A stretch of DNA of 64,000 nucleotides from Leifsonia shinshuensis (GTDB taxonomy: Bacteria > Actinomycetota > Actinomycetes > Actinomycetales > Microbacteriaceae). Both the position numbers and the translations under genes were made by a program. The first letter of the stretch is position 1. The number at the start of each line of letters is the position of its first letter. The stretch lies in contig NZ_JAVDVK010000001.1 of NCBI RefSeq assembly GCF_031456835.1, forward strand, positions 2,232,001 to 2,296,000. The letters are read 5' to 3'. Below are positions 1 to 64,000 of this stretch, piece after piece. The notes below the pieces were generated by a model that was not told the origin of the DNA, searched no databases, and was given only the letters and a program-made list of their open reading frames with translations.

Positions 1-594
1 GCCCTGCTCCCTGGGCGCCCGTTCGCCGGACCCGCCGCCCCCGTCACCCATCTCGGCAGCGTGGATGTGCTGCTCGAGACCATCGACGACGCGCCTCCCG
101 GAGCCGTGCTCGTCGTCGACAACGGCGGTCGCGACGACGAAGCCTGCGTCGGCGACCTGATGCTGCTGGAGGCGGCGACCGCCGGCCTCGCCGGCGCGGT
201 CATCTGGGGCCGGCACCGCGACACCGCGCAGCTGCGCGAGATCGGGCTGCCGGTGTTCAGCCGCGGCGCGCATCCCTTCGGCCCCCGCCGGGTGCCCCCG
301 GCCGGAACCGCGATGCGGTCGGCCTTCCTCGACGGGGTGACCGTCACCCCCGAGCACTGGATCGTCGCGGACGACGACGGCGTCCTCGTGCTGGCGGCCG
401 CAGACCGCGAGGCGCTGGTCGCGGAGGCGGCGCGCATCCAGTCGGTGGAGGGCGCCCAGGCCGAGCGGATGCGCGGCGGCTCGTCCCTGCGCGACCAGCT
501 CGACTTCGCCCGCTACCGCCGCGAGCAGGCCGCCGACCCGGCACTGACGCTGCGTCGCTACCTCGCCGAGAACGGCGGTGCGATCGAGACGTGA
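1..594 (+). CDS. RraA family protein (5' end outside window)
   Basis: The reading frame is open from base 1 to TGA at 592-594, so the N-terminus is missing. The visible part carries the RraA/HMG-aldolase signature: a DNGGRDDEACVGDLM stretch near visible residue 40, then a GAVIWGRHRD strand. Family members are trimeric proteins that either inhibit RNase E (RraA proper) or act as metal-dependent 4-hydroxy-4-methyl-2-oxoglutarate/oxaloacetate lyases. The conserved acidic and arginine residues needed by the lyases look present. Actinobacterial members are usually metabolic rather than RNase regulators, so an aldolase/decarboxylase role is the more likely inference; substrate cannot be read from sequence. 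Confidence 0.85.
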   Translation, partial: ALLPGRPFAGPAAPVTHLGSVDVLLETIDDAPPGAVLVVDNGGRDDEACVGDLMLLEAATAGLAGAVIWGRHRDTAQLREIGLPVFSRGAHPFGPRRVPPAGTAMRSAFLDGVTVTPEHWIVADDDGVLVLAAADREALVAEAARIQSVEGAQAERMRGGSSLRDQLDFARYRREQAADPALTLRRYLAENGGAIET

Positions 595-627
595 AATTTC
601 CCGCATCCACCGGGCGTTGAAGGGTCC

Positions 628-1554
628 ATGCCCGAACTGCTGCCCGCCGACTCCGCCATGGGGGCCGTGACCCTCCGCGTCGCCGACCTCGACGCCATGA
701 CCCGCTACTACCGGGACGCCGTCACGCTGACCGTGCTCGCGGCGGAGGGCGACCGCGTCATCCTCGGTCGCGGCGCCACACCGGCGGTCATCCTGGAGCA
801 CGCCCCCGAGCTGCGTCACGCGTCGCCCGGCGAGGCGGGGCTGTTCCACACCGCGATCGTCTTCGACACCCAGGAGGCGCTCGCCGCGGCCGTCTACTCG
901 GTCGCCCGCCGTGCGCCGGGAACCTTCACCGGCAGCGCCGACCACCTCGTGAGCACCGCGTTCTACTTCACCGACCCCGAGGGGAACGGCGTCGAGTTGT
1001 ACTGGGACCGCGACCGCAGCCTGTGGAGCTGGACCCACGGCCAGGTGGAGATGGCGACGCTCTACCTCGACCCGAACCGGTTCCTGACCGAGCACCTCAC
1101 CGAGCGCGGCGTCGCCCTGGCCGACGCCGGCGGGATCGATCCGTTCGGCGACGCCACGGTCGGGCACGTCCACCTGTCGGTCGGCGACGTGGAGTCGGCG
1201 CGCGCGTTCTACGTCGACCGGCTCGGCTTCGAGACCACGGCGAGCCTCGGTGGCAGCGCGCTGTTCGTGAGCGCCGGCGGCTACCACCACCACATGGCGA
1301 TGAACACGTGGAACAGCCGCGGCGCCGGTCCCCGTCGGCTCGCGCTCGGCCTCGGCGAGGTCGAGATCCGCGTGCCGTCGGCCGACTACCTCGGGGAGCT
1401 GAGCGAGCGGATGCGGCACTACGGCGTCGCCGCCCGCGACGATGGGCGGTCGGTCACGTTCGACGACCCATGGGCGAACGCCGTGCGGGTCGTCGCGGAG
1501 CCGGGAGCGCCCGCGCCGGCGGCCGGAGCCGCGGCGGAGACGCTCCCGGCCTGA
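628..1554 (+). CDS. VOC family two-domain dioxygenase-like protein (CatE type)
   Basis: 308 aa with two vicinal-oxygen-chelate modules (about residues 10-135 and 180-295). The first keeps a His (GLFHTAIVF) and Glu (GVELYWDRD) in metal-ligand positions; the second has VGHVHLSV and YHHHMAMNTW. Layout and length match the CatE/YfiE branch of glyoxalase/bleomycin-resistance/extradiol dioxygenase proteins. Such proteins open catechol-type rings or bind small organics; no catechol pathway lies nearby, so the substrate is unknown. ATG 628 is 33 bp after the RraA stop. It converges on the MFS gene, whose stop is only 2 bp away. Confidence 0.85.
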   Translation: MPELLPADSAMGAVTLRVADLDAMTRYYRDAVTLTVLAAEGDRVILGRGATPAVILEHAPELRHASPGEAGLFHTAIVFDTQEALAAAVYSVARRAPGTFTGSADHLVSTAFYFTDPEGNGVELYWDRDRSLWSWTHGQVEMATLYLDPNRFLTEHLTERGVALADAGGIDPFGDATVGHVHLSVGDVESARAFYVDRLGFETTASLGGSALFVSAGGYHHHMAMNTWNSRGAGPRRLALGLGEVEIRVPSADYLGELSERMRHYGVAARDDGRSVTFDDPWANAVRVVAEPGAPAPAAGAAAETLPA

Positions 1555-1555
1555 G

Positions 1556-3115
1556 TCAGTGCGCCGCGGGCAGCGGCGCGTCGCCGACCGGCGCCTCGTC
1601 CGCCGGCGCCTCGCCCAGGGCCGGCGTCCGGCTCGTGGCCAGGGACAGGCCCTGCGAGCGGCGACGGTAGAGCAGCGCCGACAGCACGGCGCCGAAGGCG
1701 AAGAACGCGGCGCCCCACCAGTACGCGGTCGCGTAGCTGTGCACGGCAGCATCCTGGATCACCGCGGGAGTCGGCGGCAGGTGCGAGGCCAGGTAGTCCG
1801 TCGCCGCGGTCGCGGCCAGCGTGTTCAGCAGCGCGGTGCCGATCGAGCCGCCGACCTGCTGGCTGGTGTTCACGAGCGCAGAGGCGACGCCCGCGAAGTG
1901 GCGGTCGACGCCGAGCGTGGCGGTCTGGATCGCCGCGGGCATGATCGAGCCCATCCCGGCGCCGAGGATCATCAGCGGCGGGAGGATGTCGGTGGCGTAG
2001 TTCGCGGTGACGCCGAGGTGCGTGAGGTACACCATCCCGGAGCCGGCGATGACCATGCCGATCGGCACCATGACCTTCGGCCCGAACCGCGGGACGAAGA
2101 CGTTCGTGGAGAACTGGGCGGCGATCACCAGCATCACGATCATCGGCAGGAAGGCGAGTCCGGTCTGGATGGGCGTGAACTTCAGCGTGGTCTGCAGGTA
2201 GTAGGTCACGAAGAGGAAGATGCCGAACATCCCGGAACCGGCGATCAGGATGGAGCTGTACGACGCGCCCCGGTTGCGGTCGAGCACGATGTGCAGCGGG
2301 AGCAGGGGATGCGCGGCGCGCCGCTGCCAGAGCACGAACACCACGAGGAGCAGGACGGCGGCGCCGAGGAAGCCCCAGGTGAGCGGCGAGTCCCAGCCGT
2401 CGGTCTCGGCGTTCGAGAAGCCGTAGACGAGCGAGAAGAGCGCGGCGGAGACGAGCAGCGTCCCCGGGACGTCGAGCCTCGGACGCGGGCCGGTGCGCTT
2501 CACCGAGGTGACGAACAGCGCGGCGCCGATGATCGCGATGATGGCGATCGGGACGTTGATATAGAGGTTCCAGCGCCAGTTGAACTGCTGCGTGAGCACA
2601 CCGCCGAGCAGCAGGCCGACGGCGCCGCCCGCCCCCGCGATCGCACCGAAGATGCCGAAGGCGCGGGCGCGTTCCTTCGGGATGGTGAAGGTGGTGGTCA
2701 GCACGGCCAGCGCGGTGGGGGCCAGCAGCGCGCCGAACGCGCCCTGCAGCGCGCGGGCGCCGACGAGCATCCCGAACGTCCCCGCCGCGCCGCCCAGCGC
2801 GGAGGCGCCGGCGAACCCGATGAGGCCGATGATGAACGCGCGCTTGCGGCCGATGAGGTCGGAGATGCGGCCGCCGAACAGCAGGAGGCTGCCGAAGGCG
2901 AGCGAGTAGGCGGTGACGATCCACTGGCGGTCGGCGTTTGAGAAGCCGAGGTCCTGCTGAGCGGACGGGAGGGCGATGTTCACGACGGTGGAGTCGAGCA
3001 CCACCATGAGCTGGGCGAGGGCGACGGTGACGAGTGTCCACCAGCGCCGGGAGTGCGGAACGGCGGTTCCGGACGGTTCGGGTGAGACCGCGGTGACGGA
3101 GGAAGTCGGCGACAT
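1556..3115 (-). CDS. MFS transporter, DHA2 (EmrB/QacA) drug-efflux family
   Basis: About 519 aa with 14 predicted membrane helices. MFS motif A is visible as GGRISDLIGRK after helix 2, and QLMVVLDSTVVNIALPS in helix 1 is typical of DHA2 drug:proton antiporters. I start it at the ATG whose complement is 3113-3115; an upstream in-frame ATG at 3193 would place the operator palindrome inside the gene. It is divergent from a TetR gene at 3217, with two palindromes between them, so it is very probably the export pump repressed by that TetR. Substrate unknown. Confidence 0.92.
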   Translation of the reverse strand: MSPTSSVTAVSPEPSGTAVPHSRRWWTLVTVALAQLMVVLDSTVVNIALPSAQQDLGFSNADRQWIVTAYSLAFGSLLLFGGRISDLIGRKRAFIIGLIGFAGASALGGAAGTFGMLVGARALQGAFGALLAPTALAVLTTTFTIPKERARAFGIFGAIAGAGGAVGLLLGGVLTQQFNWRWNLYINVPIAIIAIIGAALFVTSVKRTGPRPRLDVPGTLLVSAALFSLVYGFSNAETDGWDSPLTWGFLGAAVLLLVVFVLWQRRAAHPLLPLHIVLDRNRGASYSSILIAGSGMFGIFLFVTYYLQTTLKFTPIQTGLAFLPMIVMLVIAAQFSTNVFVPRFGPKVMVPIGMVIAGSGMVYLTHLGVTANYATDILPPLMILGAGMGSIMPAAIQTATLGVDRHFAGVASALVNTSQQVGGSIGTALLNTLAATAATDYLASHLPPTPAVIQDAAVHSYATAYWWGAAFFAFGAVLSALLYRRRSQGLSLATSRTPALGEAPADEAPVGDAPLPAAH

Positions 3116-3130
3116 GAGCGCCAGCATATA

Positions 3131-3148
3131 CGAAACTGGCGAGTTTCG
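3131..3148. promoter_or_regulatory. Palindromic operator candidate (MFS/TetR divergent region)
   Basis: A perfect inverted repeat with 7-bp arms, CGAAACT-GGCG-AGTTTCG, lies 16 bp upstream of the MFS start in the divergent intergenic region. Size and location are typical of a TetR-family operator; assignment to the TetR at 3217 is inference. Confidence 0.65.
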
Positions 3149-3180
3149 GATCTCCCGAGTTCTAAAATTAACCTTACAAT

Positions 3181-3203
3181 GGTCTGGATGCATCGACCAG
3201 ACC
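3181..3203. promoter_or_regulatory. Second palindrome upstream of the TetR gene
   Basis: Inverted repeat GGTCTGG-(9 nt)-CCAGACC, ending 13 bp before the TetR start and close to its ribosome-binding site (GAAGGAG, about 3205-3211). It could be an autoregulatory site; it differs in sequence from the palindrome at 3131-3148, so the two need not bind the same protein. Confidence 0.4.
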
Positions 3204-3216
3204 TGAAGGAGCCGCG

Positions 3217-3834
3217 ATGACGCAGCTCGACACCGACGGCGCAGCCCCCCGCCTGGGCCGCCGGCGAGACCACACGCGCGACGCCGACATCCTCGACGCC
3301 GCGCTCGAGGTGCTCGCCGAGACCGGCTACGACGGGATGACGATCGACATGGTCGCGGCCCGGGCGAAGGCCGGCAAGGCGACGGTCTACCGGCGCTGGG
3401 CGTCCAAGGGCGACCTCGTCGTCGACGCGATCGCGTGCATGAAGAAGAACGACATCGACCTCGAGCACCTTCCCGACACCGGCACCCTGCGCGGGGACCT
3501 CGTCGCGATGATCCGCCCGCACGCCATCCAGGACGGCGAGAAGAAACTCCAGGTGATGGCCGGCATCACGTCGATGCTGGCCCGCGACCCGCAGCTGGTC
3601 GACGCCGTCACCGCCGCGATCGTCGAGCCGCGCGCGTCCCTCAACCGGCTCTTCATGCGCCGCGCGATCGAGCGCGGCGAGATCCCGGCGGACACGGACG
3701 TGGACACGCTGGCCCTGATCGTGCCCTCGATGACGGCGTACCGCGTCCTCATCCTGCAGAAGCCGGTGGACCGCGAGTTCCTGCTGTCGCTGATCGACGG
3801 GGTGCTGCTGCCCGCGGTGGGGCTGAAGCCGTAG
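3217..3834 (+). CDS. TetR/AcrR family transcriptional regulator
   Basis: 205 aa. An N-terminal helix-turn-helix (about residues 18-65, with GYDGMTIDMVAARAKAGKAT and VYRRWASKGDLV) is the standard TetR DNA-binding domain; the C-terminal part resembles the TetR_C_16/AcrR ligand-binding fold. Start ATG 3217 has a good GAAGGAG ribosome site. It is divergent from the DHA2 exporter with 101 bp between starts, the classic repressor-pump arrangement. Inducer unknown. Confidence 0.93.
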   Translation: MTQLDTDGAAPRLGRRRDHTRDADILDAALEVLAETGYDGMTIDMVAARAKAGKATVYRRWASKGDLVVDAIACMKKNDIDLEHLPDTGTLRGDLVAMIRPHAIQDGEKKLQVMAGITSMLARDPQLVDAVTAAIVEPRASLNRLFMRRAIERGEIPADTDVDTLALIVPSMTAYRVLILQKPVDREFLLSLIDGVLLPAVGLKP

Positions 3835-3898
3835 GTCGCGCGCGGGCGGCGCGGTCGCGCCGCGGTGCGCCGCCGCCGCTGCCGCCGCTCTCTGCGAC

Positions 3899-4061
3899 AT
3901 TCGGCACGAATCGTCGCAGCGCGCTTCCGCATCATTCGGCACGAATCGTCGCCCCGCGGCGGCCTTTCGCAATATTCGGCACGAATAGTCAGCGCACGCT
4001 CTCGCAACATTCGGCACGAATAGTCCCTTCGCGGCGCGCTCGCGCCGCATTCGGCACGAAT
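3899..4061. repeat. Palindromic repeat array, version A (five ATTCG-GCA-CGAAT copies)
   Basis: Five identical 13-bp palindromes start at 3899, 3934, 3974, 4009 and 4049. Each has ATTCG and CGAAT arms around GCA. Start-to-start spacing alternates 35, 40, 35, 40 bp. The left flanks share a loose GCTYTCGC-like segment and the right flanks read NGTC. The array sits between the TetR gene and the convergent MFS gene, where no coding is expected; the frames through it give only low-complexity peptides. Confidence 0.85.
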
Positions 4062-4082
4062 GGTCGCGCGTGACGTTGGAAG

Positions 4083-4297
4083 ATTTGGCACAAATCGTGG
4101 TTATGGGGGGCGCTTTCCCTACATTTGGCACAAATCGTGGGGCCGGTGGCGGTGCCCAGGATGCTCGGAGCAGCACACCCCTGAGCGTGCGGCGCGGCGG
4201 GAGCGTAGCGCGATTTGGCACAAATCGTGGTTATGGGGCGCGCTTTCCCTGGATTTGGCACAAATCGCGGGGCGCTTTCCCTACATTTGGCACAAAT
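4083..4297. repeat. Palindromic repeat array, version B (five ATTTG-GCA-CAAAT copies)
   Basis: Five identical 13-bp palindromes start at 4083, 4123, 4213, 4253 and 4285. They differ from version A by a paired change in both arms (C to T on the left, G to A on the right), so the palindrome is kept. Right flanks read CGTGG (CGCGG in one copy); several left flanks read GCGCTTTCCCT. The block after copy 4123 (GGCCGG to a degenerate hairpin near 4170-4195) resembles the block after copy 4285 that ends in the 4335-4367 hairpin, suggesting a segmental duplication. Confidence 0.85.
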
Positions 4298-4334
4298 CGT
4301 GGGTGCCGGCGGCGTCGCGCGGGGCCGGGATGCG

Positions 4335-4367
4335 CAGAGCGCCGCACCCTGAGGGTGCGGCGCTCTG
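4335..4367. terminator. Strong hairpin, terminator between convergent TetR and MFS genes
   Basis: A perfect 15-bp GC-rich stem (CAGAGCGCCGCACCC paired with its complement) with a TGA loop, 19 bp beyond the stop of the minus-strand MFS gene. There is no U-run, as is usual in high-GC actinobacteria; it probably ends transcription from both sides. Confidence 0.7.
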
Positions 4368-4385
4368 TCGTGCGCGAGACGAGGG

Positions 4386-6158
4386 TCAGTCGGTGACCGG
4401 CGCGGCGTGGATGCCGTGGGGCGGTTCCTCGCCGGGGGCGACGTCCGTCGCGGGCGGGACGGGGGCGGCGTGCGAGCCGCGCGGCGTCGCATCCACGGGG
4501 ACCGGTGCCGCGTGCGCACCGTGCGTCGGCCCGGTCGCCTCGTCGGCCGTGCTCGCAGCGCCGGACTGCACCGCGCCGACCCCGGCCGGCTCGGCCGCGC
4601 CGGCACCCGCACCAGCGGCACCAGCACCGGCCGTACCAGCACCCGCGCCAGCGGCACCCGCACCCGCACCCGCACCCGCCGGCGCTCCGGCGCCCCAGGC
4701 GCGCGGCTTCGGGCGCTCCCACCAGATCACGATCAGCGCGCCGAGGAAGGCGACCGCCGCGGGGAGCAGCAGCGCCTCCGACATCGCCTGCGTGAAGCCG
4801 GCGTGCAGGAACTGCGGCAGCTCGGTGCCCGAGGTCGCCGCGCCGGCGTTGGCCGCCCCGCCCGGCGCCTTGGGCAGGTCGACGGCGAGCCGGCTCTCGA
4901 TCAGGGCGGCGATCGAGGCGCTTCCGAGCACCGCGCCGATCTGGCGCGTCGTGTTGAAGACGCCCGAGCCGGCGCCCGCCTGGTTCATCGGCAGGTTGCG
5001 CGTCGCCGTGGTGGAGATCGGTCCCCACACGCCCGACATCGCGATGCCCAGCAGCGAGCTCGGGATGAGCAGCAGCCAGATGTTGACGTCCGGCGACAGC
5101 ATCCGCGAGTACAGGAACAGCGAGAAGGAGAACAGCACCAGCGCGGGCGTGGTGATGTTGCGCGGGTTCACCCGGTCGATCAGGCGGCCGACGAACGGGG
5201 CCAGCACACCGGACAGCACGGCCGTGGGGGCGAGCATCAGCGCCGACTCGGTCGGGGTCAGTCCCCGGACGGTCTGGAAGTAGAACACGAGCGGCAGCGC
5301 CATGCAGGTCACCGCGAAGCCGACGGTCGTGATGGCGCCGTTCGCGAGCGAGAAGTTGCGGTCGCGGAATAGCGGCAGCGGGAGCAGCGGCTCCTTCTTG
5401 TTGACGGCCTGCCAGACGATGAAGGCGGCGAGCACGACGATCCCCGAGATGATCAGGCCCCACACCGAGATCGGTCCCCAGATGACGCCCCAGTCGTAGG
5501 TGCCGCCCTCCTGGATGCCGAACACCAGCAGGAACATGCCGACAGCCGAGAGGACCACGCCGAGGATGTCGAAGCTGTGGGTGTGCGTCGGCAGCTTGGG
5601 CACGAGCCGCACCGCGAGGATGAACGCGACGATGCCGACCGGCACGTTGATGAAGAAGATCCACTCCCAGCCGAGGGTGTCGACGAGGATGCCGCCGAGC
5701 AGCGGGCCGACCAGCGTCGCCACACCGGCGACCGCGCCCCAGAGGCCCATGGCCGCACCACGGCGGTCCGGCGGGAAGATCCGCGTGATGACCGCCATCG
5801 TCTGCGGCGTCATGAGCGCCGCACCGAGGCCCTGCACGACGCGGGCCGCGATCAGGATGCCGATGTGCCCGGCGAACCCGCACCAGGCGGAGGCGCCCGT
5901 GAAGACCACAAGGCCGATCAGGTAGATGTTCTTCGGCCCGAAGCGGTCGCCGAGACGACCGGTGATGAGCAGCGGCACGGCATAGGCGAGCAGGTAGGCG
6001 CTCGTCACCCAGATGACGGCGTTGTAGTCGGTCCCGAGGTCGAGACCCTTCATGATCGACGGGTTGGCGACCGACACGATGGTGGTGTCGATCAGGATCA
6101 TGAAGAACCCGATGACCAGCGCCCAGAGGGCAGGCCACGGCTTCAGTACGCGTTCCAT
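4386..6158 (-). CDS. MFS transporter, DHA2 family, with Ala/Gly/His-rich C-terminal tail
   Basis: 590 aa from the ATG complementary to 6156-6158 (MERVLKPWPALWALV). Fourteen helices fill residues 10-500; motif A appears as GRLGDRFGPK and helix 1 has MILIDTTIVSVANPS, as in EmrB/QacA exporters. After the last helix and WWERPKPRAWG, a tail of about 85 residues is almost only Ala/Gly/Pro and contains three HAAPV units. The tail matches GGCACC-type DNA repeats near 4596-4686 and probably arose by slippage. The PadR gene is 31 bp upstream on the same strand, so the two form an operon and the pump is probably PadR-controlled. Confidence 0.9.
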   Translation of the reverse strand: MERVLKPWPALWALVIGFFMILIDTTIVSVANPSIMKGLDLGTDYNAVIWVTSAYLLAYAVPLLITGRLGDRFGPKNIYLIGLVVFTGASAWCGFAGHIGILIAARVVQGLGAALMTPQTMAVITRIFPPDRRGAAMGLWGAVAGVATLVGPLLGGILVDTLGWEWIFFINVPVGIVAFILAVRLVPKLPTHTHSFDILGVVLSAVGMFLLVFGIQEGGTYDWGVIWGPISVWGLIISGIVVLAAFIVWQAVNKKEPLLPLPLFRDRNFSLANGAITTVGFAVTCMALPLVFYFQTVRGLTPTESALMLAPTAVLSGVLAPFVGRLIDRVNPRNITTPALVLFSFSLFLYSRMLSPDVNIWLLLIPSSLLGIAMSGVWGPISTTATRNLPMNQAGAGSGVFNTTRQIGAVLGSASIAALIESRLAVDLPKAPGGAANAGAATSGTELPQFLHAGFTQAMSEALLLPAAVAFLGALIVIWWERPKPRAWGAGAPAGAGAGAGAAGAGAGTAGAGAAGAGAGAAEPAGVGAVQSGAASTADEATGPTHGAHAAPVPVDATPRGSHAAPVPPATDVAPGEEPPHGIHAAPVTD

Positions 6159-6189
6159 GTCACGTTCTTCCTGTTGAGAGCGGTGTCGC

Positions 6190-6768
6190 TCAGTGCTTCT
6201 CCTCGACCCAGGAGATCGCTCCCGACTCGAGGTCGTCGATGAGGGCTTCGAGCGTGGCCACATCGGCCTCCGCCATCGCGCGCTGATAGCGCACATCCAC
6301 CCAGTACATCGCCGGGACGGACTTGGCCCGAATCGTTCGGATCCCCTCGTCGTAGGCGGCGATGTCGGCCCGGATGAGTCCGATGCGCTTGCGGAGCAGC
6401 GCGACAACGGAGCCGACCGGCAGGTTGTGCGCCTCCCCCAGCGCGAGGGGGAACTCCGGGTACTCGTTCACGGGCGTGCCGATGATCTCGGCGATGCGCT
6501 CACCCAGGGCGAGCGTGCCCTCCTCGGTGATCGCGTAGGTGGTGCGCTCGGGCCGGTTGCCTTCGCGCTCGGTGCCGGTCACCCGCACCAGGCCGTGCCG
6601 CGCCAGGCGGTCGACCGTGTGGTAGAGCGAGCCGGGCCGCACCTTCACCAGGCGGTCCTCGGAGCGGAGCATGAGGGTCTGGTACATCTCGTACGGATGC
6701 GACGGACCTTCGGCCAGCAGCGCGAGGGCGGCGACCGCGAGAGGGGTGAGGATGCGTGATTCAGCCAT
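6190..6768 (-). CDS. PadR family transcriptional regulator
   Basis: 192 aa from the ATG complementary to 6766-6768 (MAESRILTPLAVAALALLAE). Residues 10-90 form the PadR winged helix (HPYEMYQTLMLR, RPGSLYHTVDRLARHGLV, then a TYAITEEG wing); the C-terminal half is the helical Vir-type dimerisation region. PadR proteins repress transporter or detoxification genes and release on ligand binding. It lies just upstream of the exporter at 4386-6158, and a palindrome at 6786-6801 is well placed for autoregulation. Confidence 0.92.
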   Translation of the reverse strand: MAESRILTPLAVAALALLAEGPSHPYEMYQTLMLRSEDRLVKVRPGSLYHTVDRLARHGLVRVTGTEREGNRPERTTYAITEEGTLALGERIAEIIGTPVNEYPEFPLALGEAHNLPVGSVVALLRKRIGLIRADIAAYDEGIRTIRAKSVPAMYWVDVRYQRAMAEADVATLEALIDDLESGAISWVEEKH

Positions 6769-6785
6769 GAGTGTTCCGGTTTGAT

Positions 6786-6801
6786 TATTCCAGAAGGAAT
6801 A
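6786..6801. promoter_or_regulatory. PadR operator candidate
   Basis: Perfect inverted repeat TATTCC-AGAA-GGAATA, 17 bp upstream of the padR-like start, in the AT-richest part of this intergenic region. It probably overlaps the promoter of the padR-exporter operon. Confidence 0.6.
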
Positions 6802-6871
6802 TACCGCTCCGACCAACGCAGGTCAACCGATCTCCGCATCCTGCCGCTACGCTGCCTCGTGGAGGTGCGCG

Positions 6872-7009
6872 ATGACCAAACACCGACGCGAACGCGAGGC
6901 AGAAGCGCTGGAGTCCGAGGAGGCCGAGGCAGCGATCCGGGCGACCGAGACCGACGACACCTTCGTCGACGCGGACGAGGCGCTCGAAGCGGACGAAGAG
7001 CGGGACTGA
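6872..7009 (+). CDS. Small highly acidic protein (45 aa)
   Basis: ATG 6872 to TGA 7007-7009 encodes 45 residues: MTKHRREREAEALESEEAEA, then a run dominated by Glu, Asp and Ala. A GGAGG ribosome site lies 6 bp before the start (6861-6865), and the stop is 4 bp before the carbonic anhydrase start, so they are likely co-transcribed. No domain was recognised. The basic N-terminus followed by an acidic helix-prone body suggests a protein-interaction or structural role, but this is a guess. Confidence 0.5.
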   Translation: MTKHRREREAEALESEEAEAAIRATETDDTFVDADEALEADEERD

Positions 7010-7013
7010 CCGG

Positions 7014-7532
7014 ATGCTCTACGCGCTGCCCGGCGACCGGGCTCCGCAGGTGGACGCCGACGCCTGGGTGGCGCCCGGAGCGACCCTGGTCGGGGCGGTC
7101 ACGCTCGAGCCCGGGGCGAGCGTCTGGTACGGAGCGGTGGTGCGGGCGGACAACGCGCCGATCCGCATCGGCCGCGACTCCAACCTGCAGGACAATGTCT
7201 CCGCGCACGTCGACCCCGGCTTCCCGCTGACCGTCGGCGAGCGGGTCTCGGTCGGGCACAACGCCGTGCTGCACGGGTGCACGATCGAGGACGACGTCCT
7301 GGTCGGGATGAGCGCGACCGTGATGAACGGAGCGACGGTCGGCAGCGGCTCGCTCATCGCCGCGGGGGCCGTCGTCACGCAGGGCGCGGTCATCCCGCCG
7401 CGGTCACTCGTGGCGGGCGTCCCCGCGAAGGTGCGGCGCGAGCTCACCGACGACGAGCTGGACGGCATCCGCCGGAACGCCGCCGTGTACCTCGACAAGA
7501 CGGCGGAGCACCGGGACGCTCAGGCGCTCTAG
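7014..7532 (+). CDS. Gamma-carbonic anhydrase family protein (left-handed beta-helix)
   Basis: 172 aa, the usual length of the YrdA/PaaY/CaiE branch. Hexapeptide repeats form the beta-helix (GATLVGAVTLEPGASVWYGA, RADNAPIRIGRDSNLQDNV). Three metal-ligand histidines are in place: HVDPGFP, then GHNAVLHGCTIED with two. Members are trimeric zinc or iron proteins; some hydrate CO2, others bind CoA thioesters. Start ATG 7014 follows the small acidic gene by 4 bp. Confidence 0.9.
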   Translation: MLYALPGDRAPQVDADAWVAPGATLVGAVTLEPGASVWYGAVVRADNAPIRIGRDSNLQDNVSAHVDPGFPLTVGERVSVGHNAVLHGCTIEDDVLVGMSATVMNGATVGSGSLIAAGAVVTQGAVIPPRSLVAGVPAKVRRELTDDELDGIRRNAAVYLDKTAEHRDAQAL

Positions 7533-7565
7533 CCGGGCACCGCGACCTTGCGCTGCGACCGGTCG

Positions 7566-8168
7566 TCAGCCGTCGAGCATCGCCCGGTTGAGGGCGAGCA
7601 ACTGCTCCGTGAACATGCGGGCGCCCCCCTGCGCGGGGTGCCGCACCGCGGGCGCTTCGATCCCCGCCTCGGCGAGCGCACCCTGCGCCTTGCGCCCTAC
7701 GGCGACGATGGTCTCGATGCCGAGCGCGCGGATCAGCTCCTCGGCCACCGGGGCGCCGGCGCGCACCTCGGACGAGCGCGGGGTCCGATTGGTCAGCGGC
7801 CGTCCCGCGACGAACGGATGGTGCGGGTACACCGGCCAGGAGAGCGGGAGCGGACCGCGCCAGGCGCTCATCTTCTCCCAGAAGACGCGGCTCGACGCCT
7901 CCCAGGGCGCCTGCGGCTGAGCCGGCAGCTCGAGCCCCGGCAGCACGCCGGCATCCACCTCGCGCACCGAGGTGAAGGGCACGCCGGTGACGGTCATCCC
8001 GCGCCAGCCGGGAGCCTCGCCGAGCAGCAGGATGGGCGCGTGCGGCGTCTCCAGGTAGCGGCGCAGGTTGCGTTCGCGGAGCCGGCCGAGCTCGTCGAAG
8101 CCGAACAGCAGCTCGGCGTCGTCCGGGGCCGGGACCTCCCGGATCAGGTCGAAGAAGCGGTCGAGCAT
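7566..8168 (-). CDS. Uracil-DNA glycosylase-like protein
   Basis: 200 aa. GEAPGWRGMTVTGVPFTS (about residues 51-68) matches the first conserved loop of UDG-superfamily proteins, where the water-activating residue and the uracil-shielding aromatic lie, and RHPAQGGA near the C-terminus occupies the position of the HPS leucine-loop motif. No Fe-S cysteine set is seen, so it is not a typical family-4 enzyme. It may excise uracil or another damaged base; classification below superfamily level is uncertain. It is convergent with the carbonic anhydrase gene. Confidence 0.7.
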   Translation of the reverse strand: MLDRFFDLIREVPAPDDAELLFGFDELGRLRERNLRRYLETPHAPILLLGEAPGWRGMTVTGVPFTSVREVDAGVLPGLELPAQPQAPWEASSRVFWEKMSAWRGPLPLSWPVYPHHPFVAGRPLTNRTPRSSEVRAGAPVAEELIRALGIETIVAVGRKAQGALAEAGIEAPAVRHPAQGGARMFTEQLLALNRAMLDG

Positions 8169-8177
8169 CCACCCAGG

Positions 8178-9341
8178 CTACGGCCGCACCGCCACCCGGG
8201 GGTACGCGGCGGACGCGAGCGCCCGATCCACCTCGGCGAGCGGGAATGTCTCGCCGACCTGCTCCGCGAACGGGTACCGCTGCCAGGCGGAGGCGAGGAA
8301 CCGCACGGCCTGCTCCAGGTGCCGCGGTGCGTAGTTGTGGACGCCGCGGATCGTGAGCAGGCGGCGCACGAGCTGCTCGGGGGCGACCGCGAGGTCCGGC
8401 CCGGGCGAGACGGAACCGACCAGGACGAGGACTCCGCCGATATCCAGGCCGTCGAGCAGGGTCCGCACGGCCGCCGGGTTCCCGGAGAGCTCCAGGGCGG
8501 CGACCGGAGCCGCGCCCCGGCCGCCGGCCTTCGCCAGCACTGTCGGCAGTGAGGTGGCGTGGTCCGCGCCCGGGCTGGGGTCGGCCACGCCCACCGCGCC
8601 GAACGCGAGCGCCGCCTCCCGGCGTTGCGGGATGGGGTCGCTCACCACGACCCGCGCGCCCGCATCCGTGGCCATCGCGGCGGCGGTGAGTCCCATCATC
8701 CCGGCTCCGGCGATGAGCACTAGTGCGCCGTCGAGCGGGACGATCGCCTCGGCGGCCTCCACGGCGGCGGCGACCGTCGCCGTCGCGCAGGAGGCCGGCG
8801 CGAGCACCACGGCCGGGATGTCCTCCGGCACCCGCACCAGTGGCGTGCCGTCGAGGATGTGCGCGTGCGTCGCGAACCCGCCCGACAGCTCCCAGCCCCT
8901 GCGCATCCGCTCGTGGCCGTACTTCTGCAGGTTCGAGCACCTCTGCGGCAGGCCGCGGCGGCAGCGCGCGCAGCGCCCGCACGGGACGGCCACCGACCAC
9001 ACGACGCGCTCCCCCAGCTCCACCCGATGGCCGTCGGTCGTCTTGGCGCCGCCGCGGCCGAGCGCGATGACGCGGCCGACCTGCTCGTGCCCGAGCACGA
9101 GCGGCGCGGGCGCCTGCCGGTGACCGAGGACCGTGTGGATGTCGGAGCCGCACACCGTCGCGAGCTCCACCTGGGCGAGCACGTCACCCGGGGCGAGCCG
9201 CACGCCGGGGACCGCGACCGCCTCATGCGTGTGCCCCTCACCCGGCCACACCATCGCGGTGGCCGACGGGTACACGCTCACCCCCATCCCCAGGCGTGCC
9301 GGCGGTGCGACGACGCGCGGGGTGACCGCTTTGATCGTCAC
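8178..9341 (-). CDS. Zinc-dependent alcohol dehydrogenase, phosphonate-catabolism-associated type (TIGR03366-like)
   Basis: 387 aa from GTG at 9341. Medium-chain dehydrogenase features: catalytic zinc residues in VCGSDIHTV and GHEQVG, the structural-zinc four-cysteine lobe PCGRCARCRRGLPQRC, and a Rossmann GAGMMG. Sequence and company (HAD protein and FAD oxidoreductase upstream) match the trio named as putative phosphonate-catabolism genes. It would oxidise an alcohol or aldehyde released from a phosphonate with NAD. The start overlaps the HAD stop by 4 bp (GTGA), implying translational coupling. No phosphonate transporter or PhnW is in view. Confidence 0.85.
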   Translation of the reverse strand: MTIKAVTPRVVAPPARLGMGVSVYPSATAMVWPGEGHTHEAVAVPGVRLAPGDVLAQVELATVCGSDIHTVLGHRQAPAPLVLGHEQVGRVIALGRGGAKTTDGHRVELGERVVWSVAVPCGRCARCRRGLPQRCSNLQKYGHERMRRGWELSGGFATHAHILDGTPLVRVPEDIPAVVLAPASCATATVAAAVEAAEAIVPLDGALVLIAGAGMMGLTAAAMATDAGARVVVSDPIPQRREAALAFGAVGVADPSPGADHATSLPTVLAKAGGRGAAPVAALELSGNPAAVRTLLDGLDIGGVLVLVGSVSPGPDLAVAPEQLVRRLLTIRGVHNYAPRHLEQAVRFLASAWQRYPFAEQVGETFPLAEVDRALASAAYPRVAVRP

Positions 9342-10075
9342 CGGGCGTCGGCCCCCTCGGCACGACGGTCGGCAGCGTCGCCGGCGGCGCGGTCGGCGGC
9401 GGCGCGGTCGGCGGCGGCGCGGTCGGCATCCGTGTGCTCGTAGCCGAGCAGCTCGGGCAGGTCGGCGACGCTCGTCAGCACCGCGTCCGCGCCGGCCTCG
9501 AGGAGCTCGTCCTCGCCGTCCGTACCCGTCAGCACACCGACGACGAGCCCCGCGCCGGCGGCGATCCCCGCCGAGATGCCGTCCGCCGTGTCGTCGACCA
9601 CGACCATCCCCTCGACGCTGGAGGCGCCGGTGCGCAGCAGCGCGGTCAGCGGGAGATCGGGGAAGGGCTGCGCCCGGCCTGAGTCCGCCGGAGTGAGCAC
9701 CGCATCGGCGATCCCGGTCCAGCCGACGGCGTCCAGGAGGAGGTCGACGGCCGGACGCGGGGAGCCGCTCACGATCGCGACCTTCACGCCGGTGGCCCGC
9801 AGCCGGTGGATGAGGTCCTCCGTCCCGGGGAGGGCGCGCGGCGCTCCGGCGCCGTCGTCGAGCACCGTGGTGCCGGTCAGGCCGAGCACCACCAGCTCGA
9901 GGTCGGCGAGGTCGTCCTCGTCGCGGTCGTCGCCCTCGGGGAACTCGTCGGGCCTGTCGTCGAACTTGTCCCACTCCTCGTCGTCCGCGCCGGTCGCGTC
10001 CGCGTGGCGCGAGGCTGCGGCGTCGTCGATCGTCACGTCGTCGAACTCGCTGGTGATGCGTCCGTCGGGGGTCAT
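9338..10075 (-). CDS. Degenerate phosphonatase-like HAD protein (nucleophile and cap missing)
   Basis: 245 aa. Residues 60-215 align in order with the phosphonatase-like HAD family (TIGR03351): VVLGLTGTTV in place of the catalytic VVxDxAGTTV loop, VAIVSGSPR (motif II), GRAQPFPD, VVVDDTADGI (motif IV) and GAGLVVGVLTGT. The nucleophilic Asp is Gly65, and only about 12 residues separate motif I from the motif II region where the cap of about 70 residues should be. It also has an acidic N-terminal extension of about 58 residues and a C-terminal tail of ADRAA repeats encoded by a 12-bp tandem repeat near 9385-9430. Hydrolysis by the usual HAD mechanism looks impossible; a binding or scaffold role, or decay, is likely. 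Confidence 0.85.
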   Translation of the reverse strand: MTPDGRITSEFDDVTIDDAAASRHADATGADDEEWDKFDDRPDEFPEGDDRDEDDLADLELVVLGLTGTTVLDDGAGAPRALPGTEDLIHRLRATGVKVAIVSGSPRPAVDLLLDAVGWTGIADAVLTPADSGRAQPFPDLPLTALLRTGASSVEGMVVVDDTADGISAGIAAGAGLVVGVLTGTDGEDELLEAGADAVLTSVADLPELLGYEHTDADRAAADRAAADRAAGDAADRRAEGADAR

Positions 10076-10101
10076 GGTGGTGCCTTTCGTCGCGGTCGGG
10101 A

Positions 10102-11259
10102 CTAACGGGCGCGCGTGGCGCCGGCGGGGAGGAGGGAGCCGGGCGCGTCCGAGAACAGCTCGTCGACGACGCGGTCGGCGAGACCGAGCCCCGTCGTCAT
10201 CCCGATCCCCGCCGTCACGGAGACGACCCGCACATCCGGGGCCGGCGCCGCGACGAGGAAGTCGTCGGGCGCCGCCGCGTGGACGCCCTGCCAGCGTTCG
10301 CGGACCCGCAGAGGCACGGCGCCGAAGAGGTCGCGCGTCTGGTCGAGGAGTGCCTCGAAGGCGGCCTCCGGCTGGAAGGGCGAGGCGTCTTCGCTCTGGC
10401 GAGCCGTCGATCCGATGAGGAGCGAGCCGTCCGGGCGCTGGGCGAAGGAAACGTCCGCGCCCAGGGCCGCCAGGGCGGGCTGCTCCGCCACCAGGCGGTC
10501 GCGCAGGGCGCCGGCGCTCGGGGTCCGCGAGAACGCGGTCTGCTGGACGAGCGACCAGCCGGTCAGGAGGGGCGCGGAGAGCGGAGCGTCGAGTGCCGCA
10601 TCCACCAGCAGCATGTCGAGGCCGCGGCGCTGGATGCCGTGGGCATCCGCCATGCCGGGGAACAGCTGGTCGACATCCGCGTCAACGGCGACGACGACCG
10701 CGTCGGCGGCGACCCGGCCGCGGCTCGTGTGGACGGTGCCCGCCTCGACGGCGAGCGCTGTCGTGTGCCAGAAGAGGTCGACCCCGTGCGCGTCGAGCCA
10801 GCGGGCGATCGCCGGGGCGGCCTCGCGCGGGTCGACCTGCAGGTCGGACGGGAGGTACGCTCCCCCGATCGCCACACCGTCGGCCAGCGGTGCGCTCTCG
10901 CGCACCTGCGCAGGTCCGAAGAGTCGCACGTCGTGGCCGCCACGGCGCTCGCGGAACTCCTCCAGCACCGCCAGCTCGTCGGCGTTCCGTGCGACCACGA
11001 CCGTGCCGGACTCGCGCAGCCAGAAGCCGGCCTCCGGGGCGAGGGTCAGCCAGAGCTCGCGGGCGAGTTCGGCGTAGGCGCGGGCCTCGCCGTCCTGACC
11101 GGTGATGCAGAGGTGACCCGAGTTCCGGAGCGACGCTCCGTTGACCGTGGACGCCCGCTCGACGACGGCGACCGTGAGCCCGCGGCGGAGGGCCGCGACG
11201 GCGTGGCCGAGGCCGACGATGCCGGCGCCGACCACCGCGAGATCGTAGTGCCTGCCCAT
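10102..11259 (-). CDS. FAD-dependent oxidoreductase, DAO fold (TIGR03364-like, phosphonate-associated)
   Basis: 385 aa. An N-terminal GAGIVGLGHAVAALRRG dinucleotide-binding motif, the following acidic ERAS strand end, and a C-terminal VTAGIGMTTGLGLADRV FAD-binding segment define a D-amino-acid-oxidase-like flavoprotein. Family members occur beside phosphonatase-like HADs and alcohol dehydrogenases and are thought to oxidise aminophosphonates or related amines. It is first in a three-gene minus-strand operon and divergent from kynA. A possible -10 (TAGCCT on the minus strand) lies near 11345-11350. Confidence 0.85.
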   Translation of the reverse strand: MGRHYDLAVVGAGIVGLGHAVAALRRGLTVAVVERASTVNGASLRNSGHLCITGQDGEARAYAELARELWLTLAPEAGFWLRESGTVVVARNADELAVLEEFRERRGGHDVRLFGPAQVRESAPLADGVAIGGAYLPSDLQVDPREAAPAIARWLDAHGVDLFWHTTALAVEAGTVHTSRGRVAADAVVVAVDADVDQLFPGMADAHGIQRRGLDMLLVDAALDAPLSAPLLTGWSLVQQTAFSRTPSAGALRDRLVAEQPALAALGADVSFAQRPDGSLLIGSTARQSEDASPFQPEAAFEALLDQTRDLFGAVPLRVRERWQGVHAAAPDDFLVAAPAPDVRVVSVTAGIGMTTGLGLADRVVDELFSDAPGSLLPAGATRAR

Positions 11260-11441
11260 CCGGTGCCTCCCTGTGCGGTGGACGACGCGGCGGACACGGT
11301 GGCCACGCCGCGCACGCGCGTCGTTCCACGTCGGCGTCCCGCCAGGCTAGGAGCGGGGTGCGACGAGGCACGCAACGCCGGGTAACGGCAGGGTGAACGG
11401 CGGGAGGACGGACGGCACTGCCGCCCGATCCCATCTCACTG

Positions 11442-11470
11442 TTGCACTTATCCGACGACCGGCGCAGAAT
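11442..11470 (+). promoter_or_regulatory. kynA operon promoter, leaderless arrangement
   Basis: TTGCAC at 11442-11447 and CAGAAT at 11465-11470 are separated by 17 bp, a near-consensus housekeeping promoter. Only 6 nt separate the -10 from ATG 11477, so transcription probably starts at or next to the initiation codon. No ribosome-binding site is present. Confidence 0.6.
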
Positions 11471-11476
11471 TGCAGC

Positions 11477-12337
11477 ATGGCCGACGGCGACAACACCCGA
11501 GAGTTCGATCCCGACATCGTCACCGACTTCCGGGAACGGATGTCGTACGGGTCGTACCTGGACCTCGACACCCTCCTGAGCGCGCAACGCCCGGTGAGCC
11601 GGCCGGCGCACCACGACGAGCTGCTGTTCATCATCCAGCACCAGACCACCGAGCTGTGGCTCAAGCTCGTGCTGCACGAGCTGGAGTCCGCCCGCGACCT
11701 GCTGCGGGCCGACGACCTCTCCCCCGCCCTCAAGCGGATCGCCCGGGTGAAGCACATTCAGCGCACGCTGACCGAGCAGTGGTCGGTGCTGGCGACGCTC
11801 ACGCCGACCGAGTACGCCGAGTTCCGTGGGTTCCTCGGCAACTCGTCCGGCTTCCAGTCGTACCAGTACCGCGCCGTGGAGTTCGTGCTGGGCAACAAGA
11901 ACCGCCGCATGCTGAGCGTCTTCGAGAGCGACCCCGCCGCGCACGCACTGCTGTCCGCGCTGCTGGAGGCGCCGAGCATCTACGACGAGTTCCTCCGTTA
12001 CCTCGCTCGTGCCGGCTTCGCCGTCCCCGAGGCGCTGCTCGACCGCGACGTGACGCAGGCCCACGTGTTCACTCCCGAGCTGGTGCCCGTGTTCCGCGAC
12101 ATCTACGAGCACGCCACCGACCACTGGCGCGAGTACGAGGCCTGCGAGGAGTTCGTCGACCTGGAGGACAACTTCCAGCTCTGGCGCTTCCGCCACCTGA
12201 AGACGGTGCAGCGCACCATCGGCATGAAGACCGGCACGGGAGGTTCCAGCGGCGCCGGGTTCCTGCAGAAGGCGCTCGACCTCACCTTCTTCCCCGAGCT
12301 CTACGCCGTCCGCACCGAGATCGGAGCACCCGCGTGA
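11477..12337 (+). CDS. kynA: Tryptophan 2,3-dioxygenase
   Basis: 286 aa, typical of the bacterial enzyme. It opens the indole ring of L-tryptophan with O2 at heme to give N-formylkynurenine. Hallmarks: [35 protein letters not shown] (substrate pocket with the distal His and Phe-Ile-His-type helix), [12 protein letters not shown], the proximal heme ligand His240 in FRHLKTVQR, and the GTGGSSG loop that closes over substrate. I chose ATG 11477 over an upstream in-frame ATG because the homology begins there and a promoter ends 6 nt before it. It is the first gene of a four-gene operon. Confidence 0.96.
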
Positions 12338-13482
12338 CCCACGTGCCCGACCTACCCGACCGGTCAGGGGCGGCCGCCGGCGACCTGTACCTCACGGTCG
12401 ACGCCGTCTGGAACGGCCGCCGATTCCTCGGCGAGACCACCTTCCGCAGCGACGGCGAGCGCCTCCACCCGGTGACGGACGTCCCCGCGCACGCGCGCAC
12501 ACGTCACCACCGCATCGCCGGGACACTGTTCCCCCGCCTCACCGATCACCACACGCACCTCGGGCTCACCGACCAGCACGCCCTGCTCTCCGGTGGCATC
12601 ACGCACGCGATCGACCTGGGCTGGATCCCCGCCGTGGCAGCCGGGTGGCTCACCGACGACCTCACGCGCCCGGCGGTCGCCATCGTGGGCTCCCTGCTCA
12701 CCTGCGTCGGCGGTTACCCGGTCAACGCCGGGTGGGGACCGCCGGGCTCCTCGACGGAGGTCGGCGGCGAACGGGAGGCTCGGCTGGCGGTTCGTGCGAA
12801 TGTCATGCTGGGAGCCTCCCGCATCAAGGTGACCCTCAACACGGTCGCGGGCGAAACTGTGGACGACCGCATCCTGCGCGGAATTGTGAGCGAATCCCAC
12901 GCGCAGGGCGTTCCGGTGACCGTCCACGTGGAGGGCGCGGGGCAGACCGCGCGAGCCGTGGCCGCGGGAGCCGACCAGCTGGCGCACACGCCGTTCACCG
13001 AGCGCCTCGACGACGCCCTGATCGCCGAGTGCGTCCGCCGCGGCATGAACTGGGTCAGCACGCTCGACATCCACGGCTGGGGCGACCCCACCGAGCACCA
13101 CCGCATCGCCTCCGACAACCTCGGCCGCTTCGCCCGCGCGGGCGGCACCGTGCTCTACGGGACCGACCTCGGCAACGGCCCGCTCCCGGTCGGCGTCAAC
13201 GCGCGCGAGCTGCGCGGGATGCTGGATGCCGGCGTCCCCGCCGAGGCGGTGCTGCGCTCCATCGCCGGCGGCCGGCCTACGCCCGAAGGCACAGCGCCGA
13301 CGATCGGCCCGCGCATCGCTCTCGTGCCGTCGCCGCCTCCCGAGGATCTCACCGACGCCCTCCCCGACTGGCTCGCCGATGCCCGCGGGCTCACCGTCGC
13401 CCGGCTCACCGCATCCGCACACGACACGAATTCCCACGACACGGATTCCCACGCCACCAGCTCCACCGAGGACCACGCATGA
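12334..13482 (+). CDS. Amidohydrolase in the N-formylkynurenine formamidase position
   Basis: 382 aa from GTG 12334, which overlaps the kynA stop (GTGA). Amidohydrolase-superfamily metal site: His73-x-His75 (DHHTHLG), Lys165 in IKVTLN (a possible carbamylated bridging Lys), His198 (VHVEG), His218 (AHTPF) and Asp278 (GTDLGNG). The operon supplies the enzymes before and after formamide hydrolysis, and no KynB or serine-hydrolase formamidase is nearby, so this enzyme probably converts N-formylkynurenine to kynurenine. That function is inference; other cyclic amidase activities are possible. The His/Ser/Thr-rich C-terminus (residues 365-382) looks disordered. ATGA overlap with kynU. Confidence 0.8.
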
Positions 13483-14753
13483 CCGACTTCGACACCGCCC
13501 TTCCGTCCACCCTGTCGCCCGACCCGCTGACCGCCGCCCGGGCCCTCGACGCCGCGGACCCGCTCGCCGCGTTCCGCGACCGTTTCGCCGGCATCGACGA
13601 CGGCAGCGCGCAGGTCGCCGCGTACTTCGACGGAAACTCGCTGGGCCGCCCGACGCGCGCGAGCGTCGAGCGCATCCACCGCTTCCTCCTCGACGGCTGG
13701 GGCGACCGCCTGATCCGGGGCTGGGACGAGGAGTGGATGGACCTCCCGTTCGTCATCGGCGACGACCTCGGCCGAGTCGCCCTCGGCGCCGCGCCCGGCC
13801 AGACGTTCATCGGCGACTCGACCACCGTGCTGCTCTACAAGCTCGCCCGGGCGGCGGTGGATGCGCTGCCCGAGCGCAGCGAGATCGTGCTCGACACCGA
13901 CAACTTCCCGACCGACCGCTACCTCCTGGACGGGATCGCCCGCGAGCGCGGCCTCAGCCTGGTGTGGATCGAGGCCGACACCGAGGCCGGCGTCACGCCC
14001 GAACAGGTGGCCGCGGCGGTCGGCCCCCGGACGGCCCTCGTCGTGCTGAGCCACGTCGCCTACCGGTCGGGCTTCCTGGCCGACCTGCCCGCGATCACCC
14101 GGATCGTGCACGACGCGGGCGCGCTCGTGCTCTGGGACCTCTGCCACTCCGCCGGCTCCGTCCCGGTCGAGCTCGACGCCGCGGACGTCGACCTCGCGGT
14201 CGGCTGCACCTACAAGTACCTGAACGGCGGACCCGGTTCGCCCGCGTTCGGCTACGTGAACGCGCGCCTGATCCCGCGGCTGACCCAGCCCATCCAGGGG
14301 TGGATGGGCGTGCGCGACGTCTTCCTGATGGGTCCGGAGTACCAGCCGGCCGAGGGCGTCCGCCGCTTCCTCAGCGGCACGCCGCCGATCGTCGGCATGC
14401 TGGCCATGCGCGACACGATCGCCATGATCGGCGAAGCCGGCATCGACGCCGTGCGGGCGAAGTCCGTCGCGCTGACGGAGTTCGCGATCGCGCTTGCCGA
14501 GGAATGGCTGACACCGCTCGGGGTCGCACTCGCCAGCCCGCGGGATGCGGAACGCCGCGGCGGCCACATCACCCTCAGCCACCCGGCGATGCGCGACGTC
14601 ACGGCCCTGCTCTGGCAGCGCGACGTCATCCCCGACTACCGCGACCCGGACGGGCTGCGCATCGGCCTGTCGCCGCTGAGCACCGGCTTCGAGGAGCTCT
14701 GCGTCGGGATGGCCGCGGTGCGCGACGCCCTCGGCGAACTGACGCATGACTGA
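13479..14753 (+). CDS. kynU: Kynureninase
   Basis: 424 aa, fold-type I PLP enzyme cleaving kynurenine to anthranilate and alanine. Visible: YFDGNSLGRP near residue 50, GDSTTVLLYKL (phosphate-binding loop), FPTDRYLL, the cofactor aspartate and histidine in WDLCHSAG, and the Schiff-base lysine Lys246 in GCTYKYLNGGPG. Start ATG 13479 overlaps the amidohydrolase stop (ATGA). With kynA it completes a tryptophan-to-anthranilate route; anthranilate could re-enter tryptophan synthesis or be degraded elsewhere. Confidence 0.96.
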   Translation: MTDFDTALPSTLSPDPLTAARALDAADPLAAFRDRFAGIDDGSAQVAAYFDGNSLGRPTRASVERIHRFLLDGWGDRLIRGWDEEWMDLPFVIGDDLGRVALGAAPGQTFIGDSTTVLLYKLARAAVDALPERSEIVLDTDNFPTDRYLLDGIARERGLSLVWIEADTEAGVTPEQVAAAVGPRTALVVLSHVAYRSGFLADLPAITRIVHDAGALVLWDLCHSAGSVPVELDAADVDLAVGCTYKYLNGGPGSPAFGYVNARLIPRLTQPIQGWMGVRDVFLMGPEYQPAEGVRRFLSGTPPIVGMLAMRDTIAMIGEAGIDAVRAKSVALTEFAIALAEEWLTPLGVALASPRDAERRGGHITLSHPAMRDVTALLWQRDVIPDYRDPDGLRIGLSPLSTGFEELCVGMAAVRDALGELTHD

Positions 14754-15591
14754 AGCCGCCGCCGGACGCGACGACCTCGAGGCGAGCAGCGGCAGCGCCA
14801 CCGCGCTGCTCCGGACCGTGGTCGGCAACGTGCTGCGACCGGCCGGCGGGTGGATGAGCGCCGCGGGCGCGGTGCGGCTGATGGATGCGCTGGACGTGCC
14901 TCCCGCGACCGCCCGCTCCAGTCTCGCGCGGCTGTGCACGCGCGGCGTCCTGCGCCGGGAGCCGCGCGACGGCGTCGCGGGCTATGCGCTCGATGAGGCC
15001 GCCGTCCCGATGCTCGAGAGCGGGGACGCGCGCATCTTCGGCGAGCGCTCAGAGGCGACGGCATGGTGCCTGCTCTCCTTCTCCTTCCCCGAGCGCAGCC
15101 GCGGCAGCCGCGATCGGCTGCGCCGCCGGCTCGGCGCGCTCGGCTGCGGTTCGGTCGCCGACGGCCTCTGGATCGCGCCCGCATCCCTCGAGGACGAGCT
15201 GGCCGCGGCCGCCCGGGAGATCGCCGCCGAGGCGGAGGTCGTGCTGTTCGCCGATGCGTCCCCACGCGGCGATCTGGCCGCGGGCCTCGCCCGCTGGTAC
15301 GACCTGTCGTCCATCCGTCGCGCGCACGAATCCTTCCTCTTGCGCTTCGGCGACGCGCGGCCGCCCGCCGACGATGCCCAGGCGTTCGCCCTGTGGATGC
15401 GCGCGCTCGACGAGTGGCGCGTCATCCCGTACCGCGACCCCGGCCTCCCCGGCTCCGCGCTCGATCCGGACTGGCCCGGGGACGCGTCCGCGGCGCTGTT
15501 CCGCCGGCTCCGCGACGAGCTGGAGGAGCGCGCGATCGCCTATGCGGCCGCGGTCGCCGCCCCGGAACCTGCTGTCGGCCGCGCACGGTAG
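14746..15591 (+). CDS. PaaX family transcriptional regulator
   Basis: 281 aa. An N-terminal winged helix (about residues 30-100: PPATARSSLARLCTRGVLRR) is followed by the PaaX central domain (RLRRRLGALGCGSVADGLWI) and the C-terminal helical domain (DPDWPGDASAALFRRLRDEL). PaaX-type repressors respond to aromatic acyl-CoA or related ligands. The gene overlaps kynU by 8 bp and is the last gene of the operon, so it may regulate tryptophan catabolism in response to a kynurenine-pathway or anthranilate-derived ligand (inference). Confidence 0.9.
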   Translation: MTEAAAGRDDLEASSGSATALLRTVVGNVLRPAGGWMSAAGAVRLMDALDVPPATARSSLARLCTRGVLRREPRDGVAGYALDEAAVPMLESGDARIFGERSEATAWCLLSFSFPERSRGSRDRLRRRLGALGCGSVADGLWIAPASLEDELAAAAREIAAEAEVVLFADASPRGDLAAGLARWYDLSSIRRAHESFLLRFGDARPPADDAQAFALWMRALDEWRVIPYRDPGLPGSALDPDWPGDASAALFRRLRDELEERAIAYAAAVAAPEPAVGRAR

Positions 15592-15594
15592 AAT
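15589..15594 (+). promoter_or_regulatory. -10 element for purSQ
   Basis: TAGAAT overlaps the stop codon of the PaaX-type gene, 47 bp before the purS start. The -35 region is poor. A GGAG ribosome site lies at 15631-15634. Confidence 0.45.
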
Positions 15595-15641
15595 CGTCGG
15601 CGAACCCCCACCCTTGTCGCCCGAGTGAGCGGAGTATCCCC

Positions 15642-15901
15642 GTGCCGACCATCGTTGTAGAAGTGATGCCCAAGGCCGAGCTGCTCGACCCGCAGGGGAA
15701 GGCGGTCGCCGGAGCCCTGGCCCGCACCGGACGCGGCGTCGTCAGCGGTGTGCGCGTCGGCAAGCGCTTCGAACTGACCGTCGACGGCCCGATCGACGAC
15801 GCCGTGCGCGCCACGGTCGAGGAGATCGCGGGCGAGATCCTCTCCAACTCGGTGATCGAAGACGTCGTGGGCATCCACTACCCGGCCGAGGTGGACGCCT
15901 G

Positions 15902-15902
<1 letters not shown>
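15642..15902 (+). CDS. purS: Phosphoribosylformylglycinamidine synthase subunit PurS
   Basis: 86 aa from GTG 15642. Small ferredoxin-like subunit ([18 protein letters not shown], then [10 protein letters not shown]) that bridges PurQ and PurL in the three-part FGAM synthase used by Gram-positive bacteria. The stop overlaps the purQ start by 1 bp. Too short and weakly conserved for catalysis; its role is ammonia-channel assembly. Confidence 0.96.
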
Positions 15903-16600
<698 letters not shown>

Positions 16601-16681
16601 ACCCCTTCTCTCCGTCGGCGTGCACCGCCGAAGGTCGATGAATTCGGGAACCACCGCACCCGTCGTGGACACTTCATAGAT

Positions 16682-17269
16682 GTGAGGGGTATCCGAATCG
16701 ACGAGCCGGACGTGCTCGAACGCGTGAACGCCGGTGATCCGGATGCGTTCGGGGCACTGTTCGACCTGCACCACGACCGCGTGTTCCGCCAGGCCATCCG
16801 GCTGACGGCGTCGATCCACGACGCGGAGGACGTGACAGCCGTCGTGTTCCTGGAGGCGTGGCGCCGACGGGATGCGATGCGGGTCGTGAACGGCTCGGTC
16901 ATCGGCTGGCTGCTGGTGATGACGAACTTCGTCTTCCGCAATTACGCCCGATCGTCGCGCCGCTACCGCGACGGACTGCGACAGCTCCCGCCTCCCGAGC
17001 ACGCCCCCGACCATTCGGACGCCGTCGACGACCGCATCGACAGGGATGCGCGCCGGGCGGCACTGCGCACGGCGCTCGCGACGCTGCCGAGACGCGACCA
17101 GGACATCCTGACGCTCTGCGTACTCGAAGAACTCAGCACGGCCGAGGCCGCGGACGCGCTGGGAGTGGCGCCCGGAACGGTCAAGTCGCGGCTGTCCCGG
17201 GCGAAGAGCCGACTGGCGGCCCTGCTCGACGATCAGGCCGCACTGCAGACGAACGGAGGAGCGCGATGA
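16682..17269 (+). CDS. ECF-type RNA polymerase sigma factor
   Basis: 195 aa from GTG 16682. Region 2 (about residues 10-85) includes FGALFDLHHDRVFRQAIRLT and AEDVTAVVFLEAWRRRD; region 4 (125-180) has LPRRDQDILTLCVLEELSTA and the recognition helix VAPGTVKSRLSRAKSRL. It directs polymerase to an unknown regulon. The next gene overlaps it by 4 bp and encodes a membrane protein, the usual place for an anti-sigma factor, but no zinc-binding anti-sigma motif is seen there. Start chosen on frame and length; no convincing ribosome site. Confidence 0.9.
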   Translation: MRGIRIDEPDVLERVNAGDPDAFGALFDLHHDRVFRQAIRLTASIHDAEDVTAVVFLEAWRRRDAMRVVNGSVIGWLLVMTNFVFRNYARSSRRYRDGLRQLPPPEHAPDHSDAVDDRIDRDARRAALRTALATLPRRDQDILTLCVLEELSTAEAADALGVAPGTVKSRLSRAKSRLAALLDDQAALQTNGGAR

Positions 17270-17874
17270 GCACCGAGCCCACCTTCGACCCGCGCCGCAA
17301 GGCGGCGATCCGCGATCTCGTCGTGGCGAACGCCGCGGCCCATCCGGGACGTGCCGGGGGACGCAAGCGCACCGCGCTCGTCGCCTCGCTCGTGGTGATC
17401 GCGCTGACCATCTCGGGCGGCACCGTCGCGTACGCGCTCGGCACCGGACTGCTCGACCCGGCGCCGGTCGCCGCACCGACCCCGTCGCCGACGCCGACGC
17501 CGACGGCCACGCCGACGCCGACATCCACGCCGACACCAACGGCTGAGCTCCCTGTTCCCGCCGGTAGCGATCAAGCGATCAATGCATGTACCGTGCTCGG
17601 GCGGATGTTCCAGGTGGATGGCGCTTCCGAGGCCGAGACCAAAGCCAACGCTCAAGCGCGTGGGGCGGTCGTGGTCGCCGACGCGACAGCAGCGCGGAAC
17701 GCGGACCCGCAATGGAACGAGCTCGCGGACGCGGTGACTGCGGCCCAGGCGCGACTGATCGAGTACCTGGATGAAAACACCCCCGAAGGAATCCACGCGT
17801 TGGAGACCGCCGCTGCGCAAGCGCGGGACGAGTGCGCGCCGCTGGGTGTGACGGTCGTTCTCGAGCAGGGCTGA
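17266..17874 (+). CDS. Single-span membrane protein with Pro-Thr linker, possible sigma-factor partner
   Basis: 202 aa, ATG overlapping the sigma-factor stop. Residues 1-34 are cytoplasmic and charged ([20 protein letters not shown]), residues 36-58 a membrane helix ([20 protein letters not shown]), residues 66-92 a PT-repeat spacer encoded by CCGACG-type tandem repeats, and 95-202 an extracellular helical domain with two cysteines (INACTVLG and RDECAPLG), possibly disulphide-bonded. The layout resembles a sigma-linked membrane sensor, but no known anti-sigma domain was recognised. Third-position GC appears lower in the extracellular domain. Confidence 0.75.
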
Positions 17875-17944
17875 ACCGGTCTGCCGAACGAGCGCGGTGG
17901 GCGGGCGGATCTACGCGCAAGGCAATGCCCCGCCTGACGCCCGG

Positions 17945-17950
17945 TAGACT
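17945..17950 (+). promoter_or_regulatory. -10 element for purL
   Basis: TAGACT lies 44 bp upstream of the purL start in the gap after the membrane-protein gene; an AGGAG ribosome site follows at about 17982-17986. It suggests purL has its own promoter. Confidence 0.45.
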
Positions 17951-17993
17951 GGACCCCATCCCCCGCCTGCCCCGCCCAGCCAGGAGTGCCCGC

Positions 17994-20312
17994 GTGACCG
18001 ACACCGCAACCGCCCACGTCGTCGACACCGTCGCGAACGCGATCGAGACCCCGGAGCGGGAGCAGCCGTTCGCGGCTCTCGGGCTCAAGGAGGACGAGTA
18101 CGCGCGCATCCGCGAGATCCTCGGCCGCCGCCCCACCAGCGGCGAGCTGGCGATGTACTCGGTGATGTGGTCGGAGCACTGCTCCTACAAGTCGTCCAAG
18201 ATCTACCTGCGGCAGTTCGGCCAGAAGGTCACCCCGGCCATGAAGAAGAACCTCATGGTCGGCATGGGCGAGAACGCCGGCGTGGTGGATGTCGGCGAGG
18301 GCTGGGCGGTCACCTTCAAGGTGGAGTCGCACAACCACCCCTCCTACATCGAGCCGTTCCAGGGCGCCGCGACCGGCGTCGGCGGCATCGTGCGCGACAT
18401 CATCTCGATGGGCGCGCGCCCCGTCGCGGTCATGGACCAGCTGCGGTTCGGCGCGATCGACAGCCCGGACACCGCCCGCGTCGTGCACGGCGTCGTGTCG
18501 GGCATCTCGTTCTACGGCAACTGCCTGGGCCTGCCCAACATCGGCGGCGAGACCTACTTCGACCCGGTGTACCAGGGAAACCCCCTCGTCAACGCGCTCT
18601 CCGTCGGCGTGCTCCGCCACGAGGACCTGCACCTGGCCAACGCCTCCGGCGCCGGCAACAAGGTCGTCCTCTTCGGTGCGCGCACCGGCGGCGACGGGAT
18701 CGGCGGAGCGAGCATCCTCGCCTCCGACACGTTCTCCGCAGGCGGCCCGACCAAGCGCCCGGCCGTCCAGGTCGGCGACCCGTTCGCCGAGAAGGTGCTC
18801 ATCGAGTGCTGCCTGGAGCTGTTCCGCGACAAGCTCGTGGAGGGCATCCAGGACCTCGGCGCCGCCGGCATCTCGTGCGCGACCAGCGAGCTCGCCTCCA
18901 ACGGCGACGGCGGGATGTTCATCGAGCTGGACAAGGTGCTGCTGCGCGACCCGAGCCTCACGGCCGAGGAGATCCTCATGTCGGAGAGCCAGGAGCGCAT
19001 GATGGCCGTCGTGAAGCCGGAACTGCTCGACGCGTTCCTCGCCGTGACCGCCAAGTGGGATGTCGAGACCAGCGTGCTGGGCGAGGTCACCGAGACCGGC
19101 CGCCTCGTCATCAACTGGAAGGGCGAGGAGATCGTCAACGTCGACCCGCGAACCGTCGCGGTCGACGGCCCGGTCTACGAGCGACCCGTCGCCTACCCGA
19201 CCTGGATCGACGCCCTGCAGGACGACACCGCCTCGGCGCTCCCCCGCCCGACCACCGGCGACGAGCTCCGCGAGCAGACGCTGGCGCTCCTCGGCAGCGC
19301 GAACCTGGCCGACAAGGGCTGGATCACCGACCAGTACGACTACTTCGTCGGCGGCAACACCGCGCTCGCCTTCCCGGACGACGCGGGCATGATCCGCGTC
19401 GACGAGGAGTCCGGCCTCGGCTTCGCCATCGCGACCGACGCCAACGGACGCTACTGCCAGCTGGACCCGAAGCAGGGCGCCAAGCTGGCGCTCGCGGAGG
19501 CGTACCGCAACGTCGCCGCGTCTGGCGCGGTACCGGTCGCGGTCACCGACTGCCTCAACTTCGGCAGCCCGGAGAACCCCGAGGTCATGTGGCAGTTCTC
19601 GCAGGCCGTCGAGGGCCTTTCGGACGCGTGCCTGGAGCTCGAGATCCCGGTCACCGGCGGCAATGTCTCGTTCTACAACCAGACCGGCGACACCCCGATC
19701 TTCCCGACCCCGGTCGTCGGCGTGCTCGGCGTCATCGACGACGTGGCCCGTCGCATCCCCGCCGGCTGGCAGGACGAGGGCGAGAACATCTACCTGCTCG
19801 GCACCACCCGCGAGGAGCTCGACGGCTCGGCGTGGGCGGGCACCATCCACGGCCACCTCGGCGGACGTCCGCCCGCGGTCGACCTGGATGCGGAGCGCTC
19901 GCTCGCCGAGGCTTTGCACGCGGCCTCGCTCGAGGGTCTCGTCTCGTCCGCACACGACCTCGCCGACGGCGGCCTCGCCCAGGCCCTCGCCGAGAGCGTC
20001 ATGCGCTTCGGCGTGGGAGCGCGGGTCTGGCTCACCGAGATCCAGGAGCGCGACGGTGTGGATGCGGCGACCGCCCTGTTCTCGGAGTCGACCGCCCGCG
20101 TGATCGTCACCGTCCCGCGCGAGGACGACGTGAAGTTCCGCGGCCTGTGCGAGGGACGCGGCATCCCCGCCCTCCGCATCGGCGTCACGGACGCCGAGGT
20201 CGGCGCCCAGCCGGTGCTCGAGGTGCAGGACGTCTTCACGATCGGCCTCGAGGAGCTGCACGGCGTGCACCGCTCGACGCTTCCGGAGCACTTCGGTCCG
20301 ACCGTCGCCTGA
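17994..20312 (+). CDS. purL: Phosphoribosylformylglycinamidine synthase subunit PurL (small type)
   Basis: 772 aa from GTG 17994, the length of the small PurL that needs PurQ and PurS. It carries out the ATP-dependent amidation of FGAR to FGAM. Signatures: [12 protein letters not shown] near residue 58, [19 protein letters not shown] (ATP/metal site), the [13 protein letters not shown] segment [16 protein letters not shown], then a second AIRS-like half with GGNVSFYNQ and [11 protein letters not shown]. An in-frame extension from 17832 is ignored because it lacks homology and a ribosome site. Confidence 0.97.
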
Positions 20313-20407
20313 CGGGCGCGGGCGCGACCGCGATACCGACGTCGCTTCGGCGTGTCGAGCGCCGAGGCTGATGAGGCGTCGCCGCCGCATGCCGCTACGG
20401 TGAGGGC

Positions 20408-21430
20408 ATGACGAGAGCGCGGCGCGTGGTGACTTGGATCGCCGGCGTCGCGCTCCTCGGATCCGCAGTATTCGCCGCTCTGCGAGCGACGCCGTGGCCC
20501 GCGGCGCTCATCATCCGCCGCGTGTTCACGAAGGGCGCCGCCGAGACGGTGGCCGAGATGGAGCCGTTCGTGCCGGACGGGGTGACCGCTCGCACCCGCG
20601 TGGCGTACGCGTCCGGATCGCGCGACACCACCTTCGACATCTTCCGCCCGGCGGCGGCCGAGGGACCGTTGCCCACCGTGGTCTGGATCCACGGTGGCGC
20701 TTGGCTGTCCGGCGTGGCCGCGGACGTGACGCCGTACCTCCGCATCCTCGCCGCCGAGGGGTTCACGGCGGTCGCGCCCGACTACACGATCGCGCCCGAG
20801 GCGGTCTACCCCACGGCGCTCCGGCAGCTCAACTCCGCGCTCGCCCACCTCGTCGACAACGCGGCGGAACTCGGCATCGACCCCGCCCGCATCATCCTGG
20901 CCGGAGACTCCGCGGGAGCACAGCTCGCCAGTCAGCTCGCCGCGATCACCAGCGACCCGGCGTACGCGCGGCAGGTGGGCATCCGGCCGGCCCTCGAACC
21001 GTCGCACCTGGCCGGGGTCGTCCTGTTCTGCGGCGTCTACGACCTGCAGGCGCTCGCCGACCTGACCGGCCTCCTCGGCTGGGGATTCAAGACCGCGATG
21101 TGGGCCTACAGCGGAACGAAGGACTGGTCGGACTCGGCAGCCGGCCGGACGATGTCGACGATCCGCGCGGTCACCGGCGACTTTCCGCCCACCTTCATCT
21201 CCGGAGGAAACGGCGACGGGCTCACGGCGTCGCAGTCGCTGCCGATGGCGGCCGCCCTGCGGGCAGCCGGCGTGGACGTGACCGAGCTCTTCTGGCCGGT
21301 CGACCACGAGCCGTCCCTGCCCCACGAGTACCAGTTCCACCTGCGATTCGACGAGGCGCAGGAGGCGCTGACCGCCCTCGTCGACTTCCTCCACGGGCTT
21401 GCCGTCACTCAGGACGACGCAGCCTCCTGA
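20408..21430 (+). CDS. Alpha/beta hydrolase, hormone-sensitive-lipase-like esterase
   Basis: 340 aa. An N-terminal helix (residues 8-26) suggests membrane anchoring or export. Catalytic features: oxyanion motif HGGAW (WIHGGAWLSG, about residue 95), nucleophile Ser in GDSAGAQLASQLA (about 160), the acid probably in GGNGDGLTASQ, and His in DHEPSLPHEYQF near 300. It should hydrolyse short acyl esters; natural substrate unknown. TACGGT at 20396-20401 lies exactly 6 nt before the ATG, so the mRNA may be leaderless. The 3' end overlaps the convergent glycosyltransferase by 22 bp. Confidence 0.88.
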   Translation: MTRARRVVTWIAGVALLGSAVFAALRATPWPAALIIRRVFTKGAAETVAEMEPFVPDGVTARTRVAYASGSRDTTFDIFRPAAAEGPLPTVVWIHGGAWLSGVAADVTPYLRILAAEGFTAVAPDYTIAPEAVYPTALRQLNSALAHLVDNAAELGIDPARIILAGDSAGAQLASQLAAITSDPAYARQVGIRPALEPSHLAGVVLFCGVYDLQALADLTGLLGWGFKTAMWAYSGTKDWSDSAAGRTMSTIRAVTGDFPPTFISGGNGDGLTASQSLPMAAALRAAGVDVTELFWPVDHEPSLPHEYQFHLRFDEAQEALTALVDFLHGLAVTQDDAAS

Positions 21431-22761
21431 GCCTCGAGAGCCGGCGGCGCAGCGCCCTCGGCGACCCGCTTCGTCTTGTCCCATCCGCGCTTGCCCGTGA
21501 TGATCCGCCACAAGGCGCCCCACGCGCAGGCGAACGCCAGGTAGTTCATCACCAGGAACGAGTGCCCGAGGACGAGAGCCGAGATCAGCGAGTGCCGCCG
21601 ATCGCGACGGAGGAAGACGACGACCGAGAGGATCGTGGGACCGAACGCCAGAACGTAACCGACTGCCAGTCCGATGCACAGGCTGAGGATGCCGTCGACG
21701 TAGGCGAAGATCGCATCCAGGCGCAGCAACGTCTGCACGATGTTCCAATGCCACAGCAGCGACCACGGGAGATCGAACAGCCACGGAACAAGCAGGTAAG
21801 CGCTCAGTTCGAGCGCACGGACATTCGTGAGCCGCGGATTCGACCAGATCTCGCCGAGGCGCTTGGTCGTCATCATGTGACCCTGGTACCAGCGCCGCCG
21901 CTGGACGAACAGTCGGCGGAGTTCGGTCACCCCCTGCTGGTCGACGGATGCCGTCGGAACGGTCTCGAGCGCCCAGCCCTGCTGGGCCAGGGTGATGGCC
22001 AGATCGAGGTCTTCCGTCAGGGAGCTCGACCACGGTTTGGCTCCGATGCCGTCGAGTGCGGTGAATCGGGTGACCTGCCCGTTCCCTCCGAGGCTCACGG
22101 TGCCCGTCTTGCGGCGGCCGTACTGTGCGAGCGCCGCCAGCGACCAGAACTGGAAGTCTTGGAAGCGGGTCAGGAAGTTGGTCTCCCGGTTCCGGATGCG
22201 CACGGCGACCTGCAGGCCGCCCACCTCCGGATCTTCGAAGACGGGGAGGATCTCGCGGAACGCCCCGTCGGAGAGCCGCCCGTCCGCATCCATCACCACG
22301 ATCAGCACGCGGGACGGATCCTGCCCCCGCTCGGCGACGAGCTTCCGCACCAGCTGAAACGCGTCGTTGAGGGCCTCGCCTTTGCCCTGTCGCGCGTGAG
22401 GGGCAGTACGCCGGTGGACGATGGTGCTGGAGTCGCCGGCATCCTCGGCGATGGCCGCCGTGCGATCGTCGGAGCCGTCGTCGATGACGATGGTGGTGTT
22501 CCGCCGACCGCCGTTGAGCGCGGCGACCGTCGCGCCGATCACCGCTTCCTCATTCAGGCACGGGACCAGCACATACGTGTCGAACGTCGCCGGCTCATCG
22601 ACGAAGGGCCGGCCGTAGGTGGCGTCCCCCTGCACACCGACAGTGAGCCTGCGTCGCCGGAGCTCGTGAAAGCCGGCGAAGGTGACCCAGAGGAAGTAGA
22701 CCAGCGAGAGGGTGATCACCAGCGCCGCGAGGACGTTGATGACCATCATGATGGCGGTCAC
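21409..22761 (-). CDS. Membrane glycosyltransferase, family 2 (processive type)
   Basis: 450 aa. One N-terminal helix, a cytoplasmic GT-A domain (about 60-300), then several C-terminal helices. Catalytic set: IDDGSDD (about 94), VMDADG (157), TEDLDL (250) and the QRRRWYQG product-gating motif (286), as in poly-N-acetylglucosamine, hyaluronan and cellulose synthases. It probably polymerises and extrudes a surface polysaccharide from UDP-sugars. A 62-aa LAxTG-like membrane protein gene lies 37 bp upstream on the same strand. No PilZ domain is seen. Confidence 0.9.
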   Translation of the reverse strand: MTAIMMVINVLAALVITLSLVYFLWVTFAGFHELRRRRLTVGVQGDATYGRPFVDEPATFDTYVLVPCLNEEAVIGATVAALNGGRRNTTIVIDDGSDDRTAAIAEDAGDSSTIVHRRTAPHARQGKGEALNDAFQLVRKLVAERGQDPSRVLIVVMDADGRLSDGAFREILPVFEDPEVGGLQVAVRIRNRETNFLTRFQDFQFWSLAALAQYGRRKTGTVSLGGNGQVTRFTALDGIGAKPWSSSLTEDLDLAITLAQQGWALETVPTASVDQQGVTELRRLFVQRRRWYQGHMMTTKRLGEIWSNPRLTNVRALELSAYLLVPWLFDLPWSLLWHWNIVQTLLRLDAIFAYVDGILSLCIGLAVGYVLAFGPTILSVVVFLRRDRRHSLISALVLGHSFLVMNYLAFACAWGALWRIITGKRGWDKTKRVAEGAAPPALEAQEAASS

Positions 22762-22798
22762 AGCCTCAAAACCTCCGCCGCCGGTGATCCATCCCTCA

Positions 22799-22987
22799 TC
22801 AGTCCGCGTCCCCGGCGACCTCCTGGCGGCGCTTCAGCAGGTAGGTGCGCAGGGTCATCAGCCCGCCGATGACGATCGCCGCCGCGGCGAGCGAGTATCC
22901 CAGCCAGCCGACGCTGGATCCTGTCATCGCGAGGGCCTGCGTACCAGCCGCTCCCACGCCGACGACGACGCCCGTTGAGTTGTACAT
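22799..22987 (-). CDS. Mini membrane protein with LAxTG-like sorting signal
   Basis: 62 aa. After a short Gly/Val-rich head come LAMTGSS, a single membrane helix (about residues 30-48) and a basic end (RTYLLKRRQE). That order, LAxTG then helix then positive tail, is the cell-wall sorting signal used by class E sortases in high-GC actinobacteria. There is no signal peptide and almost no passenger, so it may instead be a membrane accessory of the adjacent glycosyltransferase. A GGAG ribosome site precedes ATG 22987. Confidence 0.7.
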   Translation of the reverse strand: MYNSTGVVVGVGAAGTQALAMTGSSVGWLGYSLAAAAIVIGGLMTLRTYLLKRRQEVAGDAD

Positions 22988-23088
22988 GTGTGCTCCATAC
23001 CTTCGAGTCGGAAAAGTCCCGGGAACCCTGCACGCTCACCTCTGGAACGGAAACGGCGGATGTCCCTCGGACTTAGAGACGAAGTAAT

Positions 23089-23108
23089 GCCCGCTTTCTG
23101 ACGCGGGC
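23089..23108. terminator. Short hairpin downstream of the EamA gene
   Basis: GCCCGC and GCGGGC arms around an 8-nt loop, followed on the minus strand by ATTACTTCGTCT. It may terminate the minus-strand transporter transcript. The rest of 22988-23175 shows no gene; it probably holds the promoter of the mini protein and glycosyltransferase. Confidence 0.35.
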
Positions 23109-23175
23109 TCGCCTGATGCGTCCGATTCCCAGACAGACCCCAGGTTCCGGCGCGCCCGACGGCCGAGAGTGCGGC

Positions 23176-24096
23176 CTAGCGGGTCGCCGCCTCCTGCGCC
23201 GCGAGCTCGGCCTGCCGCCGCGTGAACAGCCGCACCCGTTGCTGCGTGAGCAGGATGCCCGCGAGCACGACCACCGCGCCGACCGGCTCGTTCCACGTCA
23301 GGTGCTCGCCGAGCACGAGGATGCCGAGCGCGACTCCGACGACCGGCGTCACGTAGGTGACGCCCGACGTGGTGGTGGGTCCCCAGGCGCGGAGGACGTT
23401 CATGTTCCAGATGTAGACGACGCCCGTCCCGAGCGCGCCGAGCGCGAGAAGCGACAGCAGCACCGGCCAGCTGAACGCGATCGGATGCCAGGCGACGATC
23501 GGCGTCAGCAGGATCATGATCACCGCGGCCAACCCGATGTTGAGGAGGGCGCTCGTGGTCGCGGAGATCGCGCGCGGGCTGATGAAGCGGCGGATGTAGC
23601 CGAAGCTGAAGCCGTAGCAGGTGACCGCGCCGAGGCAGGCGAGCTGGCCCCAGAGGCTGCCGGCGAGCGCATCCACCGCCCACGGTCCGACGACGATGAC
23701 CACGCCCAGGATGCCGATGAGCACGCCCAGCACCTGGTCGCGGTTCAGCTTCTCGACCCGGAACGCGGCCGTGACCAGGATCGCGGTGGTGATGGGCGTG
23801 ACCGCGTTGTAGATGCTCGCCAGGCTCGACGACACGTACTGCTCCGCCCACGCGAACAGGAGGAACGGGATGACGCAGTACGTGATGGCGACGACGGTGA
23901 AGTGCAGCCAGATGATCGGCTCACGCGGGAGACGGGCGCGCATCACGAGCGCGATGATGCCGAGGGTGATCGCTCCGAAGACCAGGCGCGCCCAGGCGAC
24001 CTGCCCGAAGCTCACGCCCGTGAGAGCGACCTTCATGAACAGGAAGCTGGCGCCCCAGACGAGCCCCATCGCGGCGAACTGCAGAGCGACCTTCAC
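23176..24096 (-). CDS. EamA-family (DMT superfamily) transporter
   Basis: 306 aa with ten membrane helices in two EamA halves (residues 5-135 and 150-290). The first half starts FAAMGLVWGASFLFMKVAL and the second carries VTYVTPVVGVALGILVLGE, both typical. Members export amino acids, metabolites or drugs; the substrate cannot be predicted. ATG 24096 is 188 bp from the divergent flavin monooxygenase gene. Confidence 0.9.
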   Translation of the reverse strand: MKVALQFAAMGLVWGASFLFMKVALTGVSFGQVAWARLVFGAITLGIIALVMRARLPREPIIWLHFTVVAITYCVIPFLLFAWAEQYVSSSLASIYNAVTPITTAILVTAAFRVEKLNRDQVLGVLIGILGVVIVVGPWAVDALAGSLWGQLACLGAVTCYGFSFGYIRRFISPRAISATTSALLNIGLAAVIMILLTPIVAWHPIAFSWPVLLSLLALGALGTGVVYIWNMNVLRAWGPTTTSGVTYVTPVVGVALGILVLGEHLTWNEPVGAVVVLAGILLTQQRVRLFTRRQAELAAQEAATR

Positions 24097-24207
24097 CCCT
24101 CGACGCTAGCGGGTGCCGCCGACCCTCCGCGCGCGGAAATGGGACACGAATGGATGAGATCCGGCCATCCGCGGAGCCTCGCCGAGCCGCCTCCCAGCGG
24201 CCATCAT

Positions 24208-24234
24208 GGAGGCGGGAATACTTCCCGCGCCTCC
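24208..24234. terminator. Hairpin in the 5' region of the CE1758-like gene
   Basis: GGAGG-CGGGAA paired with TTCCCG-CG-CCTCC around a TAC loop, with a 2-nt bulge. It sits just upstream of the operator palindrome and may insulate the luciferase-like operon from upstream transcription. Confidence 0.35.
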
Positions 24235-24240
24235 ACGTTG

Positions 24241-24254
24241 TATGCATTTGCATA
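24241..24254. promoter_or_regulatory. Operator palindrome upstream of the flavin monooxygenase operon
   Basis: Perfect 14-bp palindrome TATGCA-TT-TGCATA, 31 bp before ATG 24285. AT-rich palindromes of this kind are typical MarR-family sites in actinobacteria. No MarR gene is in the window, so the regulator would be encoded elsewhere. Confidence 0.6.
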
Positions 24255-24284
24255 GAACAGCAAGACCGAAAAGAGGAGCCAGCC

Positions 24285-25472
24285 ATGCAGTACGGAATCT
24301 TCTCCGTCAGCGACATCACCCGCGACCCCGTGTCCGGGCAGACGCCGAGCGAGGCGGAGCGCATCGACGCGATCGTGAAGATCGCGAAGCACGCGGAGGA
24401 GGTCGGGCTGGACGTCTTCGCCATCGGCGAGCACCACAACCCGCCGTTCTTCTCCTCGTCCCCCACCACGCTGCTGGCCCACATCGCCGCGCTCACCGAG
24501 CGCCTCACGGTCACCACGTCCACCACGCTGATCACCACGAACGACCCGGTGCGCATCGCCGAGGAGTACGCGATGCTGCAGCACCTCTCCAAGGGCCGCA
24601 TGGACCTGATGGTCGGGCGCGGCAACACCGGCCCGGTGTACCCGTGGTTCGGCCAGGACATCCGCCAGAGCCTCCCGCTCGCGCTGGAGAACTACAACCT
24701 CCTGCACCGGCTGTGGCGTGAGGACGTCGTGGACTGGGAGGGACGCTTCCGCACACCGCTGCAGGGCTTCACCTCCACGCCGCGCCCGCTCGACGACGTG
24801 CCGCCCTTCGTCTGGCACGCCAGCATCCGCACCCCGGAGATCGCCGAGCAGGCCGCCTTCTACGGCAACGGCTTCTTCGCCAACAACATCTTCTGGCCCA
24901 AGGAGCACTTCCAGCGCCTGATCGCCTTCTACCGCGAGCGCTTCGAGCACTACGGCCACGGCACCGCCAAGCAGGCGATCGTCGGCCTCGGCGGCCAGGC
25001 GTTCATCGCGAAGAACTCGCAGGACGCGAAGAACCAGTTCCGTCCGTACTTCAACGAGGCGCCGGTGTACGGCAACGGCCCCACGATGGAGGAGTTCACG
25101 GACGCGACCCCGCTGACCGTCGGCAGCCCCCAGGAGGTCATCGACAAGACGCTGACCTTCCGTGAGTGGGCCGGCGACTACCAGCGCCAGCTGTTCCTGA
25201 TGGACCACGCGGGCCTGCCGCTCAAGACGGTGCTCGAGCAGCTCGACCTGCTCGGCGAGCACGTCATCCCCGTGCTCCGCAAGGAGACCGAGGCCCGCAA
25301 GGACCCGGAGACGCCCGACGCCCCGACGCACGAGTCGCTCATCAAGGCCAAGTACGGCGACGCCGACCCGCGCCAGCCGCGGCCGAACGCCAACCGCGGG
25401 GACAACGTCACCGGCGCGTCCCCCTACCAGGACACCGAGGAGCAGTTCCAGGCCAGCTACCCGTCGCTCTGA
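24285..25472 (+). CDS. CE1758 family FMN-dependent luciferase-like monooxygenase
   Basis: 395 aa. TIM-barrel flavin monooxygenase: IGEHHNPPFFSSSP near residue 50, TSTTLITTNDPVRIAEEYA, then GRMDLMVGRGNTGPVYPWFG, all standard LLM features; the long C-terminal part (GASPYQDTEEQF) is characteristic of the CE1758 branch. These enzymes are always paired with a CE1759 FMN reductase, which follows 40 bp downstream. The pair likely oxidises an unknown small molecule with reduced FMN and O2. Start ATG 24285 has an AGAGGAG ribosome site; upstream in-frame starts would span the operator. Confidence 0.93.
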   Translation: MQYGIFSVSDITRDPVSGQTPSEAERIDAIVKIAKHAEEVGLDVFAIGEHHNPPFFSSSPTTLLAHIAALTERLTVTTSTTLITTNDPVRIAEEYAMLQHLSKGRMDLMVGRGNTGPVYPWFGQDIRQSLPLALENYNLLHRLWREDVVDWEGRFRTPLQGFTSTPRPLDDVPPFVWHASIRTPEIAEQAAFYGNGFFANNIFWPKEHFQRLIAFYRERFEHYGHGTAKQAIVGLGGQAFIAKNSQDAKNQFRPYFNEAPVYGNGPTMEEFTDATPLTVGSPQEVIDKTLTFREWAGDYQRQLFLMDHAGLPLKTVLEQLDLLGEHVIPVLRKETEARKDPETPDAPTHESLIKAKYGDADPRQPRPNANRGDNVTGASPYQDTEEQFQASYPSL

Positions 25473-25512
25473 CGGCGGCCGTGAGAACAGCGCACCTGAG
25501 AGAAGGAAGATC

Positions 25513-26202
25513 ATGACCACATCCCCGCGACCGTTCCGCGTCGTCGTGGTGAACGCGGGCGTCAGCGACCCGTCGTCCACCAAGATGCTCGCCGACCGGC
25601 TCGCCCTGCGGGTCGAGGCCGCCGCCCAGCGCGACGGCCGCACCGTGGAGACGCTCAACCTCGACCTGCGCGAGGTGCTGCCCGAGCTCGGCGCAGCCCT
25701 GGCCTCCGGTCACCTCGGGCCGAAGTTCACCAAGGCGATCGAGGCGCTCAAGTCGGCGGACGGCATCATCGCGACCGCGCCGGTCTACAAGGCCGGTCCG
25801 AGCGGGCTGTTCACCTCCTTCTTCCAGGTGCTCGACAACGACCTGCTGATCGCGAAGCCCGTCGTGCTCGGCGCGACCGCCGGCACGGCCCGGCACGCGC
25901 TCGTGGTCGACGGCGAGATGCGCTCCCTGTTCGCCTTCCTCCGCACGATGACCGCGCCGACCTCGGTGTTCGCGTCGACCGAGGACTGGCAGGACAAGTC
26001 GCTCGGCAAGCGGATCGACCGCGCGGCCCGCGAGCTGGTCGTGCTGATGGAGTCGGAGGTCGAGTCCAAGATCACCGACACGTCGTGGGACAGCTACCAG
26101 CACGAGTTCGGCTCGGCCGGAGGGAACGAGCTCGGCATCGACCTCGGCTCCGACCTGATGCGCCTCGCCGCGGGCGGGACCCTTCCCGGCGCCCGGCGAT
26201 AA
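25513..26202 (+). CDS. CE1759 family FMN reductase
   Basis: 229 aa flavodoxin-fold NAD(P)H:FMN reductase. VVVVNAGVSDPSSTKMLADR (the phosphate-binding loop) and TAPVYKAGPSGLFTSFFQVL (flavin-stacking loop) are diagnostic; GATAGTARHALVVDGEMRSL forms the third loop. It provides reduced FMN to the monooxygenase encoded 40 bp upstream. ATG 25513 follows an AGAAGGAAG ribosome site. Confidence 0.94.
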   Translation: MTTSPRPFRVVVVNAGVSDPSSTKMLADRLALRVEAAAQRDGRTVETLNLDLREVLPELGAALASGHLGPKFTKAIEALKSADGIIATAPVYKAGPSGLFTSFFQVLDNDLLIAKPVVLGATAGTARHALVVDGEMRSLFAFLRTMTAPTSVFASTEDWQDKSLGKRIDRAARELVVLMESEVESKITDTSWDSYQHEFGSAGGNELGIDLGSDLMRLAAGGTLPGARR

Positions 26203-26203
26203 C

Positions 26204-26254
26204 CGCGGACAGCCTTCCGTCCGCGAACAGGCCCCGGCATCGCCGGGGCCTGTT
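26204..26254. terminator. Tandem hairpins after the CE1758/CE1759 operon
   Basis: Two stems in a row: CGCGGAC/GTCCGCG (26204-26225) and a perfect 13-bp stem AACAGGCCCCGGC with ATC loop (26226-26254) followed by GCCGTC. The second is a strong factor-independent terminator. Confidence 0.75.
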
Positions 26255-26314
26255 GCCGTCTCGGGACCGGAGCGGCCGCGGTAGGGTGCAGGGTAGAACA
26301 GGGAGGTCTTGGGG

Positions 26315-27808
26315 TTGGACGTTCTCAGCGTGCTGCAGTGGATCGGCGTCGTCGTCTGCCTGATCCTCGCGCTCTCCGGGCTCATCCCGGTGGTCGCGGC
26401 CGCGGCGACGTTCGTGGTCATCCCGTTCCACGCGTGGATCAACCACTACAAGAAGGCCGCACCGTACCTCCCGCGGGTCGCCATCGTCGTCCCGGCCTGG
26501 AACGAGGGCGCGGTGATCGGCGCATCCATCGACCGGCTGATGAAGCTGGACTACCCGCTGGAGGCGCTCCGCATCTATGTCGTCGACGACGCGAGCACCG
26601 ACGACACCCCGGATGTCGTGCGCGACCGCGCATCCCGCTACCCGGGCAACGTCCACCTGCTGCGCCGCGAACAGGGCGGCCAGGGCAAGGCGCACACCCT
26701 CAACCACGGCATCGCCAAGGTGCTCGAGGACGACTGGATGGAAGCGCTCCTCATCATGGACGCCGACGTCATCTACACGCCCACCTCGCTGCGCCGCATG
26801 ACCCGTCACCTCGCGGACCCGGAGGTCGGCGCGGTGTCGGCGTACATCCACGAGGGCAGCGAGGACCGCAACTGGCTGACCAAGTTCATCAGCACCGAGT
26901 ACGTGCTCTCGCAGCCGGCCGCGCGCCGGGCGCAGAACGTGCTCGGCGCGCAGGCCTGCCTCGCGGGCGGCGCGCAGCTGCACACACGTGAGAACCTGCT
27001 CGCCATCGGCGGCCGGATCGACACCTCCACCCTCGCCGAGGACACCATCACCACGTTCGAGACGCAGCTGCAGGGCCGGAAGGTCGTCTTCGAGCCGCAC
27101 GCGCACGTGCTCGCGGAGGAGCCGCGCGCCATCGACGGGCTCTGGAAGCAGCGGCTGCGCTGGGCGCGCGGCAACGTGTCCGTGACCGCCCGCTACGCGA
27201 AGGTCTGGTTCCGCCCGACCCGCCGTCACCACCTCGGCGGCATCAGCTTCGGGATCGTCTGGTTCTCGCTCTGGCTGCTGCCGCTGATCATGATCCTGTC
27301 GTCGATCGGGCTGGCCGGGCTACTGTTCCTCTCGAACGAGGTGGCGACCGGGGTGTTCCGCGTCCTGTGGATCTCGGCGGCCCTTGCGTACCTCTTCGTG
27401 CTGATCCTGGGCTCGCAGACCGACGGGGCGACGACCAAGCGCGAACTGGGTCACGTGCTGTTGTTCCCCGGGATCATCAACATGCTGGTGATGGTCACGG
27501 CGCTGTTCCCGCCCGTGATGCTGGTCTGGCTGCCCGGGCTCTTCGGCGTCACGCTCGACGGACCGGCCCTGTTCGCCATCACGCTGGCCATCTACATCTG
27601 GATCCCGTTCTCGATGGTGGTGGCGTGGCTGGCGCGCAAGGCCGAGAAGACGCGTGCGGGCCGCTGGCTGTCCCCCGCCCTGATCTACCTCGCGGGCTAC
27701 GGCTCGCTGCTCTGCGCGATCACCTTCGACTCCTACCTGAAGGAGCTCGCGGGCACCGAGGCGCGCTGGGACAAGACCGAGAAGGTCGGCCGCGTCGCCA
27801 CCGGCTGA
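26315..27808 (+). CDS. Membrane glycosyltransferase, family 2 (PgaC/hyaluronan-synthase-like)
   Basis: About 497 aa. TTG 26315 is preferred over TTG 26309 because GGGAGG at 26301-26306 is then 8 nt away. One or two N-terminal helices, a GT-A domain with VVDDASTDD (about 89), IMDADV (148), AEDTITTFE (242) and QRLRWARG (279), and five or more C-terminal helices. These motifs mark processive polysaccharide synthases. It ends WDKTEKVGRVATG, recalling the WDKTKRVAEG ending of the other glycosyltransferase at 21409-22761, so the two may be paralogues. Confidence 0.88.
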   Translation: MDVLSVLQWIGVVVCLILALSGLIPVVAAAATFVVIPFHAWINHYKKAAPYLPRVAIVVPAWNEGAVIGASIDRLMKLDYPLEALRIYVVDDASTDDTPDVVRDRASRYPGNVHLLRREQGGQGKAHTLNHGIAKVLEDDWMEALLIMDADVIYTPTSLRRMTRHLADPEVGAVSAYIHEGSEDRNWLTKFISTEYVLSQPAARRAQNVLGAQACLAGGAQLHTRENLLAIGGRIDTSTLAEDTITTFETQLQGRKVVFEPHAHVLAEEPRAIDGLWKQRLRWARGNVSVTARYAKVWFRPTRRHHLGGISFGIVWFSLWLLPLIMILSSIGLAGLLFLSNEVATGVFRVLWISAALAYLFVLILGSQTDGATTKRELGHVLLFPGIINMLVMVTALFPPVMLVWLPGLFGVTLDGPALFAITLAIYIWIPFSMVVAWLARKAEKTRAGRWLSPALIYLAGYGSLLCAITFDSYLKELAGTEARWDKTEKVGRVATG

Positions 27809-27908
27809 ACTCTCGTACCGCGGGACCACATCCCGAGGATGACGCCGGCCCCCGGAGATGCCTCCACCGGACGATGTCCGCCCGCGGCCCCGCCGCCAGG
27901 CTGAGGGC

Positions 27909-28634
27909 ATGAACACAGCACCATCCCCCGACTCCGCACCTGCCTCCGCACCCGCCCTCGTCGCGACCGGCCTCGTCAAGAGCTACGGTCCCTCCACCGC
28001 CCTCGCCGGGGTGGATGTCCGCGTCGCCGCCGGCGAGTCCGTCGCCATCATGGGCGCGTCCGGCTCGGGCAAGACGACGCTGCTGCACTGCCTGGCCGGG
28101 ATCGTCCGTCCGGACAGCGGAGCCGTGGTCCTCACCACCGGCTCCGGCCGGTTCGACGTCACCGGGATGGACGAGACCGGCAGGTCGCGCCTCCGACGGG
28201 AGGAGTTCGGTTTCGTCTTCCAGCAGGGACTTCTGCTGCCGGAGCTGACCGCAGTCGAGAACGTGGCGCTTCCCCTCATGCTGACCGGATCCGATCGCCG
28301 CTCGGCCGAATCGACGGCGGCCGGCTGGCTGGCCGACCTCGGCCTCGCCGGTCTCGAGTCGCGCCGCATCGGCGAGCTCTCCGGCGGCCAGGCGCAGCGC
28401 GTGGCGATCGCCCGCGCGCAGACCACCGGCGCGTCGGTCGTGTTCGCGGACGAACCGACCGGAGCACTCGACTCGGTGACCTCCGCGGAGGTGATGGATG
28501 CGCTCATCCGCTCCACCACGGGACGGGGGCGGTCGCTGGTGGTCGTCACCCACGACGAGTCCGTCGCCGCGCGCTGCGCGCGCACCGTGCGCCTCGCGGA
28601 CGGGCGGATCGTGGACGGGGTGAGCGCGCGATGA
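27909..28634 (+). CDS. ABC transporter ATP-binding protein (LolD/MacB type)
   Basis: 241 aa. Walker A GASGSGKTTLL (about residue 52), Q-loop FGFVFQQGLLLPELTAVENV, signature LSGGQAQRVAIARA, Walker B SVVFADEPTGALDS and switch His in VVTHDE are all intact. It powers the FtsX-like permease encoded next with a 4-bp overlap. Such pairs handle lipoproteins, peptides or antimicrobials. CAGGCT six nt before ATG 27909 suggests a leaderless start. Confidence 0.93.
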   Translation: MNTAPSPDSAPASAPALVATGLVKSYGPSTALAGVDVRVAAGESVAIMGASGSGKTTLLHCLAGIVRPDSGAVVLTTGSGRFDVTGMDETGRSRLRREEFGFVFQQGLLLPELTAVENVALPLMLTGSDRRSAESTAAGWLADLGLAGLESRRIGELSGGQAQRVAIARAQTTGASVVFADEPTGALDSVTSAEVMDALIRSTTGRGRSLVVVTHDESVAARCARTVRLADGRIVDGVSAR

Positions 28635-29962
28635 CCACCCTCCGTCTCGCCTGGCTGTTCGCCCGGCGCAGCGGCTCCGACCGGTCGACGGTCGCGCTGC
28701 CGCTGACCGCCTTCGCCGTCGTCACCGCCCTCCTGATCATCGTCGCCGGAGGGGCGCAGGCCTTCTTCTCGTGGACCGACGACCGCGCGGGGCTCTACCA
28801 GGTGCTGGCCGTCGTCGCGCTATCGCTGCTGGTGGCGCCGCTCCTCGCGCTCGGTGGCTCGGCGGCCCGGCTGTCGGCACGCCGACGCGACGACCGGCTC
28901 GCCGGTCTGCGGCTGCTCGGGGCCACCCCCCGGATGGTGAAGAGCCTGGCCGTCATCGAGTCGGCCGGCCTCGCCCTGGCGGGTGCCGTCCTGGGCGTGG
29001 TGCTCGCCGTCGCCGCCTCGCCGCTGGTGGCGATCATCCCCTTCCGCGGCGCGCCGCTCGGCCCGTCGTCGCTGCTCGCTCCGGTCGGCATTCTGGCGAT
29101 GGTCGCGGGCGTGGTCGTGCTCTCGGCCGTCAGCGCCGTCGTCGGGCTTCGTCGTGTCGTGCTCTCACCGCTGGGCATCCGCACCCGGCAGCAGGCTCCG
29201 CGCATCCATTGGGTCAGGGCGATCGCCACGGTGCTGGCCCTGGCCGCGATCGTCGGGCTGATGGCGCTGGTCCAGGTCGTGCCCGACCTCGGCGTGGTGC
29301 TGGTCGTGCTCACCATCGCCTTCGCGGGCAGCCTCACCGTCTCGCACCTCGTCGGCCCGTGGCTGCTGCGGGTGCTCGCCTCCCGGCAGGCGCGGCGGGC
29401 GACGACCGCGCGCCGCCTGCTCGCCGCCCGCAGCATCCTGGAATCGCCCAAGGCGGCCTGGCGCCAGGTCTCCGGTGTGACCATGACGAGCTTCGTCGCC
29501 GTCGTTGCCGGCGTCGGCCTGGCGGTCATGGATGCGGCAGGCGGGTCGGCGGACGCCGAGACCCGCCAGCTCGTCGCCGACCTCCGCACGGGCGTGATCA
29601 TCACCCTGATCGTCTCCTTCCTCATGGTCGCGTGCTCGGTCGGCGTCAACCAGGCCGCGGCGATCCTCGACCGGCGCGACCTCTACGTCAGCCTGGACCG
29701 GATCGGGATGCCCGTCGCCGAGATGAACGCCGCCCGCAGCCGCGCCGTGCTGTGGCCGCTGCGGATCACGTCGATCGGTTCCGCCGTGACCGCCGCCGTC
29801 GTCCTCTTCCCGCTGACCGGTCTGAGCCTGCTCCTGTCGCCGTTCACGCTCGCGACGATCGCGGGCTGTCTCGCGGCGGGCATCGGCCTGGTCTGGGGCG
29901 CGCTGCGCGCGACGCGGCCGGTGCTCTCCCGGGTGCTTGCGGAGCCGTCACCGAGCCTGTGA
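28631..29962 (+). CDS. FtsX-like ABC permease
   Basis: 443 aa, ATG overlapping the ATPase stop. Two sets of membrane helices, with the intracellular RDDRLAGLRLLGATPRMVKS segment that couples FtsX-type permeases to their ATPase. It lacks the large periplasmic MacB domain and resembles bacteriocin or antimicrobial-peptide exporters and resistance pumps. Substrate not predictable. Confidence 0.9.
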   Translation: MTTLRLAWLFARRSGSDRSTVALPLTAFAVVTALLIIVAGGAQAFFSWTDDRAGLYQVLAVVALSLLVAPLLALGGSAARLSARRRDDRLAGLRLLGATPRMVKSLAVIESAGLALAGAVLGVVLAVAASPLVAIIPFRGAPLGPSSLLAPVGILAMVAGVVVLSAVSAVVGLRRVVLSPLGIRTRQQAPRIHWVRAIATVLALAAIVGLMALVQVVPDLGVVLVVLTIAFAGSLTVSHLVGPWLLRVLASRQARRATTARRLLAARSILESPKAAWRQVSGVTMTSFVAVVAGVGLAVMDAAGGSADAETRQLVADLRTGVIITLIVSFLMVACSVGVNQAAAILDRRDLYVSLDRIGMPVAEMNAARSRAVLWPLRITSIGSAVTAAVVLFPLTGLSLLLSPFTLATIAGCLAAGIGLVWGALRATRPVLSRVLAEPSPSL

Positions 29963-29991
29963 CCGGTCCGCCGGTCCAGTAGGGTCGAGGC

Positions 29992-30312
29992 ATGGGAGAG
30001 AACCGGGAGCGCGAGATGGAGGATGCGCTGGCGCAGCTGCACAGCATCCGTCAGAGCATCGACAACATCGACGCGGCGGTCATCCACATGCTCGCGGAGC
30101 GGTTCAAGTTCACCCAGCAGGTGGGCGCGCTGAAGGCCGAGCACGGACTGCCCCCGGCCGACCCGGAGCGCGAGAAGGAGCAGATCCAGCGGCTGCGCGC
30201 GCTGGCGGAGGAGAGCCACCTCGACCCCGCGTTCGCGGAGAAGTTCCTGACCTTCATCGTCGCCGAGGTCATCCACCACCACGAGCGCATCGCCGGCGAG
30301 AACGGTCGCTGA
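29992..30312 (+). CDS. Chorismate mutase, AroQ type
   Basis: 106 aa, all-helical monofunctional enzyme turning chorismate into prephenate. Active-site basics are visible: the Arg in LHSIRQSIDNIDAAVIHML, KFTQQVGALKAEHG with its catalytic Lys, and ADPEREKEQIQRLRALAEE. TAGGGT lies at 29980-29985, 6 nt before ATG, indicating a leaderless mRNA. The SDR gene begins 4 bp after its stop. Confidence 0.93.
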   Translation: MGENREREMEDALAQLHSIRQSIDNIDAAVIHMLAERFKFTQQVGALKAEHGLPPADPEREKEQIQRLRALAEESHLDPAFAEKFLTFIVAEVIHHHERIAGENGR

Positions 30313-30316
30313 GCCG

Positions 30317-31240
30317 GTGGGCTGGGATGCGGCGTCCCTGCCGGACGCGAGCGGCCGCACGGTCGTCATCACCGGCGCGAACGCGGGCGTGGGCTACTTC
30401 ACCGCCGAGCAGCTCGCGCGCGCCGGAGCGCACGTCGTGCTGGCCTGCCGCGACCCCGAGCGCGCGGAGGCCGCGGTCTCGGCGATCCGCCGCAGGGTCA
30501 CCCGCGCGAGCGTGGAGGCGATGCCGCTCGACGTGACCGATCGCCGTTCCATCGACGCAGCCGCGGAGGCGATCCTCGAGCACGGCACAGTGGATGCGCT
30601 GGTCCTGAACGCAGGGATCGTGCACCCTCCCCGGTCTCGGCGGACCGATGACGAGGGCAACGAGCTCGTGCTCTCCACGAACGTCCTCGGCCACTTCCGG
30701 CTGGTGGCGCGCGCCCTGCCCGCGCTCACCTCCGCTCCGGACGCGCGCGTCGTGACCCTCGGCTCGCTGGCCAGCCGTCTCGGCCGCCTCCGCCTCGACG
30801 ACCTGCAGCTGGAACGGTCGTACACGTCGTGGCGGGCGTACGCGGGGTCGAAGATCGCCGCTCAGGCCTTCGGCTTCGAATTGGACCGGCGATTCCGCGC
30901 CTCGGCGACGCCGGTGCGAAGCATCGTGGTGCACCCCGGGTACTCGACCTCGGGTCGCACGCCGGGCATCCGCGGGGTCAATCAGCCGACACGGCTGAAG
31001 CGCTTCGCCGACAACCTCCAGGCGGCCTGGACGCAGGGCAAGGACGACGGCGCCCACGTGCCGGTCCGGGCCGTGCTCGACGCGGACATCGAGGGCGGCG
31101 ACTACCTCGGCCCAGCGCTCTGGACCAAGGGCGCCCCGGTCCACGCACCCGCCACCCGGGCGTCGCGGTCGCCGCGGCTCGGAGCGCGCCTGTGGCCGCT
31201 GCTCGAGCAGGCCTCCGGCCAGCCGTTCGCCCTGCTCTGA
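30317..31240 (+). CDS. Short-chain dehydrogenase/reductase
   Basis: 307 aa from GTG 30317. Cofactor motif TGANAGVGYF near residue 17, LNAG strand, and the YxxxK pair in YAGSKIAAQ (about 175). Similar to retinol-dehydrogenase/protochlorophyllide-reductase-like SDRs (WRAYAGSK, VVHPGYSTS). NADP preference is suggested by the basic residues in ACRDPERA. Substrate unknown; co-transcribed with chorismate mutase, with no obvious functional link. Confidence 0.88.
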   Translation: MGWDAASLPDASGRTVVITGANAGVGYFTAEQLARAGAHVVLACRDPERAEAAVSAIRRRVTRASVEAMPLDVTDRRSIDAAAEAILEHGTVDALVLNAGIVHPPRSRRTDDEGNELVLSTNVLGHFRLVARALPALTSAPDARVVTLGSLASRLGRLRLDDLQLERSYTSWRAYAGSKIAAQAFGFELDRRFRASATPVRSIVVHPGYSTSGRTPGIRGVNQPTRLKRFADNLQAAWTQGKDDGAHVPVRAVLDADIEGGDYLGPALWTKGAPVHAPATRASRSPRLGARLWPLLEQASGQPFALL

Positions 31241-31295
31241 GACTCTCGTCGCATTCCCGTCACGACACGACCGCGCCGCCGTCTTAACAAGCACA

Positions 31296-31316
31296 GCCCG
31301 CGGATCGACCGCGGGC
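31296..31316. terminator. Hairpin between SDR and ABC operon
   Basis: Perfect GCCCGCGG/CCGCGGGC stem with ATCGA loop, 56 bp after the SDR stop and 23 bp before the next start. It may terminate the SDR transcript or lie in the leader of the ABC operon. Confidence 0.45.
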
Positions 31317-31338
31317 GACCGGCGACGGAGGACTGCGC

Positions 31339-32250
31339 GTGATCACACTGGATCGATTGTCGAAACGCTACGGGGATCGGCGCGCGGTGGACGACGTCTC
31401 GGCGACGATCCAGGCGGGTGCGGTCACCGGCTTCCTCGGTCCGAACGGCGCGGGCAAGTCGACGACGATGCGCATGATCATGGGCTTCGACCGGCCGGAT
31501 GCCGGCTCGGCACTCGTCGAGGGACGCCGCTACGCCGACCTGGACGCGCCTTTGCGCACGGTCGGCGCCCTGCTCGACGCGAAGGCGGCCCACCCCGGGC
31601 GCAGCGCCCGGAATCACCTGATCGCCCTCGCCGCGACGAACCGCATCCCACGTCGCCGCGTCGACGAGGTCATCGGGATGACAGGCCTCGAATCGGTCGC
31701 CGACAAGCGCGTCGGCGGCTACTCGCTGGGCATGGGTCAGCGGCTGGGCATCGCGACCGCCATGCTCGGTGATCCGGGCGTCCTCATCCTCGACGAGCCG
31801 GTGAACGGACTCGACCCCGAGGGGGTCCGCTGGGTGCGGGAGTTCACCCGGCAGCTCGCGCGCGAGGGCCGCACCGTGCTGCTCTCGTCGCACCTGATGA
31901 GCGAGATGGCGCAGACGGCCGACCACGTGATCGTGCTCGGCCGCGGCCGGGTGCTGGCGGATGCGCCGATCAGCGAGATCGTCGGCTCGGCTTCCGGTGA
32001 CCACGTCCGGGTGCGCAGCCCACGCGTCGGCGCGCTGACGGCCGCGATCCAGTCCCCGGATGTGACGGTGACACCCGTCGGCGACGACACGGTGGAGGTG
32101 CGCGGTGTCGGAGCACAGGTGATCGGCGACGCCGCCGCGTCGGCGGGCATCCCGGTGCACGAGCTGACCCCGGTCCGTGCATCCCTCGAGGAGGCGTACC
32201 TGGATCTGACGAAGGACGCCGTCGAGTACCGGACGGAGGTCGCACGATGA
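31339..32250 (+). CDS. ABC transporter ATP-binding protein (CcmA/DrrA type)
   Basis: 303 aa from GTG 31339. Walker A GPNGAGKSTTM (about residue 34), a signature region YSLGMGQRLGIATAML, Walker B VLILDEPVNGLDPEG and SSHLMSEM with the switch His are intact. The C-terminal third is the short regulatory extension seen in bacitracin/lantibiotic-type exporters. It overlaps the permease gene by 4 bp. Confidence 0.93.
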   Translation: MITLDRLSKRYGDRRAVDDVSATIQAGAVTGFLGPNGAGKSTTMRMIMGFDRPDAGSALVEGRRYADLDAPLRTVGALLDAKAAHPGRSARNHLIALAATNRIPRRRVDEVIGMTGLESVADKRVGGYSLGMGQRLGIATAMLGDPGVLILDEPVNGLDPEGVRWVREFTRQLAREGRTVLLSSHLMSEMAQTADHVIVLGRGRVLADAPISEIVGSASGDHVRVRSPRVGALTAAIQSPDVTVTPVGDDTVEVRGVGAQVIGDAAASAGIPVHELTPVRASLEEAYLDLTKDAVEYRTEVAR

Positions 32251-33089
32251 GCGGCAGTGTCGCGGCACCTGAACGGGAGCGCACCCGACCGCGCGGCGGC
32301 GGAGTCAGCTTCGGCGGCATCCTGTCGTCGGAGTGGGTCAAGCTGCGATCGCTGCGGTCGACGTGGTGGGTCGCCAGCAGCCTCGTCGTCCTGGGCGTGG
32401 CGATCAGCGCACTCCTGGCGTTCTCCCTCGGCGGCGACGTCCTCGACGACCCGCGGAATCACGACGGCACGAGCACCGTCGCCCTCCCGGTCGGCATCGC
32501 CCTCGCCTTCCTCCAGCTGATCGTCGTGGTGCTCGGTGTGATCTCGATCACCTCGGAGTTCGGGACCGGCATGATCCGCTCCTCGTTCGCCGCTGTCCCC
32601 GGCCGGATCTCCCTGCTCGGAGGCAAGGCCATCATCGTCGGCTCGGCGTCGTTCGTTCTCGGCGCCGTGACGGCTGTGCTCTCGTGGGCGGCCTCGTACG
32701 CGATCCTGGTGGCGCGCGGCGCGTCGATCGCGTTCCCCGACCTCTCCGTCCCGCTCTGGTCGATCCTCGGCACGGCCGGGTGCCTGGCTCTGACCGCGGT
32801 CTTCGGGCTCGCCGTCGGCGCGATCGTCCGGTCCACCGCCGTCGCGATCTCCATCTGCGTCGGGGTGCTCTTGGTGCTGACCATCGTGGTCCAGATCGTC
32901 ATCGGGGTCACCCAGGCCGAGTGGCTGGCCCACGCGCAGGACTACCTGCTGAGCAACGCGGCGACAGGTGTCGTCATACCCCGAGCCGAAGGCGCGATGG
33001 CCCCGTGGCAGAGCCTCCTCATCGTGGTCGGCTGGGCGGTCGTGCCGCTCGTCGCCGGGCTGGTGCTGGTGCGTCGGCGCGACGTTTGA
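32247..33089 (+). CDS. ABC-2 type permease
   Basis: 280 aa, ATG overlapping the ATPase stop. A leading SEWVKLRSLRSTWW amphipathic stretch then six membrane helices, typical of the ABC2_membrane_4/YhfC-like permeases working with DrrA-type ATPases. It may export an antibiotic or a lipid; substrate unknown. Confidence 0.9.
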   Translation: MSGSVAAPERERTRPRGGGVSFGGILSSEWVKLRSLRSTWWVASSLVVLGVAISALLAFSLGGDVLDDPRNHDGTSTVALPVGIALAFLQLIVVVLGVISITSEFGTGMIRSSFAAVPGRISLLGGKAIIVGSASFVLGAVTAVLSWAASYAILVARGASIAFPDLSVPLWSILGTAGCLALTAVFGLAVGAIVRSTAVAISICVGVLLVLTIVVQIVIGVTQAEWLAHAQDYLLSNAATGVVIPRAEGAMAPWQSLLIVVGWAVVPLVAGLVLVRRRDV

Positions 33090-33094
33090 CCCGC

Positions 33095-33122
33095 TAGGCG
33101 CGCCGGTCGCCCGGCGCGCCTA
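33095..33122. terminator. Bidirectional terminator that contains a stop codon
   Basis: Perfect 12-bp stem TAGGCGCGCCGG with TCGC loop between the convergent permease and the small minus-strand gene. The right arm includes the complement of that gene's TAG stop (33120-33122). Confidence 0.7.
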
Positions 33123-33413
33123 CGCGGCGACGACGATGGAGAGCAGCCGGTGGTCGGCCGGCACCTTGGCGCGGAGGGCATCGCGGGCAGCGTCATAGTC
33201 CGCGCCCTCCGCCTCGAGCTCCTGGACCGCCGACTCGCGGATGACGGCGGTCGCGATGACCCGCCCGCCTCGCGGCATGGCGTTGTGCACCTGGAGGAGG
33301 TCGAATCCGCCGGGCACCTGCGCTTCGATCAGCGCGCGGGCCGACTCCGCATCGTCCGCCTCGGCGGTGAGTTCGCTCGTCAGACTGGTCTGGATGAGTC
33401 CCCGCACCTTCAT
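33120..33413 (-). CDS. Hypothetical small protein (97 aa)
   Basis: MKVRGLIQTSLTSELTAEAD starts a 97-residue alpha/beta protein without membrane helices or cysteines. The pattern of two beta-alpha units (LLQVHNAMPRGGRVIATAVI, then HRLLSIVVAA) is like a small ferredoxin-like fold. It is convergent with the ABC permease and divergent from the Eis-like gene. No function can be assigned. Confidence 0.65.
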   Translation of the reverse strand: MKVRGLIQTSLTSELTAEADDAESARALIEAQVPGGFDLLQVHNAMPRGGRVIATAVIRESAVQELEAEGADYDAARDALRAKVPADHRLLSIVVAA

Positions 33414-33475
33414 GCTCCAACGGTATCGGACGGCCGGACCTGCCGCGGCCGCCCCGCGGCCGATACGGTGAAGGG

Positions 33476-34756
33476 ATGGACTACCGCACCCAGCCCATCG
33501 ATCCCACCTCCGAACGTGACCTCTCCGCGGGCGGCCTGCGCCTCGCGCTGGTCGACACGACCGATGCGGCCGCCTTCGACGGTTGGATCCGCGCCGACTT
33601 CCGGGGCTTCCACAGCGGGCGCCCCAAGGAGGAGGTGCTGGAGGAGGCGCGCGGCTACCTCGGCGGCCGCCGCACCACCGGCGTGTACGACGACGCGATC
33701 CCGACGCGGGAACCGGTCGGCACGGTCAACTCGTGGGTCGCGCCGCTCACCGTCCCGGGCGGCGCCCGCGTCGACGCCTGGGCGATCAGCTCCGTCACCG
33801 TGGCGCCGACGCACCGGCGCCGCGGCATCGCCCGCGCCCTGCTCGGCGGCGAGCTGCGCACCGCGCACGCGCTCGGGGTTCCGCTCGCCATCCTCACCGT
33901 GTCCGAGTCGGTGATCTACGGACGCTGGGGCTTCGGTCCCGCGACGTACGCGACGGCCTGGACGGTCGACACGAAGCGCGTCCGCTGGGCGGGCGCCGAG
34001 ACCACCGGGCGCCTGTCGTTCACCGATCCCGAGGAGTACCGGGACACCGCCGAGCGGGTGCTCGACCGCGTGATGGCGGGCCGGCACGGCGAGATCGGCC
34101 TGGAGACCTACCTGGCCCACCGCCTGACCGGACCGCTGAAGGGCAACACCGAAGCGGACCAGTACCGCCTGGTGCGCTACGACTCGCCGTCCGGCGAGCC
34201 GGAGGGGTTCGTGTCGTACACGGTCAAGGGCGACGACGACTTCACGCGCCACACGGTGGACGTCAGCTACCTGGCGGCGGCCACCGACGAGGCGCTCACC
34301 GCCCTGTGGCGCTACCTGCTGGAGCTCGACCTGGTGGCCAGCGTGAAGGTCTGGACGCGCGGCGTCGACGAGCCGCTGCCCGCGCTGGTCTCCGACATCC
34401 GCGGCGCCCAGGTCACCGCGGTCGAGGACCACCTGTGGGTGCGCATCCTCGACGTCCCGGCGGCGCTGCAGGCGCGGACATACGAGGGCGACGGCTCGAT
34501 CGTGCTCGAGGTGGCCGACGACCTCGGCATGGCCGGCGGCCGCTACCGCCTGACGGTGACGGACGGCCGCGCCGAGGTCGCCACCACCGAGGACGACGCG
34601 GACGTGACCCTGCCCGTGGCCTCGCTGGGCAGCGTGTACCTCGGCCACGACACGGCCCGGGCGCTCGCGCTGGCCGGCCGCATCCAGGGCGACGCCGAGG
34701 CGCTCGATCGGCTGTTCCGCACGGCGGTGCCCCCGCGCCTCAGCACCTGGTTCTGA
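33476..34756 (+). CDS. Eis-like GNAT N-acetyltransferase with SCP2 domain
   Basis: 426 aa, the length and order of mycobacterial Eis: two GNAT folds (about 15-160 and 170-300) and a C-terminal sterol-carrier-like domain. Acetyl-CoA loop: VTVAPTHRRRGIARALL. ESVIYGRWGFGPAT carries the tyrosine that acts as general acid in Eis, and the chain ends in STWF, supplying the free C-terminal Phe carboxylate used as base. Eis proteins acetylate aminoglycosides and lysines; the native substrate here is unknown. TACGGT ends 6 nt before ATG (leaderless). Confidence 0.9.
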   Translation: MDYRTQPIDPTSERDLSAGGLRLALVDTTDAAAFDGWIRADFRGFHSGRPKEEVLEEARGYLGGRRTTGVYDDAIPTREPVGTVNSWVAPLTVPGGARVDAWAISSVTVAPTHRRRGIARALLGGELRTAHALGVPLAILTVSESVIYGRWGFGPATYATAWTVDTKRVRWAGAETTGRLSFTDPEEYRDTAERVLDRVMAGRHGEIGLETYLAHRLTGPLKGNTEADQYRLVRYDSPSGEPEGFVSYTVKGDDDFTRHTVDVSYLAAATDEALTALWRYLLELDLVASVKVWTRGVDEPLPALVSDIRGAQVTAVEDHLWVRILDVPAALQARTYEGDGSIVLEVADDLGMAGGRYRLTVTDGRAEVATTEDDADVTLPVASLGSVYLGHDTARALALAGRIQGDAEALDRLFRTAVPPRLSTWF

Positions 34757-34768
34757 GGCCGGAGCGGC

Positions 34769-35031
34769 CCGAGCGCGTCCGCCTCAGTCGATCAGGTCGT
34801 GGCGCACCACGATCTGATCGCGGGCCGGGCCGACGCCGATCGCGGAGATGCGGGCGCCGGACATGCGCTCGAGGGCGAGCACGTAGTCCTGTGCGTTCTT
34901 CGGCAGGTCCTCGAAGGTGCGGGCGCCGCTGATGTCCTCGGTCCAGCCGGGGAACTCCTCGTAGATCGGCGTCGCGTGGTGGAAGTCGCTCTGCGAGGCC
35001 GGGACCTCGTCGTGGCGCGCGCCGTCCACGT
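34769..35031. repeat. Left direct repeat: copy of the purA 3' end
   Basis: 263 bp matching 42729-42991 in the same orientation at a constant offset of 7960 bp, with five mismatches (34774, 34817, 34832, 34922, 35019). It contains the last 82 codons of purA plus 15 bp after the stop. Identity ends abruptly at 35031. Confidence 0.95.
34784..35031 (-). pseudogene. purA: Truncated purA remnant (C-terminal part only)
   Basis: The frame encodes the last 82 residues of adenylosuccinate synthetase ([20 protein letters not shown] to the end) and breaks at 35031, where unrelated sequence begins. Only one of the five differences from intact purA within the repeat is non-synonymous (Val to Ala beside GxRHDEV). 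It lacks the P-loop and active site, has no start signal, and is the left scar of the purA duplication. Confidence 0.93.
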
Positions 35032-35072
35032 ATCAGCAAGGTGACACCACCCACGTGAACGCTCCCTCAGCC

Positions 35073-35921
35073 TCATTCGCTCCAAGTACTTAGATCGCCT
35101 ATGTCCTCGAGGATCGACCTCGCCATGGGATCTCCATGGTCGACGGCTCGCTGGAGCCACTTGCGGGCGGGGTCTTCCTCGCCTTCCCGGAGCAGTTCGA
35201 TTCCAAGATTTGTCATGGCGTAGGCGTCGCCCAATCGGGACGCTTGCTCATAGAGCACTTTCCCTTCCGCGGCCCTGCCGTGGTCGCACAGGTAGTTCGC
35301 AAGCGGCACCATGCTCTCGACCTCTCCGCGATCCACGCCGTAGCGAAGCACGATAAGAGCTTCGTCGCTGCGCTTGCGGTTCAGGAGGAGCATCGCCAGG
35401 CTGGCACGTGCCCGCGGGTCTGCATCAACAGCCTGTCGAAGCAGCGGTTCCGCTTCGACGTATCGGCCCTCCTCCTCGAGAAGGATTCCGAGTTCCCCAG
35501 CTACATGCTGCTTCAAGGACGGAGCACTTTGCACGCTTCTCAGCAGCCCGATGGCACGGCGCCTCTGGCCCTCCTCAGCCAGATCCAGCGCTCGATTGAA
35601 CACCGCCTGCGGATTACCTCGAGCGATCAACGACTCATAGAGAGAAGTAGCGTCGGCGTCCCCTCGTTCGGCCAGCACCACGGCGAGATTGACTGCGGCC
35701 TCTTCATCACCAGCCTGATTCCACGCGGATCTGTAAGCAATTTCAGCTTCGCGATCGCGGTGAAGGGCCCTGAAGCTGTTCCCGATGTTGAGGCCCACCC
35801 ACGTCGCCCCGAGGCGCTCGGCCTCTCGGAAACGTGCAATCGCCTCCTCATGAGAGCCCGCGGCCGCAAGAGCGTTGCCGTCATCCACCAAAGCTTGTGC
35901 CGTGCGATCGTCGTCATTCAT
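35073..35921 (-). CDS. TPR/Sel1-like repeat protein, putative immunity partner of the Rhs protein
   Basis: 282 aa made of about eight helical-hairpin repeats of 34-36 residues ([60 protein letters not shown]). There is no signal peptide, so it is cytoplasmic. Its ATG overlaps the Rhs stop codon (ATGA), so it is translated from the same message. The gene after an Rhs C-terminus usually encodes the cognate immunity protein; that role here is inferred from position. GC is lower than in neighbours, consistent with transfer. Confidence 0.8.
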
Positions 35922-38900
35922 TTTCGCCTCTTGTTCGGGTTTACGATTCGCTTGCCGCCACCGTGACTCTGCGCCTTCGTATGCTTATCCCGCTTGCTCT
36001 TTGCCTTACTTGTATCGTGTCCCTTACGCTCCGCGTTCTTGGCGGGAGCGCGCTTCTTGTGGGACATCTCCATTGTCCCGCTGCTGCGGTTCGCCTGCTT
36101 GACGGCAAGTGAGGTGAGATAGACAGCGCCGACGACCACGACCGCGGCGAGAAGTGCCCAACCGACCGGATTCCACGACATCGTTGCTCCCGCCGCCACC
36201 AAGGGGAGCAGGAATGCGAACTGCCCGTTGAGGTCGAACTCGTTGATGGGGTCGTCGGGGTAGACGTAGTCGTTGGGCGTCCCTCCCTCAACGGGGTCGG
36301 TGGAGAGGAACCGTCCCAGGGCGGGAACATAGACCCGCGCACCCATTTCGATGAAGGGTGTGCCGGTGCCATGCTCGTAGATCTTCTGGTGCTGGCCGAC
36401 CCACGCGTTTGACGTGATCGGACTGGACGTATTGTCGGGAGCGGCATTTCCGGATGACACCGTGCCGATTCGTCCGGTGATCGGGTCGAGGGGTTGGCCG
36501 TACGGGTCGTAGAGGTACGTGCCTCCCGTCCTCTCGCCTGCGGCTCCCGCTGTGGCGACGACATCCGAGTGCAGGTTCGGGTACGACCACACCGGGTCGC
36601 CGTCCACGGGGCGAGTCAGCACGACTCCGCCCGCCAGGGCGAGGGTCGTCCTGCGAAGAACCTTACGGTCGTTCAGTTCGGCCACGGGTGCGTCGCCGGT
36701 TCCGGCGTAGACATACCAGGTCACATCGGAGGCGCCGGAGGAGGACGTGGTGGTGCGACTGATGATGCGGTCGAGCGCGTCTCGGGCGTAGCTGACTCTC
36801 GAACCGTCATCTGATGTGGTCGAGATGTGACGATCCGTGGCATCGAAGGCGAGGGTCTGACCAGCCAGCCGGGTGGTGTTTCCATGAGCGTCGTAGGCCA
36901 GCGACGCGGCTGGGCCGACCAAGGTCAGCGGTGTCCCGTTCGCCGGGTCCGGGTCAGCGGGAGCGCCTGCGGTGAGTGTCCCCGTGAGACGGTCGGCGTT
37001 GTCATAGCAGTACGCGATCGTCCAGGCCGGCCCGCCGTCGAAGGAGTCACTCATCGTGGTGCGATTGCTATTCGCGCCTGCGGCGGGGTCGGCGCCACAG
37101 CCGCCGGAGACGCTGAAGCCGTAGTCCAATTCGTGCCGAGGTATCGAGGCGTGCACTAGCCGGCCTGCTGGGTCGAAGCGGTATGAGAAGTCGAAGGCAG
37201 CTTCCCCGTCGTTGATGGTGTCGTGAATCACTCGACCTGATTGCGAGCGCACAACGGTGTCGGTAAGAGTCGAGCCGTCGGCGAAGGTGATGCTGCCTGC
37301 AACGACCCGGCCGGCTGCGTCTCGTGCGTTCGCGATCGCTGTGCCATTCCCCGCGGACCCGGGTCCGGACGGGTAGGACACCGATACCGGCTCTCCGTGG
37401 TCGTACTGGATGTGAGCGATCACTGCGTCATCGACGGTGATAGTGAGCGGTTTGCCGTCGAGATCGTACGAATACGAGGTTGTCGTGCCTCCACCCTTCG
37501 GGTACTGGGTCTCGCTGCGGTCCACGAATCCGGCGATCGAATAGGTCGTCTTCGTGGTCGATCCGCTGGCATCTGTGTAGGAGATTGTTCGACCCAGCAT
37601 GTCGGTTTGAGTGGTGATGCGGCCCTCCGCATCCTCCACCCACGTCGTGAGGGGATCTCCGCCCACAGCACCGGTTTTTGTGTAGCTGGTGGAAACGGTG
37701 CGCGCTTTCGCGGCGCCCAACGCTGGAATGCTCCTCTTGGTTTCCCGTCCGCGTCCGTCGTAGGTTGTGCAGGTCCAGTCGGCGTCACCGGTCTGGCGTG
37801 TTCCGACCACGCGGCCCATGAGGTCGTAGGCTGTGTCGGTCGTGATCATGACGCCGCTGGAGTTGGCGGGGTCGGTGTGCCGGGCGAGCATTCCATATTG
37901 CGGTGTGGAACCAGGGAGCCCGCAGACCCCGGATCCCCACATCATCTGCAGCGTCTGCGCGTCTCCGTAGTAAGAGTTTGTGGTGGCGGAGTTAGCGGGG
38001 AGATTGCGGGCGACAGCACCGGGGAGCGCTGTGAACTGTTCGCGGAGGTAGCCGGATCCTTCTGGCTCGTAACCGTGCATGGTCGTCAAGTTGAGTCCCG
38101 AGGGGTCCGACGTCTCTGTGACCGGCATCCCATACCAGGGGGTGTTGCCGTAGCCAGTGCTGGTGCGCAGTCCCGTCACCTGGTCGGCAGTTGCCCTTGG
38201 CGCGCCAGCAGGAACGCTGTCGTCCGTCACCGTGGATGTCACCAGACCGTAGTCAGGCGTGAGCAGCGTGCCGGGGACCAGAGTGCGGGTGCTGCCTCCG
38301 GGCGCGATCCAGTAAAGGTTGAACACGGCCACTCCGGTGATCTGCCAATACTGGGCTCGGATACGCACGCTCTGCCCGGCAGCGACGGTCACCACGCCGT
38401 CGGGACTCCAGTGGGGGGCGCCGGGCGACGGGTCCGACATTGTGAGGATGTCGTCCAGCCATAGTTGGGTTCCGTCGTCGGCGTAGGTGGAGAGCTTGTA
38501 CGTTCCAGCCGTCGGGAAGGTAATCACGCCTGTCATACGTGCAGACCAGTTGATGCCCGGGACGCCGGTCGCTGGTGAGTTGCTGGCCCAGTCTTTGGAC
38601 ATTGTTCCATCGCTCGGTCCGATCCCGAGGGAGTACGCCTTCGGTTTGCCCGCGAAGGAGGGGTTGTCGAAGTACTGCACGTTGAGGCCGTGGAGATCCT
38701 CGTCGTACCCCGTGTGGGAGTGAGCGGGAGTGACCGGACACGCCCCCTCCGGCATACCGCTAGCGGCGAAGCATGACTGCGGAGCCGGGCCGTAGGTGTC
38801 GGTGAGCCGGTGGCGCACGTCGTACAGCCGGGTTGATGTCCGACCCTGCGGGTCGGTGAGCGAGATCGCCTGGTCGAAGACGTTCCATTCGGAGCGGCCC

Positions 38901-41900
38901 GTGAGACCTGACGCCGAACTGTCGGTGACCTGCTGCAGCGCGTCGTTGTAGGTGACGGTGCGTGCGTGACCGTTCGAGGCACCGTCGGTGGGGACGGTGA
39001 TGCCCTTCACGTCCACTGTGGTGCTGTGGTCGCCGTAGTTGTAGGTCTTGGCTGCCTGGGTGCCGCTGGTGACACCGTCTGGGGCGGGGAGGGTGACGGA
39101 TGTGACGCGCCCATCGCCGTCGTATCCGACCGTGGTTGCGGTCGTGGGCGAGGTCGCCAGCATCGCTCGCGCGGGGTCCGCAATCATCCATTCGTTGGCC
39201 AGCGCGTCACGAATCGTGGTCAGCCGGCCGGCCTTGTCGTAGGCAAACGTGGTCAGCTCAGGACCGGGGTCGAGGATGCCGGCGAGCTGACCGTTGTCGT
39301 TGTAGAGGATCTCGGTGTTGTCCCACCAGCCGGCGACGTGCCCGGGGTAGATGATGCGGCAGATCATTCCGGGCGGTGCCGCGGCGTACCCGGAGCGGAC
39401 CGCCGCACCCGACAGGTCGGAATCGGCAGCGGAGAGGCCGACCGATGCCGCCGAGTCCCCGGTGTACGCGAACCGCACCTCGCGGCCATATCCGCCACCG
39501 CTCGCCGACAGCGGGTCGCTGATCCGGTCCAGCTGCGCGGTGCCCGCCCTCCAGGACGGGATCGGGGAGGACGGTTTGCGGGTGTCCTCGATGGCCGAGA
39601 TGGACTTCACCACCCCGGTCGCGTCGAACACGTAGGCGGTGCCCGCCTCATCGGTGAGTGTGAAATTCCCTGACTTGTCGAGCGCGAGAACGCCGCTCTC
39701 GCCCGGCGGTGCCGCGTAGCCGTTCGCCGCGCCCAGGCCCGCCGCATTCGCAGTCTTCGTATAAGTGTGGGCCCCGCCCGCGGAATCGGTGAGAATGACA
39801 GCCGACTCCGTGATCTGCGCGCGCAGGTAGCTGTCGACGCCGGTGAGCGCGGTCGAAGAAGCCCATCCACCGGGAAGCACGGGGGCACTCGTGCTGAACC
39901 AGTCCGGCGGGACGACATACTCGCGCCCATCGATGTCGCGCACCCACAGTTCGATCCGAGAAGCGCCCGTACCCTCGAAATACTCGACGGTGATGGGCGT
40001 CGCGCCCGCCTTCAGTGCAGAAGCCGGCATCCAGTCGATGTGGTCCGCTTTGGACGCGGACCACAGGTCTGCGATCAGTTTGCCGTCGAGCTTGAGGCGA
40101 GCTCCGTCATCGCGGGTGAACCCGAAGGTGTAGTTCCCTGGCTTCGGCGGATTGATGAAACCGGTCCACTGGACGGTGTAGTAGTCGCTGGGGATCGCTG
40201 GCCCTGGCGAATCGAGTCCCCAGTTGAAGGATACCGACGCGTCCGTCCGCACCAGCTGAGGAGTGCGACCACCGAAAGTGAAGGCAGCGTTCCCACCGGG
40301 AGCTGGAGTCACGTCGAAGTAGCGCGCAGTGAGCCCCCGGTTGGACTGCTGCTGTGAGTTGTACGTGAACGACAGCCCCATTTCACCGCCGAGGGTGCGG
40401 ACGGTCGGCGACGAGAAGGATAGGTGCGCGTTGCCGTTGGCGAGGTTGACGGTCAGCGGGCCTGCCGTGTCGGTGGGAGCTGGCCCGGATTCGCCGATAC
40501 GGAGGTTGACGGTGAACGCCTTGGCCCAGAAAGGGAGATAGGTGGTGGCGCCGTCCTTGATCGAGACACCCCAGCGGTATCGGCCGCCGTCCTGCAACGT
40601 CCCGGCGGGAGGCGTCCATGTCGTGCGCGTCGTCCAGCCGGACGAGACGACCTGACCGGTGACGGCGTCAGCTCCCGTGGCGACCTGGAACTGGTACTGC
40701 GTTGCACCCGACTGCGACGAGACGGGGTCGATCGCGAAGGTGGGTGTCACAGTGGTGACGATCTGGTCGGCCGTCGGGGCCGCCGTGGCCGCATTGGGCG
40801 TGGGAGGAGGAATGGTGCTGAATCGCCAAGTGGCGCTTTCCCGCAGCGTGGAGGTGCCCAGCCAACCGTCGTAACCGTCCTTAACCTGTACCTTCCAGTA
40901 GTAGGTCTTGTTGCCCTGCAGAGCCGTCTGTGGCACCTTGACGCTGGGCTGGCTCGTCCAGCCGGAAGCCCAAGCCGTGCCGACGGACGGGTTCGGGTTC
41001 TCGGAGACGAGGAACTGGTAGATCAAACCCGTCGCACCCGGGTCCGTGGAGCCCGCAATGGCAAGGGTGGGGTTCACCGAGGAGGACCCGCCATTGGCCG
41101 GCGAGGGTGCCGTCAAGGTGCCCGCTGTGGGAAAGTCCTTGTACGTGATGTACATGGAAGTCTCGAGCCGCTTATAGGAGTAGATCCCGCCGCGGTCGTC
41201 TCCAGCGACCATCAGGTAGTTCCCGGCGGAACGCGCGTTCACCCAGGACGCGACGCGCTGCTCGAGGCCGCCGTCCTGGGCGAAGCCGTCTGCAGCGACA
41301 GGGAATGACGAGAGATGGTCGCCCACCCCGTAGTAGGAGAACGCCGTGGCATAGTGCACCCCACCCGGATACGCGTTGGTCGTTCCTTCGCCATTCACGA
41401 CGCCGTAGATGAAGGCATCCGTGATCTGCTTGCCGAAGAAGGCCTCGTAGTTGTAGTGAGTGATCGTCCGCCAGAACGTGTCTCCATTCGCGCGCGCGTT
41501 CCCCACCAACGTCCCCGTGTTCGTACGGGTGGCGCCGTCCGAACGGAAGGCGTGCACATCCTGGTTGTCCGACCATACGGACGGGTCCACGTAAACCGGA
41601 TAGGCGCGCTTTGCGTCGTTCAACCACGAGCGATCAGCATCGAGAGTGAGCCGCCACGTCTTCCCGGTGCGCTTGACGGCGACATCGACAGGGTGATCAT
41701 CCGGCTCTTTGACCCCGGCCTTCCCGGAGGAGTCCCACATGCGCGGCGCTGGCGTCACGAACACCACGTCGTCTGACTCATCGCAGTATTCGATGTCACC
41801 CGTGCGCGGGTTCTTGCTGAGCGTGAGACCCGGCGCATCCACCGTCCAGCTCCACGACGCCTTGCCTTTCACACCCGGTCGCGCCTTCAGTTTGAGCGTC

Positions 41901-42661
41901 TCTTTGACGCCCGCGTTCTCGACCGCGTACTCAGCGTCGGTGTCGTCTAGAACATCCCCGTAGACGACGTTGGATCGGTCGGCTTTCGACGCGAACGGGT
42001 TCAGATTGCGAACGAGCCGCGAATTGCGCGAACCCTGAAGGGTGAACCGTACCGTGTGACCGTCTTTGGTCACCGTCAGCGCGTCATCCGCGTCCGCGAA
42101 CTCCGAGAACGTCGGATGCAGGGGATGGTCGTCCACCACCCCACCGCCCAACCCGACCATGGACAACGAACCACTACCGTCGACCTCGGTCCGCACCGGT
42201 ACGAAGTCTCCGCGGCCATCCTTGACGTTCAGCGGATCCGTCGAGATCTGCTGCGTCTTGGTTCCGTCCGGGTTCTTCCAGGTCGTCGAGAACTCGTCGC
42301 GTCGATCGACAGTGGCGCCCTCCTCGGGACCCTGCGAGGTGCGCTTCTTGTGCGCGGGCGGGGTCGGAAGCGTCGCCTCCTCCCCGTCGGGGACAGGTTC
42401 CGGCCGAGGCGCGGACTCGAAGTCGCCGCTCGACGCCGATCCTTCGGGGGTGTCGAGAGGCTCCGACGCCTGCTGCGGCAGGGCGAGGATGTTCCGGGCA
42501 GCTGATTCCGGCTCTGCCGCCGCGGCAGGTTGGAGGTCGGAGGCGACCAGGGCGGTGGCTGCCACGATGCCGAGGGCCGCTGGGAGAAGACGCAAGTGCT
42601 TGAACACTCGCAGGAGCGTATGACGCGACACGTTGCAGTGTGAAATGTCTGGTGGCCACAA
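35918..42661 (-). CDS. Giant secreted Rhs/YD-repeat protein with two PA14 domains
   Basis: Up to 2247 aa. Start uncertain: ATG 42661, GTG 42631 and GTG 42607 are in frame and none has a good ribosome site. Order: signal peptide ([17 protein letters not shown], cut after AAAA near 49); disordered acidic region to about 120; N-terminal wall-protein region; DNRLRE-like domain (about 360-510); two fibronectin-like repeats (515-750); PA14 domain 1 (775-910); YD repeats; PA14 domain 2 (1325-1460); long YD-repeat shell (1480-2110); Rhs core boundary GRFLSTDP to NEFDLNG (2116-2146). The last 100 residues are the variable tip: two membrane helices and a very basic tail ([20 protein letters not shown]). 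It is probably an exported polymorphic toxin or surface adhesin. Confidence 0.92.
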
Positions 42662-42728
42662 TTACCCGCTATGGCCCCGCGGAATGCGCTCGCCGCTCGC
42701 CGGCCTGGGGCCACCTAACCCTCAGGCG

Positions 42729-42991
42729 CCGAGAGCGTCCGCCTCAGTCGATCAGGTCGTGGCGCACCACGATCTGGTCGCGGGCCGGGCCCACGCCGAT
42801 CGCGGAGATGCGGGCGCCGGACATGCGCTCGAGGGCGAGCACGTAGTCCTGTGCGTTCTTCGGCAGGTCCTCGAAGGTGCGCGCGCCGCTGATGTCCTCG
42901 GTCCAGCCGGGGAACTCCTCGTAGATCGGCGTCGCGTGGTGGAAGTCGCTCTGCGAGGCCGGGACCTCGTCGTGGCGCACGCCGTCCACGT
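42729..42991. repeat. Right direct repeat: 3' end of intact purA
   Basis: Partner of 34769-35031; here the sequence continues into the complete purA gene. The 67 bp between it and the Rhs start show no other feature. Confidence 0.95.
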
Positions 42992-44030
42992 CGTAGGCGA
43001 CCGCGACGGGGATGCGGTCGATGCCGGTCAGCGTGTCCAGCTTGGTGAGCACGAAGTCGGTGACGCCGTTGACGCGCGCCGTGTAGCGGGCGACCGGGGC
43101 GTCGTACCAGCCGGTGCGGCGCGGACGGCCGGTGGTGGTTCCGAACTCGAAGCCGCGCTCGCGCAGGAACTCGCCCCACTCGTCGAAGAGCTCGGTCGGG
43201 AACGGACCGGCACCGACGCGGGTGGTGTACGCCTTCACGATGCCGATCACGCGGTCGATGCGGTTGGGTCCGATGCCCGAACCGGTCGCGGCGCCGCCGG
43301 CGGTGGAGTTGGAGGAGGTGACGAACGGGTAGGTGCCGTGGTCGACATCCAGCATCGTCGCCTGACCGCCCTCGAAGAGCACGTACTTGCCGTCCTCCAG
43401 CGCCTGGTTGAGCAGCAGGGAGCTGTCGACCACCATCGGGCGCAGGCGCTCGGCGTACTCGAGCAGCTGCTCGACGACCTCGTCGACCGTGATCGCGCGG
43501 CGGTTGTAGACCTTCACGAGCAGGTGGTTCTTCTGGTCGAGGGCGCCCTCGACCTTCTGCCGCAGGATGTTCTCGTCGAAGAGGTCCTGGATGCGGATGC
43601 CCACCCGGTTGATCTTGTCGGCGTAGGTCGGGCCGATGCCGCGGCCGGTGGTGCCGATCTGGCGCTTGCCGAGGAAGCGCTCCGTGACCTTGTCGATCGT
43701 GCGGTGGTACGAGGTGATGACGTGCGCGTTCGAGCTGACCTTGAGGCGGGAGACGTCGACGCCGCGGGCGATCAGCGCATCCAGCTCCTCGAACAGCACC
43801 TCGATGTCGACGACGACGCCGTTGGCGATGACCGGGGTGACGCCCTCGGTGAGGATGCCGGACGGCAGCAGGTGCAGGGCGTACTTCTCGTCGCCGACGA
43901 CGACGGTGTGGCCGGCGTTGTTGCCGCCGTTGAACTTGACCACGTAGTCGATGCGGCTCCCCAGGACGTCGGTCGCCTTGCCTTTGCCTTCGTCGCCCCA
44001 CTGGGCGCCGATGATCACGATCGCGGGCAC
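42744..44030 (-). CDS. purA: Adenylosuccinate synthetase
   Basis: 428 aa from GTG 44030, the standard length. It joins IMP and aspartate with GTP, the first committed step to AMP. Motifs: [14 protein letters not shown] (catalytic Asp and P-loop), [45 protein letters not shown] and the aspartate loop [14 protein letters not shown]. Upstream ATG 44069 is rejected because homology begins at [11 protein letters not shown]. The last 82 codons are duplicated at 34784-35031. A minus-strand -10 (TAGGAT, 44090-44095) lies beside the TetR operator. Confidence 0.97.
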
Positions 44031-44110
44031 GTGGATGTCCTCTCGGTGGATGGAACGCGTCGGCGCCACCCGGACGACCGTCGCACTCGATCCTATCGCG
44101 AGACACTAAG

Positions 44111-44128
44111 TTGCACACACGTGTGCAA
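44111..44128. promoter_or_regulatory. TetR operator candidate between purA and the YhgE operon
   Basis: Inverted repeat TTGCACAC-AC-GTGTGCAA with 8-bp arms, 8 bp before the -10 TACACT (44137-44142) of the TetR gene, whose ATG 44149 follows the -10 by 6 nt (leaderless). It also lies just upstream of the purA -10, so binding could affect both directions. Confidence 0.7.
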
Positions 44129-44148
44129 GAAGGGAGTACACTGGTGGC

Positions 44149-44838
44149 ATGCCCACCCCCTCCACCCGCGCACCGCGCCGCGACGCGACCGCCAACCGCG
44201 AGGCGATCCTCGCCGCCGCCGCGGTGGCGCTGAACGAGGACATCGACGCCTCCCTCGAGAACATCGCCGCCCGCGCCGGCCTCAGCCGCCGTGCTGTGTA
44301 CGGACACTTCGCGACCCGTGACGAGCTCCTCGTCGAGGTGTTCACGCGAGGCGCACGTCGCCTGGCCGCCCTGCTCGACCCGGTGTCGCATCCCGACCCG
44401 CTGGTCGAGATCGCCCTCTTCGGCGCCACGCTGTGGGCCGAGGTCGAGCACGTCCGGGTGAGCGCGGCTCTGGCGGTCCGCGGACCGCACCGCGAGCTGG
44501 TCGGCACCGCGCTCGACCCCGCCCGCGAGCGGTTGCGCGAGACGGTGCGCCGCGGGATGGAGTCGGGGCGCATCCGCACCGACCTCGACCGCGAGACGGT
44601 CACCCGCCTGATCGAGAACGCCGCCGTGTCCGTGCTCGACGAGGCGACCCGCGCACGGCTCAGCCCCGAGGCGGGTCACCGCCTCGTCATGCTGGCCGGG
44701 CTGGGCGCCGCGGGGATGGGATGGACGGACGCCGGAGCGCTCATCGCCGCGACGCCGGAACTGGCCTTCGGCGCCGCCGGAGCCACCGCATCCCCCGCAT
44801 CCACAGCATCCACCACGGCGGAAGGGGCACGCCGATGA
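44149..44838 (+). CDS. TetR/AcrR family transcriptional regulator
   Basis: 229 aa. The N-terminal helix-turn-helix spans about residues 15-62 (ASLENIAARAGLSRRAVYGH, FATRDELLVEVF). The C-terminal ligand domain has no recognised subtype; the last 25 residues are Ala/Ser/Thr-rich. It is the first gene of a three-gene operon (4-bp overlap with the next) and has an 18-bp palindrome in its own promoter, implying autoregulation of the YhgE operon. Confidence 0.92.
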   Translation: MPTPSTRAPRRDATANREAILAAAAVALNEDIDASLENIAARAGLSRRAVYGHFATRDELLVEVFTRGARRLAALLDPVSHPDPLVEIALFGATLWAEVEHVRVSAALAVRGPHRELVGTALDPARERLRETVRRGMESGRIRTDLDRETVTRLIENAAVSVLDEATRARLSPEAGHRLVMLAGLGAAGMGWTDAGALIAATPELAFGAAGATASPASTASTTAEGARR

Positions 44839-45533
44839 AGATCGTCCTCGACCGCGTCGCGAAGGGCGCCGCCCTGCCGCCCACGTCCGCTTCGTTCGAG
44901 ACCGGGCGCGCCTCGCTCGCCCGTGCCGAGACGGAGCAGCGGCCCACCGTTCTCGGCCTGATCGCCTCCGGACGGATGCGCCCCGACGCAGGAACCGTGA
45001 CGATCGACGGCGCCACCGACTTCCGCACCATGCGGCGGCGGATCGCCCTGATCGACGCGCCGGACGTGTCGGAGCCGGCCGCCGATGTGACGGTCGCGGG
45101 CATCGTCGCCGAGGAGCTGATGTTCGCGGGCCGCGCGTCGCATCCCGTCGCGGTCAACCGCTGCCTGCGCGAACTGGGCGCCTCCGAATGGGCGCGGCAG
45201 TCGATCGGGACGGTTCCGCCGACGGTGCGCATCCGCCTGCTCGCCGAGCTGGCGCTGCTGCGCGCGGGCGTGGACGGCCTGGTGCTCGTCTCGCCCGACC
45301 GGCACGGCGGCGACCCCGTCGAGTGGTGGCGCTTCGCGCGCGAGCTCGCCGGACGTGGCATCGCCGTGCTCGTGGTGGCGGGTGACGCCTCCGCCGCCGC
45401 GATCGCCGCGGCATCCCTGGTCTCGCGCATCGACGAGACCGACCAGCAGACCTTTGACGAAGACCCCGGCCGGGACGACACCGACGATCTCCCGGACCTG
45501 ATCATGACCCAGCCGATTGAAGAAGGCGCATGA
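44835..45533 (+). CDS. ABC-ATPase-like protein without nucleotide-binding motifs
   Basis: 232 aa that follows the ABC-ATPase layout (a leading strand KIVLDRVAKG, GTVTIDGATDF after the would-be P-loop, RIALIDAPDVSEPAADVTVA in the Q-loop region, VDGLVLVSPDRHGGDP in place of Walker B) yet lacks GxxGxGK(S/T), LSGGQ and the Walker B Glu. It cannot hydrolyse ATP in the usual way. It is fused in operon to YhgE by ATGA overlaps on both sides. Probably an assembly or regulatory subunit descended from an ATPase. Confidence 0.7.
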   Translation: MKIVLDRVAKGAALPPTSASFETGRASLARAETEQRPTVLGLIASGRMRPDAGTVTIDGATDFRTMRRRIALIDAPDVSEPAADVTVAGIVAEELMFAGRASHPVAVNRCLRELGASEWARQSIGTVPPTVRIRLLAELALLRAGVDGLVLVSPDRHGGDPVEWWRFARELAGRGIAVLVVAGDASAAAIAAASLVSRIDETDQQTFDEDPGRDDTDDLPDLIMTQPIEEGA

Positions 45534-47383
45534 AGATCCCGCAGATGATCGCGGCGGAGTTCCGCCGCCTGACCGCCAGCCCCATGTCCATCGTGGCGCT
45601 CATCGCCCTGATGTGCGTTCCGGTGCTGTACGGCGGGCTGTACCTGTGGGCGAACCAGAACCCGTACGCCAACCTCGACCGCATCCCCGCCGCGATCGTC
45701 GTCGACGACGCGGGCGCCACGGTCGACGGCGCCACCGTGAACTACGGCGACCAGGTGGCCGATCAGCTCATCGAGGACGGCTCGTTCCAGTGGCACCGCG
45801 TCGCCGAGGGCTCCGCGGCCAGCGGCGTGGACGACTCGAAGTACGACTTCAGCATCACGTTCCCGAAGGACTTCTCCTCGGCGCTGGCGTCCGCGTCGGG
45901 CACCGACCCGCACCGCGCGGTCGTGACCCTGACCACGAACGACACCAACAGCTACCTGGCGTCGACCATCGGCACGCAGGCCGCCGAGAAGATCCGCACC
46001 TCCATCGTCAAGCAGGTCAACGAGGAGGCGGCGAAGCAGTTCCTCGTCGGCCTCGCCGACATCCGCTCGAACCTCGTGACCGCCGCCGACGGCGCGGACA
46101 AACTTGTCGACGGCAGTGCGACCGCGCAGTCGGGCGCGTCGCAGCTGGCCGATGGAACCGCACAGCTCGCGTCCGGATCGCAGGAACTGGCGGGCAAGCT
46201 CGGCGAGCTCGCCTCCGGCGCCCAGCAGGTCAGCGACGGCGCGGCACAGGTGGCAGCGGGCAATCGGCAGCTCGCCGCGAAGGCGAACGACGCCGCGGCG
46301 GCCGCGACGCAGATCGCAGCGGCAGCGCCGGCTGCCCAGCAGGACCTGCTGAACCGCCTCACCGCCGCGGGCGCCACGCCGGAGCAGCTCGACCAGGTGA
46401 AGGCGGTGCTCGGCGACCTCGACACGAAGGTGACGTCCGGCAACGAGCAGATCCAGACCGCCGTCGGGCAGATCAACCAGCTGTCGGCGGGCGCGGACCA
46501 GGTGGCGGGCGGGGCGTCGCAGGTCGCCTCCGGCTCGCAGCAGGCGGCCGCGGGCGCATCGCAGCTGGCGTCTGGCGCCTCGAGCGCCGCGTCCGGGGCC
46601 GCGCAGCTCCGGGACGGCCTGACGACGCTGCACGACGGCACGACGCAGCTGGCGGATGGGCTGAAGTCGGGTGTGGACCGCATCCCGGACAACTCCCCCG
46701 CCCTGCAGAAGAAGCAGGCGTCGACGATCTCCGATCCGGTGAACCTCAAGAACGACTCGATCACCTCCGCCGGCACGTACGGCGCCGGACTCGCCCCGTT
46801 CTTCGTCGCACTGGCGGGCTGGATCGGCATCTACGCTCTGTTCCTGATCGTGAAGCCGGTCTCGCGCCGGGCCATCACGGCGCTGCACTCGCCGCTCAAG
46901 ATCACCGTCGCCGGCTGGCTCACCCCGGGCCTGCTCGGCGCGATCCAGATGGTCGGCCTGTTCGCGATCGTCGCGGGGGCTCTCGGGTTCCGCATCGACA
47001 ACCCCGCCGGGATGTTCGGGATGATGGCGCTCGCCTCGGTCACGTTCGCGGCCATCATCCTGGCGCTCAACGTCTGGCTGGGGAGCGTCGGGCAGTTCCT
47101 CGGCCTGGTCCTGATGGTGCTGCAGCTGGTGACCGCCGGCGGAACGTTCCCCTGGCAGACGCTGCCCGGTCCGCTCGCGGCCCTGCACCACGCGCTGCCG
47201 ATGTCGTACGCCGTGGACGGCATCCGTCAGCTCATGTACGGCGGCAACCCGGCGACGGCCTGGGCGGACGCCGGCGTGCTGGCGCTGTGGATGCTGATCG
47301 CCCTGCTGATCGCCGCCATCGGGGTGACGCGGATGACGCACTTCCGCACTCTGCGCGACCTCCGGCCGTCGCTGATCGGCTGA
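45530..47383 (+). CDS. YhgE/Pip domain membrane protein
   Basis: 617 aa. One N-terminal helix (about 18-40, LIALMCVPVLYGGLYLWANQ), an extracellular Pip-like domain (IPAAIVVDDAGA onward), a long heptad-like coiled region rich in repeated QLASG/QVASG units (about 185-385), then five or six C-terminal helices from residue 420. This is the ABC-2-like architecture of phage-infection protein Pip, YhgE and Esx-associated proteins, linked to export or phage adsorption. Its ATP-less partner is encoded just upstream. Confidence 0.92.
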   Translation: MKIPQMIAAEFRRLTASPMSIVALIALMCVPVLYGGLYLWANQNPYANLDRIPAAIVVDDAGATVDGATVNYGDQVADQLIEDGSFQWHRVAEGSAASGVDDSKYDFSITFPKDFSSALASASGTDPHRAVVTLTTNDTNSYLASTIGTQAAEKIRTSIVKQVNEEAAKQFLVGLADIRSNLVTAADGADKLVDGSATAQSGASQLADGTAQLASGSQELAGKLGELASGAQQVSDGAAQVAAGNRQLAAKANDAAAAATQIAAAAPAAQQDLLNRLTAAGATPEQLDQVKAVLGDLDTKVTSGNEQIQTAVGQINQLSAGADQVAGGASQVASGSQQAAAGASQLASGASSAASGAAQLRDGLTTLHDGTTQLADGLKSGVDRIPDNSPALQKKQASTISDPVNLKNDSITSAGTYGAGLAPFFVALAGWIGIYALFLIVKPVSRRAITALHSPLKITVAGWLTPGLLGAIQMVGLFAIVAGALGFRIDNPAGMFGMMALASVTFAAIILALNVWLGSVGQFLGLVLMVLQLVTAGGTFPWQTLPGPLAALHHALPMSYAVDGIRQLMYGGNPATAWADAGVLALWMLIALLIAAIGVTRMTHFRTLRDLRPSLIG

Positions 47384-47484
47384 CGGCCGGACCCGTCCCG
47401 GAGAGGGCCCGGAGACTCTGGTGGGCGCCTATCGCCTGGCGCTAGTGTGGCGCCCACCAGCACTCGACCTTCAGGAGGACGACC

Positions 47485-47649
47485 ATGGCCGATCTCGAAG
47501 TCCAGGCGGCGCTTTCCCAGGCGCGACAGGCGGCCAGCGCCGCGAGCTACGACATCCAGAAGCTGCCGGAGGACTCCATCGAACGACAGGCGCTGCACAA
47601 CCTGGTGACGGCGGTGGACGCGCTGATCCAGGCGCTCGACACCGAGTGA
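47485..47649 (+). CDS. Small helical protein (54 aa)
   Basis: MADLEVQAALSQARQAASAA begins a 54-residue, mostly helical, soluble acidic protein ending VDALIQALDTE. A perfect AGGAGG at 47473-47478 sits 6 nt before ATG 47485, the best ribosome site in this part of the window, which argues strongly that it is translated. No known domain; regularly spaced hydrophobics suggest a helical hairpin. Confidence 0.7.
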   Translation: MADLEVQAALSQARQAASAASYDIQKLPEDSIERQALHNLVTAVDALIQALDTE

Positions 47650-47695
47650 CGGGCGGCGCCCGGGCGACGACGGTGGCCGGCGCTAGGGTGGCGGC

Positions 47696-48535
47696 GTGAC
47701 CGATTCGCTGCGCATCCTCCACCTCTCCGACACGCACCTGTTCGGCGACGGGCGGCTGCACTACGGCATCGTCGACACCCTGGGCGCGCTCGACCGCGTT
47801 CTGGCGCGCGCCGCGTCGCTCACCGAGGTGGATGCGGTGGTCGTCTCAGGCGACCTCTCCGAGGACGGAAGCGCCGCGTCGTACCGGCGGCTGAAGGCGA
47901 CGCTGGACCCGTGGGCCGCGGAACGCGGTGCGGTCGTCGTCTACGCGATGGGCAACCACGACCTCCGCGACGGGTTCGAGGAGGTGCTCGGCGACCGCGA
48001 GACCGAGGTCTCGGTGCGCGGGTTCCGGATCATCACCGTCGACACCTCCGTGCCGGGAGCCGGGTACGGCAAGGTGACGGAAGCGCAGCTCGACCGGCTC
48101 CGCGAGACCCTGTCGACGCCGGCCGAGCACGGCACGGTCGTCGTGCTGCACCATCCACCCGTCCCGCCGACCACGGTGCTGTTCGAGCCGCTCCGGCTGG
48201 TCGAGCCCGAGCCGCTGCTGGAGATGTGCGCGGGAGGCGGCGTCCGGCTCATCCTCGCCGGGCACTTCCATCACGGCCTGGTCACCGAGGCGGGTGGCAC
48301 GGGCATCCCGGTGGTCGTGGCGCCGGCGGTCGCCAACACGACGGACGTGCTCTGGCCGCCGCCGCGGGAGCGTGCCGTGCGCGGCGCCGGGTTCGCCTGG
48401 ATCCAGCTGCCCGCGGATGGCCCGATGCGGGCACACATGATCGCCGCACCGGCGAAGGACGACGGCGAGACCGTCTACGACCTCGACGCGGAGGCGATCC
48501 GGCGCATCGCGGATGACGCGGGCTGGCGCCGGTGA
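47696..48535 (+). CDS. Metallophosphoesterase (CpdA-like)
   Basis: 279 aa from GTG 47696. Calcineurin-type metal motifs in order: LSDTHL (D-x-H), VVVSGDLSEDG (GD), YAMGNHDLRD (GNHD), VVLHHPP (H) and LAGHFHHG (GHxH). The closest described type is the class III cyclic-nucleotide phosphodiesterase group. Target is uncertain: cAMP, phospholipids or nucleotides. TAGGGT at 47684-47689 lies 6 nt before the GTG, so it appears leaderless. Confidence 0.9.
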   Translation: MTDSLRILHLSDTHLFGDGRLHYGIVDTLGALDRVLARAASLTEVDAVVVSGDLSEDGSAASYRRLKATLDPWAAERGAVVVYAMGNHDLRDGFEEVLGDRETEVSVRGFRIITVDTSVPGAGYGKVTEAQLDRLRETLSTPAEHGTVVVLHHPPVPPTTVLFEPLRLVEPEPLLEMCAGGGVRLILAGHFHHGLVTEAGGTGIPVVVAPAVANTTDVLWPPPRERAVRGAGFAWIQLPADGPMRAHMIAAPAKDDGETVYDLDAEAIRRIADDAGWRR

Positions 48536-48936
48536 GCACTGCCGCCGGATACTCCGGCACGCCGCTGTGGAAGAAGCTCGGTGTGAAACCCGGCATGCGG
48601 GTGTCCGTGCTCCACGCCGACGCCGGGTGGCGCATCCCCCTCGATGATCCGGCGTCCGTCGACTGGGCCGACGACGGCCCGGCGAGACTCGTGCTGGCGT
48701 TCTACCGCTCGGCGGCGGAGTTCCTCGCCGAGCTCGACGCCCTCGGCGAGCGCATCCGACCCGACGGGATGATCTGGGCGGCCTGGCCGCGCAAGGCCGC
48801 GGGGCACGTGAGCGACCTGAACGAGAACGTGATCCGGGATGCGGCGTTGGAGCGCGGACTCGTGGATGTGAAGGTCGCCGCGATCGACACCGACTGGTCG
48901 GGGCTGAAGCTCGTCTGGCGGAGGGTCAACCGCTGA
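48532..48936 (+). CDS. DUF3052 family protein
   Basis: 134 aa, GTG start overlapping the metallophosphoesterase stop by 4 bp. It begins GYSGTPLWKKLGVKPGMRV, the hallmark of DUF3052, and contains WAAWPRKAAG and DLNENVIRDAALERGLVDVK. The family is widespread in actinobacteria and has no established function. Small soluble alpha/beta protein. Confidence 0.9.
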   Translation: MSTAAGYSGTPLWKKLGVKPGMRVSVLHADAGWRIPLDDPASVDWADDGPARLVLAFYRSAAEFLAELDALGERIRPDGMIWAAWPRKAAGHVSDLNENVIRDAALERGLVDVKVAAIDTDWSGLKLVWRRVNR

Positions 48937-48945
48937 CCACGGCTG

Positions 48946-49581
48946 TCAGGCGAACGGGACGTGCTGCGTGATCCAGGTGTGCATCGCGATCGCCGCGGCC
49001 GCAGAGGCGTTGATCGAGCGGGTGGAGCCGAACTGGGCGATCTCGACCACCGCGTCCGCCGCATCCAGCGCCGCCTCCGAGAGCCCGGGACCCTCCTGAC
49101 CGAAGAGCAGGACGCACTCCCGTGGCAGCGCGAACGTCTCGATGCCGACCGAGCCGGGGACGTTGTCGATCGCGATCACCGGCAGCCCCTGTGCGCGTGC
49201 CCACGCGACGAAGGAGTCGACGTCCTCGTGGTGCACGACGTGCTGGTAGCGGTCGGTGACCATCGCGCCGCGCTTGTTCCAGCGGCGACGCCCGATGATG
49301 TGGACGGTGTCGGCCGCGAACGCGTTCGCACTGCGCACGATCGACCCGATGTTCATGTCGTGCTGCCAGTTCTCGATCGCCACGTGGAAGGGGTGGCGGT
49401 GCTCGTCGAGGTCGGCGACGATCGCCTCCATGCGCCAGTACCGGTAGCGGTCGATGACGTTGCGGGTGTCCCCGTGCCGCAGCAGCTCGGGGTCGTAGCG
49501 CGGGTCGTCCGGCCACTCGCCCGGCCACGGTCCGACACCGTGCGTCGTCAGCTCGTGCGTCGGGTTGGGCGTGTCGTCCAC
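48946..49581 (-). CDS. TrmH/SpoU family RNA 2'-O-methyltransferase
   Basis: 211 aa. The trefoil-knot methyltransferase domain (about 60-205) shows motif 1 ENWQHDMNIGSIVRSANAF, motif 2 VLLFGQEGPGLSEAAL and motif 3 IAQFGSTRSINASAAAAIAM, which bind SAM. It methylates a ribose in rRNA or tRNA; the exact site is unknown. Convergent with the DUF3052 gene (9-bp gap). Confidence 0.92.
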   Translation of the reverse strand: MDDTPNPTHELTTHGVGPWPGEWPDDPRYDPELLRHGDTRNVIDRYRYWRMEAIVADLDEHRHPFHVAIENWQHDMNIGSIVRSANAFAADTVHIIGRRRWNKRGAMVTDRYQHVVHHEDVDSFVAWARAQGLPVIAIDNVPGSVGIETFALPRECVLLFGQEGPGLSEAALDAADAVVEIAQFGSTRSINASAAAAIAMHTWITQHVPFA

Positions 49582-49677
49582 CGCACAAGCGTATCCACCA
49601 CCGGATGCGGTGCCTCACCGCTGTGCGGCCCCGGCCCCTAAGCTGGACGCATCGAATCCCCCGTGGAAGGAGTCCGC

Positions 49678-50475
49678 GTGACGCGTCGCGACGAGATCGA
49701 GTGCTGGCTCACCGACATGGACGGCGTGCTCGTCCACGAGAACCAGGCCCTGCCCGGCGCGTCGGACCTCATCCAGCAGTGGCGCGACCAGGGAACGCCG
49801 TTCCTGGTGCTGACGAACAACTCCATCTTCACGCCGCGCGACCTCGCGGCGCGGCTGCGCACCTCGGGCCTCGACGTGCCCGAGGAGTCGATCTGGACCT
49901 CCGCCCTGGCGACCGCGGACTTCCTGAAGTCGCAGATGCCCGGCGGGAGCGCGTATGTGATCGGTGAGGCGGGACTCACCACGGCGCTCCACGAGGCCGG
50001 CTTCATCATGACGGACACGAACCCCGACTACGTGGTCGTCGGCGAGACGCGCAGCTACTCCTTCGACGCGATCACGAAGGCCATCCGGCTGATCGGCAAG
50101 GGCGCACGGTTCATCTCCACGAACCCCGACGCCACCGGCCCGAGCGCCGAGGGGCCGCTGCCGGCGACCGGCGCGGTGACCGCGATGATCACCAAGGCCA
50201 CCGGCCGCGACCCGTACGTGGTCGGCAAGCCGAACCCGATGATGTTCCGCTCGGCGATGAACCGCATCGGCGCGCACTCCGAGAACACCGCGATGATCGG
50301 CGACCGGATGGACACGGACGTCGTCGCGGGCATCGAGGCCGGCCTGCACACCATCCTGGTGCTCACCGGGATCAGCGACCACAGCGAGATCGAGCGCTAC
50401 CCGTTCCGCCCGGACGAGGTTCTGCGCGGGGTCGACGAGCTGGTCGTGCGGGAGCCCGTCGAGACCGAGCTCTGA
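49678..50475 (+). CDS. HAD-IIA family phosphatase (NagD-like)
   Basis: 265 aa from GTG 49678, preceded by GGAAGGAG. HAD motifs: nucleophile in LTDMDGVLVHE, FLVLTNNS (motif II), the Lys in VVGKPNPMMF (motif III) and MIGDRMDTDVVAG (motif IV); the inserted C2 cap marks subclass IIA. Relatives dephosphorylate NMP, glycerol phosphate or pNPP-like substrates; likely metabolite clean-up. TAAGCT near 49639 may be its -10. Confidence 0.93.
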   Translation: MTRRDEIECWLTDMDGVLVHENQALPGASDLIQQWRDQGTPFLVLTNNSIFTPRDLAARLRTSGLDVPEESIWTSALATADFLKSQMPGGSAYVIGEAGLTTALHEAGFIMTDTNPDYVVVGETRSYSFDAITKAIRLIGKGARFISTNPDATGPSAEGPLPATGAVTAMITKATGRDPYVVGKPNPMMFRSAMNRIGAHSENTAMIGDRMDTDVVAGIEAGLHTILVLTGISDHSEIERYPFRPDEVLRGVDELVVREPVETEL

Positions 50476-50509
50476 GGGTCGCGGCGCGGGTTCCCGGCCC
50501 CGGACCCGG

Positions 50510-52830
<2,321 letters not shown>

Positions 52831-52831
<1 letters not shown>

Positions 52832-53379
52832 TACGCCAGCCCCAGGTCCTTCAGGCCGATGGCGGCGAAGTACGGGTAGCCGGCGCCCTCGATGACCTCG
52901 CGGGCGCCCGTGTCGCGGTCCACGACCACGGCGACGGCCGCGATCTCGGCGCCGACCTTGGTGAGCGCTTCGATCGCCTTGAGCGGGGAGCCGCCGGTGG
53001 TCGAGGTGTCCTCGAGCACGATGACGCGCTTGCCCTGCAGGTCGGGACCCTCCACCTGCTTGCCGCGGCCGTGGTCCTTCGGCTCCTTGCGCACGACGAA
53101 GGCGTCGTACGACAGACCCTGGGCGGCGCCCTGGTGCAGGATGGCGGCGGCGACCGGGTCGGCGCCCATCGTCATCCCCCCGACCGCGACCACGTCCGGG
53201 ACATCGCGGATGAGGTCGATCATGACCTGGCCGATCAGCGGCGCGACGCGGTGGTCGAGGCTCACCTTGCGGAGGTCGACGTAGTAGCTCGCCTTCTTGC
53301 CGCTGGTCAGGGTGAAGTCGCCGTGGAAGACGGCCTCGGCGGCGATGTAGTCGATGAGCTGCTGTCGTGCGTCGGTCAC
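52831..53379 (-). CDS. pyrE: Orotate phosphoribosyltransferase
   Basis: 182 aa from GTG 53379. It makes OMP from orotate and PRPP. The PRPP-binding signature VIVLEDTSTTGGSPL is at about 120-135 (the second acidic residue is followed by TSTTGG), and FTLTSGKKASYYVDLRKVSL forms the orotate site; the catalytic Lys/Arg loop is VRKEPKDHGRGKQVEG. Translation of the large membrane protein may be coupled to it. Confidence 0.95.
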
Positions 53380-53496
53380 ATCCCCGATTCTAGAGGGGAA
53401 GGGGCGTGCGACCGGGAGTTGTGCACAGGCCGCCCGCCGTCCACAGCTGCGGCTCCCGGCTCCGGCGACGTCGGCGGGGGCCGATACGATCGGGGC

Positions 53497-54345
53497 ATGC
53501 GCGTCGCCACCTGGAATGTGAACTCGATCCGCACCCGCGTCGTCCGGGTCGTCGACTGGATGGTCCGCGAAGACGTGGATGTGCTTGCCATGCAGGAGAT
53601 CAAGTGCAAGCCCGAGCAGTTCCCCTACGCCGAGTTCGAGGCGGCGGGCTATGAGGTCGTGCTGCACGGTCTCAACCAGTGGAACGGCGTCGCGATCGCC
53701 AGCCGTCTGCCGATCGAGGATGTGACGATCGGCTTCCCCGACATGCCGGGATTCCTCAAGGACCACGACGGCCCCGGCCTCCCGAAGGAGGCGCGCGCGA
53801 TCGGCGCGACCGTCGACGGCCTCCGGCTGTGGAGCCTGTACGTGCCCAACGGCCGCTCCCTGTCCGACCCGCACTACGTGTACAAGCTCGACTGGCTGGC
53901 CGCCCTCGCGGCCGACACGCAGCGCTGGCTCACCGATGACCCCGAGCTCCAGCTGGCGCTGATGGGCGACTGGAACGTCGCCCCCCTCGACTCGGATGTC
54001 GGCGATCCCAGCCTCGTGCCCGGCCTGTCCACTCACATCTCGCCGCCGGAACGGACGGCTTTTGCGGCGTTCGAGAAGGCCGGCCTGACGGATGTGGTGC
54101 GCCCGATCGTCCCGGACGGCTACACCTACTGGGACTACAAGCAGCTGCGCTTCCCGCGGAACGAGGGCCTCCGGATCGACTTCATCCTGGGATCGCGCGC
54201 GTTCGCCGACCGCGTGGTGGGTGCGAGCATCCACCGCAACGAGCGCAAGGGAACCGCGCCCAGCGATCACGTACCCGTGCTCGTCGAACTCGCATCGCCT
54301 CCCGCGGCCGAGGACGACGACGACCGTCCGATGATCTTCGGCTGA
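53497..54345 (+). CDS. xth: Exodeoxyribonuclease III
   Basis: 282 aa. Endonuclease/exonuclease/phosphatase fold with MRVATWNVNSIRTRV, metal-binding Glu in AMQEIKC, the Tyr/Asn in SLYVPNG, catalytic MGDWNVAP and the C-terminal APSDHVPVLVEL. Repairs apurinic sites and 3' blocked ends. TACGAT (53485-53490) is exactly 6 nt before ATG, indicating a leaderless mRNA. The last ten residues are acidic and disordered. Confidence 0.95.
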   Translation: MRVATWNVNSIRTRVVRVVDWMVREDVDVLAMQEIKCKPEQFPYAEFEAAGYEVVLHGLNQWNGVAIASRLPIEDVTIGFPDMPGFLKDHDGPGLPKEARAIGATVDGLRLWSLYVPNGRSLSDPHYVYKLDWLAALAADTQRWLTDDPELQLALMGDWNVAPLDSDVGDPSLVPGLSTHISPPERTAFAAFEKAGLTDVVRPIVPDGYTYWDYKQLRFPRNEGLRIDFILGSRAFADRVVGASIHRNERKGTAPSDHVPVLVELASPPAAEDDDDRPMIFG

Positions 54346-54358
54346 GGAGCATCCGCTC

Positions 54359-54733
54359 GTGACCACGCTTCCGCCCGGGACGACGACGCGTCGCCCGGTC
54401 ATCGTCTGGGACCTGGTCACGTCGATCGTCCTGATGGTCGTCGGCGTCGTCCTCGCCGGCATCCTGACGTTCGCGGCGTTCTTCCTGGTGTTCGCGAGCG
54501 ACCCGTGCGGCGGGTCGACCGTGTGCGACACCGAACGGATGGGCATCGGATTCTTCGTGGCGCTGATCGGACCGGCGGCGGTGACTGTCGTCGCGATCAT
54601 CGCCGCGGTCGTCCTGCTCGTGCTGCGCCGGATCAGCTTCTGGGTGCCGATCGTCGGCATGCTGCTCGCGGTCGGCGTCTGGGTCGGCGGCGCCGCCCTC
54701 GTGATCTCGGGCGTGCCCGGCGCCACCTTCTGA
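54359..54733 (+). CDS. Small membrane protein, three helices
   Basis: 124 aa from GTG 54359, 13 bp after the exonuclease stop. Predicted helices at about 18-44, 62-85 and 92-118, with a short extracytoplasmic loop holding CGGSTVCD, possibly a disulphide. Not recognised beyond membrane protein. Confidence 0.7.
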   Translation: MTTLPPGTTTRRPVIVWDLVTSIVLMVVGVVLAGILTFAAFFLVFASDPCGGSTVCDTERMGIGFFVALIGPAAVTVVAIIAAVVLLVLRRISFWVPIVGMLLAVGVWVGGAALVISGVPGATF

Positions 54734-54782
54734 GCGCCGTTCCCCGGCCCGGTCAAGGGCTTACCCCGATGGGGAACAGCGC
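54734..54782. terminator. Long stem-loop after the three-helix membrane gene
   Basis: GCGC-C-GTTCCCC pairs with GGGGAAC-A-GCGC around a 25-nt loop. It starts at the base after the stop codon. It may terminate the exonuclease/membrane gene transcript or fold in the leader of the next gene. Confidence 0.4.
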
Positions 54783-54820
54783 TGCTAGATGGAGCGGCTG
54801 CCCAGAGGAAGGCCCGACGC

Positions 54821-55081
54821 ATGCTCCTGATATTCGGTTCCAGCCTGCACGAGACGATCATCAACGTGGTCCGCTTCGTGTGCGGTTACTGCGGCGTGGA
54901 CGCGCCCCAGAACGTCGTGAAGCGCTCGAACCGCTTCACGCTGTTCTTCATTCCGCTGTTCCCCGTGTCGACGCGCTACGTGAACCAGTGCACCAACTGC
55001 GGAGGCGAGACCGCCCTCACGGCGGAACAGGCGCGTCACTCCCTCTCTTGGAGCGGTCGCACCAGCGGCACGCGCAGCTGA
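54821..55081 (+). CDS. Zinc-ribbon domain protein (86 aa)
   Basis: Two CxxC pairs, FVCGYCGVDAPQ and NQCTNCGGE, about 34 residues apart form a zinc ribbon around an aromatic strand (RFTLFFIPLFPVSTRY). This is the zinc-ribbon type seen in short actinobacterial proteins of unknown role. An AGAGGAAGG ribosome site lies shortly before ATG 54821. Confidence 0.75.
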   Translation: MLLIFGSSLHETIINVVRFVCGYCGVDAPQNVVKRSNRFTLFFIPLFPVSTRYVNQCTNCGGETALTAEQARHSLSWSGRTSGTRS

Positions 55082-55197
55082 GTCTTACAGCGCTTCCCAT
55101 CGCACGAACTCCCTGTGAAGTCGAGGCCCTATATCGAACCCGGGCCCGGCCTACCGTCGCGGAGGACAGAGACGAACAGACGACGAAAGGAGCCGAT

Positions 55198-55665
55198 ATG
55201 GCTGCAGTGACCCAGTCCATCGACGTGAACGTGCCCGTGTCCACCGCCTACAACCAGTGGACCCAGTTCGAGTCCTTCCCCCACTTCCTCGACGAGGTGG
55301 AGGAGATCACCCAGGTGGACGACACGACCAACCACTGGCGGGTCAAGATCGGCGGTGCTGAGCGTCAGTTCGACACCGTCATCACCGAGCAGCTCCCGGA
55401 CGAGCGCGTTGCGTGGAAGTCCGTGGCCGGCGACACCGAGCACGCCGGCGTCGTCACCTTCCACCGCCTCTCGGACGCCGAGACCAAGGTGACGGTCCAG
55501 CTCGAGTGGGCGCCCTCGGACGCCCTGGAGAAGATCGGTTCGGTCTTCGGCCTCGACGACCACGCGGTCAAGAAGGACCTCGAGAACTTCAAGAAGTTCA
55601 TCGAGTCGCAGGGCACCGAGACCGGCGCCTGGCGCGGCGAGGTCGACCGCGGCGAGACGGTCTGA
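55198..55665 (+). CDS. SRPBCC (START-like) family protein
   Basis: 155 aa. The helix-grip fold begins IDVNVPVSTAYNQWTQFESF and ends with a long helix (HAVKKDLENFKKFIESQG). These proteins bind hydrophobic ligands and in actinobacteria are often stress-induced cyclase/dehydrase-like proteins. ATG 55198 has an AAAGGAG site. Neighbours suggest a stress context (SDR like general stress protein 39). Confidence 0.88.
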   Translation: MAAVTQSIDVNVPVSTAYNQWTQFESFPHFLDEVEEITQVDDTTNHWRVKIGGAERQFDTVITEQLPDERVAWKSVAGDTEHAGVVTFHRLSDAETKVTVQLEWAPSDALEKIGSVFGLDDHAVKKDLENFKKFIESQGTETGAWRGEVDRGETV

Positions 55666-55698
55666 CCGCTCCCCCACGACGCAAAACCACGACAAACA

Positions 55699-55729
55699 CG
55701 GCGCCCGGTGCATCACGCACCGGGCGCCG
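55699..55729. terminator. Strong terminator between convergent SRPBCC and SDR genes
   Basis: Perfect 13-bp stem CGGCGCCCGGTGC with an ATCAC loop. No U-run; well placed to end transcription from both sides. Confidence 0.75.
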
Positions 55730-55758
55730 CTCCGTGTGCCGAGGCGCCGTACGGACGG

Positions 55759-56598
55759 TTACAGGATGGGCCGCCCGCCCGTGACCGCGACGCGCGCGCC
55801 CGAGATGTACGAGCCGTCGTCGCCGGCCAGCAGCACGTAGACCGGTGCCAGCTCGGCCGGCTGCCCGGCGCGTCCCAGCGGGGTGTCGCTCCCGAACTGG
55901 CTCACCTTCTCCTCCGGCATTGTCGACGGGATGAGCGGCGTCCAGATCGGCCCAGGGGCCACACTGTTGGCGCGGATGCCCTTCTCGCCGAGCAGCTGCG
56001 CGAGCGACGCGGTCATGTTCGCGATGGCCGCCTTGGTGGCCGCGTACGGGAGCAGCGTGGGTGACGGCATGTCGGAGTTCACCGACGACGACCCGATGAT
56101 GCTCGCTCCGGGCTTCATGTGCGGAACCGACGCCTTCGCGAGGTGGAAGAACGCCGACAGGTTCGTCGCGATCGTGTGATCCCACTCGTCGTCCGGGATC
56201 TCCTCCAGCGACTCGTGGTTCATCTGGAAGGCGGCGTTGCTGACGAGCACGTCGATGCCGCCGAGCTCCTCCACGGTCCTCCGGACGATCTCGCGGCAAT
56301 GGGCCGGATCAGAGACGTCGCCGCGCAGGAGCAGCGCCTTCCGCCCCGCCTCACGAACCCACTTGGCCGTGTCCTCCGCGTCCTCGTCCTCCGACAGGTA
56401 CGAGATCGCCACGTCGGCGCCCTCCCGCGCGTACGCGATGGCGACGGCTTTGCCGATGCCGCTGTCCGCGCCGGTGATGAGCGCGATCTTGCCGGTCAGT
56501 TTGCCGCTGCCGCGATAGCTCTCCTCGCCGTGGTCGGGGCGCGGTTCCATCGCCTCGGTCTCGCCGGGCGGCTGCTGCTGTTGCTCAGGGAAAGACAT
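55759..56598 (-). CDS. SDR oxidoreductase, YghA/general-stress-protein-39-like
   Basis: 279 aa. A Gln/Pro-rich N-terminus (about 30 residues), then TGADSGIGKAVAIAYAREGA, DVLVSNAA, the catalytic YAATKAAIAN and SVAPGPIWTPL. The extended N-terminus and SGKLTGKIALITGADSGIG are characteristic of the YghA branch, NADP-dependent aldehyde or keto reductases induced by stress. Confidence 0.9.
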   Translation of the reverse strand: MSFPEQQQQPPGETEAMEPRPDHGEESYRGSGKLTGKIALITGADSGIGKAVAIAYAREGADVAISYLSEDEDAEDTAKWVREAGRKALLLRGDVSDPAHCREIVRRTVEELGGIDVLVSNAAFQMNHESLEEIPDDEWDHTIATNLSAFFHLAKASVPHMKPGASIIGSSSVNSDMPSPTLLPYAATKAAIANMTASLAQLLGEKGIRANSVAPGPIWTPLIPSTMPEEKVSQFGSDTPLGRAGQPAELAPVYVLLAGDDGSYISGARVAVTGGRPIL

Positions 56599-56693
56599 CC
56601 ATGACCTCCATTCGTGTGCTCCCCACGGAACACCCGTCGCCGTCGGTGGTCAGGGGCTTAAGCCGGGAGCCATCTGCGCGTACCGTCCGCGCA

Positions 56694-56942
56694 ATGAACG
56701 CCACACCGGATGCGCCCGACGAGCACCAGAGCGACGCGGACCAGACAGCGAAGGACCGCTCCTACAGCCCGTCCAGCGAACGCGAGACAGAGGCCAAGCA
56801 GGCGGACTCGACCGGCGCAAGCGTCCGCCCGGGCACCGGCGGCCCGGACGACGTCGGCGATGTCCCCATGCCCCCGGAGGACGACCTGGACCCGGCCGCC
56901 ATCGTGGAACGCGGCGACCCCGGTCCCGGGCCCACCCGGTGA
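56694..56942 (+). CDS. Small disordered acidic protein (82 aa)
   Basis: MNATPDAPDEHQSDADQTAK starts an 82-residue chain rich in Asp, Glu, Pro, Ser and Gly, without hydrophobic segments; probably intrinsically disordered. TACCGT (56681-56686) lies 7 nt before the ATG, so a leaderless start is possible. It is divergent from the stress-type SDR. No domain recognised; composition resembles actinobacterial stress or desiccation-associated small proteins, which is a weak inference. Confidence 0.55.
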   Translation: MNATPDAPDEHQSDADQTAKDRSYSPSSERETEAKQADSTGASVRPGTGGPDDVGDVPMPPEDDLDPAAIVERGDPGPGPTR

Positions 56943-56943
56943 C

Positions 56944-58359
56944 CTACTTCGTGATGCCCGCCGTGCGCTTCCGCGCCACCGCGGAGTAGATCCGCTCGAC
57001 GACCCAGAGCAGCACACCGATCGCCAGGAGCCCGAGCGCGATCGTGTACTGACCGGCCGGGCGTCCGGAGGTCCACGGCAGCACCAGGTACACGCAGGTG
57101 ATGGCGCCGATCACCGGCAGGACGCTCGGCGAGCGGAAGTGCTTGTGATCCACCGGCTGCCTCCGCAGCACCAGCACGGTGACGTTCACGATCGCGAAGA
57201 CCGCCAGCAGCAGCAGCGACGTCGTGCCTCCGAGCAGCGCCACGATGGACCCCTTCGGGTCGAGCGACACGTAGCCGATGAGGGCCGCAGCGAGCGCCGA
57301 GGTGAAGAGGATGGCCGTCCACGGCGTGCGCCGCTTCGGCGACACCTTGGCGAGGAACGGCGGGAGGACGTTCTGCCGGCTCATGCCGTAGAGCAGGCGG
57401 CTCGCCATCATCATGTTGATCAGTGCCGTGTTGGCCACGGCGAACATCGAGATGAACGGCAGGAGGTCGTTGATCGGGAATCCGGGGGCGGCCGCCTCGA
57501 CCGCCGCGACGAGCGGGGTCTCGCTGCCGGCCAGCTCGCCGATCGGCACGAGCGCCACGACGGTGATGGACACCAGCACGTAGATGACGGCGGCGATGCC
57601 GAGCCCGCTGAGCATCATTTTCGGGAAGATCCGGCTCGGATCCTTCGTCTCCTCCGCCATGTTCACGGAGTCCTCGAACCCGACCATCGCGAAGAACGCC
57701 AGCGAGGTCGCGGTGCTGACCGCGAGGAGCACGCCCTTGTCCTGCGGCGTCTCGAACGCGACGACGCGCGACCAGTCGGCGTTGCCTCCGGCGATCGCCC
57801 ACAGCCCGATGAAGATCACCAGCAGGAGGCCGGACAGTTCGACGAGCGTCAGCACGACGTTGAGCCAGACGCTCTCGCTCACCCCGCGGAGGTTCACGAG
57901 CATGATCAGCACGATGAACGCGAGCGCGATGAGCAGGGTGGTCAGGTTGTCGTCCGAGAGCCCGAACGCGACCGTCAGGTTCACGGCGAACGCGCGCGAT
58001 GCGGTCGAGGCCGATGTGATGCCCGACGTCATGACGACGAAGCACACGATGAAGGTGAGGAAGTGGATGCCGAACGCCTTGTGCGTGTAGAGCGCTGCGC
58101 CCGCCGCCTGCGGGTACTTGGTCACCAGCTCCAGGTACGAGAACGCGGTCACCGTGGCGACGCCGAACGCGAGCAGGAACGGCAGCCACGCTGCGCCGCC
58201 CACCTCGGCGGCCACCTGCCCGGTCAGGGCGTAGACGCCGGTGCCGAGGATGTCGCCGACGATGAAGAGCAGGAGGAGGCCGGGCCCGAGGGCGCGTTTC
58301 AGCTCCGGTTGCTCCGGTTCGACGGTCTTGACCACCTGGGTCCACGACGGATCGCTCAC
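56944..58359 (-). CDS. APC family amino acid permease
   Basis: 471 aa from GTG 58359 (AAGGAG ribosome site). Twelve membrane helices; helix 1 contains FIVGDILGTGVYALTGQVA, the substrate-binding unwound segment, and MVGFEDSVNMAEETKDPSR is the conserved helix-6/loop region. It resembles cationic amino acid and polyamine transporters (YhdG/CAT type). A palindrome and a -10 upstream suggest regulated expression. Confidence 0.92.
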   Translation of the reverse strand: MSDPSWTQVVKTVEPEQPELKRALGPGLLLLFIVGDILGTGVYALTGQVAAEVGGAAWLPFLLAFGVATVTAFSYLELVTKYPQAAGAALYTHKAFGIHFLTFIVCFVVMTSGITSASTASRAFAVNLTVAFGLSDDNLTTLLIALAFIVLIMLVNLRGVSESVWLNVVLTLVELSGLLLVIFIGLWAIAGGNADWSRVVAFETPQDKGVLLAVSTATSLAFFAMVGFEDSVNMAEETKDPSRIFPKMMLSGLGIAAVIYVLVSITVVALVPIGELAGSETPLVAAVEAAAPGFPINDLLPFISMFAVANTALINMMMASRLLYGMSRQNVLPPFLAKVSPKRRTPWTAILFTSALAAALIGYVSLDPKGSIVALLGGTTSLLLLAVFAIVNVTVLVLRRQPVDHKHFRSPSVLPVIGAITCVYLVLPWTSGRPAGQYTIALGLLAIGVLLWVVERIYSAVARKRTAGITK

Positions 58360-58390
58360 GGTGTGCTCCTTCGATCGCTCGTTGGGGAGC

Positions 58391-58410
58391 ACTGTATGTG
58401 AGTTCTCACA
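58391..58410 (-). promoter_or_regulatory. APC permease promoter with overlapping palindrome
   Basis: On the minus strand a -10 TACAGT (58391-58396) is directly preceded by the perfect palindrome TGTGAG-AA-CTCACA (58397-58410), about 35 bp before the start codon. A repressor bound there would block RNA polymerase. Confidence 0.55.
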
Positions 58411-58430
58411 GAAACGGGAGTACCGGCACG

Positions 58431-59327
58431 CTATTGCCGCCCGGTGAACTCCTCCATCGAGTCGTAGACGCCGAACACCCGCCCGGCCACCGCGTCCCAC
58501 GCGCGTGTGGGCAGGATGCCGCGCAGCGTCTTCGCCAGCCCCACCGTCCACGGCAGCATCAGCATGGGACGTCCGGCCAGCATCGCGCGCCACACGCGGT
58601 CGACCACGTAGTCGGGAGTCATGAGCGGCGTGAGCAGCGGACCGCGCGCGCCCGCGAACATCCCGGTGTCGATGTAGCTCGGCGCGACCGTCGTCACCTT
58701 CACGTGCTCGTAGCCCTGCTGCACCAGTTCGAGGCGGAGGCTGTCGCTCCAGCCGATGACCGCCCACTTGCTCGCCGCGTAGACGCTCATGCGCGGGTTG
58801 GACAGGGTGCCCGCGGCGGACGCGATGTTCACGATCCGCGCCTCCCGGGCGCTCTGCTGCATCCCGGGCAGGAACTCGCGGGTCACGTACATGGGAGCGA
58901 GCGCGTTCACCTGCATGGTGGGACGGGTGTCCTCGCCGTTGTCGTGCTCCCAGAAGTACTTGCCGCGCACGATCCCGGCGTTGTTGATGAGCACATCGAT
59001 CCCGCCCAGCTCCTTGCGGACGGCCTGCGCGCTCTGCGCGATCGCTCCGAGCTCGGTCAGGTCTACGACGTACGGCAGCACGCTGGTAGCCGGTGCGCCG
59101 CCGGCCGAGCTCGGCGAGCGCGGCGGTGCGCCCCACGCCGCCGAGGTGCGCCCCGCGAGCACCTCACGGCGCAGCCGGTGCGTGAGATCCATCAGCGCGG
59201 CCTCGTCCCGGTCCCACAGCACGACGGAGCGCGCCCCTTCGAGCACGGCGCGCTCCGCATAGAGCCGCCCCATCCCCGAGGCCGCCCCCGTCACCAGCAC
59301 CCGCGCCCCGCGAACCGTCCTGCCCAT
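58431..59327 (-). CDS. SDR oxidoreductase with inserted Pro/Ala loop
   Basis: 298 aa from ATG 59327. TGAASGMGRLYAERAVLEGA is the cofactor motif, NNAG the structural strand, YAASKWAVIGWSDSLRLEL the catalytic pair. An insert of about 25 residues rich in Ala/Pro/Gly (near 62-86) sits after the second helix and is unusual. The C-terminal part (VVDRVWRAMLAGRPMLMLPW) resembles the SDR3c/DHRS7-like group acting on lipids or steroids. GATGAT is 6 nt before the ATG. Confidence 0.87.
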   Translation of the reverse strand: MGRTVRGARVLVTGAASGMGRLYAERAVLEGARSVVLWDRDEAALMDLTHRLRREVLAGRTSAAWGAPPRSPSSAGGAPATSVLPYVVDLTELGAIAQSAQAVRKELGGIDVLINNAGIVRGKYFWEHDNGEDTRPTMQVNALAPMYVTREFLPGMQQSAREARIVNIASAAGTLSNPRMSVYAASKWAVIGWSDSLRLELVQQGYEHVKVTTVAPSYIDTGMFAGARGPLLTPLMTPDYVVDRVWRAMLAGRPMLMLPWTVGLAKTLRGILPTRAWDAVAGRVFGVYDSMEEFTGRQ

Positions 59328-59386
59328 GCCTCCATCATCGCAGTGTCGGCGCCGGCGCGCCCCGCCTCCTGCCGACGCGCGAGGGA

Positions 59387-59424
59387 CCGTTACCATCGCG
59401 GGATGCCGTTACCATCGCGGGATG
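59387..59424 (+). repeat. Tandem 19-bp duplication of a promoter/start unit
   Basis: Two identical, adjacent copies (59387-59405, 59406-59424) each contain a -10-like TACCAT, six nt (CGCGGG) and ATG. The second ATG is the start of the nucleotidyltransferase. The first, out of frame by 19 nt, opens a 8-codon ORF (MPLPSRDG, stop 59427-59429) that overlaps the real start. Confidence 0.85.
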
Positions 59425-60186
59425 GATGAGGCGATCGAGCGACTCGTGACGCAGCTGGCCGCCCTCGACGGCGTGCAGGCTGTGGCTCTCGGCGGTTCCC
59501 GCGCGACGGGCGACGAACGCCCGGACAGCGACTGGGACCTCGGGGTCTACTACCGCGGCACGTTCGACCCGGACGCCGTCCGGGCGCTCGGGTACCCCGG
59601 CGAGGTGTCCGAGCTCGGCGCCTGGGGTGGGGGCGTGTTCAACGGCGGCGCCTGGCTGCGCGTCGGCGGCGTGCCCGTCGACCTGCACTGGCGCGACCTC
59701 GACATGGTCGAGCGGGAACTGGCCGACGCCGAGGAGGGACGGATGCACATCGAGCCCTTGTCCTTCCACCTGGCCGGAATCCCCGGGTACCTCCTCCTGG
59801 CCGAACTCGCGATCGCCCGGGTGCTCGCCGGCGAGCTGCCGCGCCCCTCGTACCCGCCGCGGCTCCGAGAACGGGCACCCGCCGTCTGGGCCGGTACGGC
59901 TCGCCTGCACGCCGCGTACGCGCGGAGCCACGCCGCCGCCGGGCGGTCGGCCCAGTGCCTCGCGACCCTCATTGTCGCCGCGCTCCAGACCGCGCACGCG
60001 TCGGCCGCGGCGAGCGGTGCCTGGGTGACGAACGAGAAGCGGCTGCTCGACCGGGTCGGCCTTCGGGCGCTCGACGACATCGTCGCCGCGGCAGGGACCG
60101 AGCCGCGCGGTCTGCTCGATGCCTGCGACCGCCTCGAATCGCTGTGCACGCCTGTGTGGACAGCCGCCGATCCGGCCGCACGCTAG
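59422..60186 (+). CDS. Nucleotidyltransferase-domain protein
   Basis: 254 aa. The Pol-beta-type signature GGSRATGDERPDSDWDLGVY (about residues 22-41) supplies the two metal-binding aspartates, and VDLHWRD the third. The C-terminal half is helical (YAASH-like helices AGRSAQCLATLIVAAL). Similar to DUF4037-like and antibiotic adenylyltransferases; could modify a small molecule, tRNA end or protein. It begins at the second copy of a duplicated promoter/start unit. Confidence 0.82.
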   Translation: MDEAIERLVTQLAALDGVQAVALGGSRATGDERPDSDWDLGVYYRGTFDPDAVRALGYPGEVSELGAWGGGVFNGGAWLRVGGVPVDLHWRDLDMVERELADAEEGRMHIEPLSFHLAGIPGYLLLAELAIARVLAGELPRPSYPPRLRERAPAVWAGTARLHAAYARSHAAAGRSAQCLATLIVAALQTAHASAAASGAWVTNEKRLLDRVGLRALDDIVAAAGTEPRGLLDACDRLESLCTPVWTAADPAAR

Positions 60187-60324
60187 CGATTAGCTGCGCC
60201 TTCAGCGCAGATCGCGCACTTTTCCGCCGGAATGGACAACAAAACGCTTGCGATCCCCGGATAGGCTCGTTCCATTCACACCACTGCCGCGTGCGAGCGG
60301 CCGACCAGCGACGGGAGGTTCGTC

Positions 60325-61770
60325 ATGTCTCAATTCGTCCAGCACTTCACCGCAGACGCGATTGTCGGGGAGCCCGAGGTCGTCGAGGACGGCCGACCGG
60401 TCCGCGAGGTCGCGAACGATCCCGCCTGGCTGCGCCTGAAGGATGCGGCCATCGCCCTGCAGGCGTTGCAGGTCAAGGACGGCTCCGTCGAGAACGAGGC
60501 CGACCGGCCCGCCGCCGCCGAGCACGTCCGCACCATCGTCGACTCGATCGCCGCACTCGCACCGGCGTTCCCGCACGACGCGTCCTACCTCGCCGCGCTG
60601 CAGCGCGACTTCGGCCGCTGGGCGGACGAGGGATTCGGCGTGCCCGACTTCCTCGACGCGCTCAACGAGTTCCAGCCGCAGCAGCACCGCGTGGACGGTC
60701 TCGGCCACCTGGTCGTCTTCCCGATGTACACGCAGAACGGCAGCCCGAACCGGCTCGTCGAGGCGCTGCTGGTCGAGGTCATCTGGCCCGACTTCATCGC
60801 GGAGCTGGAGGCCGGCGACTACGGCAACAAGCTGTTCGTCGCGCTGCGCTTCGTCGACTTCACGCCCGGCTACGACACCAACTCGGCCGTGCTGTTCCCC
60901 GAGACCGTCGCCATGCGCGAGATCCCGTCCTTCACCTGGGGCGCGATCTTCCAGGACCGCGAGGCGGCCCGCTACCGCCGCGTCGTCCGGGCGGCCGCGG
61001 AGATCACGAAGCTGGAGCTGCCCGCGGACGCGGCCGCGATGCTGGACGACCAGCACCTCACGGAGGACACCTTCGTGATGTGGGACATCATCCACGACCG
61101 CAGCCACATGCGCGGCGACCTGCCGTTCGACCCGTTCATGATCAAGCAGCGGATGCCGTTCTTCCTCTACTCGCTGGAGGAGCTGCGCTGCGACCTGACG
61201 GCGTTCCGCGAGTCGGTGAAGCTGGAGCGCGAGCTCGGAGCCCTGCCGGAGTCGGAGCTGTCGGACGCGCAGCGGGCGATCCGCGACCACGCCCACCTGG
61301 TGCAGTACGCGGTGATCTTCGACCGGATCTTCCGGTTCGCCATCACCGGCAGCCGCGTGCGCAACTACGACGGGCTCGGCGGCCAGCTGCTGTTCGCGTG
61401 GATGCACCAGCACAACGTGCTGCACTGGACGGACACCCAGCTCACCATCGACTGGGAGAACGTCCCCGACGTGGTCGTCGCGCTGAGCGACCGGATCAAC
61501 GACCTCTACTGGCGTTCGATCGACCGCCCGAAGGTGGCGCACTGGCTGGCCGCCTACGAGATGCTCACCGAGACCGTCACCCCGCATCCCGCCTCCAACT
61601 GGGCGCGCGGGCTGTCGGATGAGGTGCTGGCCGGACCGCCGAAGGGTTACACCGACCAGGTGCTGGACGACGAGTTCCCGCTCTCGATGTTCTACGAGGC
61701 GCTGAACAAGAAGATGGCGGGAGTCATCGAGTCCACCGCCGGCATCACCGGAACGACCGACGCGGCATGA
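60325..61770 (+). CDS. DUF6421 family protein, possible metalloprotease-like
   Basis: 481 aa, soluble. I recognise the DUF6421 family by length and order, and by its usual partners downstream (SDR and threonine aldolase). A striking motif is His257-Asp-Arg-Ser-His261 in WDIIHDRSHMRGDLP, followed by EELRCDL (285-291) in a helix. The HxxxH plus downstream EExRxD layout recalls the zinc site of M49 dipeptidyl peptidase III, so a metallo-hydrolase is possible. Function is not established. ATG 60325, with GGGAGG shortly upstream. Confidence 0.85.
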   Translation: MSQFVQHFTADAIVGEPEVVEDGRPVREVANDPAWLRLKDAAIALQALQVKDGSVENEADRPAAAEHVRTIVDSIAALAPAFPHDASYLAALQRDFGRWADEGFGVPDFLDALNEFQPQQHRVDGLGHLVVFPMYTQNGSPNRLVEALLVEVIWPDFIAELEAGDYGNKLFVALRFVDFTPGYDTNSAVLFPETVAMREIPSFTWGAIFQDREAARYRRVVRAAAEITKLELPADAAAMLDDQHLTEDTFVMWDIIHDRSHMRGDLPFDPFMIKQRMPFFLYSLEELRCDLTAFRESVKLERELGALPESELSDAQRAIRDHAHLVQYAVIFDRIFRFAITGSRVRNYDGLGGQLLFAWMHQHNVLHWTDTQLTIDWENVPDVVVALSDRINDLYWRSIDRPKVAHWLAAYEMLTETVTPHPASNWARGLSDEVLAGPPKGYTDQVLDDEFPLSMFYEALNKKMAGVIESTAGITGTTDAA

Positions 61771-62498
61771 CCGACGCCTTCACGGCGGACCAGGCGGCCC
61801 GGCCCTCTTCGGAGGCCGGGCCGCTCGGCGCGGACACCGTCCGCGGCCGTCTCGTCCTGATCGCGGGCGCCACGAGCGCGTCGGGCGAAGCGGTCGCCCG
61901 CGCGCTGGTGGCGGCCGGCGCGACCGTGCTGGCGGTCGGAACCCGGCTGGAGGCGCTGGATGCGCTGGCCGCGGCGGTCCCCGGCGTCGACACGCGACCG
62001 TGCGATCTGTCCGACCGGGATGCGGTGGCCGAGCTGGCCATGCGCATCCACCTGAAGTTCGGGCACATCGACGGCCTCATCCACCTCGTCGGCGGCTGGC
62101 GCGGCGGCGGCGGGATCGCCGGCCAGAGCGACGAGGACTGGGAGTTCCTGGAGCGGGGCTTCCGTACCCTCCGGAACACCACCCGCATCTTCTTCGACGA
62201 CCTCGCCGCCTCCCCCGCGGGCCGGCTGGCCATCGTCTCGTCGACCGCCGTCGACAAGCCGTACCCGGGCGGCGCGAACTACGCCGCGGCGAAGGCGGCG
62301 GCCGACGCCTGGGTGCGCGCCATCGCGCAGGGCTTCGCCAAGCAGGCACCCCGCTCCGCGGCGACCGTCTTCGTCGTGAAGACCCTGGAGGGCCTCGAGC
62401 CACGGCTCGGAGACGAGGTCGTGCGCCTGTGGGAGCAGGACGCGGCGGCGGTCAACGGCCGACGCATCCCCCTCGAGCCTGAAAGGATGGACGGGTGA
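61767..62498 (+). CDS. SDR family protein of the DUF6421 operon
   Basis: 243 aa, ATG overlapping the DUF6421 stop. A Rossmann fold with GATSASGEAVARALVAAGA at about 31-50, but the NNAG strand is IHLVGGWRGGGG and the catalytic region is SSTAVDKPYPGGANYAAAKA with Tyr/Lys. The GGG loop is unusual. Probably NAD(P)-binding; substrate unknown. GTGA overlap with threonine aldolase. Confidence 0.85.
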   Translation: MTDAFTADQAARPSSEAGPLGADTVRGRLVLIAGATSASGEAVARALVAAGATVLAVGTRLEALDALAAAVPGVDTRPCDLSDRDAVAELAMRIHLKFGHIDGLIHLVGGWRGGGGIAGQSDEDWEFLERGFRTLRNTTRIFFDDLAASPAGRLAIVSSTAVDKPYPGGANYAAAKAAADAWVRAIAQGFAKQAPRSAATVFVVKTLEGLEPRLGDEVVRLWEQDAAAVNGRRIPLEPERMDG

Positions 62499-63568
62499 CG
62501 CTTCAACTCCACGACCTGACCCTGCGCGGCTTCGCCTCCGACAACTACGCGGGCGTGCATCCCGAGATCCTCGACGCGATCGCCGCCGCCAACAACGGCC
62601 ACCAGATCGCCTACGGCGAGGACGTCTACACGGCCCGCCTGCACGAGGTGTTCGCCGACCATTTCGGCGCCGGCGTCGAGGTGTACCCGGTGTTCAACGG
62701 CACCGGCGCGAATGTGGTCGGCCTGCAGTCGATGCTCCCCCGCTGGGGCGCCGTCGTCTGCGCCAAGACCGCGCACATCCACACCGACGAGGCGGGAGCG
62801 CCCGAGAAGGTCGCCGGCATCAAGCTGCTGCCCGTCGAGACCCCCGACGGCAAGCTGACGCCCGAGCTGATCGACCGGGAGGCTTGGGGATGGGGCGACG
62901 AGCACCGTGCACAGCCGCTGGTCGTCTCCATCACGCAGACCACCGAGCTCGGCACCGCCTACACGGTCGACGAGATCCGGGCGATCGCGGACCACGTCCA
63001 CGCCCGCGGCATGAAGCTGCACATGGACGGTTCCCGCATCTCCAACGCCGCGGCGACCCTCGGCCTGCCGCTGCGCGCCTTCACGACCGACGCCGGGGTG
63101 GATGTGCTGAGCTTCGGCGGCACCAAGAACGGCATGCTCTACGGCGAGGCGGTCGTCGTGCTCAACCCGGAGGCCTCCGAGGGCCTGATCTACCTCCGCA
63201 AGCTGAACATGCAGCTCGCCTCCAAGATGCGCTTCATCTCGGCGCAGCTGATCGCCCTGCTCACGGACGACCTCTACCTGCGCTCGGCCTCGCACGCCAA
63301 CGCGATGGCCACCCGCCTCCGCACGGCCCTCGAGGCGGGCATCGCCGACGGCAGCATCCAGGGTGTCGGGTTCAGCCAGAAGACTGAGGCGAACGGCGTC
63401 TTCGCGACGCTGCCGTCCGGCGTCGCCGACCGCCTGCGCCAGCACTTCCGGTTCTACGACTGGGATGCGGCCAACAACGAGGTGCGGTGGATGTGCGCCT
63501 TCGACACCACGGAGGACGACATCGACGCGTTCGTGGCGGCGCTGACGCAGGAGCTGCGGGACGCCTGA
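62495..63568 (+). CDS. Low-specificity L-threonine aldolase family enzyme
   Basis: 357 aa from GTG 62495. Fold-type I PLP enzyme: FASDNYAGVHPEILDAI, YGEDVYTARLHEVFADHFG, FNGTGANVVGLQ (phosphate loop), KLHMDGSRISNA (cofactor Asp) and the Schiff-base Lys in SFGGTKNGMLYGEAVV. It should cleave threonine or related beta-hydroxy amino acids to glycine and an aldehyde. It closes the DUF6421 operon. Gene symbol withheld since LtaE and GlyA-like beta-eliminating relatives are hard to tell apart. Confidence 0.92.
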   Translation: MTLQLHDLTLRGFASDNYAGVHPEILDAIAAANNGHQIAYGEDVYTARLHEVFADHFGAGVEVYPVFNGTGANVVGLQSMLPRWGAVVCAKTAHIHTDEAGAPEKVAGIKLLPVETPDGKLTPELIDREAWGWGDEHRAQPLVVSITQTTELGTAYTVDEIRAIADHVHARGMKLHMDGSRISNAAATLGLPLRAFTTDAGVDVLSFGGTKNGMLYGEAVVVLNPEASEGLIYLRKLNMQLASKMRFISAQLIALLTDDLYLRSASHANAMATRLRTALEAGIADGSIQGVGFSQKTEANGVFATLPSGVADRLRQHFRFYDWDAANNEVRWMCAFDTTEDDIDAFVAALTQELRDA

Positions 63569-63620
63569 ACCGCTTACCCCCCACACTGGGTAGGTATCGG
63601 GGTACAAAAATGTCCTCCAT

Positions 63621-63651
63621 TTGACCTACACAACGCGGACTTTTCGTGTAG
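63621..63651. promoter_or_regulatory. Promoter-like or operator region after the threonine aldolase gene
   Basis: TTGACC (63621-63626) is followed by an inverted repeat CTACAC...GTGTAG (63626-63631 and 63646-63651). The stretch is unusually AT-rich for this genome. A consensus-spaced -10 is not obvious. An AGGAGG at 63664-63669 follows, but no credible ORF starts after it. Confidence 0.35.
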
Positions 63652-63704
63652 TCTCAAAGAGCGCAGGAGGAACCCGAATATCCATCTTGCGTAACCCCGA
63701 ACGT

Positions 63705-63750
63705 ATGCCGGGCCGTAGGAAGAAACCCTAGTCTTCCCACAGCCCGGCAT
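63705..63750. terminator. Two-tier hairpin, terminator of the DUF6421 operon or of a small RNA
   Basis: Outer stem ATGCCGGGC/GCCCGGCAT encloses an inner stem GGAAGA/TCTTCC (63718-63737); CGTGGTTT follows. It may end the plus-strand operon, or be the 3' end of a short RNA transcribed from the AT-rich region just upstream. Confidence 0.5.
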
Positions 63751-63779
63751 CGTGGTTTAACGGCGAACGCTCGGGTCCG

Positions 63780-64000
63780 TCAGGCGTCGCCCATCATGAG
63801 GCCCTCGATCGTGTGCTTCTGCGTGATCGGGGTGAGCTCATCCACCACCGGGCACACCAGATGGCGACGGACGCGCTCGGGCAGCGACTCGTAGAAACCG
63901 TGGGTGACCGCCATGTCGTGGTGCTCCGCGTTCCCCGCGCCGGGCGCATCCACACCGAGCACCAGGACCGGGCGTGAGAGGTCGGACGTGTTCTGCGTGC
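63780..64000 (-). CDS. Unrecognised protein, C-terminal part only
   Basis: On the minus strand an open frame enters at the right edge and ends with a TGA at 63780-63782, giving at least 73 residues (VLVLGVDAPGAGNAEHHDM, then THGFYESLPERVRRHL and VVDELTPITQKHTIEG). An alpha/beta pattern with a PVLVLGVDAPG strand suggests a soluble protein. I could not assign a family. It is convergent with the DUF6421 operon. Confidence 0.6.
   Translation of the reverse strand, partial: TQNTSDLSRPVLVLGVDAPGAGNAEHHDMAVTHGFYESLPERVRRHLVCPVVDELTPITQKHTIEGLMMGDA

Follow-up and report, generated by a model that had tools for sequence, protein, structure and literature searches.

How did a toxin gene cassette come to lie beside purA in Leifsonia shinshuensis, with the gene itself left whole and a second copy of its 3′ end standing on the far side of the cassette? 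We addressed this question in a window of 64,000 nucleotides (the whole stretch of DNA that was analysed), which forms part of a genome assembled as one contig of 3,788,128 bases.

Two copies of the purA 3′ end bound a two-gene block

A repeat search, together with a scripted count of mismatches, identified two direct repeats of 263 nucleotides (34769-35031 and 42729-42991) that lie at an offset of 7960 and differ at 5 positions (258/263 identical, 98.1%), just as the initial annotation had claimed. This pair of purA ends is the sole direct repeat of at least 80 bp and at least 75% identity with a spacing of 3-16 kb in the 64-kb window, and no direct repeat of this class was found when the identical cut was applied to 12 other regions (198 kb, one with an Rhs gene). 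A chance repeat is ruled out by the extent of the match (263 bp at 98%) and by its being the only one of its class in the window. Across the whole genome, the purA end gives two long matches and one of 46 bp at 80%. The features of the locus are as follows.

33476..34756, plus strand: Eis-like acetyltransferase gene (Pfam), the native convergent neighbour of purA (neighbour in 19/27 congeners)
34769..35031, minus strand: left repeat copy, a purA 3′ fragment (codon 360 to the stop, plus 15 nt) joined to the Eis-like side
35032..42728, no strand: inserted block of 7697 bp, with joints at 35031/35032 and 42728/42729 (0/27 congeners have a second purA end)
35073..35921, minus strand: TPR protein gene, 282 aa (ORF list and Pfam)
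35918..42661, minus strand: Rhs-family toxin gene (ORF list and Pfam/NCBIfam profiles)
42729..42991, minus strand: right repeat copy, formed by the end of intact purA from codon 360 through its stop and the 15 nt that follow
42744..44069, minus strand: intact purA, 441 aa as listed (Pfam Adenylsucc_synt, 3.3e-181)

Pfam profiles and alignment bear out the earlier description of the right copy as part of an intact purA and of the left copy as a fragment, which breaks off sharply at 35031. The block between them holds exactly two genes, those for the Rhs and TPR proteins, and has the low GC content that had been ascribed to it: in 500-base steps, GC is 0.61-0.69 in the block, 0.66-0.71 in purA, and 0.68-0.76, mostly above 0.70, in the remainder of the 28-50 kb interval. 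Since purA, the Rhs gene, the TPR gene and the fragment all lie on the minus strand, the cassette is co-directional with purA and downstream of it. A scan for promoters and terminators returned counts that match those in shuffled sequences.

The block encodes an Rhs toxin and its probable immunity partner

As listed from a TTG, the Rhs gene codes for a protein of 2247 aa, and a GTG near 42631 would, judged by eye, suit a signal peptide better as its start. The protein possesses PA14 domains and an RHS_repeat match (7e-15, Pfam), followed by an Rhs_assc_core match of 38.6 bits (cut-off 32.5) at residues 2094-2147 and then a tip of about 100 residues; it thus combines the YD/RHS repeats and Rhs-associated core by which Rhs polymorphic toxins are recognised. 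The tip is also variable, as is typical of such toxins, in that two Leifsonia relatives with 69-71% overall identity carry a different one. No Pfam or NCBIfam family matched the tip at E 0.01, and its best relative (53%) was found in Cryobacterium sp. PH31-O1.

The TPR gene overlaps the Rhs gene by 4 bp. In Cryobacterium sp. PH31-O1, a TPR homologue (37.6% over 266 aa) lies 5 bp behind the Rhs gene with the related tip, so that a candidate cognate immunity gene is found behind the tip, as identified by co-occurrence only. Given this pairing of a related tip with a TPR homologue in Cryobacterium, we take the TPR protein as the probable immunity partner of the Rhs tip, which, by analogy with the Rhs family, would presumably harm neighbours that lack the TPR protein. 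A long repeat core, a variable tip and a small partner gene right behind it are shared with other Rhs and polymorphic toxin systems, in part as set out in an excerpt of PMC3482391 and in part as general background. The locus differs from such systems in having a TPR protein as the partner of the tip and in the bracketing of the whole cassette by copies of a neighbouring gene's end.

A number of related genes were observed elsewhere. The same genome possesses a second, distant Rhs gene (G000:C1:1937098-1943901, L085; about 41-42% identical), which forms one 2377-aa open frame and is without flanking repeats. The closest Rhs relative in the genus search (73%; L037 of genome G026, 4577-11008) lies 6.6 kb from purA, in a different gap of that gene neighbourhood, and is followed by part of a second tip region (2431-3033). 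In the Cryobacterium stretch (L188, 6875-15031), the Rhs frame lacks the protein's N-terminal part and starts 4 bp after a 1016-aa frame that by eye resembles a Tn3-type transposase. A frame homologous to the TPR protein (34% over 229 aa; L184, 5684-7360) was seen in a control region of genome G005, apart from any recognised Rhs gene. Finally, exact tandem copies of 92-110 bp were noted in Rhs tip regions on contigs of Leifsonia sp. Leaf336 (L083, 7229-7448 and 7849-8127; L086, 7554-7736 and 10445-10627), and these are possibly assembly artefacts.

The purA fragment as a scar left by the insertion

A full match to the purA end was found once in each of 27 other genomes of the genus, further matches being short. 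In 19 of these 27 congeners, purA and the Eis-like gene are direct convergent neighbours with about 10-340 bp between their stops. Six have other genes between the two, none with a second purA end; these are MFS-like in two, Fic-like in three, and sigma-factor-like together with a repeat protein in one (here and below, the labels MFS, Fic, VOC, hydrolase and sigma-factor-like were assigned by eye). In the remaining 2/27 the Eis-like gene was not found within the 20-kb stretch. The gap between purA and the Eis-like gene in L036-L038 and L041-L043 carries unrelated genes, marking it as one with gene turnover.

Because none of the 27 congeners has a second copy and 19 have purA and the Eis-like gene as direct neighbours, we take the purA fragment to be a scar of this insertion. 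The initial annotation had made the same suggestion, to be abandoned if island-free relatives carried the fragment beside the Eis-like gene; none of the 27 does, and a fragment that predates the island is rejected on the same count. The left copy runs on to the Eis-like gene, which preserves the native downstream joint; the right copy is continuous with the rest of purA. Judged from that downstream joint, the left copy would be the native purA end. With the left copy taken as native, the insert supplied a purA end and displaced the native one.

Probable origin of the second purA end in the same or a very near species

The two copies are 98.1% identical, with one mismatch within the 15 nt past the stop, whereas the best match to the purA end among the 27 congeners is 94.8% over 249 bases and the congener sequence past the stop differs. 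Since the copies are closer to one another than either is to any congener (at most 94.8%), the second purA end would derive from the same species or one very near.

A local event, such as repair of a staggered break or template switching, might instead have inserted the cassette with duplication of a 263-bp segment of the resident gene, in which case the five differences would be of later date. Repair duplications are known, and copies this close could be explained without a donor allele. Against this, one of the copies is a fragment without function, and yet three of the four coding differences between them are synonymous, when about a quarter would be expected to be so under mere decay of one copy (P 0.04-0.07). 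In addition, both alleles of each of the four are found in some congener. Together, the synonymous bias and the presence of the alleles in congeners suggest two natural alleles rather than decay, and the evidence, which consists of four coding sites only, leans that way. We regard local duplication as quite unlikely.

Mobility enzymes, site reuse and possible vehicles

No integrase was found in the block by ORF list and Pfam, its two genes being the only ones present. Elsewhere in the genome there are eight matches to the Phage_integrase family, seven of them above the cut-off, the nearest lying about 170 kb from the block. The genome-wide search for mobility enzymes covered the Phage_integrase family alone; within that range, the earlier remark that no integrase was in sight holds.

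In its anatomy, the locus equals prophage e14 in the icd gene of E. coli, where, according to an excerpt of PMC6379469, a gene end of 163 bp is displaced and the prophage provides a new one. In both, a housekeeping gene receives a new 3′ end from the insert, past which its native end persists as a duplicate, and e14 in icd is the closest anatomical precedent. They differ in that e14, as presented in that excerpt, is a site-specifically integrated prophage, whereas here there are two cargo genes, no integrase in the block and no recurrent use of the site. This likeness raises the possibility that the block is an integrative element, either an integrase-less remnant or one mobilised in trans, with the purA 3′ end as attachment site and a substitute end that displaced the native one. 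An integrase gene in the element, as expected of an e14/icd-type insertion, is lacking as far as the Phage_integrase family is concerned, and the nearest match of that family is distant. Repeated use of the site in relatives is likewise lacking: a doubled purA end was seen in 0/27 congeners and, in a survey of 199 family genomes (up to three candidates scored per genome), only in the present genome among the 187 with a purA-end match. Furthermore, no phage record matches the purA end, and the two copies resemble one another as closely as alleles of a single species do. We regard such an element as unlikely.

These data leave the purA 3′ end unsupported as a general integration hotspot. Of the earlier proposal that an element brings its own purA end and regenerates the gene on insertion, the second part agrees with the intact purA, and routine carriage of a purA end for integration finds no support in a doubled end in 1/187 genomes.

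The cassette might also have arrived on a circle that carried a purA 3′ end and integrated by a single crossover (Campbell integration), with the reverse crossover excising it. This would yield the exact product without any illegitimate joint, and 263 bp of homology would be enough for it. However, the block holds no replication or transfer gene, and although matches to the cassette were found in seven plasmid records, their coverage of it is at most 21%. Matches to the purA end in the plasmid collection are at 75-81% only (five records, of which one bears a purA annotation at the matching place and four are unannotated there). Arrival on such a circle seems quite unlikely to us. More broadly, a plasmid or phage source is not supported by the comparisons of the cassette with plasmids and of the purA end with phages, the cassette itself having been compared with plasmids only.

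Similar anatomy at other Rhs loci

We compared 95 Rhs stretches, of which 88 were kept after seven had been dropped as overlaps (one of the seven, L078 of genome G017, is probably a separate paralogue); 63 of the 88 have more than 1.5 kb on both sides. Close flanking repeats were found at 7/88: the window, L074, L211, L187, L199, L195 and L233. The cut that defines them (at least 60 bp and at least 80%, with gaps of at most 1.2 kb upstream and at most 2.4 kb downstream) was picked after the list had been viewed. At L073, L084, L087, L194, L235, L238 and L254, repeats are weaker, farther away or in tip sequence. Among 39 control regions of 20 kb (32 taken at round coordinates and seven fetched otherwise), four have a repeat at a looser cut, and one of these, in L170, reaches 80% (92 bp, with 16.2 kb between copies). 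That Rhs loci are enriched in flanking repeats is thus not established, as 7/88 against 0/39 is by estimate non-significant and the cut was chosen afterwards.

Two of these loci resemble the window in anatomy. At L074, in another Leifsonia genome (G010), an intact VOC-like gene stands on one side of an Rhs gene and a small membrane-protein-like gene, and a decayed copy of the VOC-like 3′ end (98 bp, 84%) stands on the other. The corresponding empty site is seen in genomes G008 and G016, in which the VOC-like gene is immediately followed by the next gene; of 22 other genomes that have the VOC-like gene, these 2 show the same downstream neighbour within the 1.5 kb examined. The other locus is L211 of Microbacterium sp. 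K24, where an Rhs gene and an overlapping small gene are flanked by an intact hydrolase-like gene and by a 94-bp duplicate (97%) of this gene's 5′ end and the region upstream of it. L073, in Leifsonia genome G021, is a possible further case, with a copy of a VOC-like 5′ end at 75% (84% to the gene of genome G019); about 1.85 kb separate the supposed neighbours in G019, so that no clean empty site is seen there.

The occurrence of this anatomy at the 3′ end of one gene (L074) and the 5′ end of another (L211) fits general homology-anchored recombination better than an element dedicated to purA, and the variety of genes, gene ends and repeat lengths points away from a fixed site. That other cases lie at other genes, one of them at a 5′ end, also counts against an integrative element that attaches at the purA end. 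By contrast, Rhs islands beside tRNA-Gly ends (L187, L199 and L195) count in its favour. Boundaries of gene islands at tRNA ends are a usual mark of integrases. These islands, in Agromyces and Cellulomonas, are bounded by partial tRNA-Gly copies (at 9386-9669 and 18700-18983 in L187), and L187 and L199 have three tRNA-Gly copies each. At L233 the flanking repeat starts in a tRNA-Ala gene and contains an ORF that we take to be an integrase.

A model for homology-anchored insertion

We tentatively favour, at a little under an even chance, entry of the Rhs toxin-immunity cassette by homology-anchored recombination with an illegitimate second joint. Incoming DNA from the same or a very near species would have brought a purA 3′ end of its own, followed by the cassette. 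The donor and resident purA would have recombined by homology, joining the donor end and cassette to the resident gene. At its far end the cassette would have been joined to the resident purA without homology, at a point 263 bp short of where the shared sequence ends. This would have left the 3′ end of the resident gene as a fragment beside the Eis-like gene, with purA staying whole. Observed are the cassette, the duplication and its absence from the 27 congeners, the likeness of the two copies and the comparable anatomy at other genes; the donor, the form of its DNA, the order of the joints and the route of uptake are what we infer from this arrangement. The repeats could later recombine, with loss of the cassette and return of purA to its place beside the Eis-like gene, and excision of the cassette as a circle is possible.

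We favour homology-anchored insertion because the anatomy occurs at different genes, at both gene ends and with different repeat lengths, and because there is no integrase in the block. Homology on one side of the insert, by which homology-facilitated illegitimate recombination is recognised, is present here in the form of the 263-bp purA end; on the opposite side such an event would be expected to show an illegitimate joint, which often has short microhomology. Several observations count against it: among 103 Rhs stretches (not all distinct) none holds purA at 1e-10, as a donor arrangement would; Rhs loci show no significant excess of flanking repeats over controls; and four coding sites are few. 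ComEC is present, but it is also found in E. coli and nine others of 14 control genomes and so is no proof of competence.

Homology-facilitated illegitimate recombination is described in the portion of PMC3240628 drawn on here. It has been proposed for effector-immunity modules of the V. cholerae T6SS in an excerpt of PMC5361080, which terms it rare and reports that the same mechanism has also been hypothesised for Rhs loci. There too, as far as that excerpt goes, a toxin-immunity module is gained in the absence of a mobility gene, through homology at just one of its flanks. In V. cholerae, however, the anchor is the module's own upstream region and old immunity genes remain (same excerpt of PMC5361080), whereas here the anchor is a neighbouring housekeeping gene and it is the duplicated end of this gene that remains. 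Among the literature matches listed, none concerned purA-end duplicates around Rhs genes, a weak negative.

The locus thus offers a readable scar of the entry of a toxin-immunity pair beside an essential gene, with the gene intact and the insert free of an integrase. Rhs cassettes of Microbacteriaceae might more widely spread without mobility enzymes of their own, through homology with the gene next door, each jump dragging along a gene end as anchor, keeping the recipient gene whole and leaving a datable duplicated-end scar that permits loss of the cassette; we hold this wider reading to be possible but less likely than not. If such scars are general, the duplicated gene end could be used to date insertions and trace donors, and the movement of Rhs cassettes in Gram-positive bacteria would become testable through the comparison of strains.
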